Assembly: GCF_022568775.1 (NCBI RefSeq)
Contig: NZ_JAKZHW010000001.1
Location: 248,001-312,000 of the forward strand
DNA from: Sphingomonas telluris
Lineage (GTDB): Bacteria; Pseudomonadota; Alphaproteobacteria; Sphingomonadales; Sphingomonadaceae
Length of the DNA: 64,000 nt
Reading direction: 5' to 3'
In this document: piece after piece, positions 1 to 64,000 of the stretch
Layout: each line of letters begins with the position of its first letter
How positions within the stretch are numbered: position 1 is the first letter of the stretch
Notes under the pieces: generated by a model
Databases searched by the model: none
What the model saw: only the letters and a program-made list of their open reading frames with translations
What the model was told of the DNA's origin: nothing
Position numbers and translations under genes: made by a program

Positions 1-1
1 C

Positions 2-886
2 TTCACCGTGGTCGACGCTTTTTCGCGCATCGTCCGGCTGGGGGAGGGACTTTCGCACACGGGCCGCCTTTCACAAGAGGCGATGGACCGGGCTGTTGGC
101 GCGCTCAGCATATGTGCGGACAAGCTCAGGCGCCGCAACGTCTCTTTGTCGCGTTCCGTCGCAACCGAAGCCTGCCGCCGCGCGGAAAACGGTGCGGATT
201 TCGTCGACCGAGTCCGCGACGAGACGGGTATCGTCCTCGACATCATCGAACCACAGGAAGAGGCGCGTCTCGCCGTTCTCGGTTGCCACAAGCTGCTGGA
301 GCCCGGGGATGGACCGGCGCTGATCTTCGACATCGGCGGCGGCTCTACCGAGCTGGTGCTGATCGAGCAGATCGACGGCGTCCCCAAGATCCGCAGCTGG
401 TGGAGCGCGCCCTGGGGGGTGGTCTCTCTTACCGAAAGCGAGGGAAGGATCGCTCTGGAAGGACCGGACCGGCTGCAGGCTTATGGCCGGATGCGCGAGC
501 GGGCGCGGCGGGCCTTCGCCAGCTTCGCCTCCACGCTTCCCAGCCACGTGGAGGGCATCCGCCTCCTAGGCACCAGCGGGACGGTGACGACGCTCGCTAG
601 CGTCCACCTAGCACTGCCTGCCTACGACCGCCGTGCCGTCGACGGCCTGCACGTGCCTGTCGACGCGATGCAGAAGATCAGCACGATGATCGCGGAAATG
701 GATCACGACGAGCGTGCGGCCCTGCCGTGCATCGGCCGCGACCGCGCCGACCTGGTCGTCGCCGGCTGCGCGCTTCTTGAGGCCATCGTCGAGATATGGC
801 CCGCGGAGAAGCTGGGCGTGGCCGACCGCGGGATCCGCGAAGGGATATTGCGCTCGCTGATGGCGAGGGACGGCCACATCCTGTGA
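2..886 (+). CDS. ppx: Ppx/GppA family phosphatase (5' end outside window)
   Basis: Exopolyphosphatase/guanosine pentaphosphate phosphohydrolase family, which hydrolyses polyphosphate or pppGpp in the cytoplasm. The frame is open from base 2 and the first residues (FTVVDAFSRIVRLGEGL) match the inner part of the N-terminal actin-like domain, so the true start lies upstream. The phosphate-binding loop FDIGGGSTEL falls near residues 107-116 counted from the GTG at 8, and GTSGTVTTLAS forms the second glycine-rich loop. It is short, like the single-module Ppx/GppA proteins of alphaproteobacteria. The stop overlaps the rlmE start by 4 nt (GTGA), suggesting translational coupling. Ppx and GppA cannot be told apart here; the symbol is a family label. 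Confidence 0.88.
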   Translation, partial: FTVVDAFSRIVRLGEGLSHTGRLSQEAMDRAVGALSICADKLRRRNVSLSRSVATEACRRAENGADFVDRVRDETGIVLDIIEPQEEARLAVLGCHKLLEPGDGPALIFDIGGGSTELVLIEQIDGVPKIRSWWSAPWGVVSLTESEGRIALEGPDRLQAYGRMRERARRAFASFASTLPSHVEGIRLLGTSGTVTTLASVHLALPAYDRRAVDGLHVPVDAMQKISTMIAEMDHDERAALPCIGRDRADLVVAGCALLEAIVEIWPAEKLGVADRGIREGILRSLMARDGHIL

Positions 887-1557
887 AGCGCATTCGAACC
901 GCCAAGGGGCGGAAGGTTTCCTCGACCCGCTGGCTCGAGCGCCAGCTGAACGATCCCTACGTCCGCCGCGCCAAGGCGGAGAATTACCGCAGCCGCGCCG
1001 CCTACAAGCTGCTTGAGCTCGATGAGAAGTTCGGGCTGCTTAAGGGCGTGAAGGCCGTCGTCGATCTCGGCATCACTCCGGGCGGCTGGTCGCAGGTGGT
1101 CAGGCGCCGCACGCCCCAAGCCAGCGTCGTCGGCATCGACCTTCTCCCCACCGATCCGATCGACGGGGTCACCATCTTCCAGATGGATTTCATGGACGAG
1201 TCCGCGCCGGACCGGCTGAAGGAGGCGCTCGGCGGTCAGGCCGATCTCGTCCTGTCGGATATGGCGGCGAACACGGTAGGCCATCAGCAAACGGATCATT
1301 TACGCACCATGGCGCTGGTCGAAGCAGGGCTTCTGTTCGCGACGGAAGTGCTGCGTCCCGGCGGCGCTTATGTCGCCAAGGTGCTTGCCGGGGGAGCGGA
1401 CAACCAGCTGGTCGCGGAGATGAAGCGGCACTTCACGACCGTGAAGCACGCCAAACCGCCCGCCAGCCGCAAGGACTCGTCCGAGTGGTATGTCATCGCT
1501 CAAGGGTTCAAGAGCGAATATCCGATTATCGATAAGGAACTTCACGACTATCGATAA
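883..1557 (+). CDS. rlmE: 23S rRNA (uridine-2'-O-)-methyltransferase RlmE
   Basis: Methylates the 2'-OH of a conserved uridine in the 23S rRNA A-loop using S-adenosylmethionine. The 224-residue protein has the FtsJ/RrmJ fold: an N-terminal AYKLLEL segment with the first catalytic Lys, the SAM loop DLGITPGGWSQV, the acidic SDMA motif, YVAKVLAGG with the second Lys, and SSEWYV with the catalytic Glu. This completes the K-D-K-E tetrad. The GTG at 883 is preferred because it gives the usual family N-terminus and overlaps the upstream stop as GTGA; a longer in-frame extension to 796 would lie inside the phosphatase gene. The last 11 codons carry two copies of a TATCGATA palindrome that appears to belong to the next operon's control region. 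Confidence 0.95.
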   Translation: MKRIRTAKGRKVSSTRWLERQLNDPYVRRAKAENYRSRAAYKLLELDEKFGLLKGVKAVVDLGITPGGWSQVVRRRTPQASVVGIDLLPTDPIDGVTIFQMDFMDESAPDRLKEALGGQADLVLSDMAANTVGHQQTDHLRTMALVEAGLLFATEVLRPGGAYVAKVLAGGADNQLVAEMKRHFTTVKHAKPPASRKDSSEWYVIAQGFKSEYPIIDKELHDYR

Positions 1558-1578
1558 ACATGGTATCGTTTATCGATA
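1527..1578. promoter_or_regulatory. Triple TATCGATA operator array
   Basis: Three exact TATCGATA palindromes lie at 1527-1534, 1549-1556 and 1571-1578, exactly 22 bp apart. Sites one and three extend to the perfect 10-mer TTATCGATAA. A degenerate half-like copy, TATCGTTT, is at 1564-1571. The first two copies sit in the last codons and stop codon of rlmE. The array ends 25 bp before the ATG of a DUF2975 membrane gene that is followed by a small XRE regulator, so the regulator is the natural candidate ligand (inference). A spacing of 22 bp is two helical turns and would place all sites on one DNA face. Confidence 0.7.
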
Positions 1579-1603
1579 ATACGAGTCGTTGGAGTGCTTG
1601 CTG

Positions 1604-2125
1604 ATGTCTCGATCCTATTCCGCCGCGCTGCCGATCGCTTACGTCTTTCTGCGGATCCTCGTCATCCTCAACTGGCTCATGGGGGCAGCGATCCTCGTCC
1701 TGCTCGTAGCCATGCCGAACGAGCGATGGATTATGTCCTCCTTCGACCTTTCACCTGGTCCCGACGCGGACCGGCTCGTTATGGGTTTGCGAGCGGTCGC
1801 GGTGCTCGGCCTCGTGGTGGTTCCGATCAATTACGCGATCTTGAAGCGCCTGCTCGCGATGGTCGCGACGGTGCGGGCAGGCGACCCGTTCGTGAGCGCC
1901 AACGCCTATCGCCTGCAGGCGATCGCCTGGCTGCTTCTGGGCCTCCAAGTTCTCAGTATCATCATCGGGGCGATCGGACGGTCCGTGTCCACGCCCACGC
2001 ATCCCGTCCACCTCGACGCCGGCTTCTCAATCAACGGGTGGCTTGCGGTGCTTCTGACGTTCGTCCTCGCCCGTGTCTTCGTCGAAGGCGCCCTGATGCG
2101 CGAAGACCTCGAAGGGACGATCTGA
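1604..2125 (+). CDS. DUF2975 domain membrane protein
   Basis: A 173-residue integral membrane protein with about four hydrophobic segments (near residues 10-40, 60-80, 105-125 and 140-160) and the charged loop found in DUF2975 proteins. In many bacteria this family is encoded directly before a small YozG-like XRE regulator, as here. Its molecular function is not established, though the pair resembles a membrane-anchored antagonist plus cognate regulator. The ATG at 1604 is chosen because GGAG at 1591-1594 sits 9 nt upstream; a TTG at 1589 in the same frame has no such site. The operator array lies immediately upstream. Confidence 0.8.
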   Translation: MSRSYSAALPIAYVFLRILVILNWLMGAAILVLLVAMPNERWIMSSFDLSPGPDADRLVMGLRAVAVLGLVVVPINYAILKRLLAMVATVRAGDPFVSANAYRLQAIAWLLLGLQVLSIIIGAIGRSVSTPTHPVHLDAGFSINGWLAVLLTFVLARVFVEGALMREDLEGTI

Positions 2126-2127
2126 AG

Positions 2128-2340
2128 GTGGCGATCCGGGTAAAATTGGACGAGGTGCTTTACGACCGCCGGATGACGCTCAGTCAACTGGCGGAGCAGG
2201 TGGACATTACGCTTGCGAACCTCTCGGTCCTCAAGACCGGGAAAGCCCGGGCGATGCGCTTCTCGACCCTCGATGCGATCTGCGAGGCTCTCGGCTGTCA
2301 GCCCGGCGATATCCTCCGCTTCGTCCCCGACACGGATTAG
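2128..2340 (+). CDS. Small XRE-family transcriptional regulator (YozG-like)
   Basis: A 70-residue helix-turn-helix protein starting at GTG 2128, 2 nt after the DUF2975 stop, with GAAGG upstream. The core RMTLSQLAEQVDITLANLSV matches a Cro/C1 helix-turn-helix, and the end AICEALGCQPGDILRF is the typical final helix of YozG-like regulators. There is no second domain, so signal input must come from a partner, plausibly the DUF2975 membrane protein just upstream. It probably autoregulates the pair through the TATCGATA array (inference from linkage). Its TAG overlaps the TAA of the convergent M28 peptidase gene. Confidence 0.85.
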   Translation: MAIRVKLDEVLYDRRMTLSQLAEQVDITLANLSVLKTGKARAMRFSTLDAICEALGCQPGDILRFVPDTD

Positions 2341-4010
2341 CGGGAGGCCGGCCTGGCGGCCGCGCTCTTGTCGCGGATCGCCTTGAATTCTGACTTCGGC
2401 GACCAGCTCGGCCACTCGCGGCCGTTCGCGAGGCGAGCGCCGATTGCGTAGAACAGCTCTGCCTCCTGTGCCGCGCCTCTCAGGTCCCAGCTCGGCGACC
2501 AGGCGTCGCAGGTCTGGTGATAGCAATTGGTGGTGAAGGTGGAGAGCCACTTCTCGCCTGCTTCGCGTCCACCGCTTTGCAGGTCGTAAGCCCCGGCCAG
2601 GGCCATGTTCAGAAGCACCGGAACGCCGCGCTTGGCGAAGGAGAAATGGTCGGCACGGTAGAAGAGGCCACGCTCAGGATGGTTCTCCGGCGTGACGTAG
2701 CGGCCCTGCGCCTTCGCGCCTTCCGCAAGCAGGTCTTCCAACTGGCTCTGTCCCTTGCCGATCAGGACGACGTCCTTGACCGGGCCGGCCCACTGCAGCG
2801 TGTCGAACGTCAGGTTCGCAGCCATCGTTTCAAACGGATAGAGCGGGTGCTGCGCGTAATATTCCGAGCCCAGCAGGCCGCGTTCTTCCGACGTCCAGGC
2901 GGCGAACAGGATTGTGCGCTGCGGCTTCGGTCCGGTGGAGAAGAGGCGCGCCACCTCGATCATCGCCGCGAGACCCAAGGCATCGTCCGATGCGCCCGGC
3001 CGGACCGTCCGCCCCTGAGCGTCGGCCGGCCCCACGCCATAGGCGTCCCAGTGCCCGCTGTAGCTCACGGTCTCGTCGGGGTATTTCGACCCGGTGATCT
3101 TCCCGATCACGTTGTGGCTGGTGATCTTCGATAGGTCGACCGGCGCATTGGCCGAGAAGGTCGCCTTGAGGTCGATCGGCTTGAACGCTGCCGTTCGGGC
3201 CTGACGCTTTACCGTGTCGAAATCGTATCCGGCCCGCTTGAGCAGCTCGGCGCCCACGGACTGCTGCATCCAACCCTGGAGAAGCACCGGCTGCTGGGCA
3301 CTCGCAGGCAGCACGATGTTGAAGTTCTCGCCGGACGCGCTCTTCACCACGTTCCAGCCGTAGCCGGCGCCCTCGGTGTCGTGGATGATCAGCGCGGCGA
3401 TTGCGCCGCGGCGTGCCGCTTCCTCGTACTTGTAAGTCCAGCGGCCGTAATAGGTCATCGTCTTGCCGCCGAACTTGCCGGCGACGGCTTCACTGGGTGC
3501 AGCCTCGAAGTCCGGATCGTTGACGAGGATGACTGCGACCTTGCCTTTCAGGTCCACACCCTTGAAGTCGTCCCAGTCGCGCTCCGGAGCGCTGACGCCG
3601 TAGCCGACGAAGACCATCGGTGCCTTGTCGATCCGCGCCTGCTCAATCGGGCGGACGGTGCTCAGATAGATGTCGTCAGGGAACCGCAGGTTCGTTGAGT
3701 TCGCCCCCTGCGCGATCGAGAAGCTCATCGGCGCGCGGAGCTTCGTGCGGATCATCGGAACGGTCTGAGTCCAGCCGCCAGTCTCGCCGCCCGGTTCCAT
3801 CCCGGCCGCTTTGAACTGCTCGGTCAGGTAGGCGATCGTCTTGTCCTCGCCAGCCGTCCCCATGGAGCGGCCCTGGAACTCGTCGGACGCGAGTACGCGC
3901 GTGATCTCGGACATGCGCTCCATGCTGACCCGAGGGCCGGCGGCCGCTGCCGGACTGGTCGCGCAGAGCAGGGCGAGCCCGCCCAATATGGCTTGTGGGG
4001 AAAGCTTCAT
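2337..4010 (-). CDS. Secreted M28 family zinc peptidase
   Basis: Predicted exported aminopeptidase-type metallopeptidase of 557 residues. It begins with a signal peptide (MKLSPQAILGGLALL to roughly residue 24, Ala-rich cleavage region). A PA-type insert follows around residues 110-260, then the M28 catalytic domain. GHWDAYG carries the first zinc His, GASDDALG the bridging Asp, and TSEERGLLGS the general-base Glu; a later HFSFAKRGVP segment carries another likely ligand. The start at 4010 is preferred over an upstream ATG at 4040 because it begins directly with the signal peptide. It is the last gene of the minus-strand group RNase E/G, M48, DsbA-like, M28. Likely role: periplasmic peptide turnover. 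Confidence 0.88.
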   Translation of the reverse strand: MKLSPQAILGGLALLCATSPAAAAGPRVSMERMSEITRVLASDEFQGRSMGTAGEDKTIAYLTEQFKAAGMEPGGETGGWTQTVPMIRTKLRAPMSFSIAQGANSTNLRFPDDIYLSTVRPIEQARIDKAPMVFVGYGVSAPERDWDDFKGVDLKGKVAVILVNDPDFEAAPSEAVAGKFGGKTMTYYGRWTYKYEEAARRGAIAALIIHDTEGAGYGWNVVKSASGENFNIVLPASAQQPVLLQGWMQQSVGAELLKRAGYDFDTVKRQARTAAFKPIDLKATFSANAPVDLSKITSHNVIGKITGSKYPDETVSYSGHWDAYGVGPADAQGRTVRPGASDDALGLAAMIEVARLFSTGPKPQRTILFAAWTSEERGLLGSEYYAQHPLYPFETMAANLTFDTLQWAGPVKDVVLIGKGQSQLEDLLAEGAKAQGRYVTPENHPERGLFYRADHFSFAKRGVPVLLNMALAGAYDLQSGGREAGEKWLSTFTTNCYHQTCDAWSPSWDLRGAAQEAELFYAIGARLANGREWPSWSPKSEFKAIRDKSAAARPASR

Positions 4011-4069
4011 CGCGGCCTCCGTATGCCTGGTACGCAGCAAACGGAGCAGGGACGATTTGGTTCGGAGTG

Positions 4070-4804
4070 TCAGGAGGCCTGTTTGGCCGTCCTGCGCGCG
4101 TCTTCGATGGCCTGTTTCAGTGCATCGTAGCCGACGGCGCCATTCATGACGCGGTCGCCGATGACGAAGAGCGGCGTGCCCGTCGCGCCAAGCTGGCCCG
4201 CGAGCTGGAAGTTGCGCTTGAGTTCATTCTCGATAGCTGGATCTTGGGTCGGAACCGGCGGAATGTTCGCGACGCGGGCTGCCGCGGCATTTGTATCGGC
4301 CGCGGGGCGTCCGGCGGCGTAGAGTGCGGCGTGGAACTGGCTGAAGCGGCCGGCCTTGGACGCAGCGAGCGACAGGCGTGCGGCATCGACGCTCGGCGCT
4401 CCGAGGATCGGAAGCTCGCGATAGACGACGCGCAGGCCCGGATATTCCTTCAGCAGCTGGTCGACGTGCGGATTGCTCGCTTTGCAGTAGGGACAGGCGT
4501 AGTCGTAGAATTCGACGAGCGTGACCTCGGGCTTGGCCGCGCCTCTCCATGACGAGGCGAATGGCGTTTCTATCGCGGCGCGGTTGGCCGCCAACGTCGG
4601 TGCATATTGGCGGTCCCGCAGCGCGTCCGCGGCCTCGGCTAGAATATTCGGATCGGCGAGCATGCCCTGCCGGACAATACGGCTGCTGAAATATTGCGGC
4701 ACTGCATAAAGCAGCACGGCAGCGGTGAGGACCGCGCCGACGACCCCTCCAAGAATCGCCGAGCCCAGCGAGGAGCCTCTAGTTTCGGTCGCTGTCGTTG
4801 CCAC
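4070..4804 (-). CDS. DsbA-family thiol:disulfide protein
   Basis: A 244-residue membrane-anchored thioredoxin-fold protein. An N-terminal hydrophobic segment (about residues 12-36) is followed by a helical linker and a thioredoxin domain with the redox motif CPYC at residues 104-107 in FYDYACPYCKAS. A cis-Pro region (TGTPLFVIGDRV) lies near the C-terminus. Such DsbA/Com1-like proteins act in the periplasm as oxidants or isomerases. The GTG at 4804 is chosen because the hydrophobic anchor follows at once and AAGGA sits about 10 nt upstream; it overlaps the M48 gene by 26 nt, arguing for one transcript. An open frame further upstream lies inside the M48 gene and looks non-native. Confidence 0.87.
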   Translation of the reverse strand: MATTATETRGSSLGSAILGGVVGAVLTAAVLLYAVPQYFSSRIVRQGMLADPNILAEAADALRDRQYAPTLAANRAAIETPFASSWRGAAKPEVTLVEFYDYACPYCKASNPHVDQLLKEYPGLRVVYRELPILGAPSVDAARLSLAASKAGRFSQFHAALYAAGRPAADTNAAAARVANIPPVPTQDPAIENELKRNFQLAGQLGATGTPLFVIGDRVMNGAVGYDALKQAIEDARRTAKQAS

Positions 4805-6176
4805 GGTGCTTCTTGTCCTTAAGTGCAGTCTTCGAGACCATGGCGATATCCTGAGCGCGAAGATAGTCGGGCGTCCCCTGCGGAATGCCCCGAAGTGCCA
4901 TTTCGGCACTGGCCAGCGCCAGCTTGGGATTGCCCTCCAGATTGTTCCGCTCGGCAGTCGCGAGCGCGGCGCGGGGCTCATCACCTTCCTGCGCGTAGAT
5001 GACCCCAAGCTGATACCAGGCGAAGGGGTTCTCATTATCTTTGGCGACGGCCGTCTTCAGGATCGCCTTGGCTTCGGGGAAGTTCTTCGTGTCCTCGGTC
5101 GCGATCAGCGCGTGCCCGAGCATCGAGGCGATCAAGGGGGCGTTCTGCGACCGCTCCACCGCCTCGCGAAGGGGCACGATCGCGTCCGCGGGCTTGCCAC
5201 TCTCCAGCAGGATCTGACCCTTCAACTCGAGGAAATAGGGGTCGTGCGCGTCGGTCTTTAGCAGCGCGTCAGTCTCAGACAGCGCTTTGTCGGGGTACGC
5301 GCCCAGGTGATAGGCGTAAGCGCGCGCATAGTGCGCGGGAATGCTCTGGTCGGTTTCGGGATATTTCCGCGTCGCGGCCTTGGGATCGAGGAAGCCGAGC
5401 AGCTTGGCTTTCACCCGCTGAAAGCTGGCCTCCAGCTTCGGATCCGTTTTGTTGTTCCAGGCCGGATCCTTCTTGTAGATGTCCTCGAGCATGGCGATGC
5501 GCTCGCTCGAGAGGGGGTGGGTCCGGTCGTAGCTGTCGGTGGCGTAGATCGCGAGCCGATATTCCTGGTTCTGAATCTTCTTGAAGAACTCCAGGCTGCC
5601 CTTGCCGCTAATCCCTGCGATCGAAAGATATTTCGCACCCGCGAGGTCGGCGCTGGTTTCCTGAGCCCTGGTAAAGGCCAGGAACTCGCCGAGCGCTGCA
5701 CGCTGACCCATCATCATCAGGCCCATGCCGGCGTCACCAGCGCCCGCGGCGATCGCTATGGCGCCCAGGATCATCGTGGCGATGGTAATTCCCGTCGCCG
5801 CCTTAGCGCCCTCGCCGATGCGGATCGCGTGCCCGCCGGCGACGTGGCCAAGCTCGTGCGCGATGACCCCCTGGACTTGGTTGGCATTATCGGCCTGCAG
5901 GATCAGGCCGGAGTTGACGTAGACGACCTGGCCGCCGGCAACGAAGGCGTTGATGTCGGAGTCGTTCAGGAGAACGATGTCGACGTTCTTCGGGTCGAGC
6001 TGAGCCGCCTTGATCAGCGGCGCGGAGATGTTGCGGAACAGCACCTCGGTCTCCGTGTCGCGGAGCGAAGTCGGCCCTTGTTCCAGATCCTGAGCTGCAG
6101 CCGGCCTCACCACCGCGAGGCTGAGGACGAGCGCGAGCATCAGCATCCGCACGAAGCGGGAAAGCGGCGAGCTCAT
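4779..6176 (-). CDS. Periplasmic M48 family metalloprotease with TPR repeats (BepA-like)
   Basis: A 465-residue secreted zinc protease. A signal peptide covers about residues 1-29 (ending RPAAAQ). The M48 domain has HELGH at 107-111 and the downstream ETSAD glutamate that supplies the third zinc ligand. A hydrophobic stretch around residues 125-150 interrupts the domain, as in BepA/YfgC. The C-terminal third is made of TPR-like helices. Homologues monitor outer-membrane protein assembly and degrade stalled substrates. The ATG at 6176 starts directly with the signal peptide and has AAGG upstream; an upstream ATG at 6257 would run into the RNase E gene. Linked to the DsbA-like and M28 genes, it suggests an envelope quality-control group. 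Confidence 0.88.
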   Translation of the reverse strand: MSSPLSRFVRMLMLALVLSLAVVRPAAAQDLEQGPTSLRDTETEVLFRNISAPLIKAAQLDPKNVDIVLLNDSDINAFVAGGQVVYVNSGLILQADNANQVQGVIAHELGHVAGGHAIRIGEGAKAATGITIATMILGAIAIAAGAGDAGMGLMMMGQRAALGEFLAFTRAQETSADLAGAKYLSIAGISGKGSLEFFKKIQNQEYRLAIYATDSYDRTHPLSSERIAMLEDIYKKDPAWNNKTDPKLEASFQRVKAKLLGFLDPKAATRKYPETDQSIPAHYARAYAYHLGAYPDKALSETDALLKTDAHDPYFLELKGQILLESGKPADAIVPLREAVERSQNAPLIASMLGHALIATEDTKNFPEAKAILKTAVAKDNENPFAWYQLGVIYAQEGDEPRAALATAERNNLEGNPKLALASAEMALRGIPQGTPDYLRAQDIAMVSKTALKDKKHRGNDSDRN

Positions 6177-6235
6177 GCCGCGGCCCTTCTCACCGCCCGC
6201 GTGAACGGGCGATGAAAAGGAGCCATTCGACAGGT

Positions 6236-8704
6236 CTATCCGAAGGTTCGCTGCCACCAGCCGCGCCTCGGCTGACCGTCGTCGCCCGTGGCATCCGCCT
6301 CGTCATTGTCGGCGAAAGGGACGGTGGATTCGGCAGCCTCGGGCGCTGGAGCGGGGATGGGCGCTTCCGCGGCCGCCTTCTTGGCACGTGAACGGCGAGC
6401 CGGCTTGGCGGGAGGCGCATCCTCAGCGGTTTCTGCCGGCGGCGCTTCCGCAGGAGCGGGCTCCGGAACTGCTACCGCTTCCGGTGCAGGCTCTTCGGCC
6501 TTCTTGCGCGAGCGGCGCTTCTTCGGCTGCGGCTCAGCAGCGGCTTCAACTTCGGCGATCGGAGCTTCCTGCTCGATCGGGGTTTCGATCATCGCCGGAT
6601 TTGGCTCTTCGGCGGGAGTTGCCTCGCCAGCCTCCGCAGCGCCTTCGCCGCGACGGCCGCGACGGCGGCGGCGCTTGCGATCACCCGACGGCGCTGCCTC
6701 TTCCTGTTCCGGCTGTTCGGCGGCCGCTTCCTCGGTTACCGCCTCGGCGGGCTCTTCGCCCTCGGCGCCCTCCAAAGGCGCTTCGCCGCCTTCGCGGCGA
6801 CCGCGTCCGCGTCCACCGCGACGGCGGCGACGGCGACGGCGTCCCGGCCGATCTTCTTCAGGTCCGCGAGAATCCTCGGAGGCTTCTTCCTCCTCGGCCT
6901 CTTCCTCGTCTTCTTCGTCGAGAAGCGCTTCGACTTCCTCGAGGTCCTCTTCGATCGGCGTCGGCTCAGGACGGCGCTGGACCACCGGTCTCGGGCCCGA
7001 GCTTTCGACCGTCATCCGGGCGCCTTCGAAGCTCTCGTCGATCGCGACTTCGATGGAGACGCCGTAGCGCTCCTCGATCTCGCCCAACTCGGCGCGCTTC
7101 TTGTTGAGCAGATAGATGGCGGCTTCACGGCCGGCACGAAGCAGGATGCGCTCGCCACGGCCGCGGGCAGCCTCATCTTCGAGGATGCGCAGCGCGGACA
7201 GGCCGGCGGACGCGGCGGTCCGCATCAGGCCGGTGCCTTCGCAATGCGCGCAGGGCTTGGTCGACGCTTCGAGGACGCCGGTGCGCAGGCGCTGGCGGCT
7301 CATTTCCATCAGGCCGAAGCTGGAGATGCGGCCAACCTGAATGCGGGCGCGGTCGTTCTTAAGCGCCTCCTTCATCGCCTTCTCGACCTTACGGACATGG
7401 CTGTTCTGCTCCATGTCGATGAAGTCGATGACGATGAGGCCGGCCATGTCGCGCAGGCGAAGCTGGCGGGCTATCTCGTTCGCCGCTTCGAGGTTCGTCG
7501 CGAACGCGGTCTGCTCGATATTGTGCTCGCGGGTCGAACGGCCCGAGTTGATGTCGATCGAGACCAAAGCCTCGGTCGGGTTGATGACCAGATAACCGCC
7601 CGACTTCAGCTGGACGACCGGCTGGTACATCGCCGAAAGCTGATCCTCGACGCCATGACGCTGGAAGATCGGCGTCGATTCCGTGTGCGTCTTCACGCGC
7701 CGGACGTGGCTGGGCATCAGCAGCTTCATGAAGCCGCGAGCCGCCTTGTAACCGTCTTCACCCTCGACGATCACTTCGTCGATGTCGCGATGATAAAGGT
7801 CGCGGATCGCGCGCTTGATGAGGTCGCTGTCGCGATAGATCAACGCCGGCGCGCTGCTGCCAAGCGTGCGCTCGCGGATTTCGTCCCAAAGGCGCGCGAG
7901 ATAGTCGAAGTCGCGCTTGATCTCGGTCTTGGTGCGCGAAAGACCAGCCGTGCGGACGATAAGTCCCATCGTCTTCGGCAGGTTGAGATCCGACATGATC
8001 GACTTCAGCCGCTTGCGGTCCGAGCCGTTCGAAATCTTCCGGCTGATGCCGCCACCGTGCGACGTGTTCGGCATCAGGACGCAGTAGCGGCCGGCCAGGC
8101 TGAGATAGGTCGTGAGGGCCGCGCCCTTGTTGCCGCGCTCTTCCTTGACGACCTGGACCAGCAGGACCTGGCGGCGCTGGATGACGTCCTGAATTTTGTA
8201 GCGGCGGCGGAGGTTCTGGCGCTTCTTGCGCAGCTCGTCTGCGGCGGACTCGTCCACCGGCGAACGGTTCGAGCCGGTGCCGGTTTCCTCGGCGCCGTTT
8301 TCGCCTTCGCTGGAGGCTTCGCTCTCGCCTTCCTCATCGGAAGCAGGCGACGCGTCGGCGCCTTCGTCCTCGTAATCGTCATCCTCGGCCGCGCGCAGGC
8401 GCTCTTCCTCGGCGGCGTGTTCGGCCTCTTCGCGGAGCAGAGCTTCGCGATCAGCCTTCGGGATCTGGTAATAGTCGGGATGGATCTCGCTGAAGGCCAG
8501 GAAGCCGTGGCGGTTTCCGCCGTAATCGACAAACGCCGCCTGAAGCGACGGTTCTACCCTGGTAACCTTGGCGAGATAGATATTCCCTTTGAGCTGTTTG
8601 TGCTCAGCGGACTCGAAATCAAATTCCTCGATACGGTTTCCGGTCACGACGGCGACCCGGGTTTCCTCCGGGTGGCGCGCGTCGATCAGCATGCGCGTGG
8701 ACAT
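6236..8704 (-). CDS. rne: Ribonuclease E/G
   Basis: Endoribonuclease of 822 residues that starts mRNA decay and rRNA/tRNA processing and scaffolds the degradosome. The N-terminal half has the S1 domain (KGNIYLAKVTRVEPSLQAAF) interrupted by an acidic insert around residues 90-150, typical of alphaproteobacterial RNase E. It also has the 5' sensor/RNase H-like and DNase I-like parts (IDINSGRSTREHN, VIDFIDME) and the zinc-link CAHC near residue 485. The C-terminal part alternates strongly acidic and Arg/Lys-rich stretches, with Pro/Ala linkers, as expected for RNA-binding and partner-binding regions. The ATG at 8704 gives the canonical MSTRMLIDARHPEETRV start with GGAG 9 nt upstream. A long structured leader precedes it. 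Confidence 0.95.
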   Translation of the reverse strand: MSTRMLIDARHPEETRVAVVTGNRIEEFDFESAEHKQLKGNIYLAKVTRVEPSLQAAFVDYGGNRHGFLAFSEIHPDYYQIPKADREALLREEAEHAAEEERLRAAEDDDYEDEGADASPASDEEGESEASSEGENGAEETGTGSNRSPVDESAADELRKKRQNLRRRYKIQDVIQRRQVLLVQVVKEERGNKGAALTTYLSLAGRYCVLMPNTSHGGGISRKISNGSDRKRLKSIMSDLNLPKTMGLIVRTAGLSRTKTEIKRDFDYLARLWDEIRERTLGSSAPALIYRDSDLIKRAIRDLYHRDIDEVIVEGEDGYKAARGFMKLLMPSHVRRVKTHTESTPIFQRHGVEDQLSAMYQPVVQLKSGGYLVINPTEALVSIDINSGRSTREHNIEQTAFATNLEAANEIARQLRLRDMAGLIVIDFIDMEQNSHVRKVEKAMKEALKNDRARIQVGRISSFGLMEMSRQRLRTGVLEASTKPCAHCEGTGLMRTAASAGLSALRILEDEAARGRGERILLRAGREAAIYLLNKKRAELGEIEERYGVSIEVAIDESFEGARMTVESSGPRPVVQRRPEPTPIEEDLEEVEALLDEEDEEEAEEEEASEDSRGPEEDRPGRRRRRRRRGGRGRGRREGGEAPLEGAEGEEPAEAVTEEAAAEQPEQEEAAPSGDRKRRRRRGRRGEGAAEAGEATPAEEPNPAMIETPIEQEAPIAEVEAAAEPQPKKRRSRKKAEEPAPEAVAVPEPAPAEAPPAETAEDAPPAKPARRSRAKKAAAEAPIPAPAPEAAESTVPFADNDEADATGDDGQPRRGWWQRTFG

Positions 8705-9118
8705 TGAAAATTCTCCGGGCGCGCGGTCCGCTCCAATGGGAGCGACGGCGCGCGATTGCATGGGCCACTGCGGCCGGGCCTGTGCCGGCGGCTATGGCGA
8801 TCTGTGGTGATTTTGCCTCTGCTGCAGTTGCCATCCCGGATTGCTGTGCGGGAGACGCGCCTTGCCGCTCTTCATGGAGCGGGCGAGGGGCGTAACTTGG
8901 CATCATGCAGCTTCAACCTGTGATGCCGCGTCCTTTTCGGGAGCGGCGGGTAAATCCACGTTCACCTGTGCGGTGCGGGATTGATTGCGGTTAGCATCCC
9001 CCGGCGAGTGCCGCAACTGCCACAGCCGCGGCGGAACCGCTGAAATCCACCGATAATTGCACGTTAACCATATTCACGTGATAGGATGCTTTCAAGGCAA
9101 CGGGCCGGACCGGGGTAA
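8705..9118. other. Divergent intergenic region with structured rne leader
   Basis: A 414-bp gene-free stretch between rne (minus) and the amidase gene (plus). On the minus strand a hairpin with stem CGCTCC/GGAGCG (8729-8734 and 8739-8744, loop AATG), flanked by GC-rich arms, lies just upstream of the rne ribosome-binding site. A second hairpin, CCGCTC/GAGCGG, spans 8865-8882. Autoregulation of RNase E through its 5' leader is established for E. coli; whether this leader acts so is inference. On the plus side TTGCAC at about 9057 could be a -35 for the amidase gene, but no convincing -10 was found. Confidence 0.4.
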
Positions 9119-10015
9119 ATGACGGAAGCGAAGCGCAGAAGGGCGGTTGCGGGTGCTGCGTTCAGCCTCGCGGGTGTGCTGATCGCCATCATGGCGCTCG
9201 GCACCAGCCAACGTGGTGACGCCGCCTCCGATGCGCAATCCCGCGCCCTGCTCGGCGAGGCCCGCCCGAACTCGGTGACCGTCGAGCTTTCCCCGGCTGT
9301 GGGCGAGGTCAAGCTAACCGAAGCGAAGACGCCGGGCCGGCCGATCGTCGTCATCGATCCGGGCCATGGCGGGCGCGATCCAGGCGCTCCGGGCGTGTCT
9401 GGAAACAGCACCGAGAAGGACCTGACACTAACGCTCGCGCGCGAGCTTCGCGCGGAGCTTGCCGAGCGGGGCAGGGTGCGCGTTGCGCTCACCCGCGAGG
9501 ACGATCGCTACCTAACGCTCGACCAGCGCGCCGAGATTGCCCGCAAGCTGGGCGCTAGCGTCTACCTTTCGCTTCATATCGACAGTGCGCCCAATCCGCT
9601 GGCCCGTGGAGCGACGATCTATTCGCTTTCGGACGTGGCTTCTGACTCCGAGGCTGCCCGGCTTGCGGCGCGGGAGAACAAGGCAGGCGACGCCTTGTCC
9701 AGCGCCGCGGATGGCTCCGTTCGCGGGATGCTGTCCGACTTAGCCCTGCGCGAGCAGATGAACGCCTCGGCGTCGCTGGCCGAGCGGCTCGTGCGCAAAT
9801 CGTCAGGACGCTACCTTTTGCGGCCGGAGCCGCATCGTTTCGCCGATTTCCGGGTGCTTCGCCGGGCCGAAGTTCCGGCGGTTCTCTTCGAGGCCGGCTA
9901 CATCAGCAATGCCGACGACGAGGCCCTGCTCCTGATGTCGGACAAGAGGGAGCAGATCGTCGTCGCATTGGCACAGGCAATCGAAGCCGATGTCGCCTCG
10001 CGCACCGTCCGCTAA
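9119..10015 (+). CDS. N-acetylmuramoyl-L-alanine amidase (AmiC-type)
   Basis: Periplasmic zinc amidase (Amidase_3) of 298 residues that cleaves the amide bond between N-acetylmuramic acid and the stem peptide during septum splitting. An N-terminal hydrophobic segment (residues 10-28) serves as signal or anchor. Zinc ligands are His83 in IDPGHGGRD, Glu99 in STEKD and His153 in SLHIDSAPN; the catalytic Glu258 lies in VLFEAGYIS. An AMIN domain is absent, so it is the short form. The insert between residues 165 and 225 corresponds to the regulatory helix region that normally occludes the active site until an activator binds. It is the first gene of a plus-strand run with PBP1A and prfB. Confidence 0.92.
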   Translation: MTEAKRRRAVAGAAFSLAGVLIAIMALGTSQRGDAASDAQSRALLGEARPNSVTVELSPAVGEVKLTEAKTPGRPIVVIDPGHGGRDPGAPGVSGNSTEKDLTLTLARELRAELAERGRVRVALTREDDRYLTLDQRAEIARKLGASVYLSLHIDSAPNPLARGATIYSLSDVASDSEAARLAARENKAGDALSSAADGSVRGMLSDLALREQMNASASLAERLVRKSSGRYLLRPEPHRFADFRVLRRAEVPAVLFEAGYISNADDEALLLMSDKREQIVVALAQAIEADVASRTVR

Positions 10016-10063
10016 CCTATAGCCTTTCGGCGCGGCTCAGGAGGCGCTAGAGGCTTGCTCCAC

Positions 10064-12766
10064 ATGCGTTTCGAACGTCTCCGCGCTCCCGGATTCCAGC
10101 TCCCCGACCTCGTCGCCTTCAACAACAGGGTGCACGAGCGGATCGATCCGTGGTTCCAGCGCCGCTGGATCCGGGCTCTGGCGATCGCCTTCGTCGCCGG
10201 TTTCCTGCTGTTCTCGGGGGTGTGGCTCTATTTCGCGAGCAACCTGCCGTCCTCCGATACGCTGCTCGCCTACCGACCATCTCTTCCGACCAACGTCCGC
10301 GGCTATGACGGAGCGCCGGTGCAGACCTTCGCACGCGAGCGGCGCGTCGAGCTGTCTTACGACGAATTCCCGCCGATGGTCGTGCAGGCGTTCATTTCCG
10401 CCGAGGACAAGACCTTCTTCAAGCATGGCGGCATCGACTATCCGGGCCTCGTTGGCGCCGTGTTCGACTTCACGACCAAGACGGCGACGGGCGGCGGACG
10501 CGCAAGGGGCGGATCGACGATCACGCAGCAGGTCGCGAAGTACCTGTTGCAGGACAACAGCTATTCGATCGGCCGCAAGGCCCGTGAAGCAATCCTGGCG
10601 TTCCGGCTGGAATCGACGCTCAGCAAGCAGCAGATCCTGGAGATATACCTCAATTCGATCTTCCTCGGCCGCAATGCTTACGGCGTTCAGGCCGCGAGCC
10701 GCGCCTATTTCGACAAGGACGTCAACGATTTGACGCTGCCGGAGGCGGCCTATCTCGCCGTCCTGCCCAAGGCTCCTTCGAACTACGACCCGGTGCGGGC
10801 GACCCAGAAAGCGACCGACCGCCGCAATTACGTTCTCCGCGAGATGTTCCGAAACGGCTACATCACCGAAGCACAGTGGCAGCAGGCGGCCGCGACGCCG
10901 CTTGGCACCATCCGCTACGGCAGCAACGAGAAGTTTCGGCAGCAGGGCGGCTACTTCATGGAAGAAGTGCGCCGGACGCTCATCAAGAGTTTTGGCGAGA
11001 AGGCCGACGATGGGCCGAACAGCCTTTACGCGGGTGGGCTCTGGGTGCGTTCTTCGATGAACCCGGTCATGCAGGATGCTGCGGCCAACGCGCTCCGCGA
11101 AGGGCTCGCCAAGTTCGACGGGGGGCGTGGCTGGCGCGACCTCGGCCTCAGCGTCGACATTAGCAAGGATTGGGCTGGTCAGCTTGACCGCGCTCCGGTT
11201 GGAACGGGATTTCCGGACTGGCGCAAGGCGGTCGTGCTTTCGAAGAGCGGCGATAGCGCGTCAATTGGCTTTACCAACGGCTCGATGGGCACGTTGCCTC
11301 GTTCTTCCGCTGCAATGGCCAAGCGCAAAGGGTGCGTTTTTGAGTCCAGTTCCGGCGCTTCGTCCTGTTCTTCCGCCGGTGGCACTGCTTTTGATTTCCT
11401 TCGCCCCGGCATGATCGTCATCGTGAAGCAGCTCGGTTCAAGCACCTATGCTCTGCGTTCGATTCCGGAGATCGGTGGCGGCTTCGTGGCTGAGGAAGTC
11501 CGAACCGGCCGGGTGCTGGCGATGCAGGGCGGCTTCGACGTCATTGGTTCCTCCTATAACCGCGCGACGCAGGCGCTTCGGCAGCCCGGCTCGGCCTTTA
11601 AGCCGGTGGTCTACGAGACTGCTCTCGAAAACGGCATGACGCCGGCCTCGATCGTCGTCGATGCGCCGTTCTGCGTTTGGCAGGGCGCCGGCCTCGGCAA
11701 CAAATGCTTCGTCAACTTCGACAAGCGCTACGCCGGCCCCAAGACGATGCGCTGGGGCGTCGAGCAGTCGCGCAACCTGATGACGGTTCGCACGGCTTCG
11801 CAGACGGGCATGGAGAAGGTCGTGGCGACAGCCAAGAAGCTCGGAGTCGGCGATTACAAGCCGTACCTCTCCATCTCGCTAGGCGCTGGCGAGACGACGG
11901 TGCTTCGGCTCGTGAACGCCTACGCAATGTTGGCCAACCAGGGCCGGGCCGTGAAGCCGACGCTGATCGACTACGTCCAGGACCGCAACGGCAAGGTCAT
12001 CTACCGCACCGACAACCGCTGCGCCGTGATGGGCAATTGCAATGCCGCGGATTGGGACGGGAAGGGCATGCCTCGGCCGCCGTCGCGCGACCGCCAGGTG
12101 CTCGAGCCGATGGCCGCGTTCCAGATGGTCCACATCATGGAAGGCGTGATCGAGCGCGGCACGGCCGTCGTCCTTCGCGATCTCAACCGGCCGCTGTTCG
12201 GCAAGACGGGCACGACGTCGGGCCCGACCAACGTCTGGTTCGTCGGCGGCACACCCGAAGTCGTTGCCGGTACCTATCTTGGCTACGACCAGCCGCGCAG
12301 CATGGGCGGATATGCGCAGGGCGGCCGCATTGCCGCTCCGATCTTCAAGGAATGGGCGCAGACCGCGCTCAAGGATCAGCCGAAAATTCCGTTCGTGGCG
12401 CCGCAGGGCATCCGCTGGGCGAGGGTGGATCGCGCGAGTGGGCGGATCGTCTACGGCACCTTCCCGGTGCAGGAAGATCCGAAGTCCGCAGTCATCTGGG
12501 AAGCGTTCCAGCCGCAGACGGAGCCGCGCCGCGCCTTCCGTCGTTCGCGCATTCCGGGCCTGCCTGGATCGCCTGACGAGATTGCCCAGAATGACACGCA
12601 AGCGCCCGCCGCCAACGTCCGGCGCGTCAAGATCGTCAGGCCGCAACAGGCTGCGCCGCAATCGCAGCCGGCGCCCACACAACCGGCTCCGGCGCCTCAG
12701 CCCGCACCGGCAATCCCGCCGCAAGCTTCGGCGGACCGCTTGCAAAATCAGGGTGCCATCCACTAG
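10064..12766 (+). CDS. mrcA: Penicillin-binding protein 1A (bifunctional)
   Basis: A 900-residue inner-membrane peptidoglycan synthase. A cytoplasmic N-terminus and one membrane helix (about residues 36-58) precede the GT51 glycosyltransferase domain, with SAEDKTFFKHGG (catalytic Glu114) and RGGSTITQQVAKYLL. An OB-like insert follows, then the transpeptidase domain with Ser510-x-x-Lys513 (GSAFKPV), Ser569-x-Asn571 and Lys714-Thr-Gly. The C-terminal tail is Pro/Ala/Gln-rich and low complexity. The start is ambiguous: ATG 10064 has AGAGG 10 nt upstream, while an in-frame TTG at 10055 has AGGAGG; they differ by three residues. Placement after an amidase gene fits a cell-wall operon. Confidence 0.95.
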   Translation: MRFERLRAPGFQLPDLVAFNNRVHERIDPWFQRRWIRALAIAFVAGFLLFSGVWLYFASNLPSSDTLLAYRPSLPTNVRGYDGAPVQTFARERRVELSYDEFPPMVVQAFISAEDKTFFKHGGIDYPGLVGAVFDFTTKTATGGGRARGGSTITQQVAKYLLQDNSYSIGRKAREAILAFRLESTLSKQQILEIYLNSIFLGRNAYGVQAASRAYFDKDVNDLTLPEAAYLAVLPKAPSNYDPVRATQKATDRRNYVLREMFRNGYITEAQWQQAAATPLGTIRYGSNEKFRQQGGYFMEEVRRTLIKSFGEKADDGPNSLYAGGLWVRSSMNPVMQDAAANALREGLAKFDGGRGWRDLGLSVDISKDWAGQLDRAPVGTGFPDWRKAVVLSKSGDSASIGFTNGSMGTLPRSSAAMAKRKGCVFESSSGASSCSSAGGTAFDFLRPGMIVIVKQLGSSTYALRSIPEIGGGFVAEEVRTGRVLAMQGGFDVIGSSYNRATQALRQPGSAFKPVVYETALENGMTPASIVVDAPFCVWQGAGLGNKCFVNFDKRYAGPKTMRWGVEQSRNLMTVRTASQTGMEKVVATAKKLGVGDYKPYLSISLGAGETTVLRLVNAYAMLANQGRAVKPTLIDYVQDRNGKVIYRTDNRCAVMGNCNAADWDGKGMPRPPSRDRQVLEPMAAFQMVHIMEGVIERGTAVVLRDLNRPLFGKTGTTSGPTNVWFVGGTPEVVAGTYLGYDQPRSMGGYAQGGRIAAPIFKEWAQTALKDQPKIPFVAPQGIRWARVDRASGRIVYGTFPVQEDPKSAVIWEAFQPQTEPRRAFRRSRIPGLPGSPDEIAQNDTQAPAANVRRVKIVRPQQAAPQSQPAPTQPAPAPQPAPAIPPQASADRLQNQGAIH

Positions 12767-12806
12767 CTGAGGGCCAGCACCCAATCTCTAGTGAAGGCCT
12801 TTCCTC

Positions 12807-13934
12807 ATGCGCGCCGAAGCGCAGGCTCATGTCGACCAGATCAATGCCGCGCTCGAACTCCTGCGCCGGTTCCTCGATTGGGACCGCGCGCTGAAGCGTC
12901 TCGACGAGTTGAACGCCAAGGTCGAGGACTCCACACTTTGGGACGATCCCAAGAAGGCGCAGGATGTCATGCGTGAGCGGCGCCGGCTCGACGAAGCCAT
13001 CTCCGCAACCCGTGCGATCGAGCGTGAGCTGACCGACACGGTCGAGCTGATCGGAATGGCCGAGGCCGAGGGCGACGAAGCGCTTGTCGATGACGGCACG
13101 CGCGCCCTTGGCGATCTCGCCGAGCGCGCCGAGCGCGACAAGGTCGCGGCCCTGCTGGCAGGCGAGGCCGACGCCAACAGCAGCTATGTCGAGGTCAACG
13201 CGGGCGCAGGCGGCACCGAGAGCCAGGACTGGGCCGAGATGCTGCTGCGCATGTACACGCGCTGGGGCGAGCGGCACGGCTACAAGGTCGAGATGATCGA
13301 CCACCACTCGGGCGAGCAGGCGGGCATCAAGTCCGCCACCATCCTGATCAAGGGTGAGAACGCCTACGGCAATCTCAAGGTCGAGAGCGGCGTCCACCGC
13401 CTTGTCCGCATCAGCCCGTACGATGCCAACGCCCGCCGCCACACCAGCTTTTCCAGCGTCTGGGTCTATCCGGAAGTCGACGACGACATCGACATCCAGA
13501 TCAACGAAGCCGAGCTGCGCATCGACACGTACCGCGCGTCGGGTGCCGGCGGGCAGCACGTGAACACGACCGACAGCGCAGTGCGCATCACGCATATCCC
13601 CACGGGCATCGTGGTCGCCTGCCAGAACGAGCGTTCGCAACACAAGAACCGCGCCTCTGCGTTCAAGCAGCTCAAGGCGCGTCTCTATGAGGCCGAGCTC
13701 CAGAAGCGCGAGGCCGAGGCCAACGCCGCCAACGCTGCCAAAACCGACATCGGCTGGGGCCACCAGATCCGCAGCTACGTTCTCCAGCCGTACCAGCTGG
13801 TGAAGGATCTGCGCACCGGCGTGACCTCGACCAGTCCCAGCGACGTACTCGACGGGGATCTGGACCGGTTCATGGCCGCCGCTCTGTCGCAGCGGGTCAC
13901 GGGCGAGCGCGTCGAGGTCGAGGATGTCGAATAG
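12807..13934 (+). CDS. prfB: Peptide chain release factor 2
   Basis: Releases the nascent chain at UGA and UAA codons. The 375-residue protein has the coiled N-terminal domain, [13 protein letters not shown], the codon-recognition loop SPYD at 203-206, and the catalytic GGQ at 248-250 (SGAGGQHVN). SPYD in place of the E. coli SPF appears to be the usual alphaproteobacterial form (from memory). The reading frame runs uninterrupted from the ATG at 12807 with GAAGG 9 nt upstream. There is no in-frame UGA and no slippery CUU-UGA site, so the programmed +1 frameshift of E. coli prfB is absent. The 3' end overlaps the next gene by 11 nt. Confidence 0.96.
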
Positions 13935-14622
13935 GGCGCTAGCCGCCCTCCTTTTCGCATCAGCCGGTCTGGCGTCTTGCCGCCAGGCTCCGGAAACACC
14001 GCAATTTCCGAAGGCGCATCGCGAGGTGGCGCCGATCGTCAACGATGCTTTCTCGACCGAGGACGCGCGCGACCGTCTTGGGGAGGCGGAGCGCGTCATT
14101 CATCTCGCCGGTATCCAGCCCGGAATGTCGGTGGCCGACATCGGTGCGGGCGAGGGCTATTACACGGTTCGCCTGGCGCCCGTCGTCGGCAGGCGCGGAC
14201 GCGTGCTCGCCGAGGACATCGTCCCTCAGACGATCGACGCGCTCGGTCAGCGAGTTCATCGCGAGAGCCTCGACAATGTCGCAATCGTGCTGGGTGAGCC
14301 GGACAACCCGAAGCTTCCGGCGAACTCCTTCGACCGCATCTTCCTCGTCCACATGTACCACGAGGTGGAGTCGCCCTACGCCTTCCTGTGGCACTTGCGG
14401 GAAGGCCTGAAGCCGGACGGTCAGATCATCGTCGTCGATGCCGACAGGGCCCCGATGCGTCACGGAATCCCGCCTCGCGACGTGAAGTGCGAGTTGGGTG
14501 CGCTGGGCCTTAAGCTCGTTCACTTCGAGCCGATTGCGGCGGGTGAAGCCTATTACGCGGCATTCAAGATTGCGGGGCCGCGCCCGGAGCCTGATCAGAT
14601 CCAGCCATGCAAGGGCAGCTAG
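13924..14622 (+). CDS. Putative class I SAM methyltransferase with lipoprotein signal
   Basis: A 232-residue protein with an N-terminal export signal ending in a lipobox (LASC, Cys at about residue 19), followed by a Rossmann methyltransferase domain. SAM-binding motif I is VADIGAGEGYYT, the acidic end of strand 2 is in VLAEDI, and IFLVHMYHEVE and DGQIIVVDAD are later motifs. The substrate is unknown. The lipoprotein signal is odd, because S-adenosylmethionine is cytoplasmic; either it binds another ligand in the periplasm or the leader is not processed. It overlaps prfB by 11 nt and probably shares its transcript. Its TAG overlaps the stop of the convergent RadC-like gene. Confidence 0.75.
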   Translation: MSNRALAALLFASAGLASCRQAPETPQFPKAHREVAPIVNDAFSTEDARDRLGEAERVIHLAGIQPGMSVADIGAGEGYYTVRLAPVVGRRGRVLAEDIVPQTIDALGQRVHRESLDNVAIVLGEPDNPKLPANSFDRIFLVHMYHEVESPYAFLWHLREGLKPDGQIIVVDADRAPMRHGIPPRDVKCELGALGLKLVHFEPIAAGEAYYAAFKIAGPRPEPDQIQPCKGS

Positions 14623-15020
14623 AGTAGGCCGAGGCTGCGGAAGCTGGTGCACTCGCCTCCGCCGAAGACCAAATGGTCGATGAGGCGACAGTCGATGGCT
14701 TGTGCGGCGCAGGCGAGGTGCCGCGTCGCGAGGCAATCGCTTAGGCTGGGGCGAGGATCTCCGCTCGGGTGGTTATGCGCGAGCAGCAGGCCGGAACTAC
14801 CGCGTCGAAGCGCGTCCGCGATGATGGTTCGCACGGGAAGACTCGACGCGCACTCGTCGCCGACTTTGCTAGCGAGGTGAAGGCAGTTGGCTGCCCGGTC
14901 CAAGTGCGCCACCCACAGAACCTCACAAGCTGGATCGGACTCGCCAAAGCAGCTCGCAAAGAAGGCCCGGGCTGCGGCGAATCCCTCCAGCTTGAGTGGT
15001 TCGGCACGCTGAAAGCGCAT
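14619..15020 (-). CDS. Short RadC/JAB (MPN+) domain protein
   Basis: A 133-residue protein made almost only of the RadC-type JAB domain. It retains the zinc motif HNHPSGDPRPSLSD (two His and an Asp), preceded by a glutamate-containing strand (CEVLWVAHLD). Standard RadC proteins are about 220 residues with an N-terminal helix-hairpin-helix region that is missing here. The JAMM fold is associated with metallo-isopeptidase or nuclease-like activity; the role of RadC proteins is unsettled, and the old DNA-repair label is not well supported. The gene stands alone between convergent neighbours. The zinc ligands look intact, so it is probably not a decayed fragment. Confidence 0.72.
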   Translation of the reverse strand: MRFQRAEPLKLEGFAAARAFFASCFGESDPACEVLWVAHLDRAANCLHLASKVGDECASSLPVRTIIADALRRGSSGLLLAHNHPSGDPRPSLSDCLATRHLACAAQAIDCRLIDHLVFGGGECTSFRSLGLL

Positions 15021-15150
15021 CCGAGTCAGTTATGCGGGTAACGGCTGCGCGACGACTCCAAGCGAGTCCCTTTTGGAGTGCAGATTTTATCCACTACGGA
15101 TGTAGTCGACGGACTTGTTTGCAGGCCCGAGCGGATTAGTCTCGAATCCG

Positions 15151-15945
15151 ATGCAGCAATACCTCGATCTCATGCAGCGGATTCTCGACGAAGGTGTCGA
15201 GCAGCAGGACCGGACCGGCACGGGCACGCTTTCGCACTTCGGCGCCCAGATGCGGTTCGACCTTCGCGACGGCTTTCCGCTTCTGACGACCAAGAAGCTG
15301 CACCTCCGCTCGATCATCGTCGAGCTGCTGTGGTTCCTGCGCGGCGACACCAACATCCGGTGGCTGAAGGAGCGCAAGGTCAGCATCTGGGACGAATGGG
15401 CGGACGAAGAGGGCGACCTGGGTCCGGTCTACGGAAAGCAGTGGCGCAGCTGGGAGACGGCGGACGGCCGCCACATCGACCAGATCAAAAATCTCATCGA
15501 CCTGATCCAGCGCGATCCCTCATCGCGGCGGCAGATCGTCACGGCCTGGAACCCGGGCGAGATCCATCGCATGGCGCTCGCCCCGTGCCATTGCCTGTTC
15601 CAGACGCAGGTCGCGGGCGGGCGGCTGAACCTGCAGCTCTACCAACGCAGCGCCGACTTCTTCCTGGGCGTTCCCTTCAACATCGCGAGCTACGCGCTGC
15701 TGACGCACATGCTGGCGCGCGAGACAGGGAATGAGCCGGGGACGTTCGTGTGGACCGGCGGCGACGTCCATCTTTACTCCAATCACCTGGAACAGGCGCG
15801 GCTTCAGCTCTCGCGCGAGCCGCGCTCGCTGCCGCAACTGATCCTCAAGGATCGCGGCCAGTCGATTTTCGACTACGAGCCCGAGGACTTCGTCTTCGAA
15901 GCGTACGATCCTCACCCGCACATTTCCGCGCCAGTTGCCGTCTGA
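15151..15945 (+). CDS. thyA: Thymidylate synthase ThyA
   Basis: Converts dUMP to dTMP using methylenetetrahydrofolate as methyl donor and reductant. At 264 residues it matches the E. coli enzyme in length. The dUMP-binding [11 protein letters not shown] is near residue 21, the nucleophile Cys146 is in LAPCHCLFQ, and [17 protein letters not shown] with [12 protein letters not shown] follow. The ATG at 15151 is used because it gives the canonical [15 protein letters not shown] start; an in-frame upstream extension to 15115 adds residues foreign to the family. An imperfect hairpin (stem AGCCGAA/TTCGGCT) lies a few bases after the stop, without a T-run. Confidence 0.97.
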
Positions 15946-15981
15946 GCCAAGCCGAATCTTCGAAAATTTCGGCTGCGCAAT

Positions 15982-16006
15982 GGCACCCATCGGCTGAAAG
16001 CGCGTT
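15982..16006 (+). promoter_or_regulatory. Possible EcfG-type stress promoter before first entericidin-like gene
   Basis: GGCAC at 15982-15986 and CGTT at 16003-16006 are 16 bp apart. This is the geometry of the alphaproteobacterial general-stress sigma factor EcfG consensus (GGAAC, 16-17 bp, CGTT), with one mismatch in the -35 element. The predicted transcript would start about 25 nt before the ATG at 16036. Small lipoproteins are common members of such regulons, but this is inference from a short motif. Confidence 0.35.
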
Positions 16007-16035
16007 CAAACTGACATCAATAGAGGAGTGTCCTG

Positions 16036-16176
16036 ATGATTCAGAAGCTCGTGACGGCTGCGCTTATCACGGCGGCCCTTGCCACGGCTGCCTGCAACAC
16101 CGTTCATGGTGCTGCGTCGGACGTCAATTCGGTTGCGAACTGCACTGAAAATGCCATGAACGGCGGCAAGTGCTGA
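16036..16176 (+). CDS. Entericidin-like small lipoprotein, copy 1
   Basis: A 46-residue lipoprotein precursor: short basic N-terminus, hydrophobic core, lipobox AAC, then a mature part starting CNTVHGAASDV and ending GGKC. The CNTV(H/R)GA(A/G)xDV start is characteristic of entericidin A/B (EcnAB) proteins, which are small envelope lipoproteins linked to stress and, in enterics, to an antidote/toxin pair. The ribosome-binding site GAGGAG lies shortly upstream of the ATG. A near-identical paralogue follows 169 bp downstream. Two further Cys in the mature part (AxNC and the C-terminal Cys) are shared by both copies. A strong terminator follows. Confidence 0.8.
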   Translation: MIQKLVTAALITAALATAACNTVHGAASDVNSVANCTENAMNGGKC

Positions 16177-16208
16177 GTATCTGCGCGTAATCCGTTCAAT
16201 CTCGATGA

Positions 16209-16239
16209 AGCCCCGTCGGCCTCGCTGACGGGGCTTTTT
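16209..16239 (+). terminator. Intrinsic terminator after first entericidin-like gene
   Basis: Perfect 9-bp stem AGCCCCGTC (16209-16217) with GACGGGGCT (16227-16235), a 9-nt loop and a run of T at 16235-16239. It separates the two entericidin-like genes into independent transcripts. Confidence 0.85.
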
Positions 16240-16345
16240 CACGGCTGCTGAGTCTTTCGGGGCACGCGTTGTTAATCCGGCAGACAGTCGACAAGCCGGA
16301 TGCATGACGCCATTGTTGTTTCGGGTTCGTAAGGAGGGTGGAATA

Positions 16346-16486
16346 ATGACTTCGAAGCTGGTTACCGCGATTCTGATCGGAACATGCATGGCCCTTGCCG
16401 CATGCAACACGGTCCGCGGCGCTGCATCGGACGTCGGCTCGGCTGCCAATTGCACGCAGAACGCGATGCACGGCGGTCGCTGCTAA
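16346..16486 (+). CDS. Entericidin-like small lipoprotein, copy 2
   Basis: A 46-residue paralogue of the gene at 16036: signal sequence, lipobox LAAC, mature part CNTVRGAASDV, an internal ANC and a C-terminal GGRC. Both copies have exactly the same length, and most mature positions agree, indicating a tandem duplication. The ATG at 16346 is chosen because AAGGAGGG lies 8-15 nt upstream; an upstream in-frame ATG at 16304 would add a non-signal segment. The gene has its own terminator, so the pair could be regulated separately. If this is a true entericidin A/B-type pair one could be the antidote, but nothing in the sequence assigns the roles. Confidence 0.8.
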   Translation: MTSKLVTAILIGTCMALAACNTVRGAASDVGSAANCTQNAMHGGRC

Positions 16487-16501
16487 CCGCGCAGCAATCC
16501 T

Positions 16502-16546
16502 AAAACGAAAAGCCCCGCCGGTTTGCGCCGGCGGGGCTTTCTTTTT
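16502..16546. terminator. Bidirectional terminator between entericidin-like gene and rpoC
   Basis: Perfect 11-bp stem AGCCCCGCCGG (16511-16521) and CCGGCGGGGCT (16528-16538), loop TTTGCG. It has a T-rich tail at 16538-16546 on the plus strand and an A-rich flank at 16502-16510 that gives a T-rich tail on the minus strand. It therefore can end both the plus-strand lipoprotein transcript and the rpoBC transcript coming from the right. Confidence 0.88.
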
Positions 16547-16564
16547 GCCTAGGGAGGCCAGCGA

Positions 16565-20839
<4,275 letters not shown>

Positions 20840-20892
20840 CTTGTTTCTCTTCCTCTAGTCCCCTCGGTTCCTGAGAGGGGCAGGGACGGGGT

Positions 20893-20912
20893 GGCGGGGC
20901 CGAAGCCCCGCC
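20893..20912. repeat. Perfect hairpin in the rpoB-rpoC gap
   Basis: Inverted repeat GGCGGGGC (20893-20900) and GCCCCGCC (20905-20912) with a CGAA tetraloop, in the 85-nt spacer between rpoB and rpoC. No T-run follows on the minus strand, so it is probably not an intrinsic terminator; it may stabilise or mark a processing point between the two cistrons. Confidence 0.6.
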
Positions 20913-20924
20913 GATTTCGTGTCG

Positions 20925-25088
<4,164 letters not shown>

Positions 25089-25410
25089 TGTCTTCCCTGC
25101 GCTGGAGCCGAAGCTCACGCATAGGAAGCGGGAGCCCAGCTCGGTTCTCCGGCGTTGACCGGAGTGGAGTTTGGAGCGCTACCCCCGTTTTTCCTCTCCA
25201 ATGCGTTCGGTCCGTGCGCTTGTCGGACCCTGTCCCGGAGAGGACGGGAAAAGCCCCGGGCGCACGTCACCGTGCGGCGGAGCCGTCTATTTGTTGGATG
25301 GAACCGATATAATCCTATTTCCGCCCTTGTGAAGGGGCAGGTGTAGGATTTTTGCGGAACCCGGCCGCCGGGCCTTCGGTTGGCAAGTCGTCACCAGTTC
25401 CGAGGGCCCC
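25089..25410. other. rpoB leader and divergent promoter region
   Basis: A 322-bp gene-free stretch between rpoB (minus) and a small lipoprotein gene (plus). It holds a candidate rpoB promoter at 25307-25334 and about 210 nt of leader before the rpoB ATG, with GGGAAG just upstream of the start. An overlapping TATAAT at 25308-25313 on the plus strand lacks a convincing -35 at the usual distance. A small GC-rich inverted repeat (GCCC...GGGC type) is at about 25323-25338. No conserved RNA family was recognised in the leader. Confidence 0.4.
25307..25334 (-). promoter_or_regulatory. Candidate rpoBC promoter
   Basis: Reading the minus strand, CTTCAC (25334-25329) and TTATAT (25312-25307) are 16 bp apart. 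The -35 differs by one base from the alphaproteobacterial CTTGAC. It lies upstream of the about 210-nt rpoB leader. Because rplL is separated from rpoB by a terminator and opposite-strand genes, a dedicated promoter must exist here; this is the best match seen. Confidence 0.45.
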
Positions 25411-25710
25411 ATGCGTACCAGCCTTATCATTGCCGCGACCATCCTTCTCGCCGCGTGCGGCAAGTCGAACGAAGAGCAGCTGCAGGAAGCCGCCAACCAG
25501 TCCGATCCTGCGTCCGCTGAAGTTCTCAACAATGCCGCGGAGGCTGGAACTCCACCTCAGGAGGCGCTGCAGGAAGCGGGCAATGCCGCGGCCATGACGA
25601 ACACGGACACGACCCCGCCGTCGGCTCAAGCGCGGCCCAATACGCCGGACCAGCCCAACCCACCCCAGTCCGGCCAGCCCATCGAGAAGACCGTCACCAA
25701 CGGGCAGTAG
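25411..25710 (+). CDS. Small Pro/Gln-rich lipoprotein of unknown function
   Basis: A 99-residue predicted lipoprotein. The signal sequence MRTSLIIAATILLAAC carries a lipobox with Cys16. The mature part is hydrophilic and low complexity (Glu/Gln/Ala-rich, then Pro/Asn/Gln-rich) with no recognisable domain, suggesting a disordered envelope protein. The ATG at 25411 has GAGG about 6 nt upstream. It lies between rpoB and rplL on the opposite strand together with the following membrane-protein gene, interrupting the usual rplJL-rpoBC order. Function unknown. Confidence 0.7.
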   Translation: MRTSLIIAATILLAACGKSNEEQLQEAANQSDPASAEVLNNAAEAGTPPQEALQEAGNAAAMTNTDTTPPSAQARPNTPDQPNPPQSGQPIEKTVTNGQ

Positions 25711-25763
25711 CCATTCCATTGCCCGGTTTCTGAGCTTGTTCTAACCCGTACGCGGGGGTGGGG

Positions 25764-27158
25764 ATGGCGAACAGCCGCGCGGTCGGTTTCCGGTCAGTCT
25801 TGTTGGGCGGGGAGGGTCTCGTTGGCGCCGCGATCCTCGCGGTGTTCCTTTACCTTGCCCTGACCCAGTCCATCCTCAATGACGGCGACACGAGCTGGCA
25901 CCTCGCCACCGGCAAGCTGATCCTCGCCACCCGAGCCATTCCGCACGTCGATCCCTTCTCCTTCACCTTCGCCGGACACGCCTGGACCGCGCACGAGTGG
26001 CTCGCCGAGGTTCTCATGGCGTTGGCGTTCGGCGCCGGCGCTTGGGCGGGCCTGACGGCGCTCTTCGCAGCCGTCATTGCGATCACCCTGACGCTCTTGG
26101 CTCGCCAGCTCCTGCGCTGGCTACCGCTTCGATACGTACTGCTCGGACTTGCCGGGATCGCGGCCGTATTGGCGCCTTTCATGCTCGCGCGGCCCCACGT
26201 CCTGACCTGGCCAATTCTGGTGCTGTGGGTCTCAGCCCTCATTCGCGCCCGGGAGCGGCATCGTGCTCCGCCGCTCGCCTGGGCGGGTTTGATGATCGTC
26301 TGGGCGAACCTTCATGCGAGCTACCTGATGGGGCTCGCCATCGCCGCGGCCTTTGCGCTGGAGGCGCTGCTGCAGGAGCGGGACCGCCGACGGGTGATCA
26401 TCGAATGGGGAGCGTTCGGGCTGCTTTCGGCCGCGTTGGCCTTCGTGACCCCGCACGGCATCCAGGGCTTCCTCTATCCCCTGCAAGTAAGCGGTATGAA
26501 GACATTGCCGCTCATTCAGGAGTGGCGTTCAAGTCGCCTCCCCGACGATCTTCTGTTCTTCATTCTGCTGGCCGCGGCGGCCGTCGCCGCAATCCTGCGG
26601 GGCCGAGAGCTCGGACTAGTCCGATTGGTCCTTCTCGCCGGACTGGCGCTGATGGCCGTCCTTCACTCGCGCCATCAGCCGCTCTTCGTTCTGGTGTCCG
26701 CTTTGGTCCTGCCGCCAACCGAACGCCGCGCAGAAAGCGGGGGCAAGGCGCTCATCTGGCTAGTGCCGGTCATCGCCGCAGCAGCGCTCATCCGATCCGC
26801 CTTTCCGGAGACGCGAGCCGATAGCGGAACCTATCCAGCGAGGGCCCTCGCCGCCATTCCGCCGGAACTCCGCACCCAGCCGGTCTTCAACAGTTACAGC
26901 TTCGGCGGCCCGCTCATTCTCAACGGCATCCGCCCCTACATCGATGGTCGGGCGGACATGTACGGAGACGCTTTCACCGCCGACCACAATGCCATGGTCC
27001 TCGGCGACGGCGCAGCATTCGAGCGCGCGGTGCAGCGCTTCGGTGTCCACTGGACCATGCTACAGCCCGGATCGCCACTGATCCCCGTCCTGGACCACGA
27101 CCCGCGCTGGAAGCGAGTCTACGCCGACCGCTGGGCGGTCATTCACGTGAGAACATAG
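25764..27158 (+). CDS. Polytopic membrane protein, GT-C-like
   Basis: A 464-residue integral membrane protein with about ten hydrophobic segments and a soluble C-terminal part of roughly 110 residues. The first periplasmic loop contains NDGDTSWHLATGKLI with acidic residues, followed by DPFSFTFAGHAWTAHEWLAE; acidic first-loop motifs are the hallmark of GT-C glycosyltransferases that use lipid-linked sugars, and the C-terminal part has PYIDGRADMYGD. The donor and acceptor are unknown. The ATG at 25764 is used; a GTG at 25758 adds two residues. The gene ends 4 nt before a bidirectional terminator shared with rplL. Confidence 0.65.
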   Translation: MANSRAVGFRSVLLGGEGLVGAAILAVFLYLALTQSILNDGDTSWHLATGKLILATRAIPHVDPFSFTFAGHAWTAHEWLAEVLMALAFGAGAWAGLTALFAAVIAITLTLLARQLLRWLPLRYVLLGLAGIAAVLAPFMLARPHVLTWPILVLWVSALIRARERHRAPPLAWAGLMIVWANLHASYLMGLAIAAAFALEALLQERDRRRVIIEWGAFGLLSAALAFVTPHGIQGFLYPLQVSGMKTLPLIQEWRSSRLPDDLLFFILLAAAAVAAILRGRELGLVRLVLLAGLALMAVLHSRHQPLFVLVSALVLPPTERRAESGGKALIWLVPVIAAAALIRSAFPETRADSGTYPARALAAIPPELRTQPVFNSYSFGGPLILNGIRPYIDGRADMYGDAFTADHNAMVLGDGAAFERAVQRFGVHWTMLQPGSPLIPVLDHDPRWKRVYADRWAVIHVRT

Positions 27159-27162
27159 AAAA

Positions 27163-27187
27163 GGGGCGGCCCCAGCGGAGCCGCCCC
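27163..27187. terminator. Bidirectional terminator between membrane-protein gene and rplL
   Basis: Perfect 8-bp stem GGGGCGGC (27163-27170) with GCCGCCCC (27180-27187), 9-nt loop. On the minus strand it is followed by TTTTCTATG, so it can end the rplJL transcript; on the plus strand the tail is only weakly T-rich. It physically uncouples rplL from rpoB. Confidence 0.75.
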
Positions 27188-27216
27188 CTCTCTTGTAGCT
27201 TGAAGCTGGTAGAAGC

Positions 27217-27594
27217 TTACTTGAGCTCGACGGTGCCGCCGGCTTCCTCGATCTGCTTCTTGATCTTCTCGGCTTCGTCCTTGTTGACGCCTTCCTTGAG
27301 CGCCTTCGGAGCGCCTTCGACCAGCGCCTTGGCTTCGCCGAGGCCGAGACCGGTGATCACGCGAACTTCCTTGATCACGTTGATCTTCTTGCCGCCGTCG
27401 CCGGTGAGGATGACGTCGAACTCGGTCTTCTCTTCAGCGGCCGGGGCAGCAGCGCCGCCGCCAGCAGCCGGAGCAGCCGCGACAGCAGCCGCAGCGGAAA
27501 CGCCCCACTTCTCTTCGAGGGCCTTGGCGAGATCCGCAGCCTCGAGAACGGTCAGTTCGGACAGCTGGTCGACCAGCTTAGCAATGTCAGCCAT
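27217..27594 (-). CDS. rplL: 50S ribosomal protein L7/L12
   Basis: Stalk protein that recruits translational GTPases to the ribosome. The 125-residue sequence has the dimerising N-terminal helix hairpin ([20 protein letters not shown]), an Ala/Pro/Gly hinge around residues 35-55, and the globular C-terminal domain [20 protein letters not shown] with [16 protein letters not shown] ribosome-binding site (AAAGGAG) precedes the ATG. It follows rplJ by 60 nt, which is typical. Unlike the classical arrangement it is followed by a terminator rather than by rpoB. Confidence 0.98.
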
Positions 27595-27654
27595 TTGATA
27601 CTCCTTTGCGGGGCTTCAGCCCCATGTGTCGTGCGTTGTTTGAAAAGGTCGGCC

Positions 27655-28167
27655 TTAGGCAGCCTGAGCCGCATAGGCACCGAAGACTCGGGCAAGCTGT
27701 GCGCCGGGCTCGTTGACGGTGCGGGCGATCTTGCTCGCGGGCGCCTGGATGAGGCCCACGATCGTCGCACGCAGTTCGTCGAGCGACGGGAGGGCGGCGA
27801 GCGCCTTGATCCCGTTCACGTCGAGCACGGTGTCGCCCATTGCTCCGCCGACGATTTCGAACTTGTCGTTCGTCTTGGCGAATTCCACCGCGACCTTGGC
27901 GGCCGCGACAGGGTCGGTAGACGTTGCAAGCGCGGTCGGGCCCTTCAGAAGGTCCCCGATCGGGCTGTAACGCGTGCCGTCCAGCGCAATGAGTGCAAGC
28001 CGGTTCTTCGCAACTTTATACTGGGCGCCGGCGTCGCGCATCTTCAGGCGCAGGTCCGTGGACTGCGCCACCGAAAGACCGTTGTTGCGGGTGACCACAA
28101 CCACGCTCGTCTCGGTGAAGACGTTCTTCAGCTCGTCGACCAGATCGGCTTTTTGCGAACGATCCAT
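27655..28167 (-). CDS. rplJ: 50S ribosomal protein L10
   Basis: Base of the ribosomal stalk, binding 23S rRNA and the L7/L12 dimers. The 170-residue protein begins [17 protein letters not shown] and contains the RNA-binding N-terminal domain ([28 protein letters not shown]) and a C-terminal helix for L12 ([14 protein letters not shown]). The ATG at 28167 has GGAG 5-6 nt upstream. A leader of roughly 230 nt with several hairpins precedes it; in many bacteria the L10-L12 complex binds this leader to repress its own synthesis, and that is likely here. Confidence 0.97.
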
Positions 28168-28182
28168 GCCAACTCCGTATTC

Positions 28183-28235
28183 CGCTCGAATTGCTTCGAG
28201 CGAGGTTCAACAAAACCTGAGCGAAGCCGCTCAGG
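28183..28235 (-). promoter_or_regulatory. L10-type leader hairpins with attenuator-like element
   Basis: Read on the minus strand, an 8-bp stem CCTGAGCG/CGCTCAGG with loop GCTT (28235-28216) is followed by TTTTGTT, the form of an intrinsic terminator. A second 8-bp stem CGCTCGAA/TTCGAGCG with loop GCAA (28202-28183) comes next, then GGAG and the rplJ ATG. Autogenous control of rplJL through its leader is established in other bacteria; assignment of this leader is inference from position and structure. Confidence 0.55.
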
Positions 28236-28403
28236 CACTCGTGTCCGTGGGGAGTTGGTTTCGATGGCGTTGCATGCAACGCACGACGAAGCGGCAAGCG
28301 CTTCGAATGATTCCTGTCCCCGTCTAGGCTGCAAATTAAGGGGCGAGCCCCAGCAACTGTCTCGGACGGTTGCGCGCGCCCGAAGGCTCACGCGAGGAGC
28401 GCC

Positions 28404-28431
28404 AGTTAGACGAGAGCGCTCAGAAGTCAAG
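28404..28431 (-). promoter_or_regulatory. Candidate rplJL promoter
   Basis: On the minus strand CTTGAC (28431-28426) and CTAACT (28409-28404) are 16 bp apart. CTTGAC is the preferred alphaproteobacterial -35. A transcript from here would carry about 230 nt of structured leader before rplJ. This matters because rplK-rplA, the usual upstream promoter source, lies about 25 kb away. Confidence 0.5.
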
Positions 28432-28550
28432 TGGTGGAGCAAAGTGGGACGGGCGTCGCTAACACCGAAATTCACCTATGTTGACAGCGAGTTAGATGAG
28501 GCGGAGCATCCCCTTTCTCGACTCGGGGCCTTGGAACAGGGGGATCTACA

Positions 28551-29696
28551 ATGCGCGCATCATGGGTGCTGTACGCGTCGGCTGCTGCCATTCTTGGAGT
28601 TGCCAGTCCGGCAAGCGGGCAAGGACCGGACGCTCAATCGGACGCGACTCTCGCGAAGATCAGCAACCAGTATATCTGCACGTTCGACCGCTCCATGCCT
28701 GGGGCGAGCGTGCGCAACGAAGCCAATAAGGCGGCGGGCCCGGTGCTCGGGCAGGTGCTCCACACCTACGAACATTCGATCAAGGGCTTCGCAGTCCGGG
28801 CCGCAGCGCTCTCTAACGGACGCAGCCCGATCGCCGAGATGCGGGCGAAGAACCCGCGGATCACCGGATGCGAAGAAGACCAGGTGATGCGGGCGGTCGT
28901 CGCGAAGCCTTCGGGCAAGCCTGGAGGCGGCGGCGGGTCGGAACAGACACCTTACGGCGTCACGATGGTCAGGGGCGGCACGACGGACCAGTCGAACTCC
29001 GGCAAGACGGCATGGGTCATCGATACCGGCATCGACTTTACCCACCCCGATCTCAACGTCGATGTCGCGCGCAGCGTCAGCTTCGTCGGCGGAACGGGTA
29101 GCGACCGGAACGGCCATGGCACACACGTGTCGGGAACGATCGGCGCGAAGAAGGACGGCAAGGGCGTCGTCGGCGTGGCTCCGGGCGTGAAGCTCGTGGC
29201 AGTCCAGGTTCTCGGCGCGAGCGGCTCGGGATCGACCTCGGGCGTGATTGCCGGCATCGATTATGTCGCCGACCACGGCATCGCCGGCGACGTGGCGAAT
29301 ATGAGCCTGGGCGGCGGCTATTCGCAGGCGCTGAACGACGCGGTCGTCGCAGCGTCCAGCAAGGTGAAGTTCGCGCTCGCAGCCGGCAATGAAGGCGACA
29401 ACGCCAACAACCATAGCCCGGCCAGCGCGAACGGACCGAACATCTATACGGTCGCGGCGGTGGACTCCGCGAAGACGCTCGCGTCCTGGTCGAACTACGG
29501 CAAGCCGCCGGTCGATTACGCCGACCCGGGCGTAAGCATCTATTCGACCTACAAGGGCGGTGGATACGCGACCTTGTCTGGCACCTCGATGGCCACGCCG
29601 CACATGGCTGGTGTGCTTCTACTGGGTAACGTGTCGAACTGCGGCACCTCGTCCGCAGCCCCCGATGGATCGACCTACTCCATCGGTTGCCACTGA
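28551..29696 (+). CDS. Secreted subtilisin-like serine protease (S8)
   Basis: A 381-residue exported serine endopeptidase. A signal peptide (about residues 1-23) and an inhibitor-like propeptide (about 30-130, ending in a Gly-rich linker) precede the S8 domain. The catalytic triad is Asp158 in VIDTGIDFTHPDL, His189 in NGHGTHVSG and Ser347 in SGTSMATPHMAG; the oxyanion Asn281 lies in AAGNEG. The domain is compact and ends soon after the Ser helix with a short Cys-containing tail (NCGTSS...IGC). It stands alone, ending in a strong terminator, and inserts between the rplJ leader and the arabinose-donor genes. Likely extracellular or periplasmic proteolysis. Confidence 0.92.
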   Translation: MRASWVLYASAAAILGVASPASGQGPDAQSDATLAKISNQYICTFDRSMPGASVRNEANKAAGPVLGQVLHTYEHSIKGFAVRAAALSNGRSPIAEMRAKNPRITGCEEDQVMRAVVAKPSGKPGGGGGSEQTPYGVTMVRGGTTDQSNSGKTAWVIDTGIDFTHPDLNVDVARSVSFVGGTGSDRNGHGTHVSGTIGAKKDGKGVVGVAPGVKLVAVQVLGASGSGSTSGVIAGIDYVADHGIAGDVANMSLGGGYSQALNDAVVAASSKVKFALAAGNEGDNANNHSPASANGPNIYTVAAVDSAKTLASWSNYGKPPVDYADPGVSIYSTYKGGGYATLSGTSMATPHMAGVLLLGNVSNCGTSSAAPDGSTYSIGCH

Positions 29697-29697
29697 T

Positions 29698-29741
29698 CGA
29701 AAGCTGCGCGCCGTTGGGGCGGCGCGCAGCTTTCGCTTTTT
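29698..29741 (+). terminator. Strong intrinsic terminator after subtilisin gene
   Basis: Perfect 15-bp stem CGAAAGCTGCGCGCC (29698-29712) with GGCGCGCAGCTTTCG (29721-29735), 8-nt loop GTTGGGGC, followed by CTTTTT at 29736-29741. It isolates the protease gene from the downstream UbiA/DprE genes. Confidence 0.92.
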
Positions 29742-29790
29742 GCCTTGCGCGTAATCGTTTAGCTTCCACCTCGCACGTGGGGGAACATTC

Positions 29791-30705
29791 GTGTTGGACG
29801 TGGGGCGGGAACTAAGCACGCCGAGAGCAGGGCTCAAAACTTGGAGCCGAGCGCTTCGCGTTCACCAATGGTCGAAGAACCTGCTGGTCTTCGTACCGGC
29901 CCTCCTGTCGATCCCCTTGCTCACGACATTCCAGGCGCTGAACACCCTAATGGCGTTCGTGGCGCTCTGCGCGGTCGCTTCGGCGACCTATGTCGTGAAC
30001 GACGTCGCGGATATGCCTCACGATCGCGAGCATCCATCGAAGAAATCGCGGCCATTCGCGAGCGGCGCTATCTCCGTAGTGCACGGCGCGATCGTCGCTG
30101 CGCTGCTCGCCTCGCTTGCGACCGCGCTCGCGCTTGCGCTGCCCGTGCAATGCGCGCTGACGCTGCTGGTCTATGCGGCTGTGTCGCTTGCTTATTCGTT
30201 CCAGCTGAAGCGGGTGCCACTCCTCGACGTCATCTGTCTCGGCTTCCTCTTCACGGTGCGGATCGCGGTGGGCGCCTCCCTGCTTCCGAACAGCTCACCC
30301 TATTGGCTCTACGCCTTCTCCATGTTCTTCTTCACGAGCCTGGCCTTCGTGAAGCGCTATACGGAGCTGGCGCAGGCGGTTCAGAGCGAGCGCGCATCGC
30401 TTCCCGGACGAAGCTATCAGTCGGAGGACCTGCCTCTGGTTCTCGCGGCCGGGCTCGGTACGGCCCTCTGCTCGATCGTCGTTTTCCTGATCTACCTCGG
30501 CGCGCAGCATTTCGACGGGAACTTGTTCCGCAATCCCGGCTGGCTCGGCCTGTCGGTGGCGGCGCTCGCCTACTGGATCCTGCGCGTGTGGCTGCTGGCG
30601 CTTAGGGGCCAGATGCATGATGATCCGGTCGTCTTCGCCCTGAAGGACCGCGCGTCCTACGCTCTGGGCGTCCTGGTCGGAGTGTCATTGTTCCTCGCAT
30701 GGTAA
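29791..30705 (+). CDS. UbiA-family prenyltransferase, decaprenyl-phosphate phosphoribosyltransferase-like
   Basis: Likely transfers 5-phosphoribose from PRPP to a polyprenyl phosphate, the first committed step of the polyprenylphosphoryl-D-arabinofuranose donor. The 304-residue protein has about eight to nine membrane segments. It carries the UbiA Asp-rich motif NDVADMPHDREHPSKKSRP at residues 70-88; the HPxKxxRPxAxG continuation is characteristic of the phosphoribosyl branch. The GTG at 29791 has GGGGGA 7 nt upstream. The specific assignment, rather than a quinone prenyltransferase, rests on its neighbours: it overlaps a DprE1-like gene by 7 nt and a DprE2-like gene follows. No dedicated phosphatase for the phosphoribosyl lipid was seen. 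Confidence 0.8.
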   Translation: MLDVGRELSTPRAGLKTWSRALRVHQWSKNLLVFVPALLSIPLLTTFQALNTLMAFVALCAVASATYVVNDVADMPHDREHPSKKSRPFASGAISVVHGAIVAALLASLATALALALPVQCALTLLVYAAVSLAYSFQLKRVPLLDVICLGFLFTVRIAVGASLLPNSSPYWLYAFSMFFFTSLAFVKRYTELAQAVQSERASLPGRSYQSEDLPLVLAAGLGTALCSIVVFLIYLGAQHFDGNLFRNPGWLGLSVAALAYWILRVWLLALRGQMHDDPVVFALKDRASYALGVLVGVSLFLAW

Positions 30706-32042
30706 TCGCTCGTCGCGCAGAACAGGTGCTCTCCTGGGGGCGGTGCCACCGCTTCGATCATGTCCGGCTGATCCCCGGCACCATCGACGAGGCGCGAGAA
30801 GCAGTGCGCGGGGAAGGGCCCGTGCTGCCGTTCGGGCTCGGCCGGTCGTACGGAGACTCCTGCCTCAACGACAATGCGGTGCTCATCGACACGCAACGCC
30901 TCGACCATTTCGTGAGCTTCGATGAGGCGAAGGGCGAGATCGTTTGCGAGGCGGGGGTGTCGCTCGATGCGATCCTCGCCCTGCTTGCCACGAAGCCTCA
31001 GACCGATGGCTATTGGTTCCTGCCGGTCGTGCCGGGCACAAAGTTCGTGACCGTCGGCGGAGCCATCGCCAACGACGTCCACGGTAAGAACCATGAGGTT
31101 GAGGGCACCTTCGGCCGCCACGTGAACTGGTTCGACCTCGCCCGTTCGGACGGGCAGCTTCTTCGCTGCTCGCCTGAAGAGAATGCGGAGCTGTTCGCAG
31201 CTACCATTGGCGGACTGGGGCTGACCGGTCTGGTCACGCGCGCGTCAATCCGCTTGATGAAGGTCCCCAGCCTGATGCTCGAGGTGGAGGACATCCGCAT
31301 TCGCAACCTCGACCATTATTTCGAGGTTGCCGAGGAGAGCCGTAGTGGCTGGACTCATCACGCCGCCTGGGTCGATGTGCTCGCCGAGGGCAAAGCAGCA
31401 GGGCGCGGCATCTACACGCGCTCGCGCTTCACAACGTGCGAGAACTCAAAGGAGGCGAAGTCCGGCGGCCCGCGCGTGCCGGTCGAAGCGCCGTCCTGGG
31501 CGATCAGCCATCCGACCATCAAGCTGTTCAACGCCGTCTACGGACGCAAGCTGTTCGGCGAGATGCGCAGAACGGAATGCACGCCTTACGGCCCCGTGTT
31601 CTTTCCCCTCGATGGCGTCAGCGATTGGAACAAGATGTACGGGCGCGGCGGCTTCTATCAGTACCAATGCGTCGTTCCGAAGGATCTTGCCCGCGAATCC
31701 ACGGCTGCATTGCTGCCAACAATCGCGGAGGACAGGCAGGGCTCCTTCCTCACGGTCCTGAAGGAATTCGGAGACATCACCAGCCCGGGCATGCTGTCCT
31801 TTCCGATGCCCGGCACGACGCTTGCGGTCGACTTTCCCAATCGCGGCGAGCGGACGCTGGAGCTGCTCGACAGGCTCGACGCCATTACGCTGGACGCGGG
31901 CGGTCGCGTCTATGCGGCGAAGGACGGCCGGGCATCAGCCGAAATGCTCGTGCAGGGCTTTCCGAAACTGGAAACCTTTCGGCGCTACGTGGACCCGGCC
32001 TTTTCATCGACTTTCTGGAGACGCAGCGCTGGCACGCGATAG
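30699..32042 (+). CDS. dprE1: FAD-binding oxidoreductase, DprE1-like
   Basis: Predicted to oxidise the 2'-OH of polyprenylphosphoryl-ribose to the 2'-keto form. The 447-residue protein has a PCMH FAD-binding domain with LPFGLGRSYGDS at residues 43-54, VGGAIANDVHGKNHE (His128) and GTFGRHVNWFDL. The substrate domain contains FPMPGTTLAVDFP and YAAKDGRAS. Aligned to mycobacterial DprE1, the benzothiazinone-reactive Cys387 corresponds to Ala377 here. The active-site Lys418 corresponds to Lys408, with the spacing of 31 residues preserved. It overlaps the UbiA-like gene by 7 nt and is followed directly by the DprE2-like reductase, so the three are almost certainly one operon. Confidence 0.87.
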   Translation: MVIARRAEQVLSWGRCHRFDHVRLIPGTIDEAREAVRGEGPVLPFGLGRSYGDSCLNDNAVLIDTQRLDHFVSFDEAKGEIVCEAGVSLDAILALLATKPQTDGYWFLPVVPGTKFVTVGGAIANDVHGKNHEVEGTFGRHVNWFDLARSDGQLLRCSPEENAELFAATIGGLGLTGLVTRASIRLMKVPSLMLEVEDIRIRNLDHYFEVAEESRSGWTHHAAWVDVLAEGKAAGRGIYTRSRFTTCENSKEAKSGGPRVPVEAPSWAISHPTIKLFNAVYGRKLFGEMRRTECTPYGPVFFPLDGVSDWNKMYGRGGFYQYQCVVPKDLARESTAALLPTIAEDRQGSFLTVLKEFGDITSPGMLSFPMPGTTLAVDFPNRGERTLELLDRLDAITLDAGGRVYAAKDGRASAEMLVQGFPKLETFRRYVDPAFSSTFWRRSAGTR

Positions 32043-32772
32043 TTCTTCGGCGCTTAGCGTCGCGATATTTGGTGCAACCTCCGCCATCGCCGAGCAGGTG
32101 GCGCGGCTGTACGCAGCGAAAGGCGCGAGGATCTTCCTCGCCGGGCGTCAGCGGGAGCGGTTGGATACGATCGCGCAGGACCTCCAGGTTCGGGGAGCGT
32201 CCGCCGTTTCGACCTACGGCGTCGACTTCGACGATGTCGCGGCCTTCGGCCCGATGGTGGAGGCCTGCGGCTCTCCCGACCGGACTCTCATCGCTTACGG
32301 CACGCTGCCCGACCAGCAGGGCGCGGAGGGCAGCGCAGACCTCACCGCCAAAGCGCTGCTCACGAACTTTACCAGCCCGGCCGTCCTCCTGAACCTGCTG
32401 GCGGACCGTCTTCACTCCGGCGCTGCGGTCGCAGTAATCACCTCCGTCGCAGGCGAGCGCGGGCGGCAGAGCAATTACGTCTATGGCGCGGCTAAGGGCG
32501 GGCTCAGCCGCTTCCTCGAGGGCCTTCGCCACCGTCTCGCGCCCAAAGGCATTCGCGTGATCGATGTCCGCCCGGGCTTCGTCGATACGCCGATGACCGA
32601 CGGCATGGACAAGAAGGGGCCTTTGTGGGCCAAGCCCGAGCGCGTCGCGCGCGACATCGAGAAGGCGCTCGAGCGCCGCGACGGGCCGATCCACACCCCG
32701 TGGTTCTGGTGGGGTATCATGGCGATCATCACGCGCGTTCCCGCCCGCATCTTCCACAAGACAAAGCTCTAG
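32029..32772 (+). CDS. dprE2: Short-chain dehydrogenase, DprE2-like
   Basis: Predicted NAD(P)H-dependent reductase of the 2'-keto intermediate, completing epimerisation of ribose to arabinose on the lipid carrier. The Rossmann motif VAIFGATSAIAEQVA, catalytic Ser in VITSVAGERG, YVYGAAKGG (Tyr-x-x-x-Lys) and DVRPGFVDTPMT are present; the C-terminus is hydrophobic and basic as in DprE2. About 247 residues. The start is unusual: no ATG, GTG or TTG lies near the domain start. A CTG at 32029 sits 8 nt after GGAG (32017-32020) and overlaps the DprE1 gene by 14 nt; it is adopted here. The next conventional in-frame start is far upstream inside the DprE1 gene. Confidence 0.85.
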   Translation: MARDSSSALSVAIFGATSAIAEQVARLYAAKGARIFLAGRQRERLDTIAQDLQVRGASAVSTYGVDFDDVAAFGPMVEACGSPDRTLIAYGTLPDQQGAEGSADLTAKALLTNFTSPAVLLNLLADRLHSGAAVAVITSVAGERGRQSNYVYGAAKGGLSRFLEGLRHRLAPKGIRVIDVRPGFVDTPMTDGMDKKGPLWAKPERVARDIEKALERRDGPIHTPWFWWGIMAIITRVPARIFHKTKL

Positions 32773-32833
32773 CGGGGGAGGGCGCGCAATCCGCCAGACC
32801 CTCACCCGAACCGAGCTCACGCTTCGCTATGCC

Positions 32834-33205
32834 TTGTTCGCGGGCGTCGCCATCGCCGCGAACCTGGCCGCGCAAGCCTTGGTCTTCGCGGTCTACACAG
32901 GGCCGTTCCCGCTTGCTGCTGCCCTCGCAGTCGGGACGATTGTCGGCCTGGTCGTAAAGTTCGAGCTGGATCGCCGCCTCATTTTCTACGCGCCCCAGCA
33001 GGATGCCGCCGCGACCGGCGCCACCTTCTTCTTCTATGCCTCCACGGGCCTCATCACGACGGCGCTGTTCTGGGGCACGGAGACGCTGGTGCACTTAGCC
33101 TCGGGCGGAGCACCGGGCTCGCAATATGTCGGCGGTTTCATCGGCCTCACGGCGGGCTATGTGCTGAAGTACCAACTGGACAAGCGCTATGTCTTCCGTG
33201 GCTGA
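32834..33205 (+). CDS. GtrA-family membrane protein
   Basis: A small four-helix membrane protein of the GtrA family, thought to flip or assist polyprenyl-phosphate sugars across the inner membrane. At least 123 residues, with helices near 1-22, 26-45, 58-80 and 95-110 and the closing KYQLDKRYVF motif typical of the family. The conservative TTG start at 32834 lacks a ribosome-binding site. The frame is open and protein-like upstream to ATC 32789, 7 nt after GGAGG (32777-32781), encoding IRQTLTRTELTLRYA, so translation may begin there. In mycobacteria a GtrA-type protein (Rv3789) is linked to DprE1/DprE2, matching this order. It overlaps the convergent gene by 19 nt. Confidence 0.78.
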   Translation: MFAGVAIAANLAAQALVFAVYTGPFPLAAALAVGTIVGLVVKFELDRRLIFYAPQQDAAATGATFFFYASTGLITTALFWGTETLVHLASGGAPGSQYVGGFIGLTAGYVLKYQLDKRYVFRG

Positions 33206-34773
33206 GATGTTGCGGTAACCTGGTAGAGGATGCTCTCCGGACTGTCCCAGATCACGCGAAGATCGGACGGGGCGACGAATGTTCCGCGCAGAGGCTTGAT
33301 GAGCCAAACGTATTGGAACGCTCTTCTCGGGAATTGATCGAGGCTCTCCTGCGTCGTTCGCGCTGCCTCGTTGCTCGCGCGTCTCTCATGATTGAGTCGA
33401 GCAGTACAACTTGGCGAGAAGACCAACGCGGAGCTCACGTCTTCGAAGGGCACGGCTTTCCCATATTTAATGCTGAGCAGCTGAGCGCCCGGAAGATCCC
33501 ACTGATCGTTCGAGAATCCAAATCGTCGTGAGATTACGAGCGCGCCCCAGTGCCAATGGCGCGGCAAAGCCCAGGGTTCGTCACATGCAGCGGAAGCCAG
33601 AGTCAGAACAGCTGAACCGGGCCGAACGAGTTGAAGCCCTTGTGACGAGCGGCGCAGCTCGGCATCCGCGATAGAAAAACTGATTGTATTTCCGATCAGA
33701 CGACACGCGATGAACACCAACCCTAAGCTCGCGACCAGAGCCTCCGCCTTTGCGTCCTGTGTGCGGAAACGAATTGCGACTATTGCCACGATGATGACGT
33801 AGGGCACCAAGCGCATGTCCGCATGGGCCGAGCCAAAGAGCTTGTAGGGAAGCGCTACGAAAGTCACCGCGAGCGCGATTGTCGGGATAGTCATTCGCCG
33901 GGAGAATTCCAGCTTTGGGTCGAACATTGCGGCGCTAATCACGACCAGTGCAACAGCGACACTCACCGCATCCCAGACGAGCCAGCGGTCCCTCAGCGCC
34001 GATGCAACGGTCAGAAGTTTCCACGTGAGCAGGTAGGTCGTTGTGTCCCCGGCTACTTCACCGGTCCGCCAGAGGATCATCATCGCAAATGGAAGCGATA
34101 ACGGTAAAGATTGGAGCACGGAGCCGCGCATCGCCGCTGCCCACGAAAGGCCTTCATCGCGTTGCCTGACGACTTCCGCACCGAAGGCCAAGAGTCCGAG
34201 GAAGCCCCAACCGAACACGTGCACGATCCACAAAACGCAGGATATTGGTGCAAAGATGATGGCGCGGAGTCGGAGCTTCCCCAGCTTGCTCAACCGTAGC
34301 CAAAGAGCGAACGCTAAGAATGCTAGTCCGATCGAAAGAGCGAAGTTCGTGAAGCCGTAGTTGAAAGGGAAGCCATAGACGAAGGGTACGGCGAAAAGCG
34401 CCGTCGGAGGCACTCGTCCATGCAGCTCTCTCCCAACTGCGAAGATCCCGAAAACTGTCAGGACCGGGATGAAGGCCACGATAAGCTTCACCGCCAACTC
34501 AAGTCCAAAAATCGGCGCGAGCCCAACGACGAGCAGGTCGATCCCTAAATTGCCGATCAACGTCCAATGGAAATCGTAGTAGCGTTGCAGATCGGCAGAT
34601 GAGTGCAGGTCTAATTCGACGCGATATCGGCCAATGTGACCAGGCAGGTCCACTAGCGGCGCAACTTCGGGCCAAAGCAACGGGACAACGCTGAGCAACG
34701 CCAGCGTAAAAAGGAATGTGGGGCCCTCCCACCAGCGCCCCGTTCCAAATGATGAGACCCCAGCGATCAAACG
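33187..34773 (-). CDS. Polytopic membrane protein, GT-C-like
   Basis: A protein of about 528 residues with some ten to twelve hydrophobic segments and a soluble C-terminal part of about 120 residues. The first loop has PEVAPLVDLPGHIGRYRVELDLH, an acidic/His-containing periplasmic loop of the kind found in GT-C glycosyltransferases; the later FGSAHADMRLVPY may be a second functional loop. No substrate can be assigned. The TTG at 34773 is chosen because GGTGGAG lies 6 nt upstream; a GTG at 34782 is the alternative. It overlaps the upstream gene by 7 nt. Base composition is visibly less GC-rich than in the neighbouring DprE genes. It may use the lipid-linked arabinose made next door (inference). 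Confidence 0.65.
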   Translation of the reverse strand, partial: RLIAGVSSFGTGRWWEGPTFLFTLALLSVVPLLWPEVAPLVDLPGHIGRYRVELDLHSSADLQRYYDFHWTLIGNLGIDLLVVGLAPIFGLELAVKLIVAFIPVLTVFGIFAVGRELHGRVPPTALFAVPFVYGFPFNYGFTNFALSIGLAFLAFALWLRLSKLGKLRLRAIIFAPISCVLWIVHVFGWGFLGLLAFGAEVVRQRDEGLSWAAAMRGSVLQSLPLSLPFAMMILWRTGEVAGDTTTYLLTWKLLTVASALRDRWLVWDAVSVAVALVVISAAMFDPKLEFSRRMTIPTIALAVTFVALPYKLFGSAHADMRLVPYVIIVAIVAIRFRTQDAKAEALVASLGLVFIACRLIGNTISFSIADAELRRSSQGLQLVRPGSAVLTLASAACDEPWALPRHWHWGALVISRRFGFSNDQWDLPGAQLLSIKYGKAVPFEDVSSALVFSPSCTARLNHERRASNEAARTTQESLDQFPRRAFQYVWLIKPLRGTFVAPSDLRVIWDSPESILYQVTATSQPRKT

Positions 34774-35852
34774 CGTCTCCACCCGAGGCTTCGTTTTCCA
34801 TATCGGCCGCGCGTGAATTGGCTCGTGTCTGGTTGCATGACGAAACCATCCACTGCTGCCGCAAGTACCAGCAGAGCCATCGCGAGGAATCGGAATGGGA
34901 ACGCAGGAAGGCCCAGCCAGATGAAGCCGGGCACGAACAGGAACACAAGGATTGCCGAAGCCGACCATCGGCGTTTTGCAATCAGCGCTGGCGCGGCGGG
35001 TGCGAAAATCGCGAACTCGTAACCCATGGCATGAGCCGAGCCGACCAGTCCTGCGGCCGCTGCAAGGACAAATGCCTCAACGAGATTGCCTCGCCGCAGT
35101 GCCCCCGCCGCGATGCCTGTGCCTCCAGCCAAAGCAAACATGCGAACCCATAGCGGGAGGCCGAACGCAATCTCATTGCGTCGGAGCAAAGGATTTCCTT
35201 CGTGTAGGCTGAGGAAACCAGGCAGCGTCCTGATCCACTCCACCCACTGCATTGGACCGAACATTATTGCCGACAACAGTGCCGACGCTGCGACCGTGCC
35301 GATAGCGACCGCAACCAACGTCCATCTGCGATCAATCGACAGCGCCAGTAAGAAAGCGAGCGCGATTTGCGGCTTGAGGCACAGTGCAAATCCCAGAAAG
35401 ATTCCGGCGACCGTTGGACACCGAATGAGCAGGAAGCATCCCAGAAGGGCGGCGCCCTGCAGGACCGAAGTCTGGCCACCCGGAATTGCCCAAAGAACCG
35501 GAGGAGTCAGAAGCAGGAGCGGTGCCCACTTCGATCGTGATGCAAGCGCCATCGCGGCAGCGGAAAGGACGCCCCACAACGTCAGCGCAAATCGCATGGG
35601 CAGCAATGCGAGCCCGCCGAAAATCGGAAGTGCCGTCGGTGGATAAACGAAGGCGACCGGGTATCGTGATTCCCAGTTCAACGCAGTGCGGAGGGATGCC
35701 TGATCATAGGGATTTGCCCGCTGCATCCCCGTCCACATCATCGCGAAGTCGGGCCGATGGGTCGGCAAAGAGGAGATGTACCAGACGAAGCATCCGGCGA
35801 GGAGCGCCGTAAGACAGGCCGTAGCACCTAGAATTACGCGGTCACGGGACAT
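34767..35852 (-). CDS. GT87-family membrane glycosyltransferase-like protein
   Basis: A 361-residue integral membrane protein resembling the GT87/DUF2029 family, whose characterised members are polyprenyl-phosphate-mannose or arabinofuranose-dependent transferases. The first periplasmic loop has RPDFAMMWTGMQRANPYDQ with the conserved acidic residue, followed by AFVYPPTALPIFGGLALLP, GGQTSVLQGAALLGC and LCLKPQIALAF, all in the family order. About ten helices. It overlaps the upstream gene by 19 nt and the downstream one by 7 nt, so the four minus-strand genes here form one tightly packed operon. The acceptor is unknown. Confidence 0.8.
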   Translation of the reverse strand: MSRDRVILGATACLTALLAGCFVWYISSLPTHRPDFAMMWTGMQRANPYDQASLRTALNWESRYPVAFVYPPTALPIFGGLALLPMRFALTLWGVLSAAAMALASRSKWAPLLLLTPPVLWAIPGGQTSVLQGAALLGCFLLIRCPTVAGIFLGFALCLKPQIALAFLLALSIDRRWTLVAVAIGTVAASALLSAIMFGPMQWVEWIRTLPGFLSLHEGNPLLRRNEIAFGLPLWVRMFALAGGTGIAAGALRRGNLVEAFVLAAAAGLVGSAHAMGYEFAIFAPAAPALIAKRRWSASAILVFLFVPGFIWLGLPAFPFRFLAMALLVLAAAVDGFVMQPDTSQFTRGRYGKRSLGWRRV

Positions 35853-37264
35853 TTCGCCTCCTCAGCGATACTCGCCAGCAATTCCGACCGTCGACGCCAC
35901 CTCACCATCACGAGCGACGCTGCAAACGGGGCCAGCCATATGATGCGGCTTTGGTAGCGGTCGTGCACGTCGGACAGTGCTCCGGCCATTGCCGCGTTCG
36001 CGACAAGGCACAGGACGAGCGTCGCGAGCAGGCTCGTCGCGAGCGTGTCGCGCCTGCGAACGGCCAGGAAGAGCAGGGGAAGGAGCAGCAGCAGTCCGAC
36101 AGTTGCGACCGTGCCCGTGACCAGTCGGATCGGAGTTCTGGGCAATCCATCCGTGAGCTGGCGAGAGGAACGCACGGACTCGATCAGGTTCGGCCGCCAG
36201 TCGAACAGCTTGAGGTTCCCGCAATTCTCCGGGCACTCGTCGTCGAGCGCCTGGTAATGAACGAACTGGTCCGCAGTCGCTTTTGTAGCGACCCGCGCAA
36301 ATTCGACCGGCTGCTCCTTGAGGCTGCCGTTCGCCGCCTGGGAAACCATGTCGACCCAGAGCCAGCTGTCCGGCTCACCCTTCCTCTTGTTGATCCGGTC
36401 GTAGAGCGGGGAGGGCTCTTTCCCCCATAGAAGCTCCTGACTGTCTCGCGGAATTTCAGGCCGAATGTCGCAGAGCGGCTTGGGCGCATCGACCCCGCAA
36501 TGGCGATCGAACCAGCGCGGGACGAGGCCGTCTTCATTCAGACGCGCGAAGAGAAAATAGCCGCCGAGAGGCGACGGGCTCCAGCGATTGAAATAGGCGC
36601 CATAGACGGCAGTGTGCGCAGACAGCACGGCGGCGATCGTCAGCGCGGCTGCCATGGCTCTCTTGGCGATCTCCTTGATAGTGGCTCCGCCGACGGCGCA
36701 AACGATCTGGGTTGCAACGACTGCAACGGCAATGAGCCCGACGTGCGTGTAGTGAACGAGCGCCAGCACGGCAGTCGCCAGCCACATCAGCGGGGTGCCC
36801 GGATCGGCGAGATTTCGCGATGCCGCCAGCCAGGCCAGCAGAATGAGCGCGCCGGTGAAGGCATCGGGCATCAACTGCGTCGCGTGCAGCGACAGGCTGG
36901 TGAGGAGGGCGATCGGCGCGATCAAAGCGAAAATCAGCCAACCTCGCGACCGAGGCAAGAGCTTCCTGCAAGCCGCGACGAGAACTGTCGCAATAATTGC
37001 CGCCTGCATGACGATGGCCAGCCATACACCGGGCGGTCCGTCGAGGCTCCGAAGGGCCGGCGCGAGCAGCAACCCGTAAAATCCTGCTCGATCGATCGGC
37101 CAGCTGTCGGCGTAAGCCACGCTCAAGTAGGCGGACGTGTCTGGGAAGACGAAGGGGAAGCGATTGTGCATCGCCGGGAGCAGCAGCACGGCCGTGACCG
37201 CCGCGACGGTCACGACCTGAGGCATCCGGCCCGGTTTCGCGCGAGTGGATACCGCCAATTTCAT
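35834..37264 (-). CDS. Polytopic membrane protein, GT-C-like
   Basis: A 476-residue membrane protein with about ten hydrophobic segments and a large periplasmic loop between roughly residues 225 and 370 rich in Cys, Trp and Asp (FDRHCGVDAPKPLCDIRPE, DDECPENCGNLKLFDWRP). The four Cys in that loop may form disulfides. The first loop carries FPFVFPDTSAYLSVAYADSW with an acidic motif, and SDVHDRYQSRIIWL near the end resembles the closing motif of lipid-linked sugar transferases of the GT-C superfamily. Family not recognised. It overlaps the neighbours by 4 nt (ATGA) and 19 nt. Confidence 0.68.
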   Translation of the reverse strand: MKLAVSTRAKPGRMPQVVTVAAVTAVLLLPAMHNRFPFVFPDTSAYLSVAYADSWPIDRAGFYGLLLAPALRSLDGPPGVWLAIVMQAAIIATVLVAACRKLLPRSRGWLIFALIAPIALLTSLSLHATQLMPDAFTGALILLAWLAASRNLADPGTPLMWLATAVLALVHYTHVGLIAVAVVATQIVCAVGGATIKEIAKRAMAAALTIAAVLSAHTAVYGAYFNRWSPSPLGGYFLFARLNEDGLVPRWFDRHCGVDAPKPLCDIRPEIPRDSQELLWGKEPSPLYDRINKRKGEPDSWLWVDMVSQAANGSLKEQPVEFARVATKATADQFVHYQALDDECPENCGNLKLFDWRPNLIESVRSSRQLTDGLPRTPIRLVTGTVATVGLLLLLPLLFLAVRRRDTLATSLLATLVLCLVANAAMAGALSDVHDRYQSRIIWLAPFAASLVMVRWRRRSELLASIAEEAKCPVTA

Positions 37265-38349
37265 CGCGGCTCACGCGCCCGGCGGTGCTGCTGATCTAGG
37301 CTTGCGATGAGACTGACCATCAAGGCCGGAAGGATGGAAAGGCTGTTGAGAGCAAAAAGGGGCGCGGCAATCAGAAGGCCCTGCAACGTGCCGCTCAGCA
37401 GACCCATCGTCAGCACCGGAGCCAGCGTCGCGAGGTCGTAACGCATGCCGTAGGGCGAGGCGAGAAGGCTGCCGATCACAACAGCAGAGAGGCGAAGCTT
37501 CAGGTCGTCGGTCTTGAACGCGAGCCAGACGGCGCCGGTGCTTGCGATGACTCCGGCAAACTGGAGAGCGACGATTGCCGTCGGAGCCATCCCAAGGACG
37601 TGCCCGGCCATCGAAGGCGTCGCTCCGAGCCTATACAGCCCATGCCATTCGATCGCGTCGCGAAATCTACCCAACGCCGCGACCCATTCGCCCCAGGCGC
37701 TCGGGCCGAGGACAAAGCTGGCAATGACAACGGCGGACAGGCTGCCAAGAAAGAAGCCGAGCGCAGTCCAGTGACGGCCGGATACAAGCGCGACGGGAAC
37801 CAAGAGCACGCTCTGCGGCTTGAGTGCGGCTGCAATGCCGGCGAGTGCCCCGGCAAGCCGCGGGCGCTTTTCGACGAGGCTAAGGCACCAGATCATGAGC
37901 GATGCGACGATCAGCGTGGTCTGGCCCAGGATGAGGACTAGGATCACGTGCGGCGTGCAAAGCGCCAGGGGTGCGGCCCAGCCCGTCGCCACTCGCCTGA
38001 CCGCGCTCCAGAACGCTAACGCGCTTACCGCGAGCCATGACCAATAGGCCGCCCAGAACGGCAGCAGTCCGAACGGGATCAGGAAGAGGAGCGTCGTTGG
38101 CGGGTAGGGGAACGGTCGAGGCCCGCGCGACGGATCGACGGCCCAAGCCTGCTGACCCGTCAGCGCGATCGTGTCGTAGACCTTGGGCGCGTCGTCGAGC
38201 GCCATTCGCGCCGCCGTCCAGAATACGGTGAAATCGGGAAGCACGCTCCACAGCAACAGTCGCGGCATGAGCAGGATCAGGGTCACGGTAAGGCAAAGCG
38301 TTGCCCCGACGATTCCGATCGCCTGATACAAGCGTCTGGATTGCAGCAT
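37261..38349 (-). CDS. GT87-family membrane glycosyltransferase-like protein
   Basis: A 362-residue polytopic protein of the GT87/DUF2029 type, probably the first gene of the four-gene minus-strand operon. Family landmarks in order: LPDFTVFWTAARMALDD (first-loop Asp), PRPFPYPPTTLLFLIPFGLLP, LILGQTTLIVASLMIW, AALKPQSVLLVPVAL and SPYGMRYDLATLAP. It is distinct in sequence from the second GT87 member of the operon, so the two probably act on different acceptors or positions. It starts 113 nt from the divergent DUF2569-like gene. Confidence 0.82.
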   Translation of the reverse strand: MLQSRRLYQAIGIVGATLCLTVTLILLMPRLLLWSVLPDFTVFWTAARMALDDAPKVYDTIALTGQQAWAVDPSRGPRPFPYPPTTLLFLIPFGLLPFWAAYWSWLAVSALAFWSAVRRVATGWAAPLALCTPHVILVLILGQTTLIVASLMIWCLSLVEKRPRLAGALAGIAAALKPQSVLLVPVALVSGRHWTALGFFLGSLSAVVIASFVLGPSAWGEWVAALGRFRDAIEWHGLYRLGATPSMAGHVLGMAPTAIVALQFAGVIASTGAVWLAFKTDDLKLRLSAVVIGSLLASPYGMRYDLATLAPVLTMGLLSGTLQGLLIAAPLFALNSLSILPALMVSLIASLDQQHRRAREPR

Positions 38350-38462
38350 GTGAGCAGCCCCCGCACCTGTGTGCCAGCCGCCGCGCCGCTAGGGAAGCAT
38401 GGGAACAAAAGAGTTTCCGCTTATTTACCTAGTCGAAAGGTGCACCGGTGTAGCCGGAGCAC

Positions 38463-39257
38463 ATGCTTAGGCTAGAGGCAGACCGAGTGCTCCGGATCTA
38501 TGAGGGCCGCCTGCGCGCACGGGCGGCAAGCATCCTACTATCGCTCGAGGGCCGCCTCGATCGCATCATGCAGGGCTGGCTGCTTCTTGCGGGCCTCGCC
38601 TGTGCCGCGCGTATCGCCACGAGCCCCATCCGGGGTCCGCTGGATGCCGGCACGATCGGTCCTTACCTGCTTCTGATCGTCGCGCCTTTCGCGTCGATGG
38701 TCCTTGCGCTCCGCTGGTTCGCGGAAGGTGACAGGTTGCCGCAGCCGGCTACACGTCTCGCCCGCATCGGCCGCTGGAATAACCTCGAGCTGAACGCGGC
38801 GAGGCAGCATCCGCTCTACGGTGCGAACGGCATCATGGTTTCGCTGCTCATCGGCATGCTGATCAACGTGCCGGTCCGCGCCGCTGAATATCTAGCGGCA
38901 ATGCCCGCGCTCACGGGCAAGGTCCCCGCCTGGCTGTCGACCCTGAACCTTCTGATGACCATGGACGTGGTCGTCTTCACCAGCCTCTACACTGTCGCTT
39001 TCGTGGCGGCTCTTCGTCGGGTTCCGCTATTCCCGCGGTTGCTGGCCGCGATCTGGATCAGCGATCTCGCCATGCAGATCGTGACCGCCGAGATCGTCGC
39101 CGGCACGCCGGGCCTGCCGACGAAGGTGGCTGGAGCGCTTCACGCCTTGCTGGAAGGCAATGTGAAGAAGGTGCTGATTAGCGCCGCGCTATGGCTGCCG
39201 TACCTGCTGCTCTCGCGGCGGGTGAACGTGACTTATCGGCACCGCGTACCTGCCTGA
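38463..39257 (+). CDS. Membrane protein, DUF2569-like
   Basis: A 264-residue integral membrane protein with about five hydrophobic segments (near 38-55, 66-85, 118-140, 155-185 and 220-248). The C-terminal part ends WLPYLLLSRRVNVTYRHR, matching the end of DUF2569 proteins, where IPY...SKRVKxTF is typical. The function of the family is unknown. The N-terminal 35 residues are basic and probably cytoplasmic. It stands alone, divergent from the GT-C operon and about 400 bp upstream of the pilin gene. Confidence 0.6.
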   Translation: MLRLEADRVLRIYEGRLRARAASILLSLEGRLDRIMQGWLLLAGLACAARIATSPIRGPLDAGTIGPYLLLIVAPFASMVLALRWFAEGDRLPQPATRLARIGRWNNLELNAARQHPLYGANGIMVSLLIGMLINVPVRAAEYLAAMPALTGKVPAWLSTLNLLMTMDVVVFTSLYTVAFVAALRRVPLFPRLLAAIWISDLAMQIVTAEIVAGTPGLPTKVAGALHALLEGNVKKVLISAALWLPYLLLSRRVNVTYRHRVPA

Positions 39258-39653
39258 CCCGCCCGAGTCGTTCGGGTAGCAAAAACAGACGTAAAATGTT
39301 GTGGTTAGCAGCCGGGTCTTCCTGTGCTGTCGGGGCGACATTTTCGTCCTGATTCGGGACAGAAATCGGTTTCGTCCTTGATCGCGTTGGAAAAGAAAAC
39401 GAAGCCAACTCAGTGTCTTAGGAGATTTCAACGTTAACTTCGGCTTAACAACAATTAAATCCCTATGCTTGACAAGGTGTTAACTCAGGCGCAGCCCTTG
39501 TGCATCCGAGCGGCCTTGGGGGGCAGTTCGACGGTGTTGGGTAAGCGGTTGCGTGTTCGCCGCTACACAGTCGAAAAATGGCTTTCGCCACCTTCCTCAC
39601 CTGTCGCCCGGTGCGTCCGTGCAGTGCACGGGAACGAGGGAAGGAACAGATCA
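39258..39653 (+). other. Pilin promoter region with CtrA-type sites
   Basis: A 396-bp gene-free stretch upstream of flp. It is distinctly AT-rich at 39420-39485 and contains TTAA elements at 39434-39437, 39445-39448, 39455-39458 and 39480-39483. TTGACA at 39470-39475 is present but has no clear -10 at 16-18 bp. The remaining sequence up to the pilin start (about 170 nt) would be a long untranslated leader; AAGGAA lies 6-11 nt before the ATG. No other gene was recognised. Confidence 0.5.
39434..39449 (+). promoter_or_regulatory. CtrA-type binding site upstream of flp
   Basis: TTAA (39434-39437), seven bases, then TTAAC (39445-39449): an exact match to the alphaproteobacterial CtrA consensus TTAA-N7-TTAAC. 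A further TTAA follows after six bases (39455-39458). CtrA activation of the pilin gene is established in Caulobacter crescentus; its use here is inference from the exact motif and the position upstream of the pilin gene. Confidence 0.65.
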
Positions 39654-39836
39654 ATGAAGACCTTTATCAACATGCTGCGGGACGAGTCCGGCGCTTCGGC
39701 TGCCGAATACGCGCTCATTCTCGCGATCGTCGGTTCTGCGATTGCACTGGCGGCTATTTTCCTGGGTGGCACGATTTCGACGGCCCTCAACGAAGCAAGC
39801 ACCTGCATCAGCAGCAACGGCAGCACCTGCAGCTAA
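39654..39836 (+). CDS. flp: Flp-type IVb pilin
   Basis: The 60-residue major pilin of the tad pilus. A short leader (MKTFINMLRDESG) precedes the processing site, followed by the hydrophobic ASAAEYALILAIVGSAIALAA, with the conserved Glu-Tyr pair of Flp pilins. The C-terminal part NEASTCISSNGSTCS is rich in Ser/Thr and contains two Cys, unusual in such short pilins; they could form a disulfide loop. The ATG at 39654 is chosen for the correct leader length and AAGGAA upstream; an open frame extends further upstream but lacks pilin features. CpaA (end of this locus) would cleave it. A hairpin separates it from cpaB. Confidence 0.92.
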   Translation: MKTFINMLRDESGASAAEYALILAIVGSAIALAAIFLGGTISTALNEASTCISSNGSTCS

Positions 39837-39844
39837 ATCTTGTC

Positions 39845-39872
39845 GATAGGGCCGGCTAAGGTCGGCCCTATC
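39845..39872 (+). terminator. Hairpin between flp and cpaB
   Basis: Perfect 10-bp stem GATAGGGCCG (39845-39854) with CGGCCCTATC (39863-39872), loop GCTAAGGT. The tail GCCTTGCTTGC is only moderately T-rich. It probably acts as a partial terminator or 3' stabiliser, allowing high pilin expression relative to the assembly genes. Confidence 0.65.
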
Positions 39873-39967
39873 GCCTTGCTTGCGGGTGGTCCCCGATGGA
39901 CCTTGAAACGCCCGCTTAGCAGAGTGTCCGATTTGAGTTAGACTGACGGTCGTGGGGGCCTTGGGAC

Positions 39968-40894
39968 ATGAGACGTCAAACGGTAATTGCACTCGCAGTC
40001 GCCCTGGTTCTGGGCCTGCTGGCCGTCTATCTCGCCAACATCTTCTTGAGCGCCAACGAACGTAAGGCTCAGCAAGCCACGGCCAACATGGTCAAGGTGG
40101 CGGTCGCTGCGGTCCCGCTCGATTACGGCGTCGATATCTCTCCGGATAAGGTGAAGTTTGTCGACTATCCGTCGACCAGCATCCCGGCCGGAAGCTTCAA
40201 CAATTACGCGCAGCTCGCGCCCGAAGGAAAACGACGGGTCGTCCTGCGTCCGATGACGGTCAACGAGCCGATCCTGGCGACCAAGCTCGCCGGTGAAGGC
40301 CTTGGCCCGTCGATCGCCTATCTGTTGCCGGACGGTATGCGGGCAGCCGCGGTCCGGATCAACGACGTCTCGGGCGTCGCCGGCTTCATCCAGCCGAGCG
40401 ACTCTGTGGACGTCCTCATCACACGCAACCAGAGCGCCAACGGCAGTACGCAGGCGACCGACGTTCTGCTTCAGAACATTCGCGTGATCGCGATTGACCA
40501 GAACGCACAGGGTGCGAACGGTCAGCCGGTGCTCGCCAAGACGGCGACGCTGGAAGTGTCGCCGACGGACGCACAGAAGCTCGCGCTCGCCCAGCAGGTC
40601 GGCGCGCTCAGCCTCGTGCTCCGCAAGCCTGGCCAGGAACAGGACAGCGGCCGCGTTGCGACGGTCAGCATGAACGACCTGCGCTATTCCTATTACAGCG
40701 GTGCGCGCGTCACGCCGGCCGCGCAGACGGAGCCCGCGCCGCGTGTCTCTGTTACAACTGCTCCGCGCCGCGCCATCGTGCGGCGTCCAGCGCCAGTCGC
40801 AGCTCCTGCCCAGCCGCGGCCGATCAGCAATAGTGTTGAAGTCGTCCGGGGGACTCAGGGCAGCAACTATGAGGTGGGGGGATATGGCTCGTGA
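39968..40894 (+). CDS. cpaB: Flp pilus assembly protein CpaB
   Basis: A 308-residue periplasmic protein anchored by one N-terminal helix (residues 5-28). An SAF domain follows (roughly 40-110, VAVAAVPLDYGVDISPDKVKFVDYP) and then the RcpC/CpaB domain with GMRAAAVRINDVSGVAGFIQPSDSVDVL. The C-terminal about 60 residues are Pro/Ala/Arg-rich and probably disordered. CpaB/RcpC links the secretin to the inner-membrane complex and may bind peptidoglycan through the SAF domain. It overlaps cpaC by 11 nt. Confidence 0.94.
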   Translation: MRRQTVIALAVALVLGLLAVYLANIFLSANERKAQQATANMVKVAVAAVPLDYGVDISPDKVKFVDYPSTSIPAGSFNNYAQLAPEGKRRVVLRPMTVNEPILATKLAGEGLGPSIAYLLPDGMRAAAVRINDVSGVAGFIQPSDSVDVLITRNQSANGSTQATDVLLQNIRVIAIDQNAQGANGQPVLAKTATLEVSPTDAQKLALAQQVGALSLVLRKPGQEQDSGRVATVSMNDLRYSYYSGARVTPAAQTEPAPRVSVTTAPRRAIVRRPAPVAAPAQPRPISNSVEVVRGTQGSNYEVGGYGS

Positions 40895-42455
40895 TCGTTG
40901 GGGAAGGGTCGCGCTCGTAGCGACGGCCCTGGCCGCTGTTTGCGCTGCGGCGCCGGCCGGCGCGCAGGCGAGTGCAATCAGTGTCGCCGAAGGTGTTCAC
41001 GCCGGCGAAGTTGCTGTTCCGGTCAACAAGAGCCAGGTCATTCGGTCTGACAGGCCTTATGCTAAGGCGTTGATCGGCAACCCGGAGGTTGCGGACGTCC
41101 TGCCGCTGACTGACCAGTCGCTCTACGTTCTCGGCAAGAAGATGGGGACGACGAGCCTTACGCTCTACGATCGCAGCAACATGCTGATCGCCGTCGTGGA
41201 CGTGGTCGTGGGTCCCGACGTCATCTCGCTTCGTCGCCAGCTCTCCGAACTCATGCCCGCAGAGGGCGTGGGCGCGCGGATTTCCAACGACTCGATCGTG
41301 CTTGAAGGTGTCGTGCCCGATGCCGTCGCGGCCGACCGCGCCGTCCAGATTGCCGAGACCTATGCTCCCGGCAAGGTCGTCAACATGCTCTCGCTGGGAT
41401 CTGCCCAGCAGGTGATGCTCGAGGTGCGGTTCTCCGAGATCAAGCGTTCGGCACTCAAGCAATTGGGCGTCGGCGGCTTCCTTAGCGGTAGCGGCAACAA
41501 CAACTTCCAGGGCGTGATCGGCGGCGGCGCAAGCCTAACGCCGGGCGGCGTCACGACGACGACCGTCACTGACCCCGTGACTGGTGTCATTACGCAGAAC
41601 ACGTCGCAGGGTGCTCCGGTGCTCCGCCTTGGTTCGATCGTGGACAGCTTCGGCATCCTCGGCCGCACGTTCCACATCCTGGGCCTCGACATCGACGCCA
41701 CGCTCGACGCCCTCGAGCGGAAGGGCGCCGTGAACACGCTCGCCGAGCCGACCTTGGTCGCGCTTTCTGGCGAAACTGCCAGCTTCCTTGCCGGCGGCGA
41801 GTTCCCGGTCCCCGTCGTGCAGAACGCAGGCGGCGGCGGCGCAGCAGGCGGCGGAGGCACCAATGCCTTTACCGTCGAATGGAAGCCGTTCGGCGTCAGC
41901 CTGGCCTTCACTCCGACCGTTCTTGCCGACGGCGTGATCAACCTGGTGGTTGCTCCGGAAGTCAGCTCGATCGACCCGAGCGCCTCCATCGTGATCAACA
42001 ACCTCACGATCCCCGGCGTGCAGACCCGGCGCGCGAAGACGACGGTTGAGCTGCGCGATGGCGAAAGCTTCGCCCTTGCCGGCCTGATCCGCAACGACTT
42101 CCAGGATACGGTGCGTCAGTTCCCGATCCTCGGTTCGCTGCCGATCATCGGATCGCTGTTCCGCTCGACGGGCTTCCAGCGCGAAGAGACGGAGCTGGTG
42201 ATGATCGTCACGCCGCGGCTGGTTCGTCCGGTTCGCGCGGGTGGTGTGAAAGCCCCGACCGATCGTGTGCAGCAGCCGAACGAGGCGGATCTGTTCCTTC
42301 TCGGTCGTACCGACACCGGCGTCGCGCCGATCCAGGAGACCGGTCCGATAAACGCACATCGGCCTCCGCCTCCTCCTCCGCCGGCGGCTGCGCCGGGCGG
42401 ATCCGCACAGCGCAAGCCCGTCGGTTTCGAGAAGGAGTATGGCCATGTTCTCTAG
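40884..42455 (+). CDS. cpaC: Flp pilus secretin CpaC
   Basis: Outer-membrane secretin of 523 residues through which the pilus leaves the cell. A signal peptide (about residues 1-27, ending APAGAQA) precedes the N-terminal pilus-secretin domain (SDRPYAKALIGNPEVADVLPL) and a BON-like region (NDSIVLEGVVPD). The secretin core starts near LGSAQQVMLEVRFSEIKRS and ends with the ELVMIVTPRLVRPV strand. A Pro-rich stretch (HRPPPPPPPAA) lies close to the end. The ATG at 40884 has GGGGGG 3-8 nt upstream; an ATG at 40869 in the same frame is possible. It overlaps the next gene by 11 nt. Confidence 0.94.
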   Translation: MARDRWGRVALVATALAAVCAAAPAGAQASAISVAEGVHAGEVAVPVNKSQVIRSDRPYAKALIGNPEVADVLPLTDQSLYVLGKKMGTTSLTLYDRSNMLIAVVDVVVGPDVISLRRQLSELMPAEGVGARISNDSIVLEGVVPDAVAADRAVQIAETYAPGKVVNMLSLGSAQQVMLEVRFSEIKRSALKQLGVGGFLSGSGNNNFQGVIGGGASLTPGGVTTTTVTDPVTGVITQNTSQGAPVLRLGSIVDSFGILGRTFHILGLDIDATLDALERKGAVNTLAEPTLVALSGETASFLAGGEFPVPVVQNAGGGGAAGGGGTNAFTVEWKPFGVSLAFTPTVLADGVINLVVAPEVSSIDPSASIVINNLTIPGVQTRRAKTTVELRDGESFALAGLIRNDFQDTVRQFPILGSLPIIGSLFRSTGFQREETELVMIVTPRLVRPVRAGGVKAPTDRVQQPNEADLFLLGRTDTGVAPIQETGPINAHRPPPPPPPAAAPGGSAQRKPVGFEKEYGHVL

Positions 42456-42729
42456 GCTGATTTGGGTCGCGCCAGTGGCTGTGCTCGTCGCGGGCTGCGC
42501 CGTCGACCCGGTAACCCAGTCCTACGATCCGAGCTTCGGCGAGGCGAACAAGTACAACAACGCGGTCCAGACGATTAATCCGGACCCGGTTTACGCCGCC
42601 GACTCCGCGCAGCCGGGCGACAACGGCGACGTCGGTGCGCATGCGGTGAAGCGCTATCGCACCGATACCGTGAAGGCGATCGAAACGATGGAGACGACTA
42701 GCGGGTCCAGTGGCGGCGGCCCTAAGTGA
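42445..42729 (+). CDS. Small tad-locus lipoprotein (CpaD-position)
   Basis: A 94-residue predicted lipoprotein with signal sequence MFSRLIWVAPVAVLVAGC (lipobox VAGC, Cys18). The mature part has no recognised domain (DPVTQSYDPSFGEANKYNN, then DVGAHAVKRYRTDTVKAIE). It occupies the place where cpaD or tadD-type lipoprotein genes often sit after the secretin gene. It is much shorter than CpaD (usually above 200 residues), so it may be a reduced pilotin-like factor for secretin assembly (inference). The ATG at 42445 gives AAGGAG a 7-nt spacing; an ATG at 42439 lies too close to it. Confidence 0.72.
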   Translation: MFSRLIWVAPVAVLVAGCAVDPVTQSYDPSFGEANKYNNAVQTINPDPVYAADSAQPGDNGDVGAHAVKRYRTDTVKAIETMETTSGSSGGGPK

Positions 42730-42741
42730 GGATAGGGGACG

Positions 42742-44379
42742 ATGGCAGGCTTTCTCGGAAGGCTGCTTCTCGATGACAAGGGAAGCGTAGCACCAACGGT
42801 TGCGCTGTCGCTCGTCGCATTGATCGCGGCGGGCGGCATTGCCTTCGATTACGCCCGCGTCGCCTCAATGGACACGGAGCTCCAGAACGCGGCCGACCAG
42901 GCCGCGCTCGCCGCTGCAAGCCAACTCGACGGACAGGCCGGCGCATGCGCACGCGCCGCAGCGGCGGCCGCGAGCCTGCTGACCAACCGGACATTGTTCG
43001 CGAACGAAGCGACCGGGGCACGGCCGGTTGTGGTGGCCAACGAGAGCGCCTGCGACGGCACGGGAAGCATCCAGTTCTACCAGAGCTACGACCAGGTTAC
43101 CGATGTGCCGGGGACGGCGGCCACCACCGATGCGGGTGCCAAGGTGGTTCTCGTCTCCGTAAATCCTCGTGAGGCGTTCTATGCACTGACTCCGATCGTC
43201 GGCGCCTTGCGGTCCGGCAACATCGGCGCACAGGCGATCGCCAGCCTTGGATCGGCGATCTGCAAGATGCCGCCCGTCATGATTTGCAACCCGGACGAAA
43301 CGGGCGGAAACATTACCTTTAATCCGGCCGCTTATGTTGGCGATGGCTTGCGGCTGACGGCGGTCGGTGGCGGTAGCGGTACGTGGGCCCCAGGCAACTT
43401 CGGCTATCTCGACACCGGTGGCGGATCGAGTGGAGTGCCCGGTCTGCGCGAAGCGCTCGGCTGGAACACGCCTCCGGGTGACTGCATAGAGACGACCGGC
43501 GTGGACACGAAGCCTGGCGCGAACGTCGCTGTCACCGACTCCATCAATACGCGCTTCGACATCTTTGACAGCAATGTTTCCTGCCCGACCGGCGGCACTT
43601 GCTCGCCGTCGATCAACAGCGTGAAGGACGTTGTCCGTCCCGGCAACGCAAACGGTGGGAACGCTTGTAAGCTGCACAATCAGGGCTGGCAGCTTTCCAG
43701 CAATTACTACGGCTCAGGGAATCTCCCAGTGGCAAATTCGACGCCAGGAGCGCTGACGGTAGCCAACACTCCAGATGCGATGGGTTATCCCCGCGATGAG
43801 TGCCATGCCGTCAGCAACAACGGTGTCTGCTCAGGCGGACGGATGGGTGATGGCGCGTGGGACCGCGACGCTTACTTCCGGGTCAACTACAAGCGCGCCG
43901 GCGTGACGCCTTACTGGTCCGGAGGCACGGGGGCAGGAACCTGGCAGTTCAATACTGGGCTCCCTGCGAATGCTACCCGCTACCAGGTATACTCCTGGGA
44001 AATGGCGAACCGCGGGACGACGGTGGACGGCGTCTCGGTCCTGGGATCGAGAATCGCCAGCGGCAGTGGGGGCGGTGCGCTGACGTCCTATGGCTCACCG
44101 CAATGCGGCACCGGCCAAGTTCCGAACAGCACGACTCCCGACCGCCGGCGTATCTCGGTCGCCGTTGTGAATTGCGTTGCGGAGAACGTGCACGGCAATT
44201 CCACGAACGTCCAGGTCGTGAAGTGGATCGACGTGTTCCTCGTCGAGCCCTCGCTCAACCGCGAGCGCACGAACAATGGCGACATGTACGTAGAGATCAT
44301 CGGGGAAACCCAATCGGGCGGGAATGGGCAGGTCGCCGGTCAGGTGATCAAGCGCGATGTCCCGTATCTGATCCGATGA
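42742..44379 (+). CDS. tadG: TadG-like pseudopilin/pilus-associated protein
   Basis: A 545-residue TadE/TadG-type protein. The N-terminus (DDKGSVAPTVALSLVALIAAGGIAFDYARV, residues 12-41) is the Tad-like membrane segment. The next part (MDTELQNAADQAALAAASQL) matches the typical TadG start, and the remainder is a long periplasmic region rich in Gly, Ser, Asn and Cys with no von Willebrand motif recognised. About eleven Cys suggest disulfides. It probably sits in the inner membrane as part of the pilus machinery or a minor pilin. It overlaps the next gene as ATGA. Confidence 0.85.
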   Translation: MAGFLGRLLLDDKGSVAPTVALSLVALIAAGGIAFDYARVASMDTELQNAADQAALAAASQLDGQAGACARAAAAAASLLTNRTLFANEATGARPVVVANESACDGTGSIQFYQSYDQVTDVPGTAATTDAGAKVVLVSVNPREAFYALTPIVGALRSGNIGAQAIASLGSAICKMPPVMICNPDETGGNITFNPAAYVGDGLRLTAVGGGSGTWAPGNFGYLDTGGGSSGVPGLREALGWNTPPGDCIETTGVDTKPGANVAVTDSINTRFDIFDSNVSCPTGGTCSPSINSVKDVVRPGNANGGNACKLHNQGWQLSSNYYGSGNLPVANSTPGALTVANTPDAMGYPRDECHAVSNNGVCSGGRMGDGAWDRDAYFRVNYKRAGVTPYWSGGTGAGTWQFNTGLPANATRYQVYSWEMANRGTTVDGVSVLGSRIASGSGGGALTSYGSPQCGTGQVPNSTTPDRRRISVAVVNCVAENVHGNSTNVQVVKWIDVFLVEPSLNRERTNNGDMYVEIIGETQSGGNGQVAGQVIKRDVPYLIR

Positions 44380-44912
44380 TACACGCGTCGCGCCTCCTCA
44401 GGAACCGGAGCGGGAATGCAGCCGCCGAGATGGCTCTCGTGATGCCGTTGCTCCTCATCATCATGATGGGCTCGGCCGAGGTCGGGAATTACTTCATGAA
44501 CGAGCACACGCTCGTAAAGGCGGTTCGAGACGGGGCGCGCTATGCAGCTCGCCAGAGCTTTACCAATTACACCGGATGCAGCGGCGCGCCCGGCGGCACG
44601 GTGGTCGCAGATACGCGGAATGTTGTCGTGAACGGTTATCTTTCCGGCGGGACACGGATGACGCCGGGCATCGTGGCGACCGACGTCAATCTCGCCGTCA
44701 GCTGCGTTTCTGCAGCGGGCGGCCAGAACATGCTGGGCATCTACCGCAGCAGGTTTGGGGCCACGTGCAATGGAAGTTCGGCGGGTGGCTGCGCGCAGGT
44801 CGTGACGGTCACCGCCCAACTGACTTATCGCCCGATCCTTGCAAGCTTCGGCTTCAGGGGCGTTGGCGTTCCGCTGAACGCATCGTCTCAAGCTGCGGTA
44901 ACCGGGGCATGA
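44376..44912 (+). CDS. tadE: TadE-like pseudopilin 1
   Basis: A 178-residue TadE-family protein. The N-terminal segment NRSGNAAAEMALVMPLLLIIMMGSAEVGNYF (split here by domain rather than run) has the conserved Glu of the prepilin-like motif and the following Glu typical of TadE. The C-terminal part is periplasmic with four Cys. TadE and TadF are pseudopilins processed by the TadV/CpaA peptidase and needed for pilus formation in Aggregatibacter. ATG 44376 overlaps the tadG stop (ATGA), and its own stop overlaps the next start in the same way. Confidence 0.87.
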   Translation: MIHASRLLRNRSGNAAAEMALVMPLLLIIMMGSAEVGNYFMNEHTLVKAVRDGARYAARQSFTNYTGCSGAPGGTVVADTRNVVVNGYLSGGTRMTPGIVATDVNLAVSCVSAAGGQNMLGIYRSRFGATCNGSSAGGCAQVVTVTAQLTYRPILASFGFRGVGVPLNASSQAAVTGA

Positions 44913-45523
44913 GCAAGCTCCGCCTCCTTAGCGAGCGCGGCGGAGCCGCTGGCGCGGAATTCGCGCTTCTTGTTCCGCTGCTGATCCTTCTGCTGTTCGG
45001 GATCATCGACGTCGGCCGCTGGATGTATCTGTACAACCGTGCCGACAAGGCGACGCAGATGGGCGTCCGGATGGCAGCCGTCACCTATCCTGTCGCTGGC
45101 GGCAGCAACTTGGCGACGGGCGTTAATTCTTCCTATCTCGGCGTTGGCGGCCTGACCCAAGGCGATTCGATCCCGGCATCGGCCTTCGGCAAGATCACTT
45201 GCACCAACACGGCTTGTACCTGCACGACGAGCCCCTGTCCGACTCTCGGCACGTTCAGTAACGCTGATTTCCTGACTGTTTACAATCGGGTACATGCATT
45301 CCTGCCGGAGGCTCAGCAGTCGAACGTCACAATCGAATATTCATCTTCCGGGATTGGCTATGCGGGTAATCCCAATGGTCCCGATCTGGCACCGCTCATC
45401 ACCGTTCGGTTGTCGGGTCTTCAGTTTCGACCGATGATCGCCTTGGCCGTCCCCACGATGAACATGCCCGACTTCCATGCGTCGCTGACGTTCGAGGACG
45501 GCACCGGGGCTCAATCGAATTGA
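44909..45523 (+). CDS. TadE/TadF-like pseudopilin 2
   Basis: A 204-residue second TadE-like protein. The hydrophobic N-terminus GGAAGAEFALLVPLLILLLF with the conserved Glu is followed by GIIDVGRWMYLYNRADKATQMGVRMAA, the usual TadE/F continuation. The periplasmic part contains a Cys cluster (CTNTACTCTTSPC). With the preceding gene it forms the pair of pseudopilins commonly found in tad loci; this one would occupy the TadF position. Overlap with the upstream gene is ATGA. Confidence 0.85.
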   Translation: MSKLRLLSERGGAAGAEFALLVPLLILLLFGIIDVGRWMYLYNRADKATQMGVRMAAVTYPVAGGSNLATGVNSSYLGVGGLTQGDSIPASAFGKITCTNTACTCTTSPCPTLGTFSNADFLTVYNRVHAFLPEAQQSNVTIEYSSSGIGYAGNPNGPDLAPLITVRLSGLQFRPMIALAVPTMNMPDFHASLTFEDGTGAQSN

Positions 45524-45527
45524 GGCA

Positions 45528-46739
45528 ATGGAAAAGATGTCTGTGATCAACCCTAACGAGACCGCGGGAACCTGGAGAGCGCACAAGCGTGAATCCGCGC
45601 TCGAGCTGTTCCTCAGCGGAGCCTCGGGTGATGCCGCAGACCTGATGGGCGCTCGCGTCGCGGGTTTCCCCGTCAGCCTCAACATCGCCGCGATCGAGGA
45701 CGCGATCGATCCGGAAATGCTCGCCACGGCCTCCGCGGCCGTCGTCGAAGTCGATCCGAGCCGGCCAGGGTCGCTCAAGCGGTTTGAAAAGCTCGCAGCC
45801 TCGACCCGCACGCCCCTGGTCGCAGCCGCTTACGATCCTCCGCTGGCGTTGGTTCGTGCGCTGGTGCGGGCCGGTGCCCACGACGTGGTGCCGCTGCCGC
45901 TCGACATTGCCGATCTGGAGACTTCGCTTCTCCCGATCCGTGACGAGATCATGCGCCGGAATTCGGCCGCGCACTCGGCCAACGGCAAGCTCATCTGCGC
46001 GATCAAGAGCGTCGGCGGCATCGGTGCGACCGCCCTCCTGACGCAGCTCGCGATTCGCGCAGCCGAGAACGAAGCAAGGGCCGGCCGCGAGGTTTGCCTG
46101 TTCGATCTCGACCTCCAGTTCGGCAACGCCGCGTTCCAGCTCGGCCTGAGCCCGAACCTGACCATCTTCGACCTGGTCGAAGCTGGCGAGCGCCTCGACG
46201 GCGATCTGCTGCGTTCGACGATGACGGAGCATCCCAGCCGTCTCAAGGTCGTCGCGGCTCCCAATTCGATGATGCCGCTGGATGCGATCTCCAGCGAGCA
46301 GGCCATCGAGATCATCGAGCTCGCGAAGAACGAGTTCGGGACGGTGTTCCTTGACCTGCCGTCCAACTGGACGAACTGGTCGCTCTCGCTGCTGGCCCAG
46401 GCGGACCTCGTCCTACTGCTGACGGAACTCAGCGTTGGGGGCCTGCATCGTGCGCGCCGGCAGCTCGACCTGCTGCGCGAGCAGGAACTCAGCAGCGTCG
46501 ACCTCCGCGTCGTCGTGAACCGGTTCGAGAAAGGCCTCATGAAGACGGTGAAGGCCGGCGACGTGCAAAGGGCACTCGGCCGCGAGGTTTCCTATACGAT
46601 CGCGAACGAGCCGCAGGTGATGCATCCGGCAACCGAGCGCGGCGTCCCGCTCGCGGAGATCAAACGCAAGAGCGCGATCGGCAAAGACATAGACATGCTC
46701 GAGTCCGGCATCGCCGCCGCACTGGGCCGGGAGCGCTAG
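45528..46739 (+). CDS. cpaE: CpaE/TadZ-like pilus localisation ATPase
   Basis: A 403-residue protein of the MinD/ParA-related CpaE/TadZ group, which places the pilus machine at the pole. An N-terminal receiver-like domain (about 1-130) precedes the P-loop-type domain. The deviant Walker A reads KSVGGIGATALLTQLA: the catalytic Lys of GKT is replaced by Ala, as in other CpaE proteins, and the signature Lys is displaced by two residues from the Gly pair. The later DLDLQFGNAAFQLGL and VFLDLPSNWTNW correspond to the A' and Walker B regions. ATG 45537 is an alternative start. ATP hydrolysis is doubtful; a scaffold role is more likely. Confidence 0.9.
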   Translation: MEKMSVINPNETAGTWRAHKRESALELFLSGASGDAADLMGARVAGFPVSLNIAAIEDAIDPEMLATASAAVVEVDPSRPGSLKRFEKLAASTRTPLVAAAYDPPLALVRALVRAGAHDVVPLPLDIADLETSLLPIRDEIMRRNSAAHSANGKLICAIKSVGGIGATALLTQLAIRAAENEARAGREVCLFDLDLQFGNAAFQLGLSPNLTIFDLVEAGERLDGDLLRSTMTEHPSRLKVVAAPNSMMPLDAISSEQAIEIIELAKNEFGTVFLDLPSNWTNWSLSLLAQADLVLLLTELSVGGLHRARRQLDLLREQELSSVDLRVVVNRFEKGLMKTVKAGDVQRALGREVSYTIANEPQVMHPATERGVPLAEIKRKSAIGKDIDMLESGIAAALGRER

Positions 46740-46742
46740 GAC

Positions 46743-48122
46743 ATGTTCCAGGTACGAAAGTCGGCAAAAAGCGTTTCCGCGGAAGCCCCGAAGACAGCCG
46801 AAGAGCTTCGGCTCGTCACCGTCGGAGACGCCGGCGCCTTCGCCAATCGCGACACGCACACCGACCTCAAGGTCGAGCTGCACCAGCGGCTCCTGGACCT
46901 CATAAACTTGCAGGCGCTCGACCAGATGTCGCGCGCGCAGATCGAGGCCGAAGTCGGCGATATCGTCTACGAACAATTGTCCAAGCAAAACCATGCGCTC
47001 AACAACAACGAGCGCAAGGCGCTGGTCAGCGACGTCCTCGACGAGCTTCTCGGCCTCGGGCCGATCGAGCCGCTGCTCAAAGACCCAACGATCACCGACA
47101 TCCTGATCAACGGATATTCGCAGGTCTTCGTCGAGCGTTACGGCGTGCTCGAGCATACGAACGTCCGCTTCAAGGACGAGAAGCACCTGTTCCGGATCAT
47201 CCAGAAGATCGTCTCCGCAGTCGGACGCCGCATCGACGAGTCTTCGCCGATGGTCGACGCCCGCCTTGCCGACGGCAGCCGCGTGAATGCGATCGTCGCG
47301 CCGCTCGCCATCGACGGCGCGTCCATGTCCATTCGTAAGTTCGCCCGCGTGCCGATCAGCATGGACCGCCTGATCGAAATCGGCAGCGTTCCGAGCCAAG
47401 TCTCCGAGGTGCTGAGGGCGGTAGTGAAAGCGCGTCGCAACGTGCTCATCTCCGGCGGTACCGGTTCGGGTAAAACGACAATGCTGAACGCCATGTCGGC
47501 GTTCATAGACGGTCGTGAGCGTATCGTGACGATCGAAGACTCCGCCGAACTTCAGCTCCAGCAGGAGCACGTCGTGCGTCTCGAGACCCGTCCCCGGAAC
47601 ATCGAAGGCAAGGGCGAGATCACGCAGCGTGACTTGGTGAAGAACGCTCTGCGTATGCGCCCTGACCGGATCATCGTCGGCGAGGTTCGCGCCGGTGAGG
47701 CATTCGACATGCTTCAGGCGATGAACACCGGGCACGACGGATCGATGACCACCGTCCATGCCAACACGCCGCGCGATGCCTTGTCCCGTCTGGAGCAGAT
47801 GATCGGCATGAGCGGCATCGACATTCCCGTGCGCTCCTCGCGCGCTCAGATCGCCTCGGCGATCAACGTGGTTATCCAGGTCGGCCGCCTAGCTGACGGT
47901 CGCCGCAAGCTGCTCAGCCTGTCCGAGCTGACGGGCATGGAAGGCGATGTCGTGACGATGCAGGAGATCTTCCGTTTCCGCCAAACCGGCGTGTCGCCGG
48001 AAGGCCAGGTCCTCGGCAAATTCGAAGCGACGGGCATTCGGCCGAAATTCATCGAACAAGTGATGGCGCACGGCGTGACCTTGTCCGCCGACCTGTTCCG
48101 TCCGGACGCGAAGATCGAATAG
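46743..48122 (+). CDS. cpaF: Pilus assembly ATPase CpaF/TadA
   Basis: The 459-residue secretion ATPase that powers Flp pilus extension and probably retraction. The N-terminal domain (about 1-200, [23 protein letters not shown]) is followed by the RecA-like domain with Walker [10 protein letters not shown] at residues 238-246. An Asp box ([11 protein letters not shown]), the [27 protein letters not shown]alker B region (described by position) and the His box [15 protein letters not shown] complete it. The gene begins 4 nt after cpaE and its stop shares one base with the tadB GTG start. Confidence 0.96.
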
Positions 48123-49123
48123 TGAACGAGACCTGGCTCAAAGCGCTCATCCTTGGCTGCACCTTCGGCGCGGTGCTGCTGCTGGTCGAACTGCTCGCCA
48201 ACGGCCTCGCCAGCACCCGCAAATCGGGGAGGGCCATCAACCTTCGCCTGAAAATGATCGCCGAAGGACGGGACCGCGAGAGGACGATGAGCCTGCTTCG
48301 CCGCCGCGAGAGCAGCATTCCGTCCAACTTGCCGCCGGGCGTTCGTGCCATCGCCGAAAAGCTCGAGAAGACGCTCATCGCCGCTCAGGTCACGATTCCG
48401 ACTGGGCGGCTGATGCTGATTGTCCTCCTCGCGCCGGTGGCAATCTTCTTCGCCATCATCCTGGTCATGATCCTGGCCGACATTCCCGTGGCCCTGGGCC
48501 GGCTGGTCATGATCGGCACGTTCGCGGTCGCGGTCGGCGCATTCATCCCGCTGATGTATTTCCAGTACAAGGCGACCAAAACTCGCAAGAAGATGGAGGA
48601 GCAGTTTCCGGTCGCGCTGGACGTCTTTGTTCGCGGGCTCAGGGCAGGGCATCCTATTGCGGCGGCGCTCGATCTCCTCACCGTCGAGATGGCAGACCCC
48701 ATTGGCAGTCAGTTCGGCGTCGTCGTCGACGAAGTTACTTATGGCGCGGAGTTGCGCGATGCGCTTCAAGCGATGGCGGACCGTTGGGACCTCGACGACA
48801 TGCGCATGTTCGTCGTGTCGCTGTCGGTGCAGAGCGAGACGGGCGGCAATCTCGCGGAAATCCTCGATAACCTTTCGACGGTCATTCGCGAGCGGCACTC
48901 GATGATGCTGAAGGTGCGTGCGCTCTCCAGCGAGGGGCGAATGACAGCAATCATGCTGACCATCCTGCCCGTATTTGCGTTCAGCTTCCTCTTCATCATG
49001 AATCCGGGCTTCTACCTGGACGTCGCCGATGATCGAGCATTCGTTCCCGGCTTTGTCATTCTCATCGTCATGTACGTGATCGGCTTGTACGCGATCCGGA
49101 AGATGGTCGATCTAAAGGTGTAA
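48122..49123 (+). CDS. tadB: Pilus assembly membrane protein TadB
   Basis: A 333-residue inner-membrane platform protein. One N-terminal helix, a cytoplasmic segment, two helices around residues 95-140, the T2SSF domain (EEQFPVALDVFVRGLRAGHPI), and C-terminal helices ending in KMVDLKV. With TadC it forms the platform for CpaF. The GTG start at 48122 overlaps the cpaF stop by one base. It lies in the core tad order cpaE-cpaF-tadB-tadC. Confidence 0.93.
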   Translation: MNETWLKALILGCTFGAVLLLVELLANGLASTRKSGRAINLRLKMIAEGRDRERTMSLLRRRESSIPSNLPPGVRAIAEKLEKTLIAAQVTIPTGRLMLIVLLAPVAIFFAIILVMILADIPVALGRLVMIGTFAVAVGAFIPLMYFQYKATKTRKKMEEQFPVALDVFVRGLRAGHPIAAALDLLTVEMADPIGSQFGVVVDEVTYGAELRDALQAMADRWDLDDMRMFVVSLSVQSETGGNLAEILDNLSTVIRERHSMMLKVRALSSEGRMTAIMLTILPVFAFSFLFIMNPGFYLDVADDRAFVPGFVILIVMYVIGLYAIRKMVDLKV

Positions 49124-49126
49124 TCG

Positions 49127-50101
49127 ATGCAGCAGCTTGTTACCGATTATCCGCTGCTGAGGTTCGGCATCCTGCTGGCCCTTTTCGCGCTGGTCGCGGT
49201 TTGCGCTTACTTCGCAATCTCAGCCTTTGCAGCAAGACAGATGTCGCGGCGCAGGCTGGTTGATGGCCTCGACACACCCGGACACGCCATGGTTGGCGCG
49301 TCGCTGCGGTCGCAGCAGGCTGAGAGCGCTTGGTTGAAGCTCGTCAATGGCATCGAGAAGGCGGGCTTATCGCTTGTCGACACACGAGATGATTCCCTGC
49401 GCAAGAAGCTCGTGGCCGCCGGCTATACCGCCCCTTACGCGCCACGCCTTTACACGCTCATTCGGTTGGTCTTGATCTTTGGATTGCCGCTGTCGTTGTT
49501 CGGGCTGATGTGGTGGACGGGCACCGTCCCAAGCGTGTTCAAGATATATTTGATCGTGGTAATCGCAGCTGCCGCGGGATTGTACCTGCCGGCTGTTTTC
49601 ATCGCGGCCAAGGCTGATCGGCGCCAGCGGGAGATCATCAATGGTTTTCCGGACGCTCTCGACCTGATGCTCGTTTGCGTCGAGGCCGGCCTTGGCATGG
49701 ACGCAGCTTTCGCACGCGTCGGCATGGAGATGACGGATTCACATCCGCGGCTTGCCGAGCAATTCGGCGCAGTGGTCCTCGAACTCCGCGCGGGCCGCAG
49801 CCACGAGGACGCACTTCGTCGGATGGCGGACCGTGCGGGTGCGGAAGAGATCCGCGCGTTCGCCACGCTCCTTATCCAATCGTCGAAGCTTGGTTCGTCG
49901 ATCGCGCAGACCTTGCGCGTCTACGCGGCAGAAATGCGTGAACGACGCAGGATGCGCGCGGAAGAAAAAGCACACCGGTTGCCGGTTCTACTGTCGGTGC
50001 CGCTCGTCGGGTGCATGTTGCCGGTGATGATCGGAGTTCTGATGCTTCCGGCCGTCATTCGCGTGATGCGCAACATGCTGCCTGCAATGTCGGGAGGATA
50101 G
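49127..50101 (+). CDS. tadC: Pilus assembly membrane protein TadC
   Basis: A 324-residue partner of TadB with the same T2SSF fold. Helices lie near 12-35, 118-150 and 285-310, and the domain core GFPDALDLMLVCVEAGLGMD is followed by IRAFATLLIQSSKLGSSIAQ, the usual TadC signature. It is separated from tadB by three bases and from the following TPR gene by one base, showing tight operon packing. Confidence 0.93.
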   Translation: MQQLVTDYPLLRFGILLALFALVAVCAYFAISAFAARQMSRRRLVDGLDTPGHAMVGASLRSQQAESAWLKLVNGIEKAGLSLVDTRDDSLRKKLVAAGYTAPYAPRLYTLIRLVLIFGLPLSLFGLMWWTGTVPSVFKIYLIVVIAAAAGLYLPAVFIAAKADRRQREIINGFPDALDLMLVCVEAGLGMDAAFARVGMEMTDSHPRLAEQFGAVVLELRAGRSHEDALRRMADRAGAEEIRAFATLLIQSSKLGSSIAQTLRVYAAEMRERRRMRAEEKAHRLPVLLSVPLVGCMLPVMIGVLMLPAVIRVMRNMLPAMSGG

Positions 50102-50102
50102 A

Positions 50103-51548
50103 ATGAAACGGGGGGGCAAAGTCCTGGTTTCTACGGCGATCTTTGCGGTCGCTGCCTGCGGATCTGACGGCAAGCTTCAGGTCCGATCGCTTCCAACTCC
50201 ACTGGGAAGCCAGCCGAAGCCTCTGTCCGTCAGGGTCGCCCAAGGACAGGCGGAGCTGAGGCTGGGCAACACGGCTCTTGCGCTGGAATCCTTCCGCAAG
50301 GCGAACCGCGACGATCCGAACAATATCGAAGCGCTCGCCGGCATGGCCGTCTGCTATGACCAGATGGGGCGGTTCGATGTTTCCCGCCGCTACTATGAGG
50401 CCGCTCTGGCTCTCGAGCCCGCTAACACCGAGCTGCTCGCGTTGCTCGCCAATTCGCTACAGGCGCAGGGCCTTACCGATCAGGCCGGGAAGGTCCGCCA
50501 GGAGATGGCGGCCCGGACTAATACCGCCCCGGCCCTCGCGGTCGCCGCGCCAAAGCTCGTCGAGAAGCTTGCGCCGGCTCCGGCAACCGCCGCATCGGAA
50601 CTCGCGTTGCGTCCTGCGGGGCCAGCTGCAGCGCCGGAAATCGCAAGATTCACTGCAGGACCGGTGTCGACGGCGCCGAACCTGCCTGCTGCCTTGGTCG
50701 CGTCGAACATCAAGGTCGTGCAGGACCTGCCCGAACCTACGGTCGCCGACATTCCGCGCCCTGAACTGGAGGCGGAGCCGGTGCGCCTCGCCGCGGCCGA
50801 CGTTCCCGCGGCGGTACCCGTGAACGCGCCCGTCGAGCAGTCCGTCAGGATCGAGGAAGAGCCCGCTTCGACGCCCGCGCCAGCGCCGGTGATCAAGTCA
50901 GCGGCTCTCGGTCCATCGGTCACGATCAAGCTGCCGCCCGCGCGCCGCGTCGAATCCCCGCCGGTCGTGCCGGCCGCCGCCAGAGCACCTGGCCCGGCTC
51001 AGGAAGAGGCGCCGATAACACCTCCTCAGGCGCCTGAGCCGACCCCGGTTCCGCAATACGTGGCGCTCCCGGAGCAGCTGAAAGCCTATGCCCGGCCGGT
51101 GCCGCGCCCGACGTTCGCGGAGAACCACGAGCCTCGGCTTGAGCGGCTGTCGATGGGCGAGATCGCCCTGATCACCGCTTCGAAGCCCGTGTGGCGAGCG
51201 ACCACGCTTGAACGAACGGCGCAGAGCACGGCGGTGCGTTACGTGCCGCTTCGTGAAGCTTCGACGCTACCGACGAAGGTCCGGCTGCTGAATGCTGCGC
51301 GCGTCGACCGTCTCGCGGCGCGGACCCGTGCATGGCTTGCTGCTCGCGGCTGGCGCGGAATGGGCATCGGCGATGCGACTGCGACACGTCAGGCCAGCGT
51401 CATTCTCTATCCGGCGGACAAGCAGTGGCTTGCCCAGCGCTTGCGGGCGCAGTTCGGCTTCGCGACGCAGCGAGCATCCGTGACCCAGGTGACCGTGTTG
51501 CTAGGTAGCGACGCTGCCCGGCATCCTGCGCTTCGCCGACGCGGATGA
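50103..51548 (+). CDS. tadD: TPR lipoprotein with LytR_C-type domain (TadD-like)
   Basis: A 481-residue predicted lipoprotein (lipobox VAAC, Cys at about 19). TPR repeats span roughly residues 45-130 (GQAELRLGNTALALESFRKA, AVCYDQMGRFDVSRRYYEA). A Pro/Ala/Glu-rich linker covers about 140-350, and the C-terminal domain VRLLNAARVDRLAARTRAWL to VTVLLGSD resembles LytR_C. TadD lipoproteins help assembly of the secretin; the LytR_C domain may bind cell-wall polymers, so this variant could link the pilus machine to the envelope (inference). It overlaps the next gene as ATGA. Confidence 0.82.
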   Translation: MKRGGKVLVSTAIFAVAACGSDGKLQVRSLPTPLGSQPKPLSVRVAQGQAELRLGNTALALESFRKANRDDPNNIEALAGMAVCYDQMGRFDVSRRYYEAALALEPANTELLALLANSLQAQGLTDQAGKVRQEMAARTNTAPALAVAAPKLVEKLAPAPATAASELALRPAGPAAAPEIARFTAGPVSTAPNLPAALVASNIKVVQDLPEPTVADIPRPELEAEPVRLAAADVPAAVPVNAPVEQSVRIEEEPASTPAPAPVIKSAALGPSVTIKLPPARRVESPPVVPAAARAPGPAQEEAPITPPQAPEPTPVPQYVALPEQLKAYARPVPRPTFAENHEPRLERLSMGEIALITASKPVWRATTLERTAQSTAVRYVPLREASTLPTKVRLLNAARVDRLAARTRAWLAARGWRGMGIGDATATRQASVILYPADKQWLAQRLRAQFGFATQRASVTQVTVLLGSDAARHPALRRRG

Positions 51549-52366
51549 TCGCACTTCTCCTCGCGGTCGCTTTGGCGGGCGGAAAGCCGCATGCTCCGCC
51601 GCCAGAACCCGCACCCGTCGTTCAGCCTCTCAGCGAAGCGGCGCACGCCCTCGAGGCGGGACGGGTGGAACAGGCACGCCTGATGATCGCGAATGCGGTG
51701 AAGGCAGGGGCGAGGGGACCTGAGCTCGACCGCCTTTTGGCCGATCTCGCTTTCGCTTCCGGCGAGTACAAGGCAGCGCTGCCGCAATATTTGCAGCTGA
51801 TCGTCACCGATCAGACCGATGGGCGGCTGTACGAGCGCGCGGGGATAGCTGCTGCCAAGTCCGGCGACGTAGCGCAGGCAACCAAGCTGCTCGACAAGGC
51901 GGTGAATTTCCCGACTGCCTCGTGGCGCGCCTGGAGCACTCGCGGCGCCATCGCGGATTATCGCAGCGACTGGGTGGTGGCCGACGAATCCTACGAGCGC
52001 GCGGCCACGCTCGCTCCCAACAGGGCAGAGGTCTTCAACAACATGGGCTGGTCCATGCTGATCCGCGGCCGTTGGGCTGAGGCGGTTCAGGCGCTGGAGC
52101 GCGCGGCCGCTCTCGATCCACGGTCGCAGCGGATCGCGGACAACCTTGAGTTGGCCCGCGCCGCGGTTAGCGAGGACCTGCCGCAGAAGCGGCGCGGTGA
52201 AAGCGACGCGGACTGGGCCGCACGTCTCAACGACGCGGGGGTCATCGCCAAGGTGCAGGGCAATAACAAGAAGGCCGTGGCCGCCTTCGCGCAGGCCATC
52301 GAAGTCCGCAGCCAGTATTACGCCCGGGCGGCAAACAACATGGCGCAGGTGGATCGCACTCGGTGA
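51545..52366 (+). CDS. Second TPR protein of the tad locus
   Basis: A 273-residue TPR protein. The N-terminus MIALLLAVALAGGKPHA is a probable signal peptide with cleavage after Gly/Ala and no lipobox Cys. TPR motifs follow from about residue 35 to 200 (AHALEAGRVEQARLMIANAV, ERAATLAPNRAEVFNNMGWS, RWAEAVQALERAAALDP) and a last unit near 225-255. Probably a periplasmic TadD-type scaffold working with the upstream lipoprotein, to which it is coupled by ATGA. The downstream cpaA start overlaps its stop. Confidence 0.82.
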   Translation: MIALLLAVALAGGKPHAPPPEPAPVVQPLSEAAHALEAGRVEQARLMIANAVKAGARGPELDRLLADLAFASGEYKAALPQYLQLIVTDQTDGRLYERAGIAAAKSGDVAQATKLLDKAVNFPTASWRAWSTRGAIADYRSDWVVADESYERAATLAPNRAEVFNNMGWSMLIRGRWAEAVQALERAAALDPRSQRIADNLELARAAVSEDLPQKRRGESDADWAARLNDAGVIAKVQGNNKKAVAAFAQAIEVRSQYYARAANNMAQVDRTR

Positions 52367-52848
52367 ACCTCGTCGCCGAAGCGCCGCTATGGCTGGCGCT
52401 GGTTTTCACAATCCTCTTGATCGCTGCTGGCGCGGAGGACGCAGCGCGTCTCCGCATCTCGAACATCACAGTGCTGCTTGTGATCGTCTCGGCGATCGTC
52501 GCGGCCGTGGTCGTCGGTCCGCAGCTCAGCCTGTGGCAGAACCTGACCGTGTTTGCCGTCCTGCTGGCGATCGGGACGCCCTTGTTCGCGGCCGGAAAGC
52601 TGGGCGGCGGCGACGTGAAACTGTTCGCCGCGGCAGGTCTCTGGTTCAACCTGGGCGGCGGGTTTCGAATGGTCCTGGCGGTCGTGCTCGCAGGAGGCCT
52701 GCTGGCTCTCCTGATCCTGGCGCTGCGCCTGCCGAACTGGAGCGAAAAAATACGCCGCCGGGTCGTCTTGCTTCGACCCGGCGGCGGCATTCCTTACGGC
52801 GTTGCGATTGCCGCCGGAGCACTCATCGCAATGGCGCTCCAGCGATAA
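52363..52848 (+). CDS. cpaA: Prepilin peptidase CpaA/TadV
   Basis: Short A24-type aspartic prepilin peptidase (161 residues, lacking the N-methylation domain of PilD). The two catalytic aspartates are Asp26 in GAEDAARLRISN and Asp84 in the GGGDVK motif. About five to six helices. It would mature Flp and the TadE-like pseudopilins encoded in the same locus. The GTG start overlaps the preceding stop (GTGA). Its 3' coding part contains, on the opposite strand, a strong hairpin plus T-run that looks like the rplKA terminator. It ends 12 nt from the convergent rplA stop. Confidence 0.92.
   Translation: MNLVAEAPLWLALVFTILLIAAGAEDAARLRISNITVLLVIVSAIVAAVVVGPQLSLWQNLTVFAVLLAIGTPLFAAGKLGGGDVKLFAAAGLWFNLGGGFRMVLAVVLAGGLLALLILALRLPNWSEKIRRRVVLLRPGGGIPYGVAIAAGALIAMALQR
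52745..52786 (-). terminator. rplKA intrinsic terminator inside cpaA
   Basis: Read on the minus strand, a perfect 13-bp stem (52786-52774 pairing with 52765-52753; halves CGCCGCCGGGTCG and CGACCCGGCGGCG, 8-nt loop) is followed by GTATTTTTT (T-run at 52750-52745). It lies 75 nt beyond the rplA stop and wholly within the convergent cpaA coding sequence, encoding part of its penultimate cytoplasmic loop. Confidence 0.88.
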
Positions 52849-52860
52849 TCGGAAGCGGGT

Positions 52861-53559
52861 TTAGACGCCCGCGATCTCGGTGCTGTCGATCTTGACGCCC
52901 GGACCCATGGTCGAGCTGATTGCGACCTTCTTGACGTACTTGCCCTTGGCGCCCGTCGGCTTCGCCTTGACGATCGCGTCCATGAACGCGTCGAAGTTCG
53001 CCTTGAGGTCTTCCTGAGCGAAGCTCGCCTTGCCGATGCCGGCGTGGATGATGCCCGCCTTCTCGACGCGGAACTCCACCTGGCCCGACTTGGCGTCGGT
53101 GACGGCCTTGGTGACGTCCATCGTGACGGTTCCGAGCTTCGGGTTCGGCATCAGGCCCTTCGGACCCAGCACCTTACCGAGACGGCCAACGACGCCCATC
53201 ATATCCGGGGTCGCGATAACGCGGTCGAAATCGATCTGGCCGCCCTGGATGGTTTCCATCAGGTCTTCGGCCCCGACGACGTCCGCACCCGCTTTCGTGG
53301 CTTCCTCCGCCTTCGCGCCCTTGGCGAAGACGGCGACGCGGACGGTCTTGCCCGTGCCCTTCGGCAGGTTGACTACGCCGCGAACCATCTGGTCCGCGTG
53401 GCGGGGATCGACGCCGAGGTTGAGTGCGACTTCGACGGTCTCGTCGAACTTCGAGGTTGCGTTCTGCTTCACCAGCGAGAGCGCATCGTCCACCGCGTAG
53501 AACTTCTCGCGGTCGACCGAGCCGGCCTGGGCCTTCTGCTTCTTCGTGAGCTTCGCCAT
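52861..53559 (-). CDS. rplA: 50S ribosomal protein L1
   Basis: A 232-residue ribosomal protein of the mobile L1 stalk. It contains [20 protein letters not shown] and the RNA-binding [21 protein letters not shown]. The loop [19 protein letters not shown] is diagnostic, followed by [14 protein letters not shown] and the C-terminal [15 protein letters not shown]1 also represses the rplKA transcript in other bacteria. It follows rplK by 3 nt. Downstream of it, instead of rplJ, lies the convergent cpaA gene and an intrinsic terminator within cpaA. Confidence 0.98.
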
Positions 53560-53562
53560 CGG

Positions 53563-53994
53563 TTAGCCCTCCACAACCTGGAGGCCCATCGCGCGAGCGG
53601 AGCCTTCAATGATCTTCGTCGCCGCCTCGATGTCGTTGGCGTTGAGGTCCTTCATCTTGACCTCGGCGATCTCCGACAGCTTCGAGCGCTTGATCGTGCC
53701 CGCGCTGACCTTGCCCGGCTCCTTCGAGCCCGACTTGAGGTTCGCTGCCTTCTTCAGGAGGAAGCTCGCCGGCGGCGTCTTCGTCGCGAAGGAGAAGCTG
53801 CGGTCGGCGTAGACGGTGATGACCGTCGGAATCGGAGCGCCCTTTTCGAGATCCTGCGTGGCGGCGTTGAACGCCTTGCAGAATTCCATGATATTGACGC
53901 CGCGCTGACCCAGGGCCGGGCCGATCGGCGGCGACGGGTTCGCGGTGCCCGCAGGCACCTGCAGCTTGATGTAACCTGTGATTTTCTTCGCCAT
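53563..53994 (-). CDS. rplK: 50S ribosomal protein L11
   Basis: A 143-residue protein of the GTPase-associated centre, needed for RelA activation. The N-terminal domain has [20 protein letters not shown] with the conserved Pro pair, then [12 protein letters not shown]; the C-terminal rRNA-binding domain has [18 protein letters not shown] and [18 protein letters not shown]. Length is typical. NusG and SecE, which usually precede it, are absent: a GT87-type gene lies upstream. The rplKA pair therefore needs its own promoter. Confidence 0.98.
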
Positions 53995-54151
53995 TTCACT
54001 CTCTCAATGGGGGCCGGCCGGAGAAACTCCTTTGGGCCCTCGTTTCAAGTTTAGCGGTCCAGACGATCGCCAGAGGCGATCTCCCGCAGGGATCCAGTTT
54101 GGGCTGGAAGCACGGGCACATAGCTGAAGCCCGCCGCAGAGGCAAATCCGG
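53995..54151 (-). promoter_or_regulatory. rplKA leader region
   Basis: A 157-bp gap upstream of rplK. It contains a 7-bp hairpin GATCGCC/GGCGATC (54065-54081, 3-nt loop) and, closer to the gene, a small GGAG/CTCC hairpin. CTTGAA at about 54049-54044 is a possible -35, but no good -10 follows. L1-mediated repression through an rplK leader is known elsewhere; no diagnostic L1 site was confirmed here. Confidence 0.35.
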
Positions 54152-55144
54152 TTACGCCGGCTGCTCGGCAATCGGTCGTACTCTTTCTCCACGGCGTGCT
54201 TCAGCAGCGATCGCCAGTACCGAGAAGGCGGCTGCCAGCGGCACGGTGTTCGGCCAATCGCCGTCGAAAAACACGCGAACGAGAGGTACGGCGATGAGTA
54301 CCCACAGAAGTGCCGCCTTGGGCCCCCTCATCCATGCGAGAGCCGCCGTCAGCAGCACCGCGTCGTAGGTGAAGAGGTAGGGAGACACGAGCAGCGACGC
54401 GGCGGCGGCCAGGGCGATCTTGCCGTCGGCGTCGTCGCGCCAGGCCATCCAAACGGCCGCGCCCGCACCGAATGCGACAGCGACATGCACGCCCCAGGCG
54501 GCGATTTCGCTGACACCAAGCCAGCGCGCCAAGGCGTAGAAGCTGGCGATTTCGTTCCAGTTCCAGGCCTTCTGACCGAGAAGGCCGCCATAGGTTGCCC
54601 CCATGGCGAAGAACCGCTGCCACGCCTCCGGGCCAAGCACGACAAGGGAAATGCCGCACAGCACCGCCGCCACTGCCGCAGCAGAGGGAATCGCGCGCCA
54701 CAGTCGACCCGCGATGACTGCAACGGGTAGCATCACCGCCAGGTGCGGCTTGATGACCAGGAGACCGAGGATCGCTCCCGCGCGAACGGGATCTCGGCTA
54801 AGCTCCCGAAGTCCCGCAAACATGATCCCGGCGGTTAGGAAGCCATTTTGACCGATCATGCCGTTGAAGACGGCGGCGGGATTGGCAAGCGCCACGGTCT
54901 TCGGCGCGGGCGCAGTGGCCAGATAGAGCGCGCCCGTGAGTCCGACCCAGAGGACGAACGCAGCGCCATAGGGCAGCCAGCCGAGACAGCGAACGAGCAG
55001 CAAGTATGGCGGCGGATAAGCGAGCTCATCCGCCCGCCAGAACATCGTGAAATCGACGTTGAGCGGCCCGCCAAAGCTCTGCACGCAGGCGACACCCACG
55101 ATGACCAGGCCGACGAAGGCCGCCACGACCCACAAGAGCTTCAC
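54152..55144 (-). CDS. GT87-like membrane glycosyltransferase
   Basis: A 330-residue polytopic protein of the GT87/DUF2029 type with about nine helices. LNVDFTMFWRADELAYPPPYLLLV is the first-loop region: the conserved Asp is present, but the usual 30-40 residues between it and the PP motif are missing, so the protein is slightly shorter than its relatives at 34767 and 37261. MIGQNGFLTAGIMFAGL, LLVIKPHLAVMLPVAV and LLVSPYLFTYDAVLLT are the other family landmarks. It is encoded upstream of rplK on the same strand and divergent from the next GT-C gene. Substrate unknown. Confidence 0.78.
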   Translation of the reverse strand: MKLLWVVAAFVGLVIVGVACVQSFGGPLNVDFTMFWRADELAYPPPYLLLVRCLGWLPYGAAFVLWVGLTGALYLATAPAPKTVALANPAAVFNGMIGQNGFLTAGIMFAGLRELSRDPVRAGAILGLLVIKPHLAVMLPVAVIAGRLWRAIPSAAAVAAVLCGISLVVLGPEAWQRFFAMGATYGGLLGQKAWNWNEIASFYALARWLGVSEIAAWGVHVAVAFGAGAAVWMAWRDDADGKIALAAAASLLVSPYLFTYDAVLLTAALAWMRGPKAALLWVLIAVPLVRVFFDGDWPNTVPLAAAFSVLAIAAEARRGERVRPIAEQPA

Positions 55145-55215
55145 GACGCAACTCTAGAATAAGGTGAGTTCCGCAACCAGCAGCGGTTGGCTCGACGGCT
55201 GTTTGGAGTCACACT

Positions 55216-55244
55216 CTCACTCAGCGGGACCATCCATGAGTGAG
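55216..55244 (+). repeat. Inverted repeat at the 55247 start site
   Basis: CTCACTCA (55216-55223) and TGAGTGAG (55237-55244) form a perfect 8-bp inverted repeat with a 13-nt spacer, ending 2 nt before the GTG start at 55247. In RNA the right arm would cover the only GAG-containing ribosome-binding region, so it could reduce translation; as DNA it could be an operator. Confidence 0.6.
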
Positions 55245-55246
55245 GT

Positions 55247-56467
55247 GTGGTGTTGGGGCGCCTCGTGGAAAAGTACGACCGGGTTCTCCTGACGCTGTGC
55301 TGCTGCGCCCTCTGGGCGTTGCAGATGCTGCGACCGCTTACGCCCGATGTCGCCTGGTACCTCGACGCGGGATCGCGCTGGTTCAACGGCCAGCGGCTGT
55401 ACGTGGACATCCTCGAGCTCAACCCGCCGTTGATCTTCTACGACATGGCCCTGCTGACGGCCGGGACGTGGTCCAAGGGGCTGTACCTGGCGGGCGTGTG
55501 CGCGGCGATTTTCGTCAGTGCGATATTGTGCGAGCGCAGGTGGGCCGCATTCGCTGCGCTGACTCTGCCGGCACTGCTTCCGTTCGGCCAGCGCGATCAT
55601 CTCGCGCTGATTGCGGTGCTTCCCTATTTGGCGTCGGACCGGCGAGGCTGGCCGATGGGCATCTGGCTGTTCGCCGGGACTGCGTTGAAGCCGCACTTCC
55701 TGCTGATGCCGCTGCTGGCAGCCTTATGGCGGCGACGGTGGGACGCCGCCCTTACGACGCTGCTCGTTCTGGTTGCGCTCTATGCAGTGCTGATCCCGCT
55801 GATCCACCCGGCCTTCCTGACCGACATCGTCCCGCTCGCCCGTTCGACGTATCACGGTCTGGGTGGCAGCTTCGGCTATTGGTACCAGCTCGGACTGATC
55901 CTGGCCGTGCTGGTCATGAACCGACGCTCGCCAATCGCAGGCGCCATTCTCGGCGCGCTGCTCGCGTACCTGCTTCAGGGGAAGTTCTGGTACTACCAGC
56001 TCGTCCCGGCCCTGGGCTTGGCGACCTATGGGGGGCTAGTCGCGAGGAGAATGCCAGGCGTGAACCGGGCCTGCGCCGCCGGCATTTCGATCCTCTCCGT
56101 CGCTTACCTTGCCGGCGCGCACCGCCCAATCGATCCCATCCCGGCAGGCGCGACCAGGGTGCTGTTCGCAACTCCCCACATCCCGATGGCCTATCCAGTG
56201 GTCTTCGAGCGTGGCGTCGAGAATACCAGCCCCTATCCCGCGCTTTGGCCCGTGCCCGGAGCGGCAACACGCCCGGACATCGTCGCGGAGGTCCGGCACA
56301 GGCAAGTCGACGCGATCCTGAAGCGCTGCCCGCAGTACATTTTCACGAACATGAAGGATGAGTTCGACTACTTCGCGTTCCTGTCCGCCGACCCTCGGCT
56401 CCATGGCTATCGCCGCGTTGGGAATGTCCACTCGTTCCGGGTTTATTTAAATCCGCGTTGTGCCTGA
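55247..56467 (+). CDS. Polytopic membrane protein, GT-C-like
   Basis: A 406-residue membrane protein with about nine helices and a soluble C-terminal part of about 110 residues. The first loop PLTPDVAWYLDAGSRWFNGQRLYVD has two acidic residues in the GT-C pattern, and LNPPLIFYDMALL and GTALKPHFLLMPLLAAL resemble lipid-linked sugar transferases. The family was not recognised. The C-terminal region has FATPHIPMAYPVVFERG. GTG 55247 is used; a GTG at 55250 and TTG at 55253 follow directly. An inverted repeat overlies the start region. Confidence 0.68.
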   Translation: MVLGRLVEKYDRVLLTLCCCALWALQMLRPLTPDVAWYLDAGSRWFNGQRLYVDILELNPPLIFYDMALLTAGTWSKGLYLAGVCAAIFVSAILCERRWAAFAALTLPALLPFGQRDHLALIAVLPYLASDRRGWPMGIWLFAGTALKPHFLLMPLLAALWRRRWDAALTTLLVLVALYAVLIPLIHPAFLTDIVPLARSTYHGLGGSFGYWYQLGLILAVLVMNRRSPIAGAILGALLAYLLQGKFWYYQLVPALGLATYGGLVARRMPGVNRACAAGISILSVAYLAGAHRPIDPIPAGATRVLFATPHIPMAYPVVFERGVENTSPYPALWPVPGAATRPDIVAEVRHRQVDAILKRCPQYIFTNMKDEFDYFAFLSADPRLHGYRRVGNVHSFRVYLNPRCA

Positions 56468-56481
56468 GCCGTTTCGATACG

Positions 56482-56503
56482 CGAATTATTATTCCTTAAT
56501 TCG
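56482..56503. repeat. AT-rich inverted repeat upstream of acyltransferase gene
   Basis: CGAATTA (56482-56488) and TAATTCG (56497-56503) form a perfect 7-bp inverted repeat with an 8-nt AT-rich spacer, 33 bp before the ATG at 56536. A flanking GTTTCG/CGAAAC pair (56471-56476, 56502-56507) partly overlaps it. Possible operator. Confidence 0.5.
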
Positions 56504-56535
56504 AAACTGATACCTGCTCTCTTCGGAGGGTGGGC

Positions 56536-57510
56536 ATGCCGAGACTGTATGGATTAGATGCTCTGCGGGGCGTAGCTGCGCTCTCGGTGGCGATATACCA
56601 CTTCGCCGTCCTCTTTGGCTGGAAGGATCCGCCTCTTCAGCCAACGCTTGCTGTTGACCTCTTCTTTGTCCTCTCGGGCTTCGTACTGACACGAACTTAC
56701 GAGCAGCGGCTACATGCAGAGTTGACGGTCCCCGACTTCATAGTTCTCAGATACCGACGCCTGTTCGCTCCTATGGCGATTGGATCGACGCTAGGTCTCG
56801 TTTGGGCAAGTCTTGAATCTGGCCTGACTACCGATCTCGTCTTTGCCTATGCGCTCATCTTGGGGTTCATGCCGTCCTTATGGATGGGGAGTATCTTCCT
56901 GTTGAATTTGCCCGTTTGGTCCCTGTTCGGCGAAATCACGTCGAACGTGCTGCATGGAGTTCTCTTCGCGCGGCTATCGACGATCGGATTGTTCGGCCTG
57001 TGGTTCGGCATCACGGCGCAATACTGTACGAGCTTCCTCATGGCGCCCGTGCATTGGGGGCCCCACTTGGGCTTTATTCTTCCATTGATTGTGCGCGAGA
57101 TCGGAAATTATTTGCTCGGCATCCTGATGTTCCGAATGTACGCCGAGAAGCCCCTCTTCAATCGGCCTTACCTTGCGATTGGGGCCTTCGTCGTTCTCCT
57201 CTATGTTGCTTGGCTCAGTCCGTTCCTAGAGATACTCTCGATGTTGGCCGCGGCGGCACTGATACGAGCAACGTTGTCGCTTGGTCCCGCTCGATGGTCG
57301 GTTTGGCTCGGAGCCATTTCTTATCCGCTTTACGCGACGCACTGGCCCATTGGCCTGCTCGCCAAGATGTACGGCTTTGATCCGTTCACGACCTTTGCCT
57401 TTGCATTGTTGGTTGCTGCCCTGATCACGGTCTATTTCGAGGGCACGTCGAAACGATCGACACGTCGTGTTCAGTCGCGAAAGGCGGACACGGCGGGCCA
57501 GCTGGCGTAA
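56536..57510 (+). CDS. Acyltransferase_3 family membrane O-acyltransferase
   Basis: A 324-residue polytopic O-acyltransferase of the OafA/YrhL type, which usually acetylates surface sugars. The N-terminal signature MPRLYGLDALRGVAALSVAI is followed by YHF with the conserved His22, VDLFFVLSGFVLTRTYEQR, and the Arg-rich RYRRLFAPMAIG. About ten helices. ATG 56536 has GGAGGG 5 nt upstream; a GTG at 56530 is less well placed. The gene is noticeably less GC-rich than its neighbours, suggesting more recent acquisition. Its context among glycosyltransferases supports glycan modification. Confidence 0.85.
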   Translation: MPRLYGLDALRGVAALSVAIYHFAVLFGWKDPPLQPTLAVDLFFVLSGFVLTRTYEQRLHAELTVPDFIVLRYRRLFAPMAIGSTLGLVWASLESGLTTDLVFAYALILGFMPSLWMGSIFLLNLPVWSLFGEITSNVLHGVLFARLSTIGLFGLWFGITAQYCTSFLMAPVHWGPHLGFILPLIVREIGNYLLGILMFRMYAEKPLFNRPYLAIGAFVVLLYVAWLSPFLEILSMLAAAALIRATLSLGPARWSVWLGAISYPLYATHWPIGLLAKMYGFDPFTTFAFALLVAALITVYFEGTSKRSTRRVQSRKADTAGQLA

Positions 57511-57610
57511 TTTCTTCAGCGTGCGAAATGCGATCGGACAACCCGAGAGATCGCAATTTTCGTGAAGCTAGTTCACCCCTGCCACAACATTTTTCAGTGA
57601 TTGCGACCCG

Positions 57611-58921
57611 ATGAGGGCTAAGGTCGATGCAGCGTTATCGGTGGGTCCGCAAATGCACGTCTGTATCCTTTACGATTGCCTCTTTCCGTGGACCGTCGGA
57701 GGTGGGGAGAAGTGGTATCGGCAAATGGCGGAGGGGTATGCCGCAGCCGGACACCGGGTAACCTACTTGACCCTGCGGCAGTGGGACGACGATGATCCGC
57801 CGGTCATTCCCGGCGTCAGCGTCCTCGCAGTTGGCCCGAGACTGAAGCTCTACGCTGACGGAAAGCGGAGGATCCTCCCCCCTCTGATCTACGGGCTGGG
57901 CGTCTTCCGGCACCTGCTCTTCAACGGTCGCCGTTACGATCTGCTTCACGGTGCCTCGTTCCCGTTCTTCTCGGTCCTAGCGGCGGGAGTCCTTCGACCA
58001 TTCTTCCGGTTCCGACTTGCGGTCGATTGGATCGAAGTGTGGACGGACGATTACTGGCGCACCTACCTCGGACCACTCGGCGGAATCGGGATTGCTGTTC
58101 AGAAGATGTGCGCACGCGTCCCGCAGATCGGCTTCAGCCTTAGCAGGCTTCATCTCGAGCGAGCTCGCGCTCTCGGCGTCACAGATATGACCTTGCTCGA
58201 AGGCACGTTCCTCGAAGGCGAGGAGCTTCTCAGGCAGCCCAGGGCCGGCCCGCCAGAGGTTCTGTACGCGGGCCGGATGATCCCCGAGAAACGCGTGTTG
58301 CTGCTCGTCGATGCGCTCGCCGACTTGATGCGAGACGACAAAGACCTTCGCGCAACCTTGATCGGGAAGGGGCCTGATGAGGCGGCGGTTGCTCGTCGGA
58401 TCAGTGATCACGGATTGGAAGAGCGCATTGCCCAACTCGGCTTCGTCGACCTCGAAATCCTCCGCGCTGCGCAAAGCCACGCGGCCGTTCTGGTCCAGCC
58501 TTCGGAACGGGAAGGTTATGGGCTGGTGGTCGTTGAGTCAGCTTACCGCGGAGTGCCGGTCATCGTCGTCCCCGGGTCAGACAATGCGTCGGTCGAGTTA
58601 ATTGAGCCGGGAGAGAACGGTTTCGTCGCGGCGGAGCCCACGCCTGGAGCTTTGGCTCGAGCGATCCGTGAGGCGCTGGACGGCCGCGATGATCTCCGGC
58701 GGAGGACTTCGGACTGGTACGATAAAAACCGGGCCAGACTGTCCTTCGCCCGCTCATTCGAGATCATATTGGCGAAGCTGAGGGACGCCGGACTAGGCAG
58801 GTCTGCGGGCGACGATTCGCAGAGCGCTCGGACGGCGGGTCAGCCGCTCGGCACCCCACTGGAAGGGTCGCAGGCTCGCGCCGAGGAAAAACAATCCCGC
58901 GTTCGGTCTGCAGCCGAATAA
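57611..58921 (+). CDS. GT4-family glycosyltransferase
   Basis: A cytoplasmic GT-B glycosyltransferase of up to 436 residues. The N-terminal domain begins MHVCILYDCLFPWTVGGGEKW (Gly-rich acceptor loop), which starts at codon 15, so ATG 57653 is a good alternative start. The C-terminal domain has LYAGRMIPEKRVLLLVDAL and the donor motif SEREGYGLVVVESAYRGVP with the E-x7-E pair. The final about 43 residues are low-complexity and overlap, antisense, the 3' end of the convergent methyltransferase gene by 129 nt, so that tail may be a recent read-through extension. Donor and acceptor are unknown. Confidence 0.87.
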   Translation: MRAKVDAALSVGPQMHVCILYDCLFPWTVGGGEKWYRQMAEGYAAAGHRVTYLTLRQWDDDDPPVIPGVSVLAVGPRLKLYADGKRRILPPLIYGLGVFRHLLFNGRRYDLLHGASFPFFSVLAAGVLRPFFRFRLAVDWIEVWTDDYWRTYLGPLGGIGIAVQKMCARVPQIGFSLSRLHLERARALGVTDMTLLEGTFLEGEELLRQPRAGPPEVLYAGRMIPEKRVLLLVDALADLMRDDKDLRATLIGKGPDEAAVARRISDHGLEERIAQLGFVDLEILRAAQSHAAVLVQPSEREGYGLVVVESAYRGVPVIVVPGSDNASVELIEPGENGFVAAEPTPGALARAIREALDGRDDLRRRTSDWYDKNRARLSFARSFEIILAKLRDAGLGRSAGDDSQSARTAGQPLGTPLEGSQARAEEKQSRVRSAAE

Positions 58922-59680
58922 GGACGCGAAGGATAGGGCAAATGTCGGGCCGCAGATGTCCCGTTCCGAGATGACCTCAAGCCCGCCAGCCTCCACCAGT
59001 TTCCGCAGGCTTCGACGGCTGAAATGAACGCGGTGATAGGGGGCATACCAGTTGGCGCAGGATTTGCCGAACCAGGGCGTCCAGACGCAGTCCACATTCG
59101 GCACTTCGATAACGATTGTGCCGTTAGGTCGCAGATAGGCCTTTAGCTCCGACAGCAGCGCCTCAGGATTATCGCTATGCTCTAGGACGTGGAAGCAGGT
59201 CAGGAGATCAACCTTGCCCAGCAAGGCGGTTGAAGAACGGAAACTCATGTAGCTGGCCCGGCCGATTTCCGCTGGCGGATCCTCGAAGAAATCGAGACCG
59301 TAGACAGACGTGTCGGGATCGGCCGCTTCCGCGATCAGGGCCGGCAGCATTCCATTGCCTGTGCCATAATCGGCAACGGCTCGGACCTTGCCATCGACTT
59401 GCCTCAACAAGCTTTGAGCCAGGCGCCCGAACACGAATGCCTTGAGCGCCCTGACGGGTCCGCTGTCGCGCGCCAGATAGTCTTCGCTTTCTCGATTCTC
59501 ATAGAGGACTGAGACATCCGCCATCGGCGGCCGGGTCACTCCGTGACCACAGAGGGAGCACTGCCAAATCTCTATTCTCGGTGCCAGCGGATGACCGGTG
59601 TCGAGCACGATCCTCGGCTTTGATCCGAAGTCGCAGGATGGATGGTCCGACGCTTCACTTAGGGCCGTGTGGACGGTCAT
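58793..59680 (-). CDS. Class I SAM-dependent methyltransferase (Methyltransf_23-like)
   Basis: A 295-residue protein. The N-terminal part contains a CSLCGHG Cys pair typical of methyltransferases of surface-glycan clusters, followed by a Rossmann domain with VADYGTGNGMLPALI (motif I), YGLDFFEDPP, and LLTCFHVLEHSDNPEALLSE. The C-terminus is basic. It probably methylates a sugar or lipid-linked glycan. Its ATG shares one base with the upstream GtrA stop, placing it in the operon with GtrA and the GT2 gene. The 3' end overlaps the GT4 gene on the other strand. Confidence 0.82.
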   Translation of the reverse strand: MTVHTALSEASDHPSCDFGSKPRIVLDTGHPLAPRIEIWQCSLCGHGVTRPPMADVSVLYENRESEDYLARDSGPVRALKAFVFGRLAQSLLRQVDGKVRAVADYGTGNGMLPALIAEAADPDTSVYGLDFFEDPPAEIGRASYMSFRSSTALLGKVDLLTCFHVLEHSDNPEALLSELKAYLRPNGTIVIEVPNVDCVWTPWFGKSCANWYAPYHRVHFSRRSLRKLVEAGGLEVISERDICGPTFALSFASLFGCRPNAGLFFLGASLRPFQWGAERLTRRPSALRIVARRPA

Positions 59681-60129
59681 CAGTCCGAGAACTTCAGGCC
59701 GAAACTGAAGCTTCGGTGAGTGAGAAAGTTTGCCGGGGCTACGAGCGCAGCCGAAAGAAAGACGGCGATTTGATAAGGCACGCCGAATCCAACCATGGCC
59801 CGGCTGATACCCATCGCGATGACGGTCGATATCGTCGTGACCAGATAGTATCGCTGGACCTCTCGGCGTTCAGATTGGCCATCGACCTTGAAGGACCAGG
59901 ATCGGTTCGCCGCGAAGCCGACGAGGGTCACGCCGATGAAACACAGGGCGTACGATATCAGGTAATTGATGCGCAGGAACTCGGTCAGGGCGACGATGAT
60001 GACCGTGTTCAAGAGCGCAGAGACGCACCCTACGACGGCAAACCGTACGAACTCGCCTGCTCGTTTGCCCAGCAGTGTGTCCGTGTTCACCGCGTTTGGT
60101 CTCCAGTTACTAGAATTCGTGCCAATCAT
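59680..60129 (-). CDS. GtrA-family flippase-like membrane protein
   Basis: A 149-residue GtrA-type protein with four helices (near 27-48, 54-74, 92-114 and 120-140). The family landmarks are FVRFAVVGCVSALLNTVI, the loop ANRSWSFKV and the closing NFLTHRSFSFG. Thought to translocate polyprenyl-phosphate sugars. It overlaps the upstream GT2 gene by 20 nt, forming a GtrA/GtrB-like pair. It is different in sequence from the other GtrA-like protein at 32834. Confidence 0.87.
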   Translation of the reverse strand: MIGTNSSNWRPNAVNTDTLLGKRAGEFVRFAVVGCVSALLNTVIIVALTEFLRINYLISYALCFIGVTLVGFAANRSWSFKVDGQSERREVQRYYLVTTISTVIAMGISRAMVGFGVPYQIAVFLSAALVAPANFLTHRSFSFGLKFSD

Positions 60130-61342
60130 TGACGTTGTCGAGCAGCAGCTTCAGCACGAATCCCGACAGCATCGTGACAACGCCGGCGACGCAGGCGGTA
60201 GTGATCGCAAAGACCAAATGCACTGACTGCTCCATCGGCCCACCGACGAACAACCACTTGAAGGCTAGGAGGGCATCCGCCCCGAAACCCGCAACAGTTA
60301 GCACGCCGCCAAAGCCCACTAGCCACTCCAGCGGACGACCGCGCTTCAGCCAGGGAACGACCCGCCCGCGCTGATTAGGATGATAGATCGCGATCGCCAC
60401 CTTCGCGAGCATGCCCAGGAGGATTGCGGACAGGCCGATCAGCGTCGCCATCGACGACAAGGCGACGAAGTGGATGCCGAAATACTGGCCACCGACGGTC
60501 ACCGGCCCACGCGACAATGCGGCTAGTCCGAAAACTCCGGCAACCAACAGGATGAGCCCGGGCAGCAGGTAGACCGTATCCGGCGCATGCGCGATGATCA
60601 GGCGCAGGTGCCGCCAACCATCGCGGAAGGAGCGGAGATGCGGGGGGCGGCCGCGCTTGTCGGGGTAGAGCTTGATCGGCACCTCGCGGATGTCGAGCCC
60701 CGCCCGGTGCGCGTTGATGACCATCTCCGAGGCGAACTCCATGCCCGGAGAGCGAGCACCCATCTGTTCGAAAGCTTCGCGCGTGAAGCCGCGCATGCCG
60801 CAGTGGAAGTCGCGGATCGGCGACCGGTGCAGCCAGCGGGCCAGCGCAGAAAGGACGGGGTTGCCAAGATAGCGGTGAAGCGGCGGCATGGCGCCGTCCT
60901 CGATGCCGCCGGCGAAACGGTTGCCCATGACTAGATCGGCGCCGTTCTCGAGCGTGTCGATGAATCCGTCGAGCTGGCTCCAGTCGTAGGAATCGTCGGC
61001 GTCCGCCATGATCAGATACTTGCCCTTGGCGGCACCCGCGGCGGCGCTGATCGCGGCTCCGTAACCCTTGATCGGCTGGTGGACGACGCGAGCGCCCAGG
61101 CTTTCGGCGATTTCCACCGACCTGTCGGTCGATCCGTTGTCGCCGACGACGACCTCACCCTTGATGCCGCGGCGCGCGAAGGCGTCGAGTGCTTTTTGGA
61201 TGCAGATGCCGAGTGTGCGTTCTTCGTTGAGGCAGGGAATGATCGCGGAGACGAGAACCTCTTGGCGGGCCGCGGTCTTTGAACTGCTCTCAACCGCCCG
61301 GAGCCGTGCGCTGTTCGACCTGGTCCCCATAACTGCCTGCAC
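60110..61342 (-). CDS. GT2-family polyprenyl-phosphate glycosyltransferase (DPM1/GtrB-like)
   Basis: A 410-residue protein. The cytoplasmic GT2 domain (about 25-250) has VSAIIPCLNEERTLGICIQ, VVGDNGSTDRSVEIAES, IKGYGAAISAAAGAAKG and the metal-binding ADADDSYDW. It likely transfers a sugar from a nucleotide donor to undecaprenyl phosphate. Four C-terminal helices (about 255-400) anchor it, as in many bacterial GtrB-type enzymes. The ATG at 61342 or one at 61330 can serve as start. The downstream GtrA overlaps it; the GT-C gene at 61434 lies just upstream on the same strand. Confidence 0.88.
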   Translation of the reverse strand: MQAVMGTRSNSARLRAVESSSKTAARQEVLVSAIIPCLNEERTLGICIQKALDAFARRGIKGEVVVGDNGSTDRSVEIAESLGARVVHQPIKGYGAAISAAAGAAKGKYLIMADADDSYDWSQLDGFIDTLENGADLVMGNRFAGGIEDGAMPPLHRYLGNPVLSALARWLHRSPIRDFHCGMRGFTREAFEQMGARSPGMEFASEMVINAHRAGLDIREVPIKLYPDKRGRPPHLRSFRDGWRHLRLIIAHAPDTVYLLPGLILLVAGVFGLAALSRGPVTVGGQYFGIHFVALSSMATLIGLSAILLGMLAKVAIAIYHPNQRGRVVPWLKRGRPLEWLVGFGGVLTVAGFGADALLAFKWLFVGGPMEQSVHLVFAITTACVAGVVTMLSGFVLKLLLDNVNDWHEF

Positions 61343-61433
61343 GCCCCCGTCTGCGCTCGTTAGAAAGTCAGGCCAGACCTATGGCCGTGTCTTCCTATCT
61401 TTTTGGTAAATACCACGAAAACCTTTGCCGCCG

Positions 61434-63200
61434 TCATGGGATTACGCGGCAGTTCAGGCGCATCGCTTCCTCCCGCAGTGCCAATGCCTCCGGCGAAGGC
61501 GCCTTGGGCGCGACGGTATGGAAGAGGTGAGCGAGGGGAGCCATTTCGGCTCCGTCGAAGAAGGCGATCGACTTCGACTGGCAAAGCTCGGCCAGTGCTT
61601 CCGGCTTCACGAGCTTGGCGATCAGCCGCTTCGGCCGGTTCGACAGGTCGAAACTGTTGAACACGACGTCCTGCCCGAAGGGCGCGATTTGAGTGTCGAC
61701 GATGACCACATCGGCGGGAATCGCCGCCAGCCTTTCACTGATCTGCGCAAACGGAGTCACGACTTTCGAGGCCATCCATGCGTGCAACGGAAGCAAGACG
61801 ACTGCCAGAGCGGTCGTCACAAGGAGCGGCCGTTGCAGCGAAAGCCCGCGGCTCTCCATCCGATGGAAGCCATAGCAAGCGAGAAGAATCGCATTTCCGA
61901 GCACCGGATGGACGTAGCGATAGCCCCATCCGTGACCTTGCCATGGGAGAATGAGCGCAAGAACGATGATGGGCAGCAGGAAGCTCGCTGTCAGCGCCTT
62001 CACGATCGGTTCCGAACGCCAGCAGCTGATCGCTCCGAAGAAGGCGAGAGGCAGCAGGAGCAAATGCTGCCAGCAGATGAACCTAAGCAGGTTGGCCGAA
62101 GTGAGCCAAATGTTCGCGAAACCGACGCCTTTCACAGAATTGATAAGGCGTTCCGAAAAGCTCACGCCCGAAGCGCAATTCGCAGTTCCGCAGTCGATGA
62201 GCGTACGTGCGGTTGTCGCGTGTGATGCAACCCAAATTGGCCATGCCAGCCAGAAAAGTGCGATCACCGCGTAACCCACGATGTAATACGTTAGCAGGCT
62301 CCAACGCCGCTGTCCGATCAGGAGCAATAGAAAAGGCCCCACGAACATGGGGTGGAACAGTGGCTGATGAATTCCGACCGCAAAGAAACCTACGATCAAG
62401 GCCAGCGCATGCGTCTGCTTCCGATCGGCGAGGAAAAGAGCGAGCCAAAGCAGGTTCAGCCCCAAATGCATGCTCATCGAGAAGGCGGTCATCGATGTGA
62501 TGACCGCTTGTGAGGACGTCCCGAGCAGCAGAAGCGCCAGGACGACGGTTCGATTGGATTCCGGCCACAGCCTCCGCGCCACGGACCATAGGCTCGCGGC
62601 AGCGAGTGCAGCCATGAGGGGCGACGCCAAGGAGACGATCCCAGCCTCTGAAAGCACCGCCCTGAAGGCCGAATGGACCGGTAGATACGCGGAAACCCAG
62701 AATTCCCGATCTCCAATCGGAAGCATGAACCGCCGGTTCAGCGCGTCGGCGACGGAGCGCCATTCTGCCGGGAAGGGCCATAAAGCGCGCCCGTGTGCGT
62801 AGATGCCCTGATCGAACACGGCCATCTGCTCGTCGCGGCTGAGGTCGTAGCCTTGGAAGACAAGGCTATGTCCGAACCAGCCGGCGAACAGGAAGACCAA
62901 TATGGTCGCAACTAGCGCCACGCGCGTGCCGCGCGGTTCCGGGGGGGAGATCGACACGGCTCTCGGCCGCAGGAAAGCCGCGAGCAGGAAAACTGGGACC
63001 AGCGGAAGGTCCTGCGTAAGCGTGAGGTGCAGCGTCAGCCCATCGATCGCCCGCACCCGGGGAAGATAGGGCAGCCCGATTACAATGCCGGCGAGCCCGA
63101 CGATGATCGCGAGCGTCAGCAGGCGCGCGGAATCGTATCGAGCGGATGCTTCGTTCGCGTCATCCACGGACGATAATGGAGGCGTCTTCGCTTTGAGCAT
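61434..63200 (-). CDS. Large GT-C membrane glycosyltransferase-like protein
   Basis: A 588-residue polytopic membrane protein with about twelve helices and a soluble C-terminal domain of about 110 residues. The first loop reads QGYDLSRDEQMAVFDQGIY, with an acidic Asp-Glu motif typical of GT39-like GT-C enzymes that take sugars from polyprenyl phosphate. Later, WQGHGWGYRYVHPVLGNAILL resembles the conserved aromatic loop. It lies 91 nt upstream of the GT2 gene on the same strand, so it is the natural GtrC-like partner that transfers the sugar to the final acceptor. Acceptor unknown. Confidence 0.75.
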   Translation of the reverse strand: MLKAKTPPLSSVDDANEASARYDSARLLTLAIIVGLAGIVIGLPYLPRVRAIDGLTLHLTLTQDLPLVPVFLLAAFLRPRAVSISPPEPRGTRVALVATILVFLFAGWFGHSLVFQGYDLSRDEQMAVFDQGIYAHGRALWPFPAEWRSVADALNRRFMLPIGDREFWVSAYLPVHSAFRAVLSEAGIVSLASPLMAALAAASLWSVARRLWPESNRTVVLALLLLGTSSQAVITSMTAFSMSMHLGLNLLWLALFLADRKQTHALALIVGFFAVGIHQPLFHPMFVGPFLLLLIGQRRWSLLTYYIVGYAVIALFWLAWPIWVASHATTARTLIDCGTANCASGVSFSERLINSVKGVGFANIWLTSANLLRFICWQHLLLLPLAFFGAISCWRSEPIVKALTASFLLPIIVLALILPWQGHGWGYRYVHPVLGNAILLACYGFHRMESRGLSLQRPLLVTTALAVVLLPLHAWMASKVVTPFAQISERLAAIPADVVIVDTQIAPFGQDVVFNSFDLSNRPKRLIAKLVKPEALAELCQSKSIAFFDGAEMAPLAHLFHTVAPKAPSPEALALREEAMRLNCRVIP

Positions 63201-63295
63201 CTGTCAGCTTATTTGCCGTAGGTCGGGATGGTTAAGGAAGCGCTTTCCGCACACGCGACGGTAAGTCAGTGAAATGGGTGGCTGTTGAGACCGGC

Positions 63296-64000
63296 TCAGA
63301 CAGTGGCAGGTTCAACTGAATTCGGAGTTGAGGCTGGTAGCCGCACCTGGACCAAGAGTGCCCAGAGCAAGATTGGGGGGATCCACCAGGTCCCGAGATA
63401 AACAATGATTGGCGACAGGAAACCGGCGGCCAGTGCCGCGCGCTGAAATGTCCCGAGCGTTTCCCAATGGCTGTAGATCCCGAGGAGAAACCCCAGGCAG
63501 GCCACCGGCATGTCATAGTGAAGCGCGTAAGGGGAAATGAGCAGCGCCGCCGTCGCGGCAGTGAACGCATTTATCTGCCTCGAAAGGAGGTAGGCCGCCG
63601 CGACCGCGAACAGTGCCCAGCCCCACAAGCCATAACCGATCGCTGGGCCTACGCCCAGAACAAGCCATCGCTTGCGCACGCCAATCCTGTCTGCGTGCGC
63701 CGTGAGCGCATTCGCGAAGTCGACCCAGATGTGAAAACCAAAGGCAATCATGCTCGCAGCAATGAGCAATAACGCCAATGCTGCCGTCCGCCACACGTCG
63801 GCCCTGTTTTTCAGAGCGAAGACGCTCAGTAGACCCATATGCGGCTTGAACGTGAGGGCGGAGACTGCCGCCCATCGGCCTCGAAATGCACAGAGCCATA
63901 ACCCCCCCACAACCAGGCTAGTCTGACCGAAGAAAAGGCAAAGCAGAGTTGCCGGCGAGCAAACAGCGAAGACGAGCGGAAAGCCTTTGGGCAGATAAGG
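63296..64000 (-). CDS. GT87-like membrane glycosyltransferase (5' end outside window)
   Basis: The 3' part (234 codons plus stop) of a GT87/DUF2029-type gene. The frame is open to the last base of the window. It reads YLPKGFPLVFAVCSP and then FFGQTSLVVGGLWLCAFRG, matching the GQT motif after the missing first loop. SALTFKPHMGLLSVFAL and LLISPYALHYDMPVACLG are further landmarks, and about seven helices are visible. The GTG at 63910 is internal, not the start. The window cuts the first loop that would carry the conserved acidic residue. Confidence 0.78.
   Translation of the reverse strand, partial: PYLPKGFPLVFAVCSPATLLCLFFGQTSLVVGGLWLCAFRGRWAAVSALTFKPHMGLLSVFALKNRADVWRTAALALLLIAASMIAFGFHIWVDFANALTAHADRIGVRKRWLVLGVGPAIGYGLWGWALFAVAAAYLLSRQINAFTAATAALLISPYALHYDMPVACLGFLLGIYSHWETLGTFQRAALAAGFLSPIIVYLGTWWIPPILLWALLVQVRLPASTPNSVEPATV

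Follow-up and report, generated by a model that had tools for sequence, protein, structure and literature searches.

Known D-arabinofuranose donor systems

The mycobacterial DPA pathway, which supplies a rare sugar donor, lipid-linked D-arabinose, to the cell wall of these bacteria, comprises Rv3806c, Rv3807c, DprE1, DprE2 and the proposed flippase Rv3789, which is GtrA-like. A cassette of four genes at 29791–33205 of the window (the 64,000-nucleotide stretch of Sphingomonas telluris DNA analysed here) has in common with it a UbiA-type transferase, an FAD oxidase, an SDR reductase and a small membrane protein that is a candidate flippase. It differs in carrying no phosphatase gene, in encoding DprE1 and DprE2 homologues that score under the equivalog cut-offs, and in having Ala at the position of Cys387 in Mycobacterium tuberculosis (Mtb) DprE1; in addition, no mycobacterial wall is expected in a Gram-negative host. 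Passages of PMC11127046 describe Rv3789 as SMR-type.

The pathway itself is already known from Gram-negative bacteria, with versions for Nod factors, Pseudomonas aeruginosa pilin and O antigens, and D-arabinofuranose (D-Araf) donor genes of other Gram-negative bacteria are described in sections of PMC11127046, PMC5080398, PMC11841053 and PMC12369383. The noeCHOP/noeCNHOP system is another D-Araf operon of Alphaproteobacteria that contains relatives of the mycobacterial donor genes; its acceptor is a Nod factor and its arabinosyltransferase is NoeP. In the pilin arabinosylation of P. aeruginosa and P. paraeruginosa (PSPA7_6245–6251 and TfpW), too, a Gram-negative genomic island supplies the D-Araf donor genes. 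That island is RGP80; tfpW is found with pilA, and the pilus is the known acceptor. In our case the pilus is a proposed acceptor, the pilin gene, 6.4 kb away, is of the tad and not the type IVa kind, and GT87-type enzymes accompany the donor genes. Portions of PMC11841053 report that TfpW arabinosylates type IV pilin, in agreement with an earlier, sequence-only reading of this DNA, which had named pilin arabinosylation in some P. aeruginosa strains. Three-component pentofuranose systems (Kelly et al. 2024; parts of PMC11127046) share with our locus a UbiA-type PPPRS, epimerisation, a flippase, a GT-C enzyme and periplasmic action. As described in those parts, the Citrobacter PPPRS has an N-terminal phosphatase domain and is accompanied by a MATE protein and a GT136 enzyme, whereas here the UbiA protein lacks such a domain and a GtrA-type protein is the candidate flippase.

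What is new is the setting of the cassette, within a segment of tad and GT-C genes. To call its product apparently unreported, as the earlier reading did, is defensible at best with regard to this organism and to Tad pili, but not for D-Araf donor genes in Gram-negative bacteria at large; among the open-licence papers listed by literature searches, titles and the beginnings of abstracts yielded no report of Tad pilus arabinosylation.

A probable donor cassette

The first gene (29791–30705, plus strand, GTG start) encodes a UbiA-type polyprenyl-phosphate 5-phosphoribosyltransferase without a HAD domain. The protein matches PRK08238 with 364.8 bits (cut-off 351) over positions 183–479 of the 482-position profile, and its best PDB match is Rv3806c (8j8j, 9e-23), to which the NDxxDxxxD motif aligns as NDVADMPHD. 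A KRYTEL segment supplies the loop-IV R and E, which says little because R and E mutants remained active according to sections of PMC11127046. Assignment as a quinone or heme prenyltransferase was rejected: the corresponding scores are 45.1 and 31.6 bits, and model scores and best solved relative alike place the protein with the phosphoribosyltransferases, not with the quinone and heme enzymes that the earlier reading had named as the alternative. A tree built from 36 selected sequences places the protein among its PRK08238 relatives; on its own it would not decide the class, because the genome's two other UbiA-family proteins (of heme and quinone type, as judged by inspection) have unreliably long branches, of length 10.

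The second gene (30699–32042, plus strand) encodes a homologue of DprE1, a polyprenyl-P-ribose 2′-oxidase. It scores 333.6 bits against NF053785, below the curated cut-off of 500, and its best PDB matches are mycobacterial DprE1 structures (2.3e-63). Residues H128, K355 and K408, invariant in all 18 aligned sequences (its own included), align with the key Mtb residues His132, Lys367 and Lys418. The third gene (about 32029 to 32772, plus strand) encodes a homologue of DprE2, an SDR 2′-keto reductase, with 282.9 bits to PRK07102 (cut-off 267) and 149 bits to the DprE2 equivalog model NF053786 (cut-off 250). Its best PDB match is DprE2 (21gq_C, 8.8e-21), and the SDR YxxxK motif is present as YGAAK, aligned to YGSTK of DprE2. 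As both NCBIfam equivalog cut-offs are missed, the two proteins are treated as homologues and not filed as equivalogs. The fourth gene (32786–33205, plus strand) encodes a GtrA-type membrane protein and candidate flippase (PF04138, 31.1 bits; gtrA_1 model NF037976, 133.8 bits, cut-off 50). The 5′ ends of dprE2 and gtrA are uncertain because ATG, GTG and TTG are absent at the expected starts; for gtrA, the first standard start is TTG at 32834.

The four-gene cassette proposed earlier is thereby confirmed, with family scores far above chance, and Rv3806c, DprE1 and DprE2 are each the best solved relative of their counterparts, with key residues kept. Judged from homology and conserved residues, the UbiA–DprE1–DprE2 set very probably makes polyprenyl-P-D-arabinofuranose.

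Similar gene sets recur in other bacteria. In the best 80 of 584 DprE1 loci found, UbiA lies within 300 bp of DprE1 in 56 and DprE2 adjoins DprE1 in 73. A small GtrA profile gave strong matches in only 2 of these 80 (L088 and L095) and in family genomes G095 and G001, and weak ones in five loci (L047, L051, L073, L076 and L098); the low count may reflect insensitivity of the profile.

A possible phosphatase in trans

A scan with Pfam and NCBIfam-type models found no phosphatase gene or HAD domain in the cassette, as had been noted from the sequence. Elsewhere, 55 of 60 cassette UbiA proteins carry a HAD domain. The rest of the genome does hold candidates: a HAD–UbiA fusion gene (L020:8495–10018), the HAD part of which has a weak Pfam score (19.2 bits), and two PAP2_3 matches unlinked to the cassette, one of them below the cut-off. 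The fusion gene adjoins a GT-C-like gene; a distant gene of the m531 class (see below) adjoins the HAD–UbiA gene at this second locus and in G049. Among five family genomes with both an m531-class and a PRK08238 match, the two are adjacent in only two, one of which is the query's own locus. The phosphatase may thus act in trans, with the fusion protein as the best candidate.

The bare UbiA protein and the doubtful dprE2 and gtrA starts could also mean that a cassette acquired without its own phosphatase stops at a ribofuranosyl lipid, or is inefficient, and the presence of the cassette, as traced by DprE1, in 1 of 71 genus genomes (1 of 53 of good quality) would fit such a history. We regard this as improbable: all four reading frames are open, the key residues are intact, the GC content resembles that of the rest of the window, and databases contain UbiA proteins of 71–82% identity that are similarly bare (304–316 aa).

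Convergent glycosyltransferase genes

Upstream, the cassette is separated from an S8 peptidase gene by a terminator-like stem (29698–29735, plus strand) of 17 pairs, 12 of them G-C, with the tail CTTTTTGCCT. It is the strongest of 12 terminator-like matches and agrees with the terminator proposed earlier, but the total number of matches is not above that in shuffled sequences (9.6, s.d. 3.0).

Downstream, four minus-strand genes converge on the cassette. Two encode GT87 glycosyltransferases by Pfam (PF09594, cut-off 25 bits): GT87b (34767–35852, 64.1 bits) and GT87a (37261–38349, 94.8 bits), both of which group with GT87 proteins of tad segments. The gene nearest the cassette, m531 (33187–34782), overlaps gtrA by 19 bases; its probable start within a 593-aa frame is GTG 34782, as judged from the upstream stop, giving 531 aa. 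It is a GT-C-type membrane glycosyltransferase by predicted fold. The fold model is confident, and its structural matches, with Foldseek TM-scores of at most 0.45, include protein-, aminoarabinose- and arabinosyltransferases. The fold does not tell the sugar. The fourth, m476 (35834–37264), encodes a polytopic membrane protein that is a possible GT-C enzyme; it has no Pfam match, its single-sequence structure model reaches a pLDDT of 44.3, and a relative of 48% identity lies beside tad in G138. The earlier assignment of all four to GT-C/GT87 types thus stands for three and is possible for m476. Queried against PDB sequences, GT87a, GT87b and m531 had no match with an E-value of 1 or less. Relatives of m531 are numerous (3,624 proteins with E ≤ 1e-5) and are common without a known cassette.

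A single frame joining a GT87 and an m531 (P0350) was considered as a domain fusion and rejected; because a frameshift appears to have run two neighbouring genes together at its junction, it is a hint of gene order only. Separately, P0014 (a DprE1) and P0245 (an m531) come from contigs of length 5194 each, from the same source, hinting at one contig; this was not counted as evidence.

Linkage to the tad locus

As the earlier reading had stated, a tad locus lies about 6.4 kb downstream of the cassette. A gene for a DUF2569-like membrane protein (38463–39257, plus strand; PF10754, 25.9 bits, just below the cut-off of 26.5), which each of the 12 compared sister tad loci also has upstream of flp, precedes the flp pilin gene (about 39654 to 39836, plus strand). 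The Flp C-terminal tail is rich in Ser and Thr (10 of 22 residues), the highest share among the 21 pilins listed. The locus continues from cpaB (TIGR03177, 224.4 bits) to a prepilin-peptidase-like frame (39968–52848, plus strand) and is collinear with the tad loci of the two nearest sister species, G152 and G131. CpaB is a homologue of the Tad protein RcpC. RcpC has been implicated in Flp glycosylation (portions of PMC12307814).

The GT87–tad association extends across the genus. Among 72 GT87 matches, 17 lie within 6 kb of cpaB, about 0.6 being expected. Of 39 genomes with both genes, 13 (the query and 12 sisters) have a GT87 gene no more than 6 kb from cpaB, in every case on its upstream side, so that a glycosyltransferase gene is present beside the pilin gene. 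The linked cpaB is always of the type with a frame shorter than 345 aa (13 of 52; longer frames, 0 of 59). The four GT87 proteins from the window and its end that were included in a tree (GT87a, GT87b, GT87c and L015) each group with tad-side GT87 proteins. The recurrence of GT87 genes next to tad loci of the genus makes the link to tad stronger than could be seen from the window.

The cassette lies within an rplA–rplJ segment that also carries tad and the GT-C genes; in G152 and G131 this segment holds tad and GT87 and no cassette. Because sister genomes keep tad-side GT-C enzymes without a cassette, these enzymes are not generally D-Araf-dependent. It is conceivable, if unlikely, that the GT-C island places another sugar on the Tad pilus, as in the sisters if at all, and that the arabinose cassette serves an unrelated acceptor: all 12 sister genomes with a tad-side GT87 lack DprE1, and PAP2_3 genes lie near GT87 in 6 of the 10 sister loci fetched (hand-picked proteins scanned). 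The overlapping convergence of gtrA and m531 argues against this, as does the finding that no fetched sister locus, with frames compared in part, showed relatives of all four convergent genes.

The main rival to a pilus acceptor is another surface glycan: the cassette would feed D-Araf side chains of an exopolysaccharide, an O-antigen-like polymer or a glycosphingolipid, built by glycan genes at 54–64 kb and elsewhere, and tad would be only a neighbour. A second glycan gene cluster is indeed present at 54–64 kb. Beyond tad and rplA, the interval 54152–63910 contains GT87c (54152–55144, minus strand; PF09594, 95.8 bits), which groups with five tad-side GT87 proteins and one non-tad-side GT87, and frames resembling GT-C, acyltransferase, GT4 and GT2 proteins (all but the GT87 proteins named by inspection). 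Moreover, D-Araf side chains of O antigens accompany DprE1/DprE2 homologues (passages of PMC11127046), and cassettes of other bacteria are not linked to tad: only 4 of the best 80 DprE1 loci, covered with flanks that reach 10 kb at most and less in some, have a tad-type match, and each of these is weak (9e-6 to 2e-14). Against this, the cassette is on the tad side of rplA, in the very segment where G152 and G131 carry tad, and tad-side relatives exist for the convergent glycosyltransferase genes. We consider this rival a substantial minority possibility.

A proposed model for D-arabinosylation

Our preferred reading, to which we assign a probability of roughly 45%, is that 29791–33205 is a D-Araf donor module serving the convergent GT-C genes, with the Tad pilus as the favoured acceptor. 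With the order of steps taken from the known pathway, UbiA would join 5-phosphoribose from PRPP to polyprenyl phosphate, and a phosphatase in trans, possibly the HAD–UbiA fusion, would remove the 5-phosphate. DprE1 would then oxidise C2 and DprE2 reduce the product to polyprenyl-P-D-arabinofuranose, which GtrA would carry to the periplasmic face. There, one or more of GT87a, GT87b, m531 and perhaps m476 would transfer D-Araf to the acceptor, possibly the Tad (Flp) pilus of the adjacent locus.

The pilus is favoured because GT-C enzymes of these types are found with tad loci across the genus; on this linkage it is the leading candidate acceptor, at somewhat less than even odds. D-Arabinose on pili or on another surface glycan is possible because the donor genes stand among sugar-transfer genes beside an adhesive pilus locus. 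Of the sequence-only reading, the D-Araf donor is thus well supported, whereas the pilin or surface-glycan product remains plausible only, strengthened by the genus-wide GT87–tad linkage but tempered by sisters that keep GT-C genes beside tad without the cassette.

More tentatively, Tad pili of the genus may be glycosylated periplasmically by tad-linked GT87/GT-C enzymes, and an acquired D-Araf module may have switched the pilus sugar in one species, with donor modules interchangeable and the GT-C platform conserved. Should another glycan be the acceptor, the locus would add one more D-Araf surface structure made by a known pathway. If it is the pilus, the locus would make Tad pilus glycosylation, and the donor sugar used by Gram-negative GT87 enzymes, accessible to genetic testing, and would illustrate the acquisition of a donor module by a genome whose glycosyltransferases were already in place.

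Organization and coding content of the cassette

The cassette comprises four plus-strand genes at 29791-33205, in agreement with the sequence-only reading: UbiA (29791-30705), DprE1 (30699-32042), which overlaps UbiA by 7 bases, DprE2, whose frame overlaps the end of DprE1, and GtrA, which ends at 33205. The minus-strand gene m531 (33187-34782), encoding a protein of GT-C type by predicted fold, ends at 33187; the two gene groups are therefore convergent and share 19 bases. Between the cassette and the S8 peptidase gene upstream of it lies a terminator-like stem of 17 pairs. For dprE2 and gtrA, neither ATG, GTG nor TTG is found at the onset of homology, leaving their starts uncertain. The GC content of the cassette is like that of the window, and that of m531 is lower (57.5%).

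The best solved relatives of the cassette DprE1 are mycobacterial DprE1 proteins, and its profile score is 333.6 bits (equivalog cut-off 500, not reached). Residues H128, K355 and K408 align to Mtb His132, Lys367 and Lys418, key residues of the enzyme, and are invariant among the 18 sequences aligned. Ala376, equally invariant in that alignment, occupies the position of Mtb Cys387, the benzothiazinone target; covalent attack by benzothiazinones would thus not be expected from the alignment. DprE2 scores 282.9 bits against PRK07102 (cut-off 267) and 149 bits against the DprE2 equivalog, under its cut-off of 250; its best solved relative is Mtb DprE2. GtrA exceeds both the Pfam and the NCBIfam gtrA_1 cut-offs.

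The UbiA-type protein and the missing phosphatase domain

Against PRK08238, UbiA reaches 364.8 bits, over the cut-off of 351; it scores 128.5 bits against the decaprenyl-phosphate phosphoribosyltransferase model (below that model's cut-off of 207), and 45.1 and 31.6 bits against quinone and heme models, respectively. Rv3806c is its best solved relative; the two align at the NDxxDxxxD motif and at R and E of loop IV. In one study (PMC11127046), replacing residues of the first motif by alanine abolished activity in vitro, with some in vivo activity left in one mutant, and changes to the loop-IV R and E did not abolish activity.

The PRK08238 match is restricted to profile positions 183-479 of 482, showing that the N-terminal part is missing, and no HAD domain was found in the window's UbiA. 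This bare form differs from Citrobacter UbiA, to which the phosphatase is described as an N-terminal fusion, mycobacteria having a separate enzyme (PMC11127046). For comparison, we kept 80 loci on named contigs from 584 DprE1 loci found. Among these best 80 of 584, UbiA exceeds 150 bits in 60 and is no more than 300 bp away from DprE1 in 56; a one-sequence HAD query finds a fusion in 55 of the 60. The nearest UbiA homologues, bare (301-316 aa, some possibly truncated gene calls) and fused (about 465-493 aa), are intermixed in the tree. Elsewhere in its own genome, S. telluris encodes a 507-aa HAD–UbiA fusion (L020:8495-10018) with a DxDGT motif and a weak Pfam HAD match (19.2 bits, under cut-off), as well as two unlinked PAP2_3 matches, one below cut-off. 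We infer that phosphatase activity may be supplied in trans.

The fusion gene, with a GT-C-like gene immediately upstream, belongs to a second pentofuranosyl-lipid-like unit (L020:6877-10018; C1, about 1182.9-1186.0 kb), in which no DprE1 match was found.

Genomic setting and rarity

G152 and G131, the species nearest by rplJ (96%), have tad at this site too, between rplJ and rplA, with GT87 genes and one DUF2569-like gene before flp. This synteny places the cassette inside a tad-holding segment of about 24.7 kb (28168-52860). The synteny comparison suggested by the sequence-only reading thus recovers tad and GT87 at the site in both relatives and not the cassette: tblastn at 1e-8 found none of UbiA, DprE1, DprE2, GtrA, m531 or m476 (35834-37264, minus strand; a possible GT-C membrane protein) in either segment. 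A relative (65-69%) of the S8 peptidase gene (subtilisin-like by inspection; 28551-29696), which adjoins the cassette, occurs in the G131 segment; none was found in G152.

The rplA–rplJ ribosomal gene order is usually compact. Here tad and the GT-C genes interrupt it (27655-53559), as in G152 and G131; in the six other sister genomes compared, rplJ–rplA spacing is 1.7 to 8.5 kb with no tad between (rplA was located through the frame opposite and named by inspection). A 466-aa GT-C-like membrane protein, identified by inspection, is encoded between rpoB and rplL (25758-27158); its relatives are tad-side in G152, G131 and G120 (about 41-44%) and rplL-side in G121 (49%).

DprE1 (E 1e-20 or better) occurs in 5 of 119 family genomes and, within the genus, in S. 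telluris only (1 of 71 genomes, 18 of them below the quality mark). PRK08238 matches are found in 11 of 118 family genomes; within the genus they occur in 2 of 71, S. telluris and G166. DprE1 homologues, all less than 60% identical, are present in 63 of 72,556 plasmid records (34 of them Rhizobium), indicating that such genes can travel.

Linkage of GT87 genes to tad across the genus

Of the 71 genus genomes, 67 have CpaB, 41 have GT87 and 39 have both; in 13 of these 39 a GT87 gene lies within 6 kb of cpaB, upstream every time. The cpaB neighbours are all of the type with frames under 345 aa (13 of 52 matches versus 0 of 59 longer ones, fragments included). Overall, with fragments counted, 17 of the 72 GT87 matches fall inside this 6-kb distance from cpaB, compared with about 0.63 expected at random in a 2.5-Mb genome; this count is not a formal test, because the 6-kb distance and the CpaB size split were picked after the data were seen and the species share ancestry. 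The linkage persists where tad and rplJ are on separate contigs (for example, G138 and G156).

A tree was built from 27 GT87s. It covers three window genes, two further copies of the same genome (one of them at the window end), the tad-side genes and the ten best-scoring other loci; the short L176 and L190 fragments were left out. GT87a (37261-38349) and GT87b (34767-35852), both on the minus strand, group with G152, G139 and G130 (97/99), the G152 gene lying 6.1 kb from cpaB. GT87c (54152-55144, minus strand) groups with five tad-side GT87s and one that is not (95/93), and the window-end copy with G120, G127 and G128 (100/100). One of the two tad-side GT87s of G174 clusters with genes that are not tad-side. 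Relatives of m531 (49%) and m476 (48%) adjoin tad in G156 and G138, respectively. PAP2_3 genes lie near tad-side GT87 in 6 of 10 sister loci without DprE1 (L192, L193, L194, L196, L197 and L198; seven proteins among the selected frames scanned). A DUF2569-like membrane gene (38463-39257 in the window) precedes flp by no more than about 2 kb in each of the 12 sister tad loci compared (L176, L178 and L189-L198).

The pilus as a candidate acceptor

Of the 22 tail residues of Flp, the pilin encoded at 39654-39836 (+) ahead of tad (39968-52848, +), 10 are Ser/Thr; this is the top share among the 21 pilins listed, close to the next one (8 of 21 residues), and is only suggestive. Counting against a pilus acceptor is a separate glycan cluster at 54152-63910, in which GT87c is followed by GT-C-like, acyltransferase-like, GT4-like, methyltransferase-like, GT2-like and GT-C-like frames (apart from the GT87s, these assignments were made by inspection). 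Because sisters have tad-side GT-C genes without the cassette, these enzymes do not generally use D-Araf. Tad-type matches, all weak, occur in 4 of 80 other DprE1 loci (best 80 of 584), so the cassette is no accessory of tad elsewhere.

In Gram-negative bacteria, D-Araf donor genes have been described for Nod factors (noeCHOP and noeCNHOP; PMC5080398), for pilin arabinosylation by TfpW with PSPA7_6245-6251 (PMC11841053, PMC12369383) and for O antigens, whose systems include homologues of DprE1/E2 (PMC11127046). Modified Tad pilins are known from other bacteria: RcpC is implicated in glycosylation of Flp (PMC12307814), and Flp1 is reported to carry phosphorylcholine (PMC6182317). We found no report of arabinosylated Tad pili among the open-licence papers that our searches listed. 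The D-Araf donor module is thus itself of a type already known in Gram-negative bacteria, and what would be new, if the acceptor is the pilus, is its placement on a tad-linked GT-C set.
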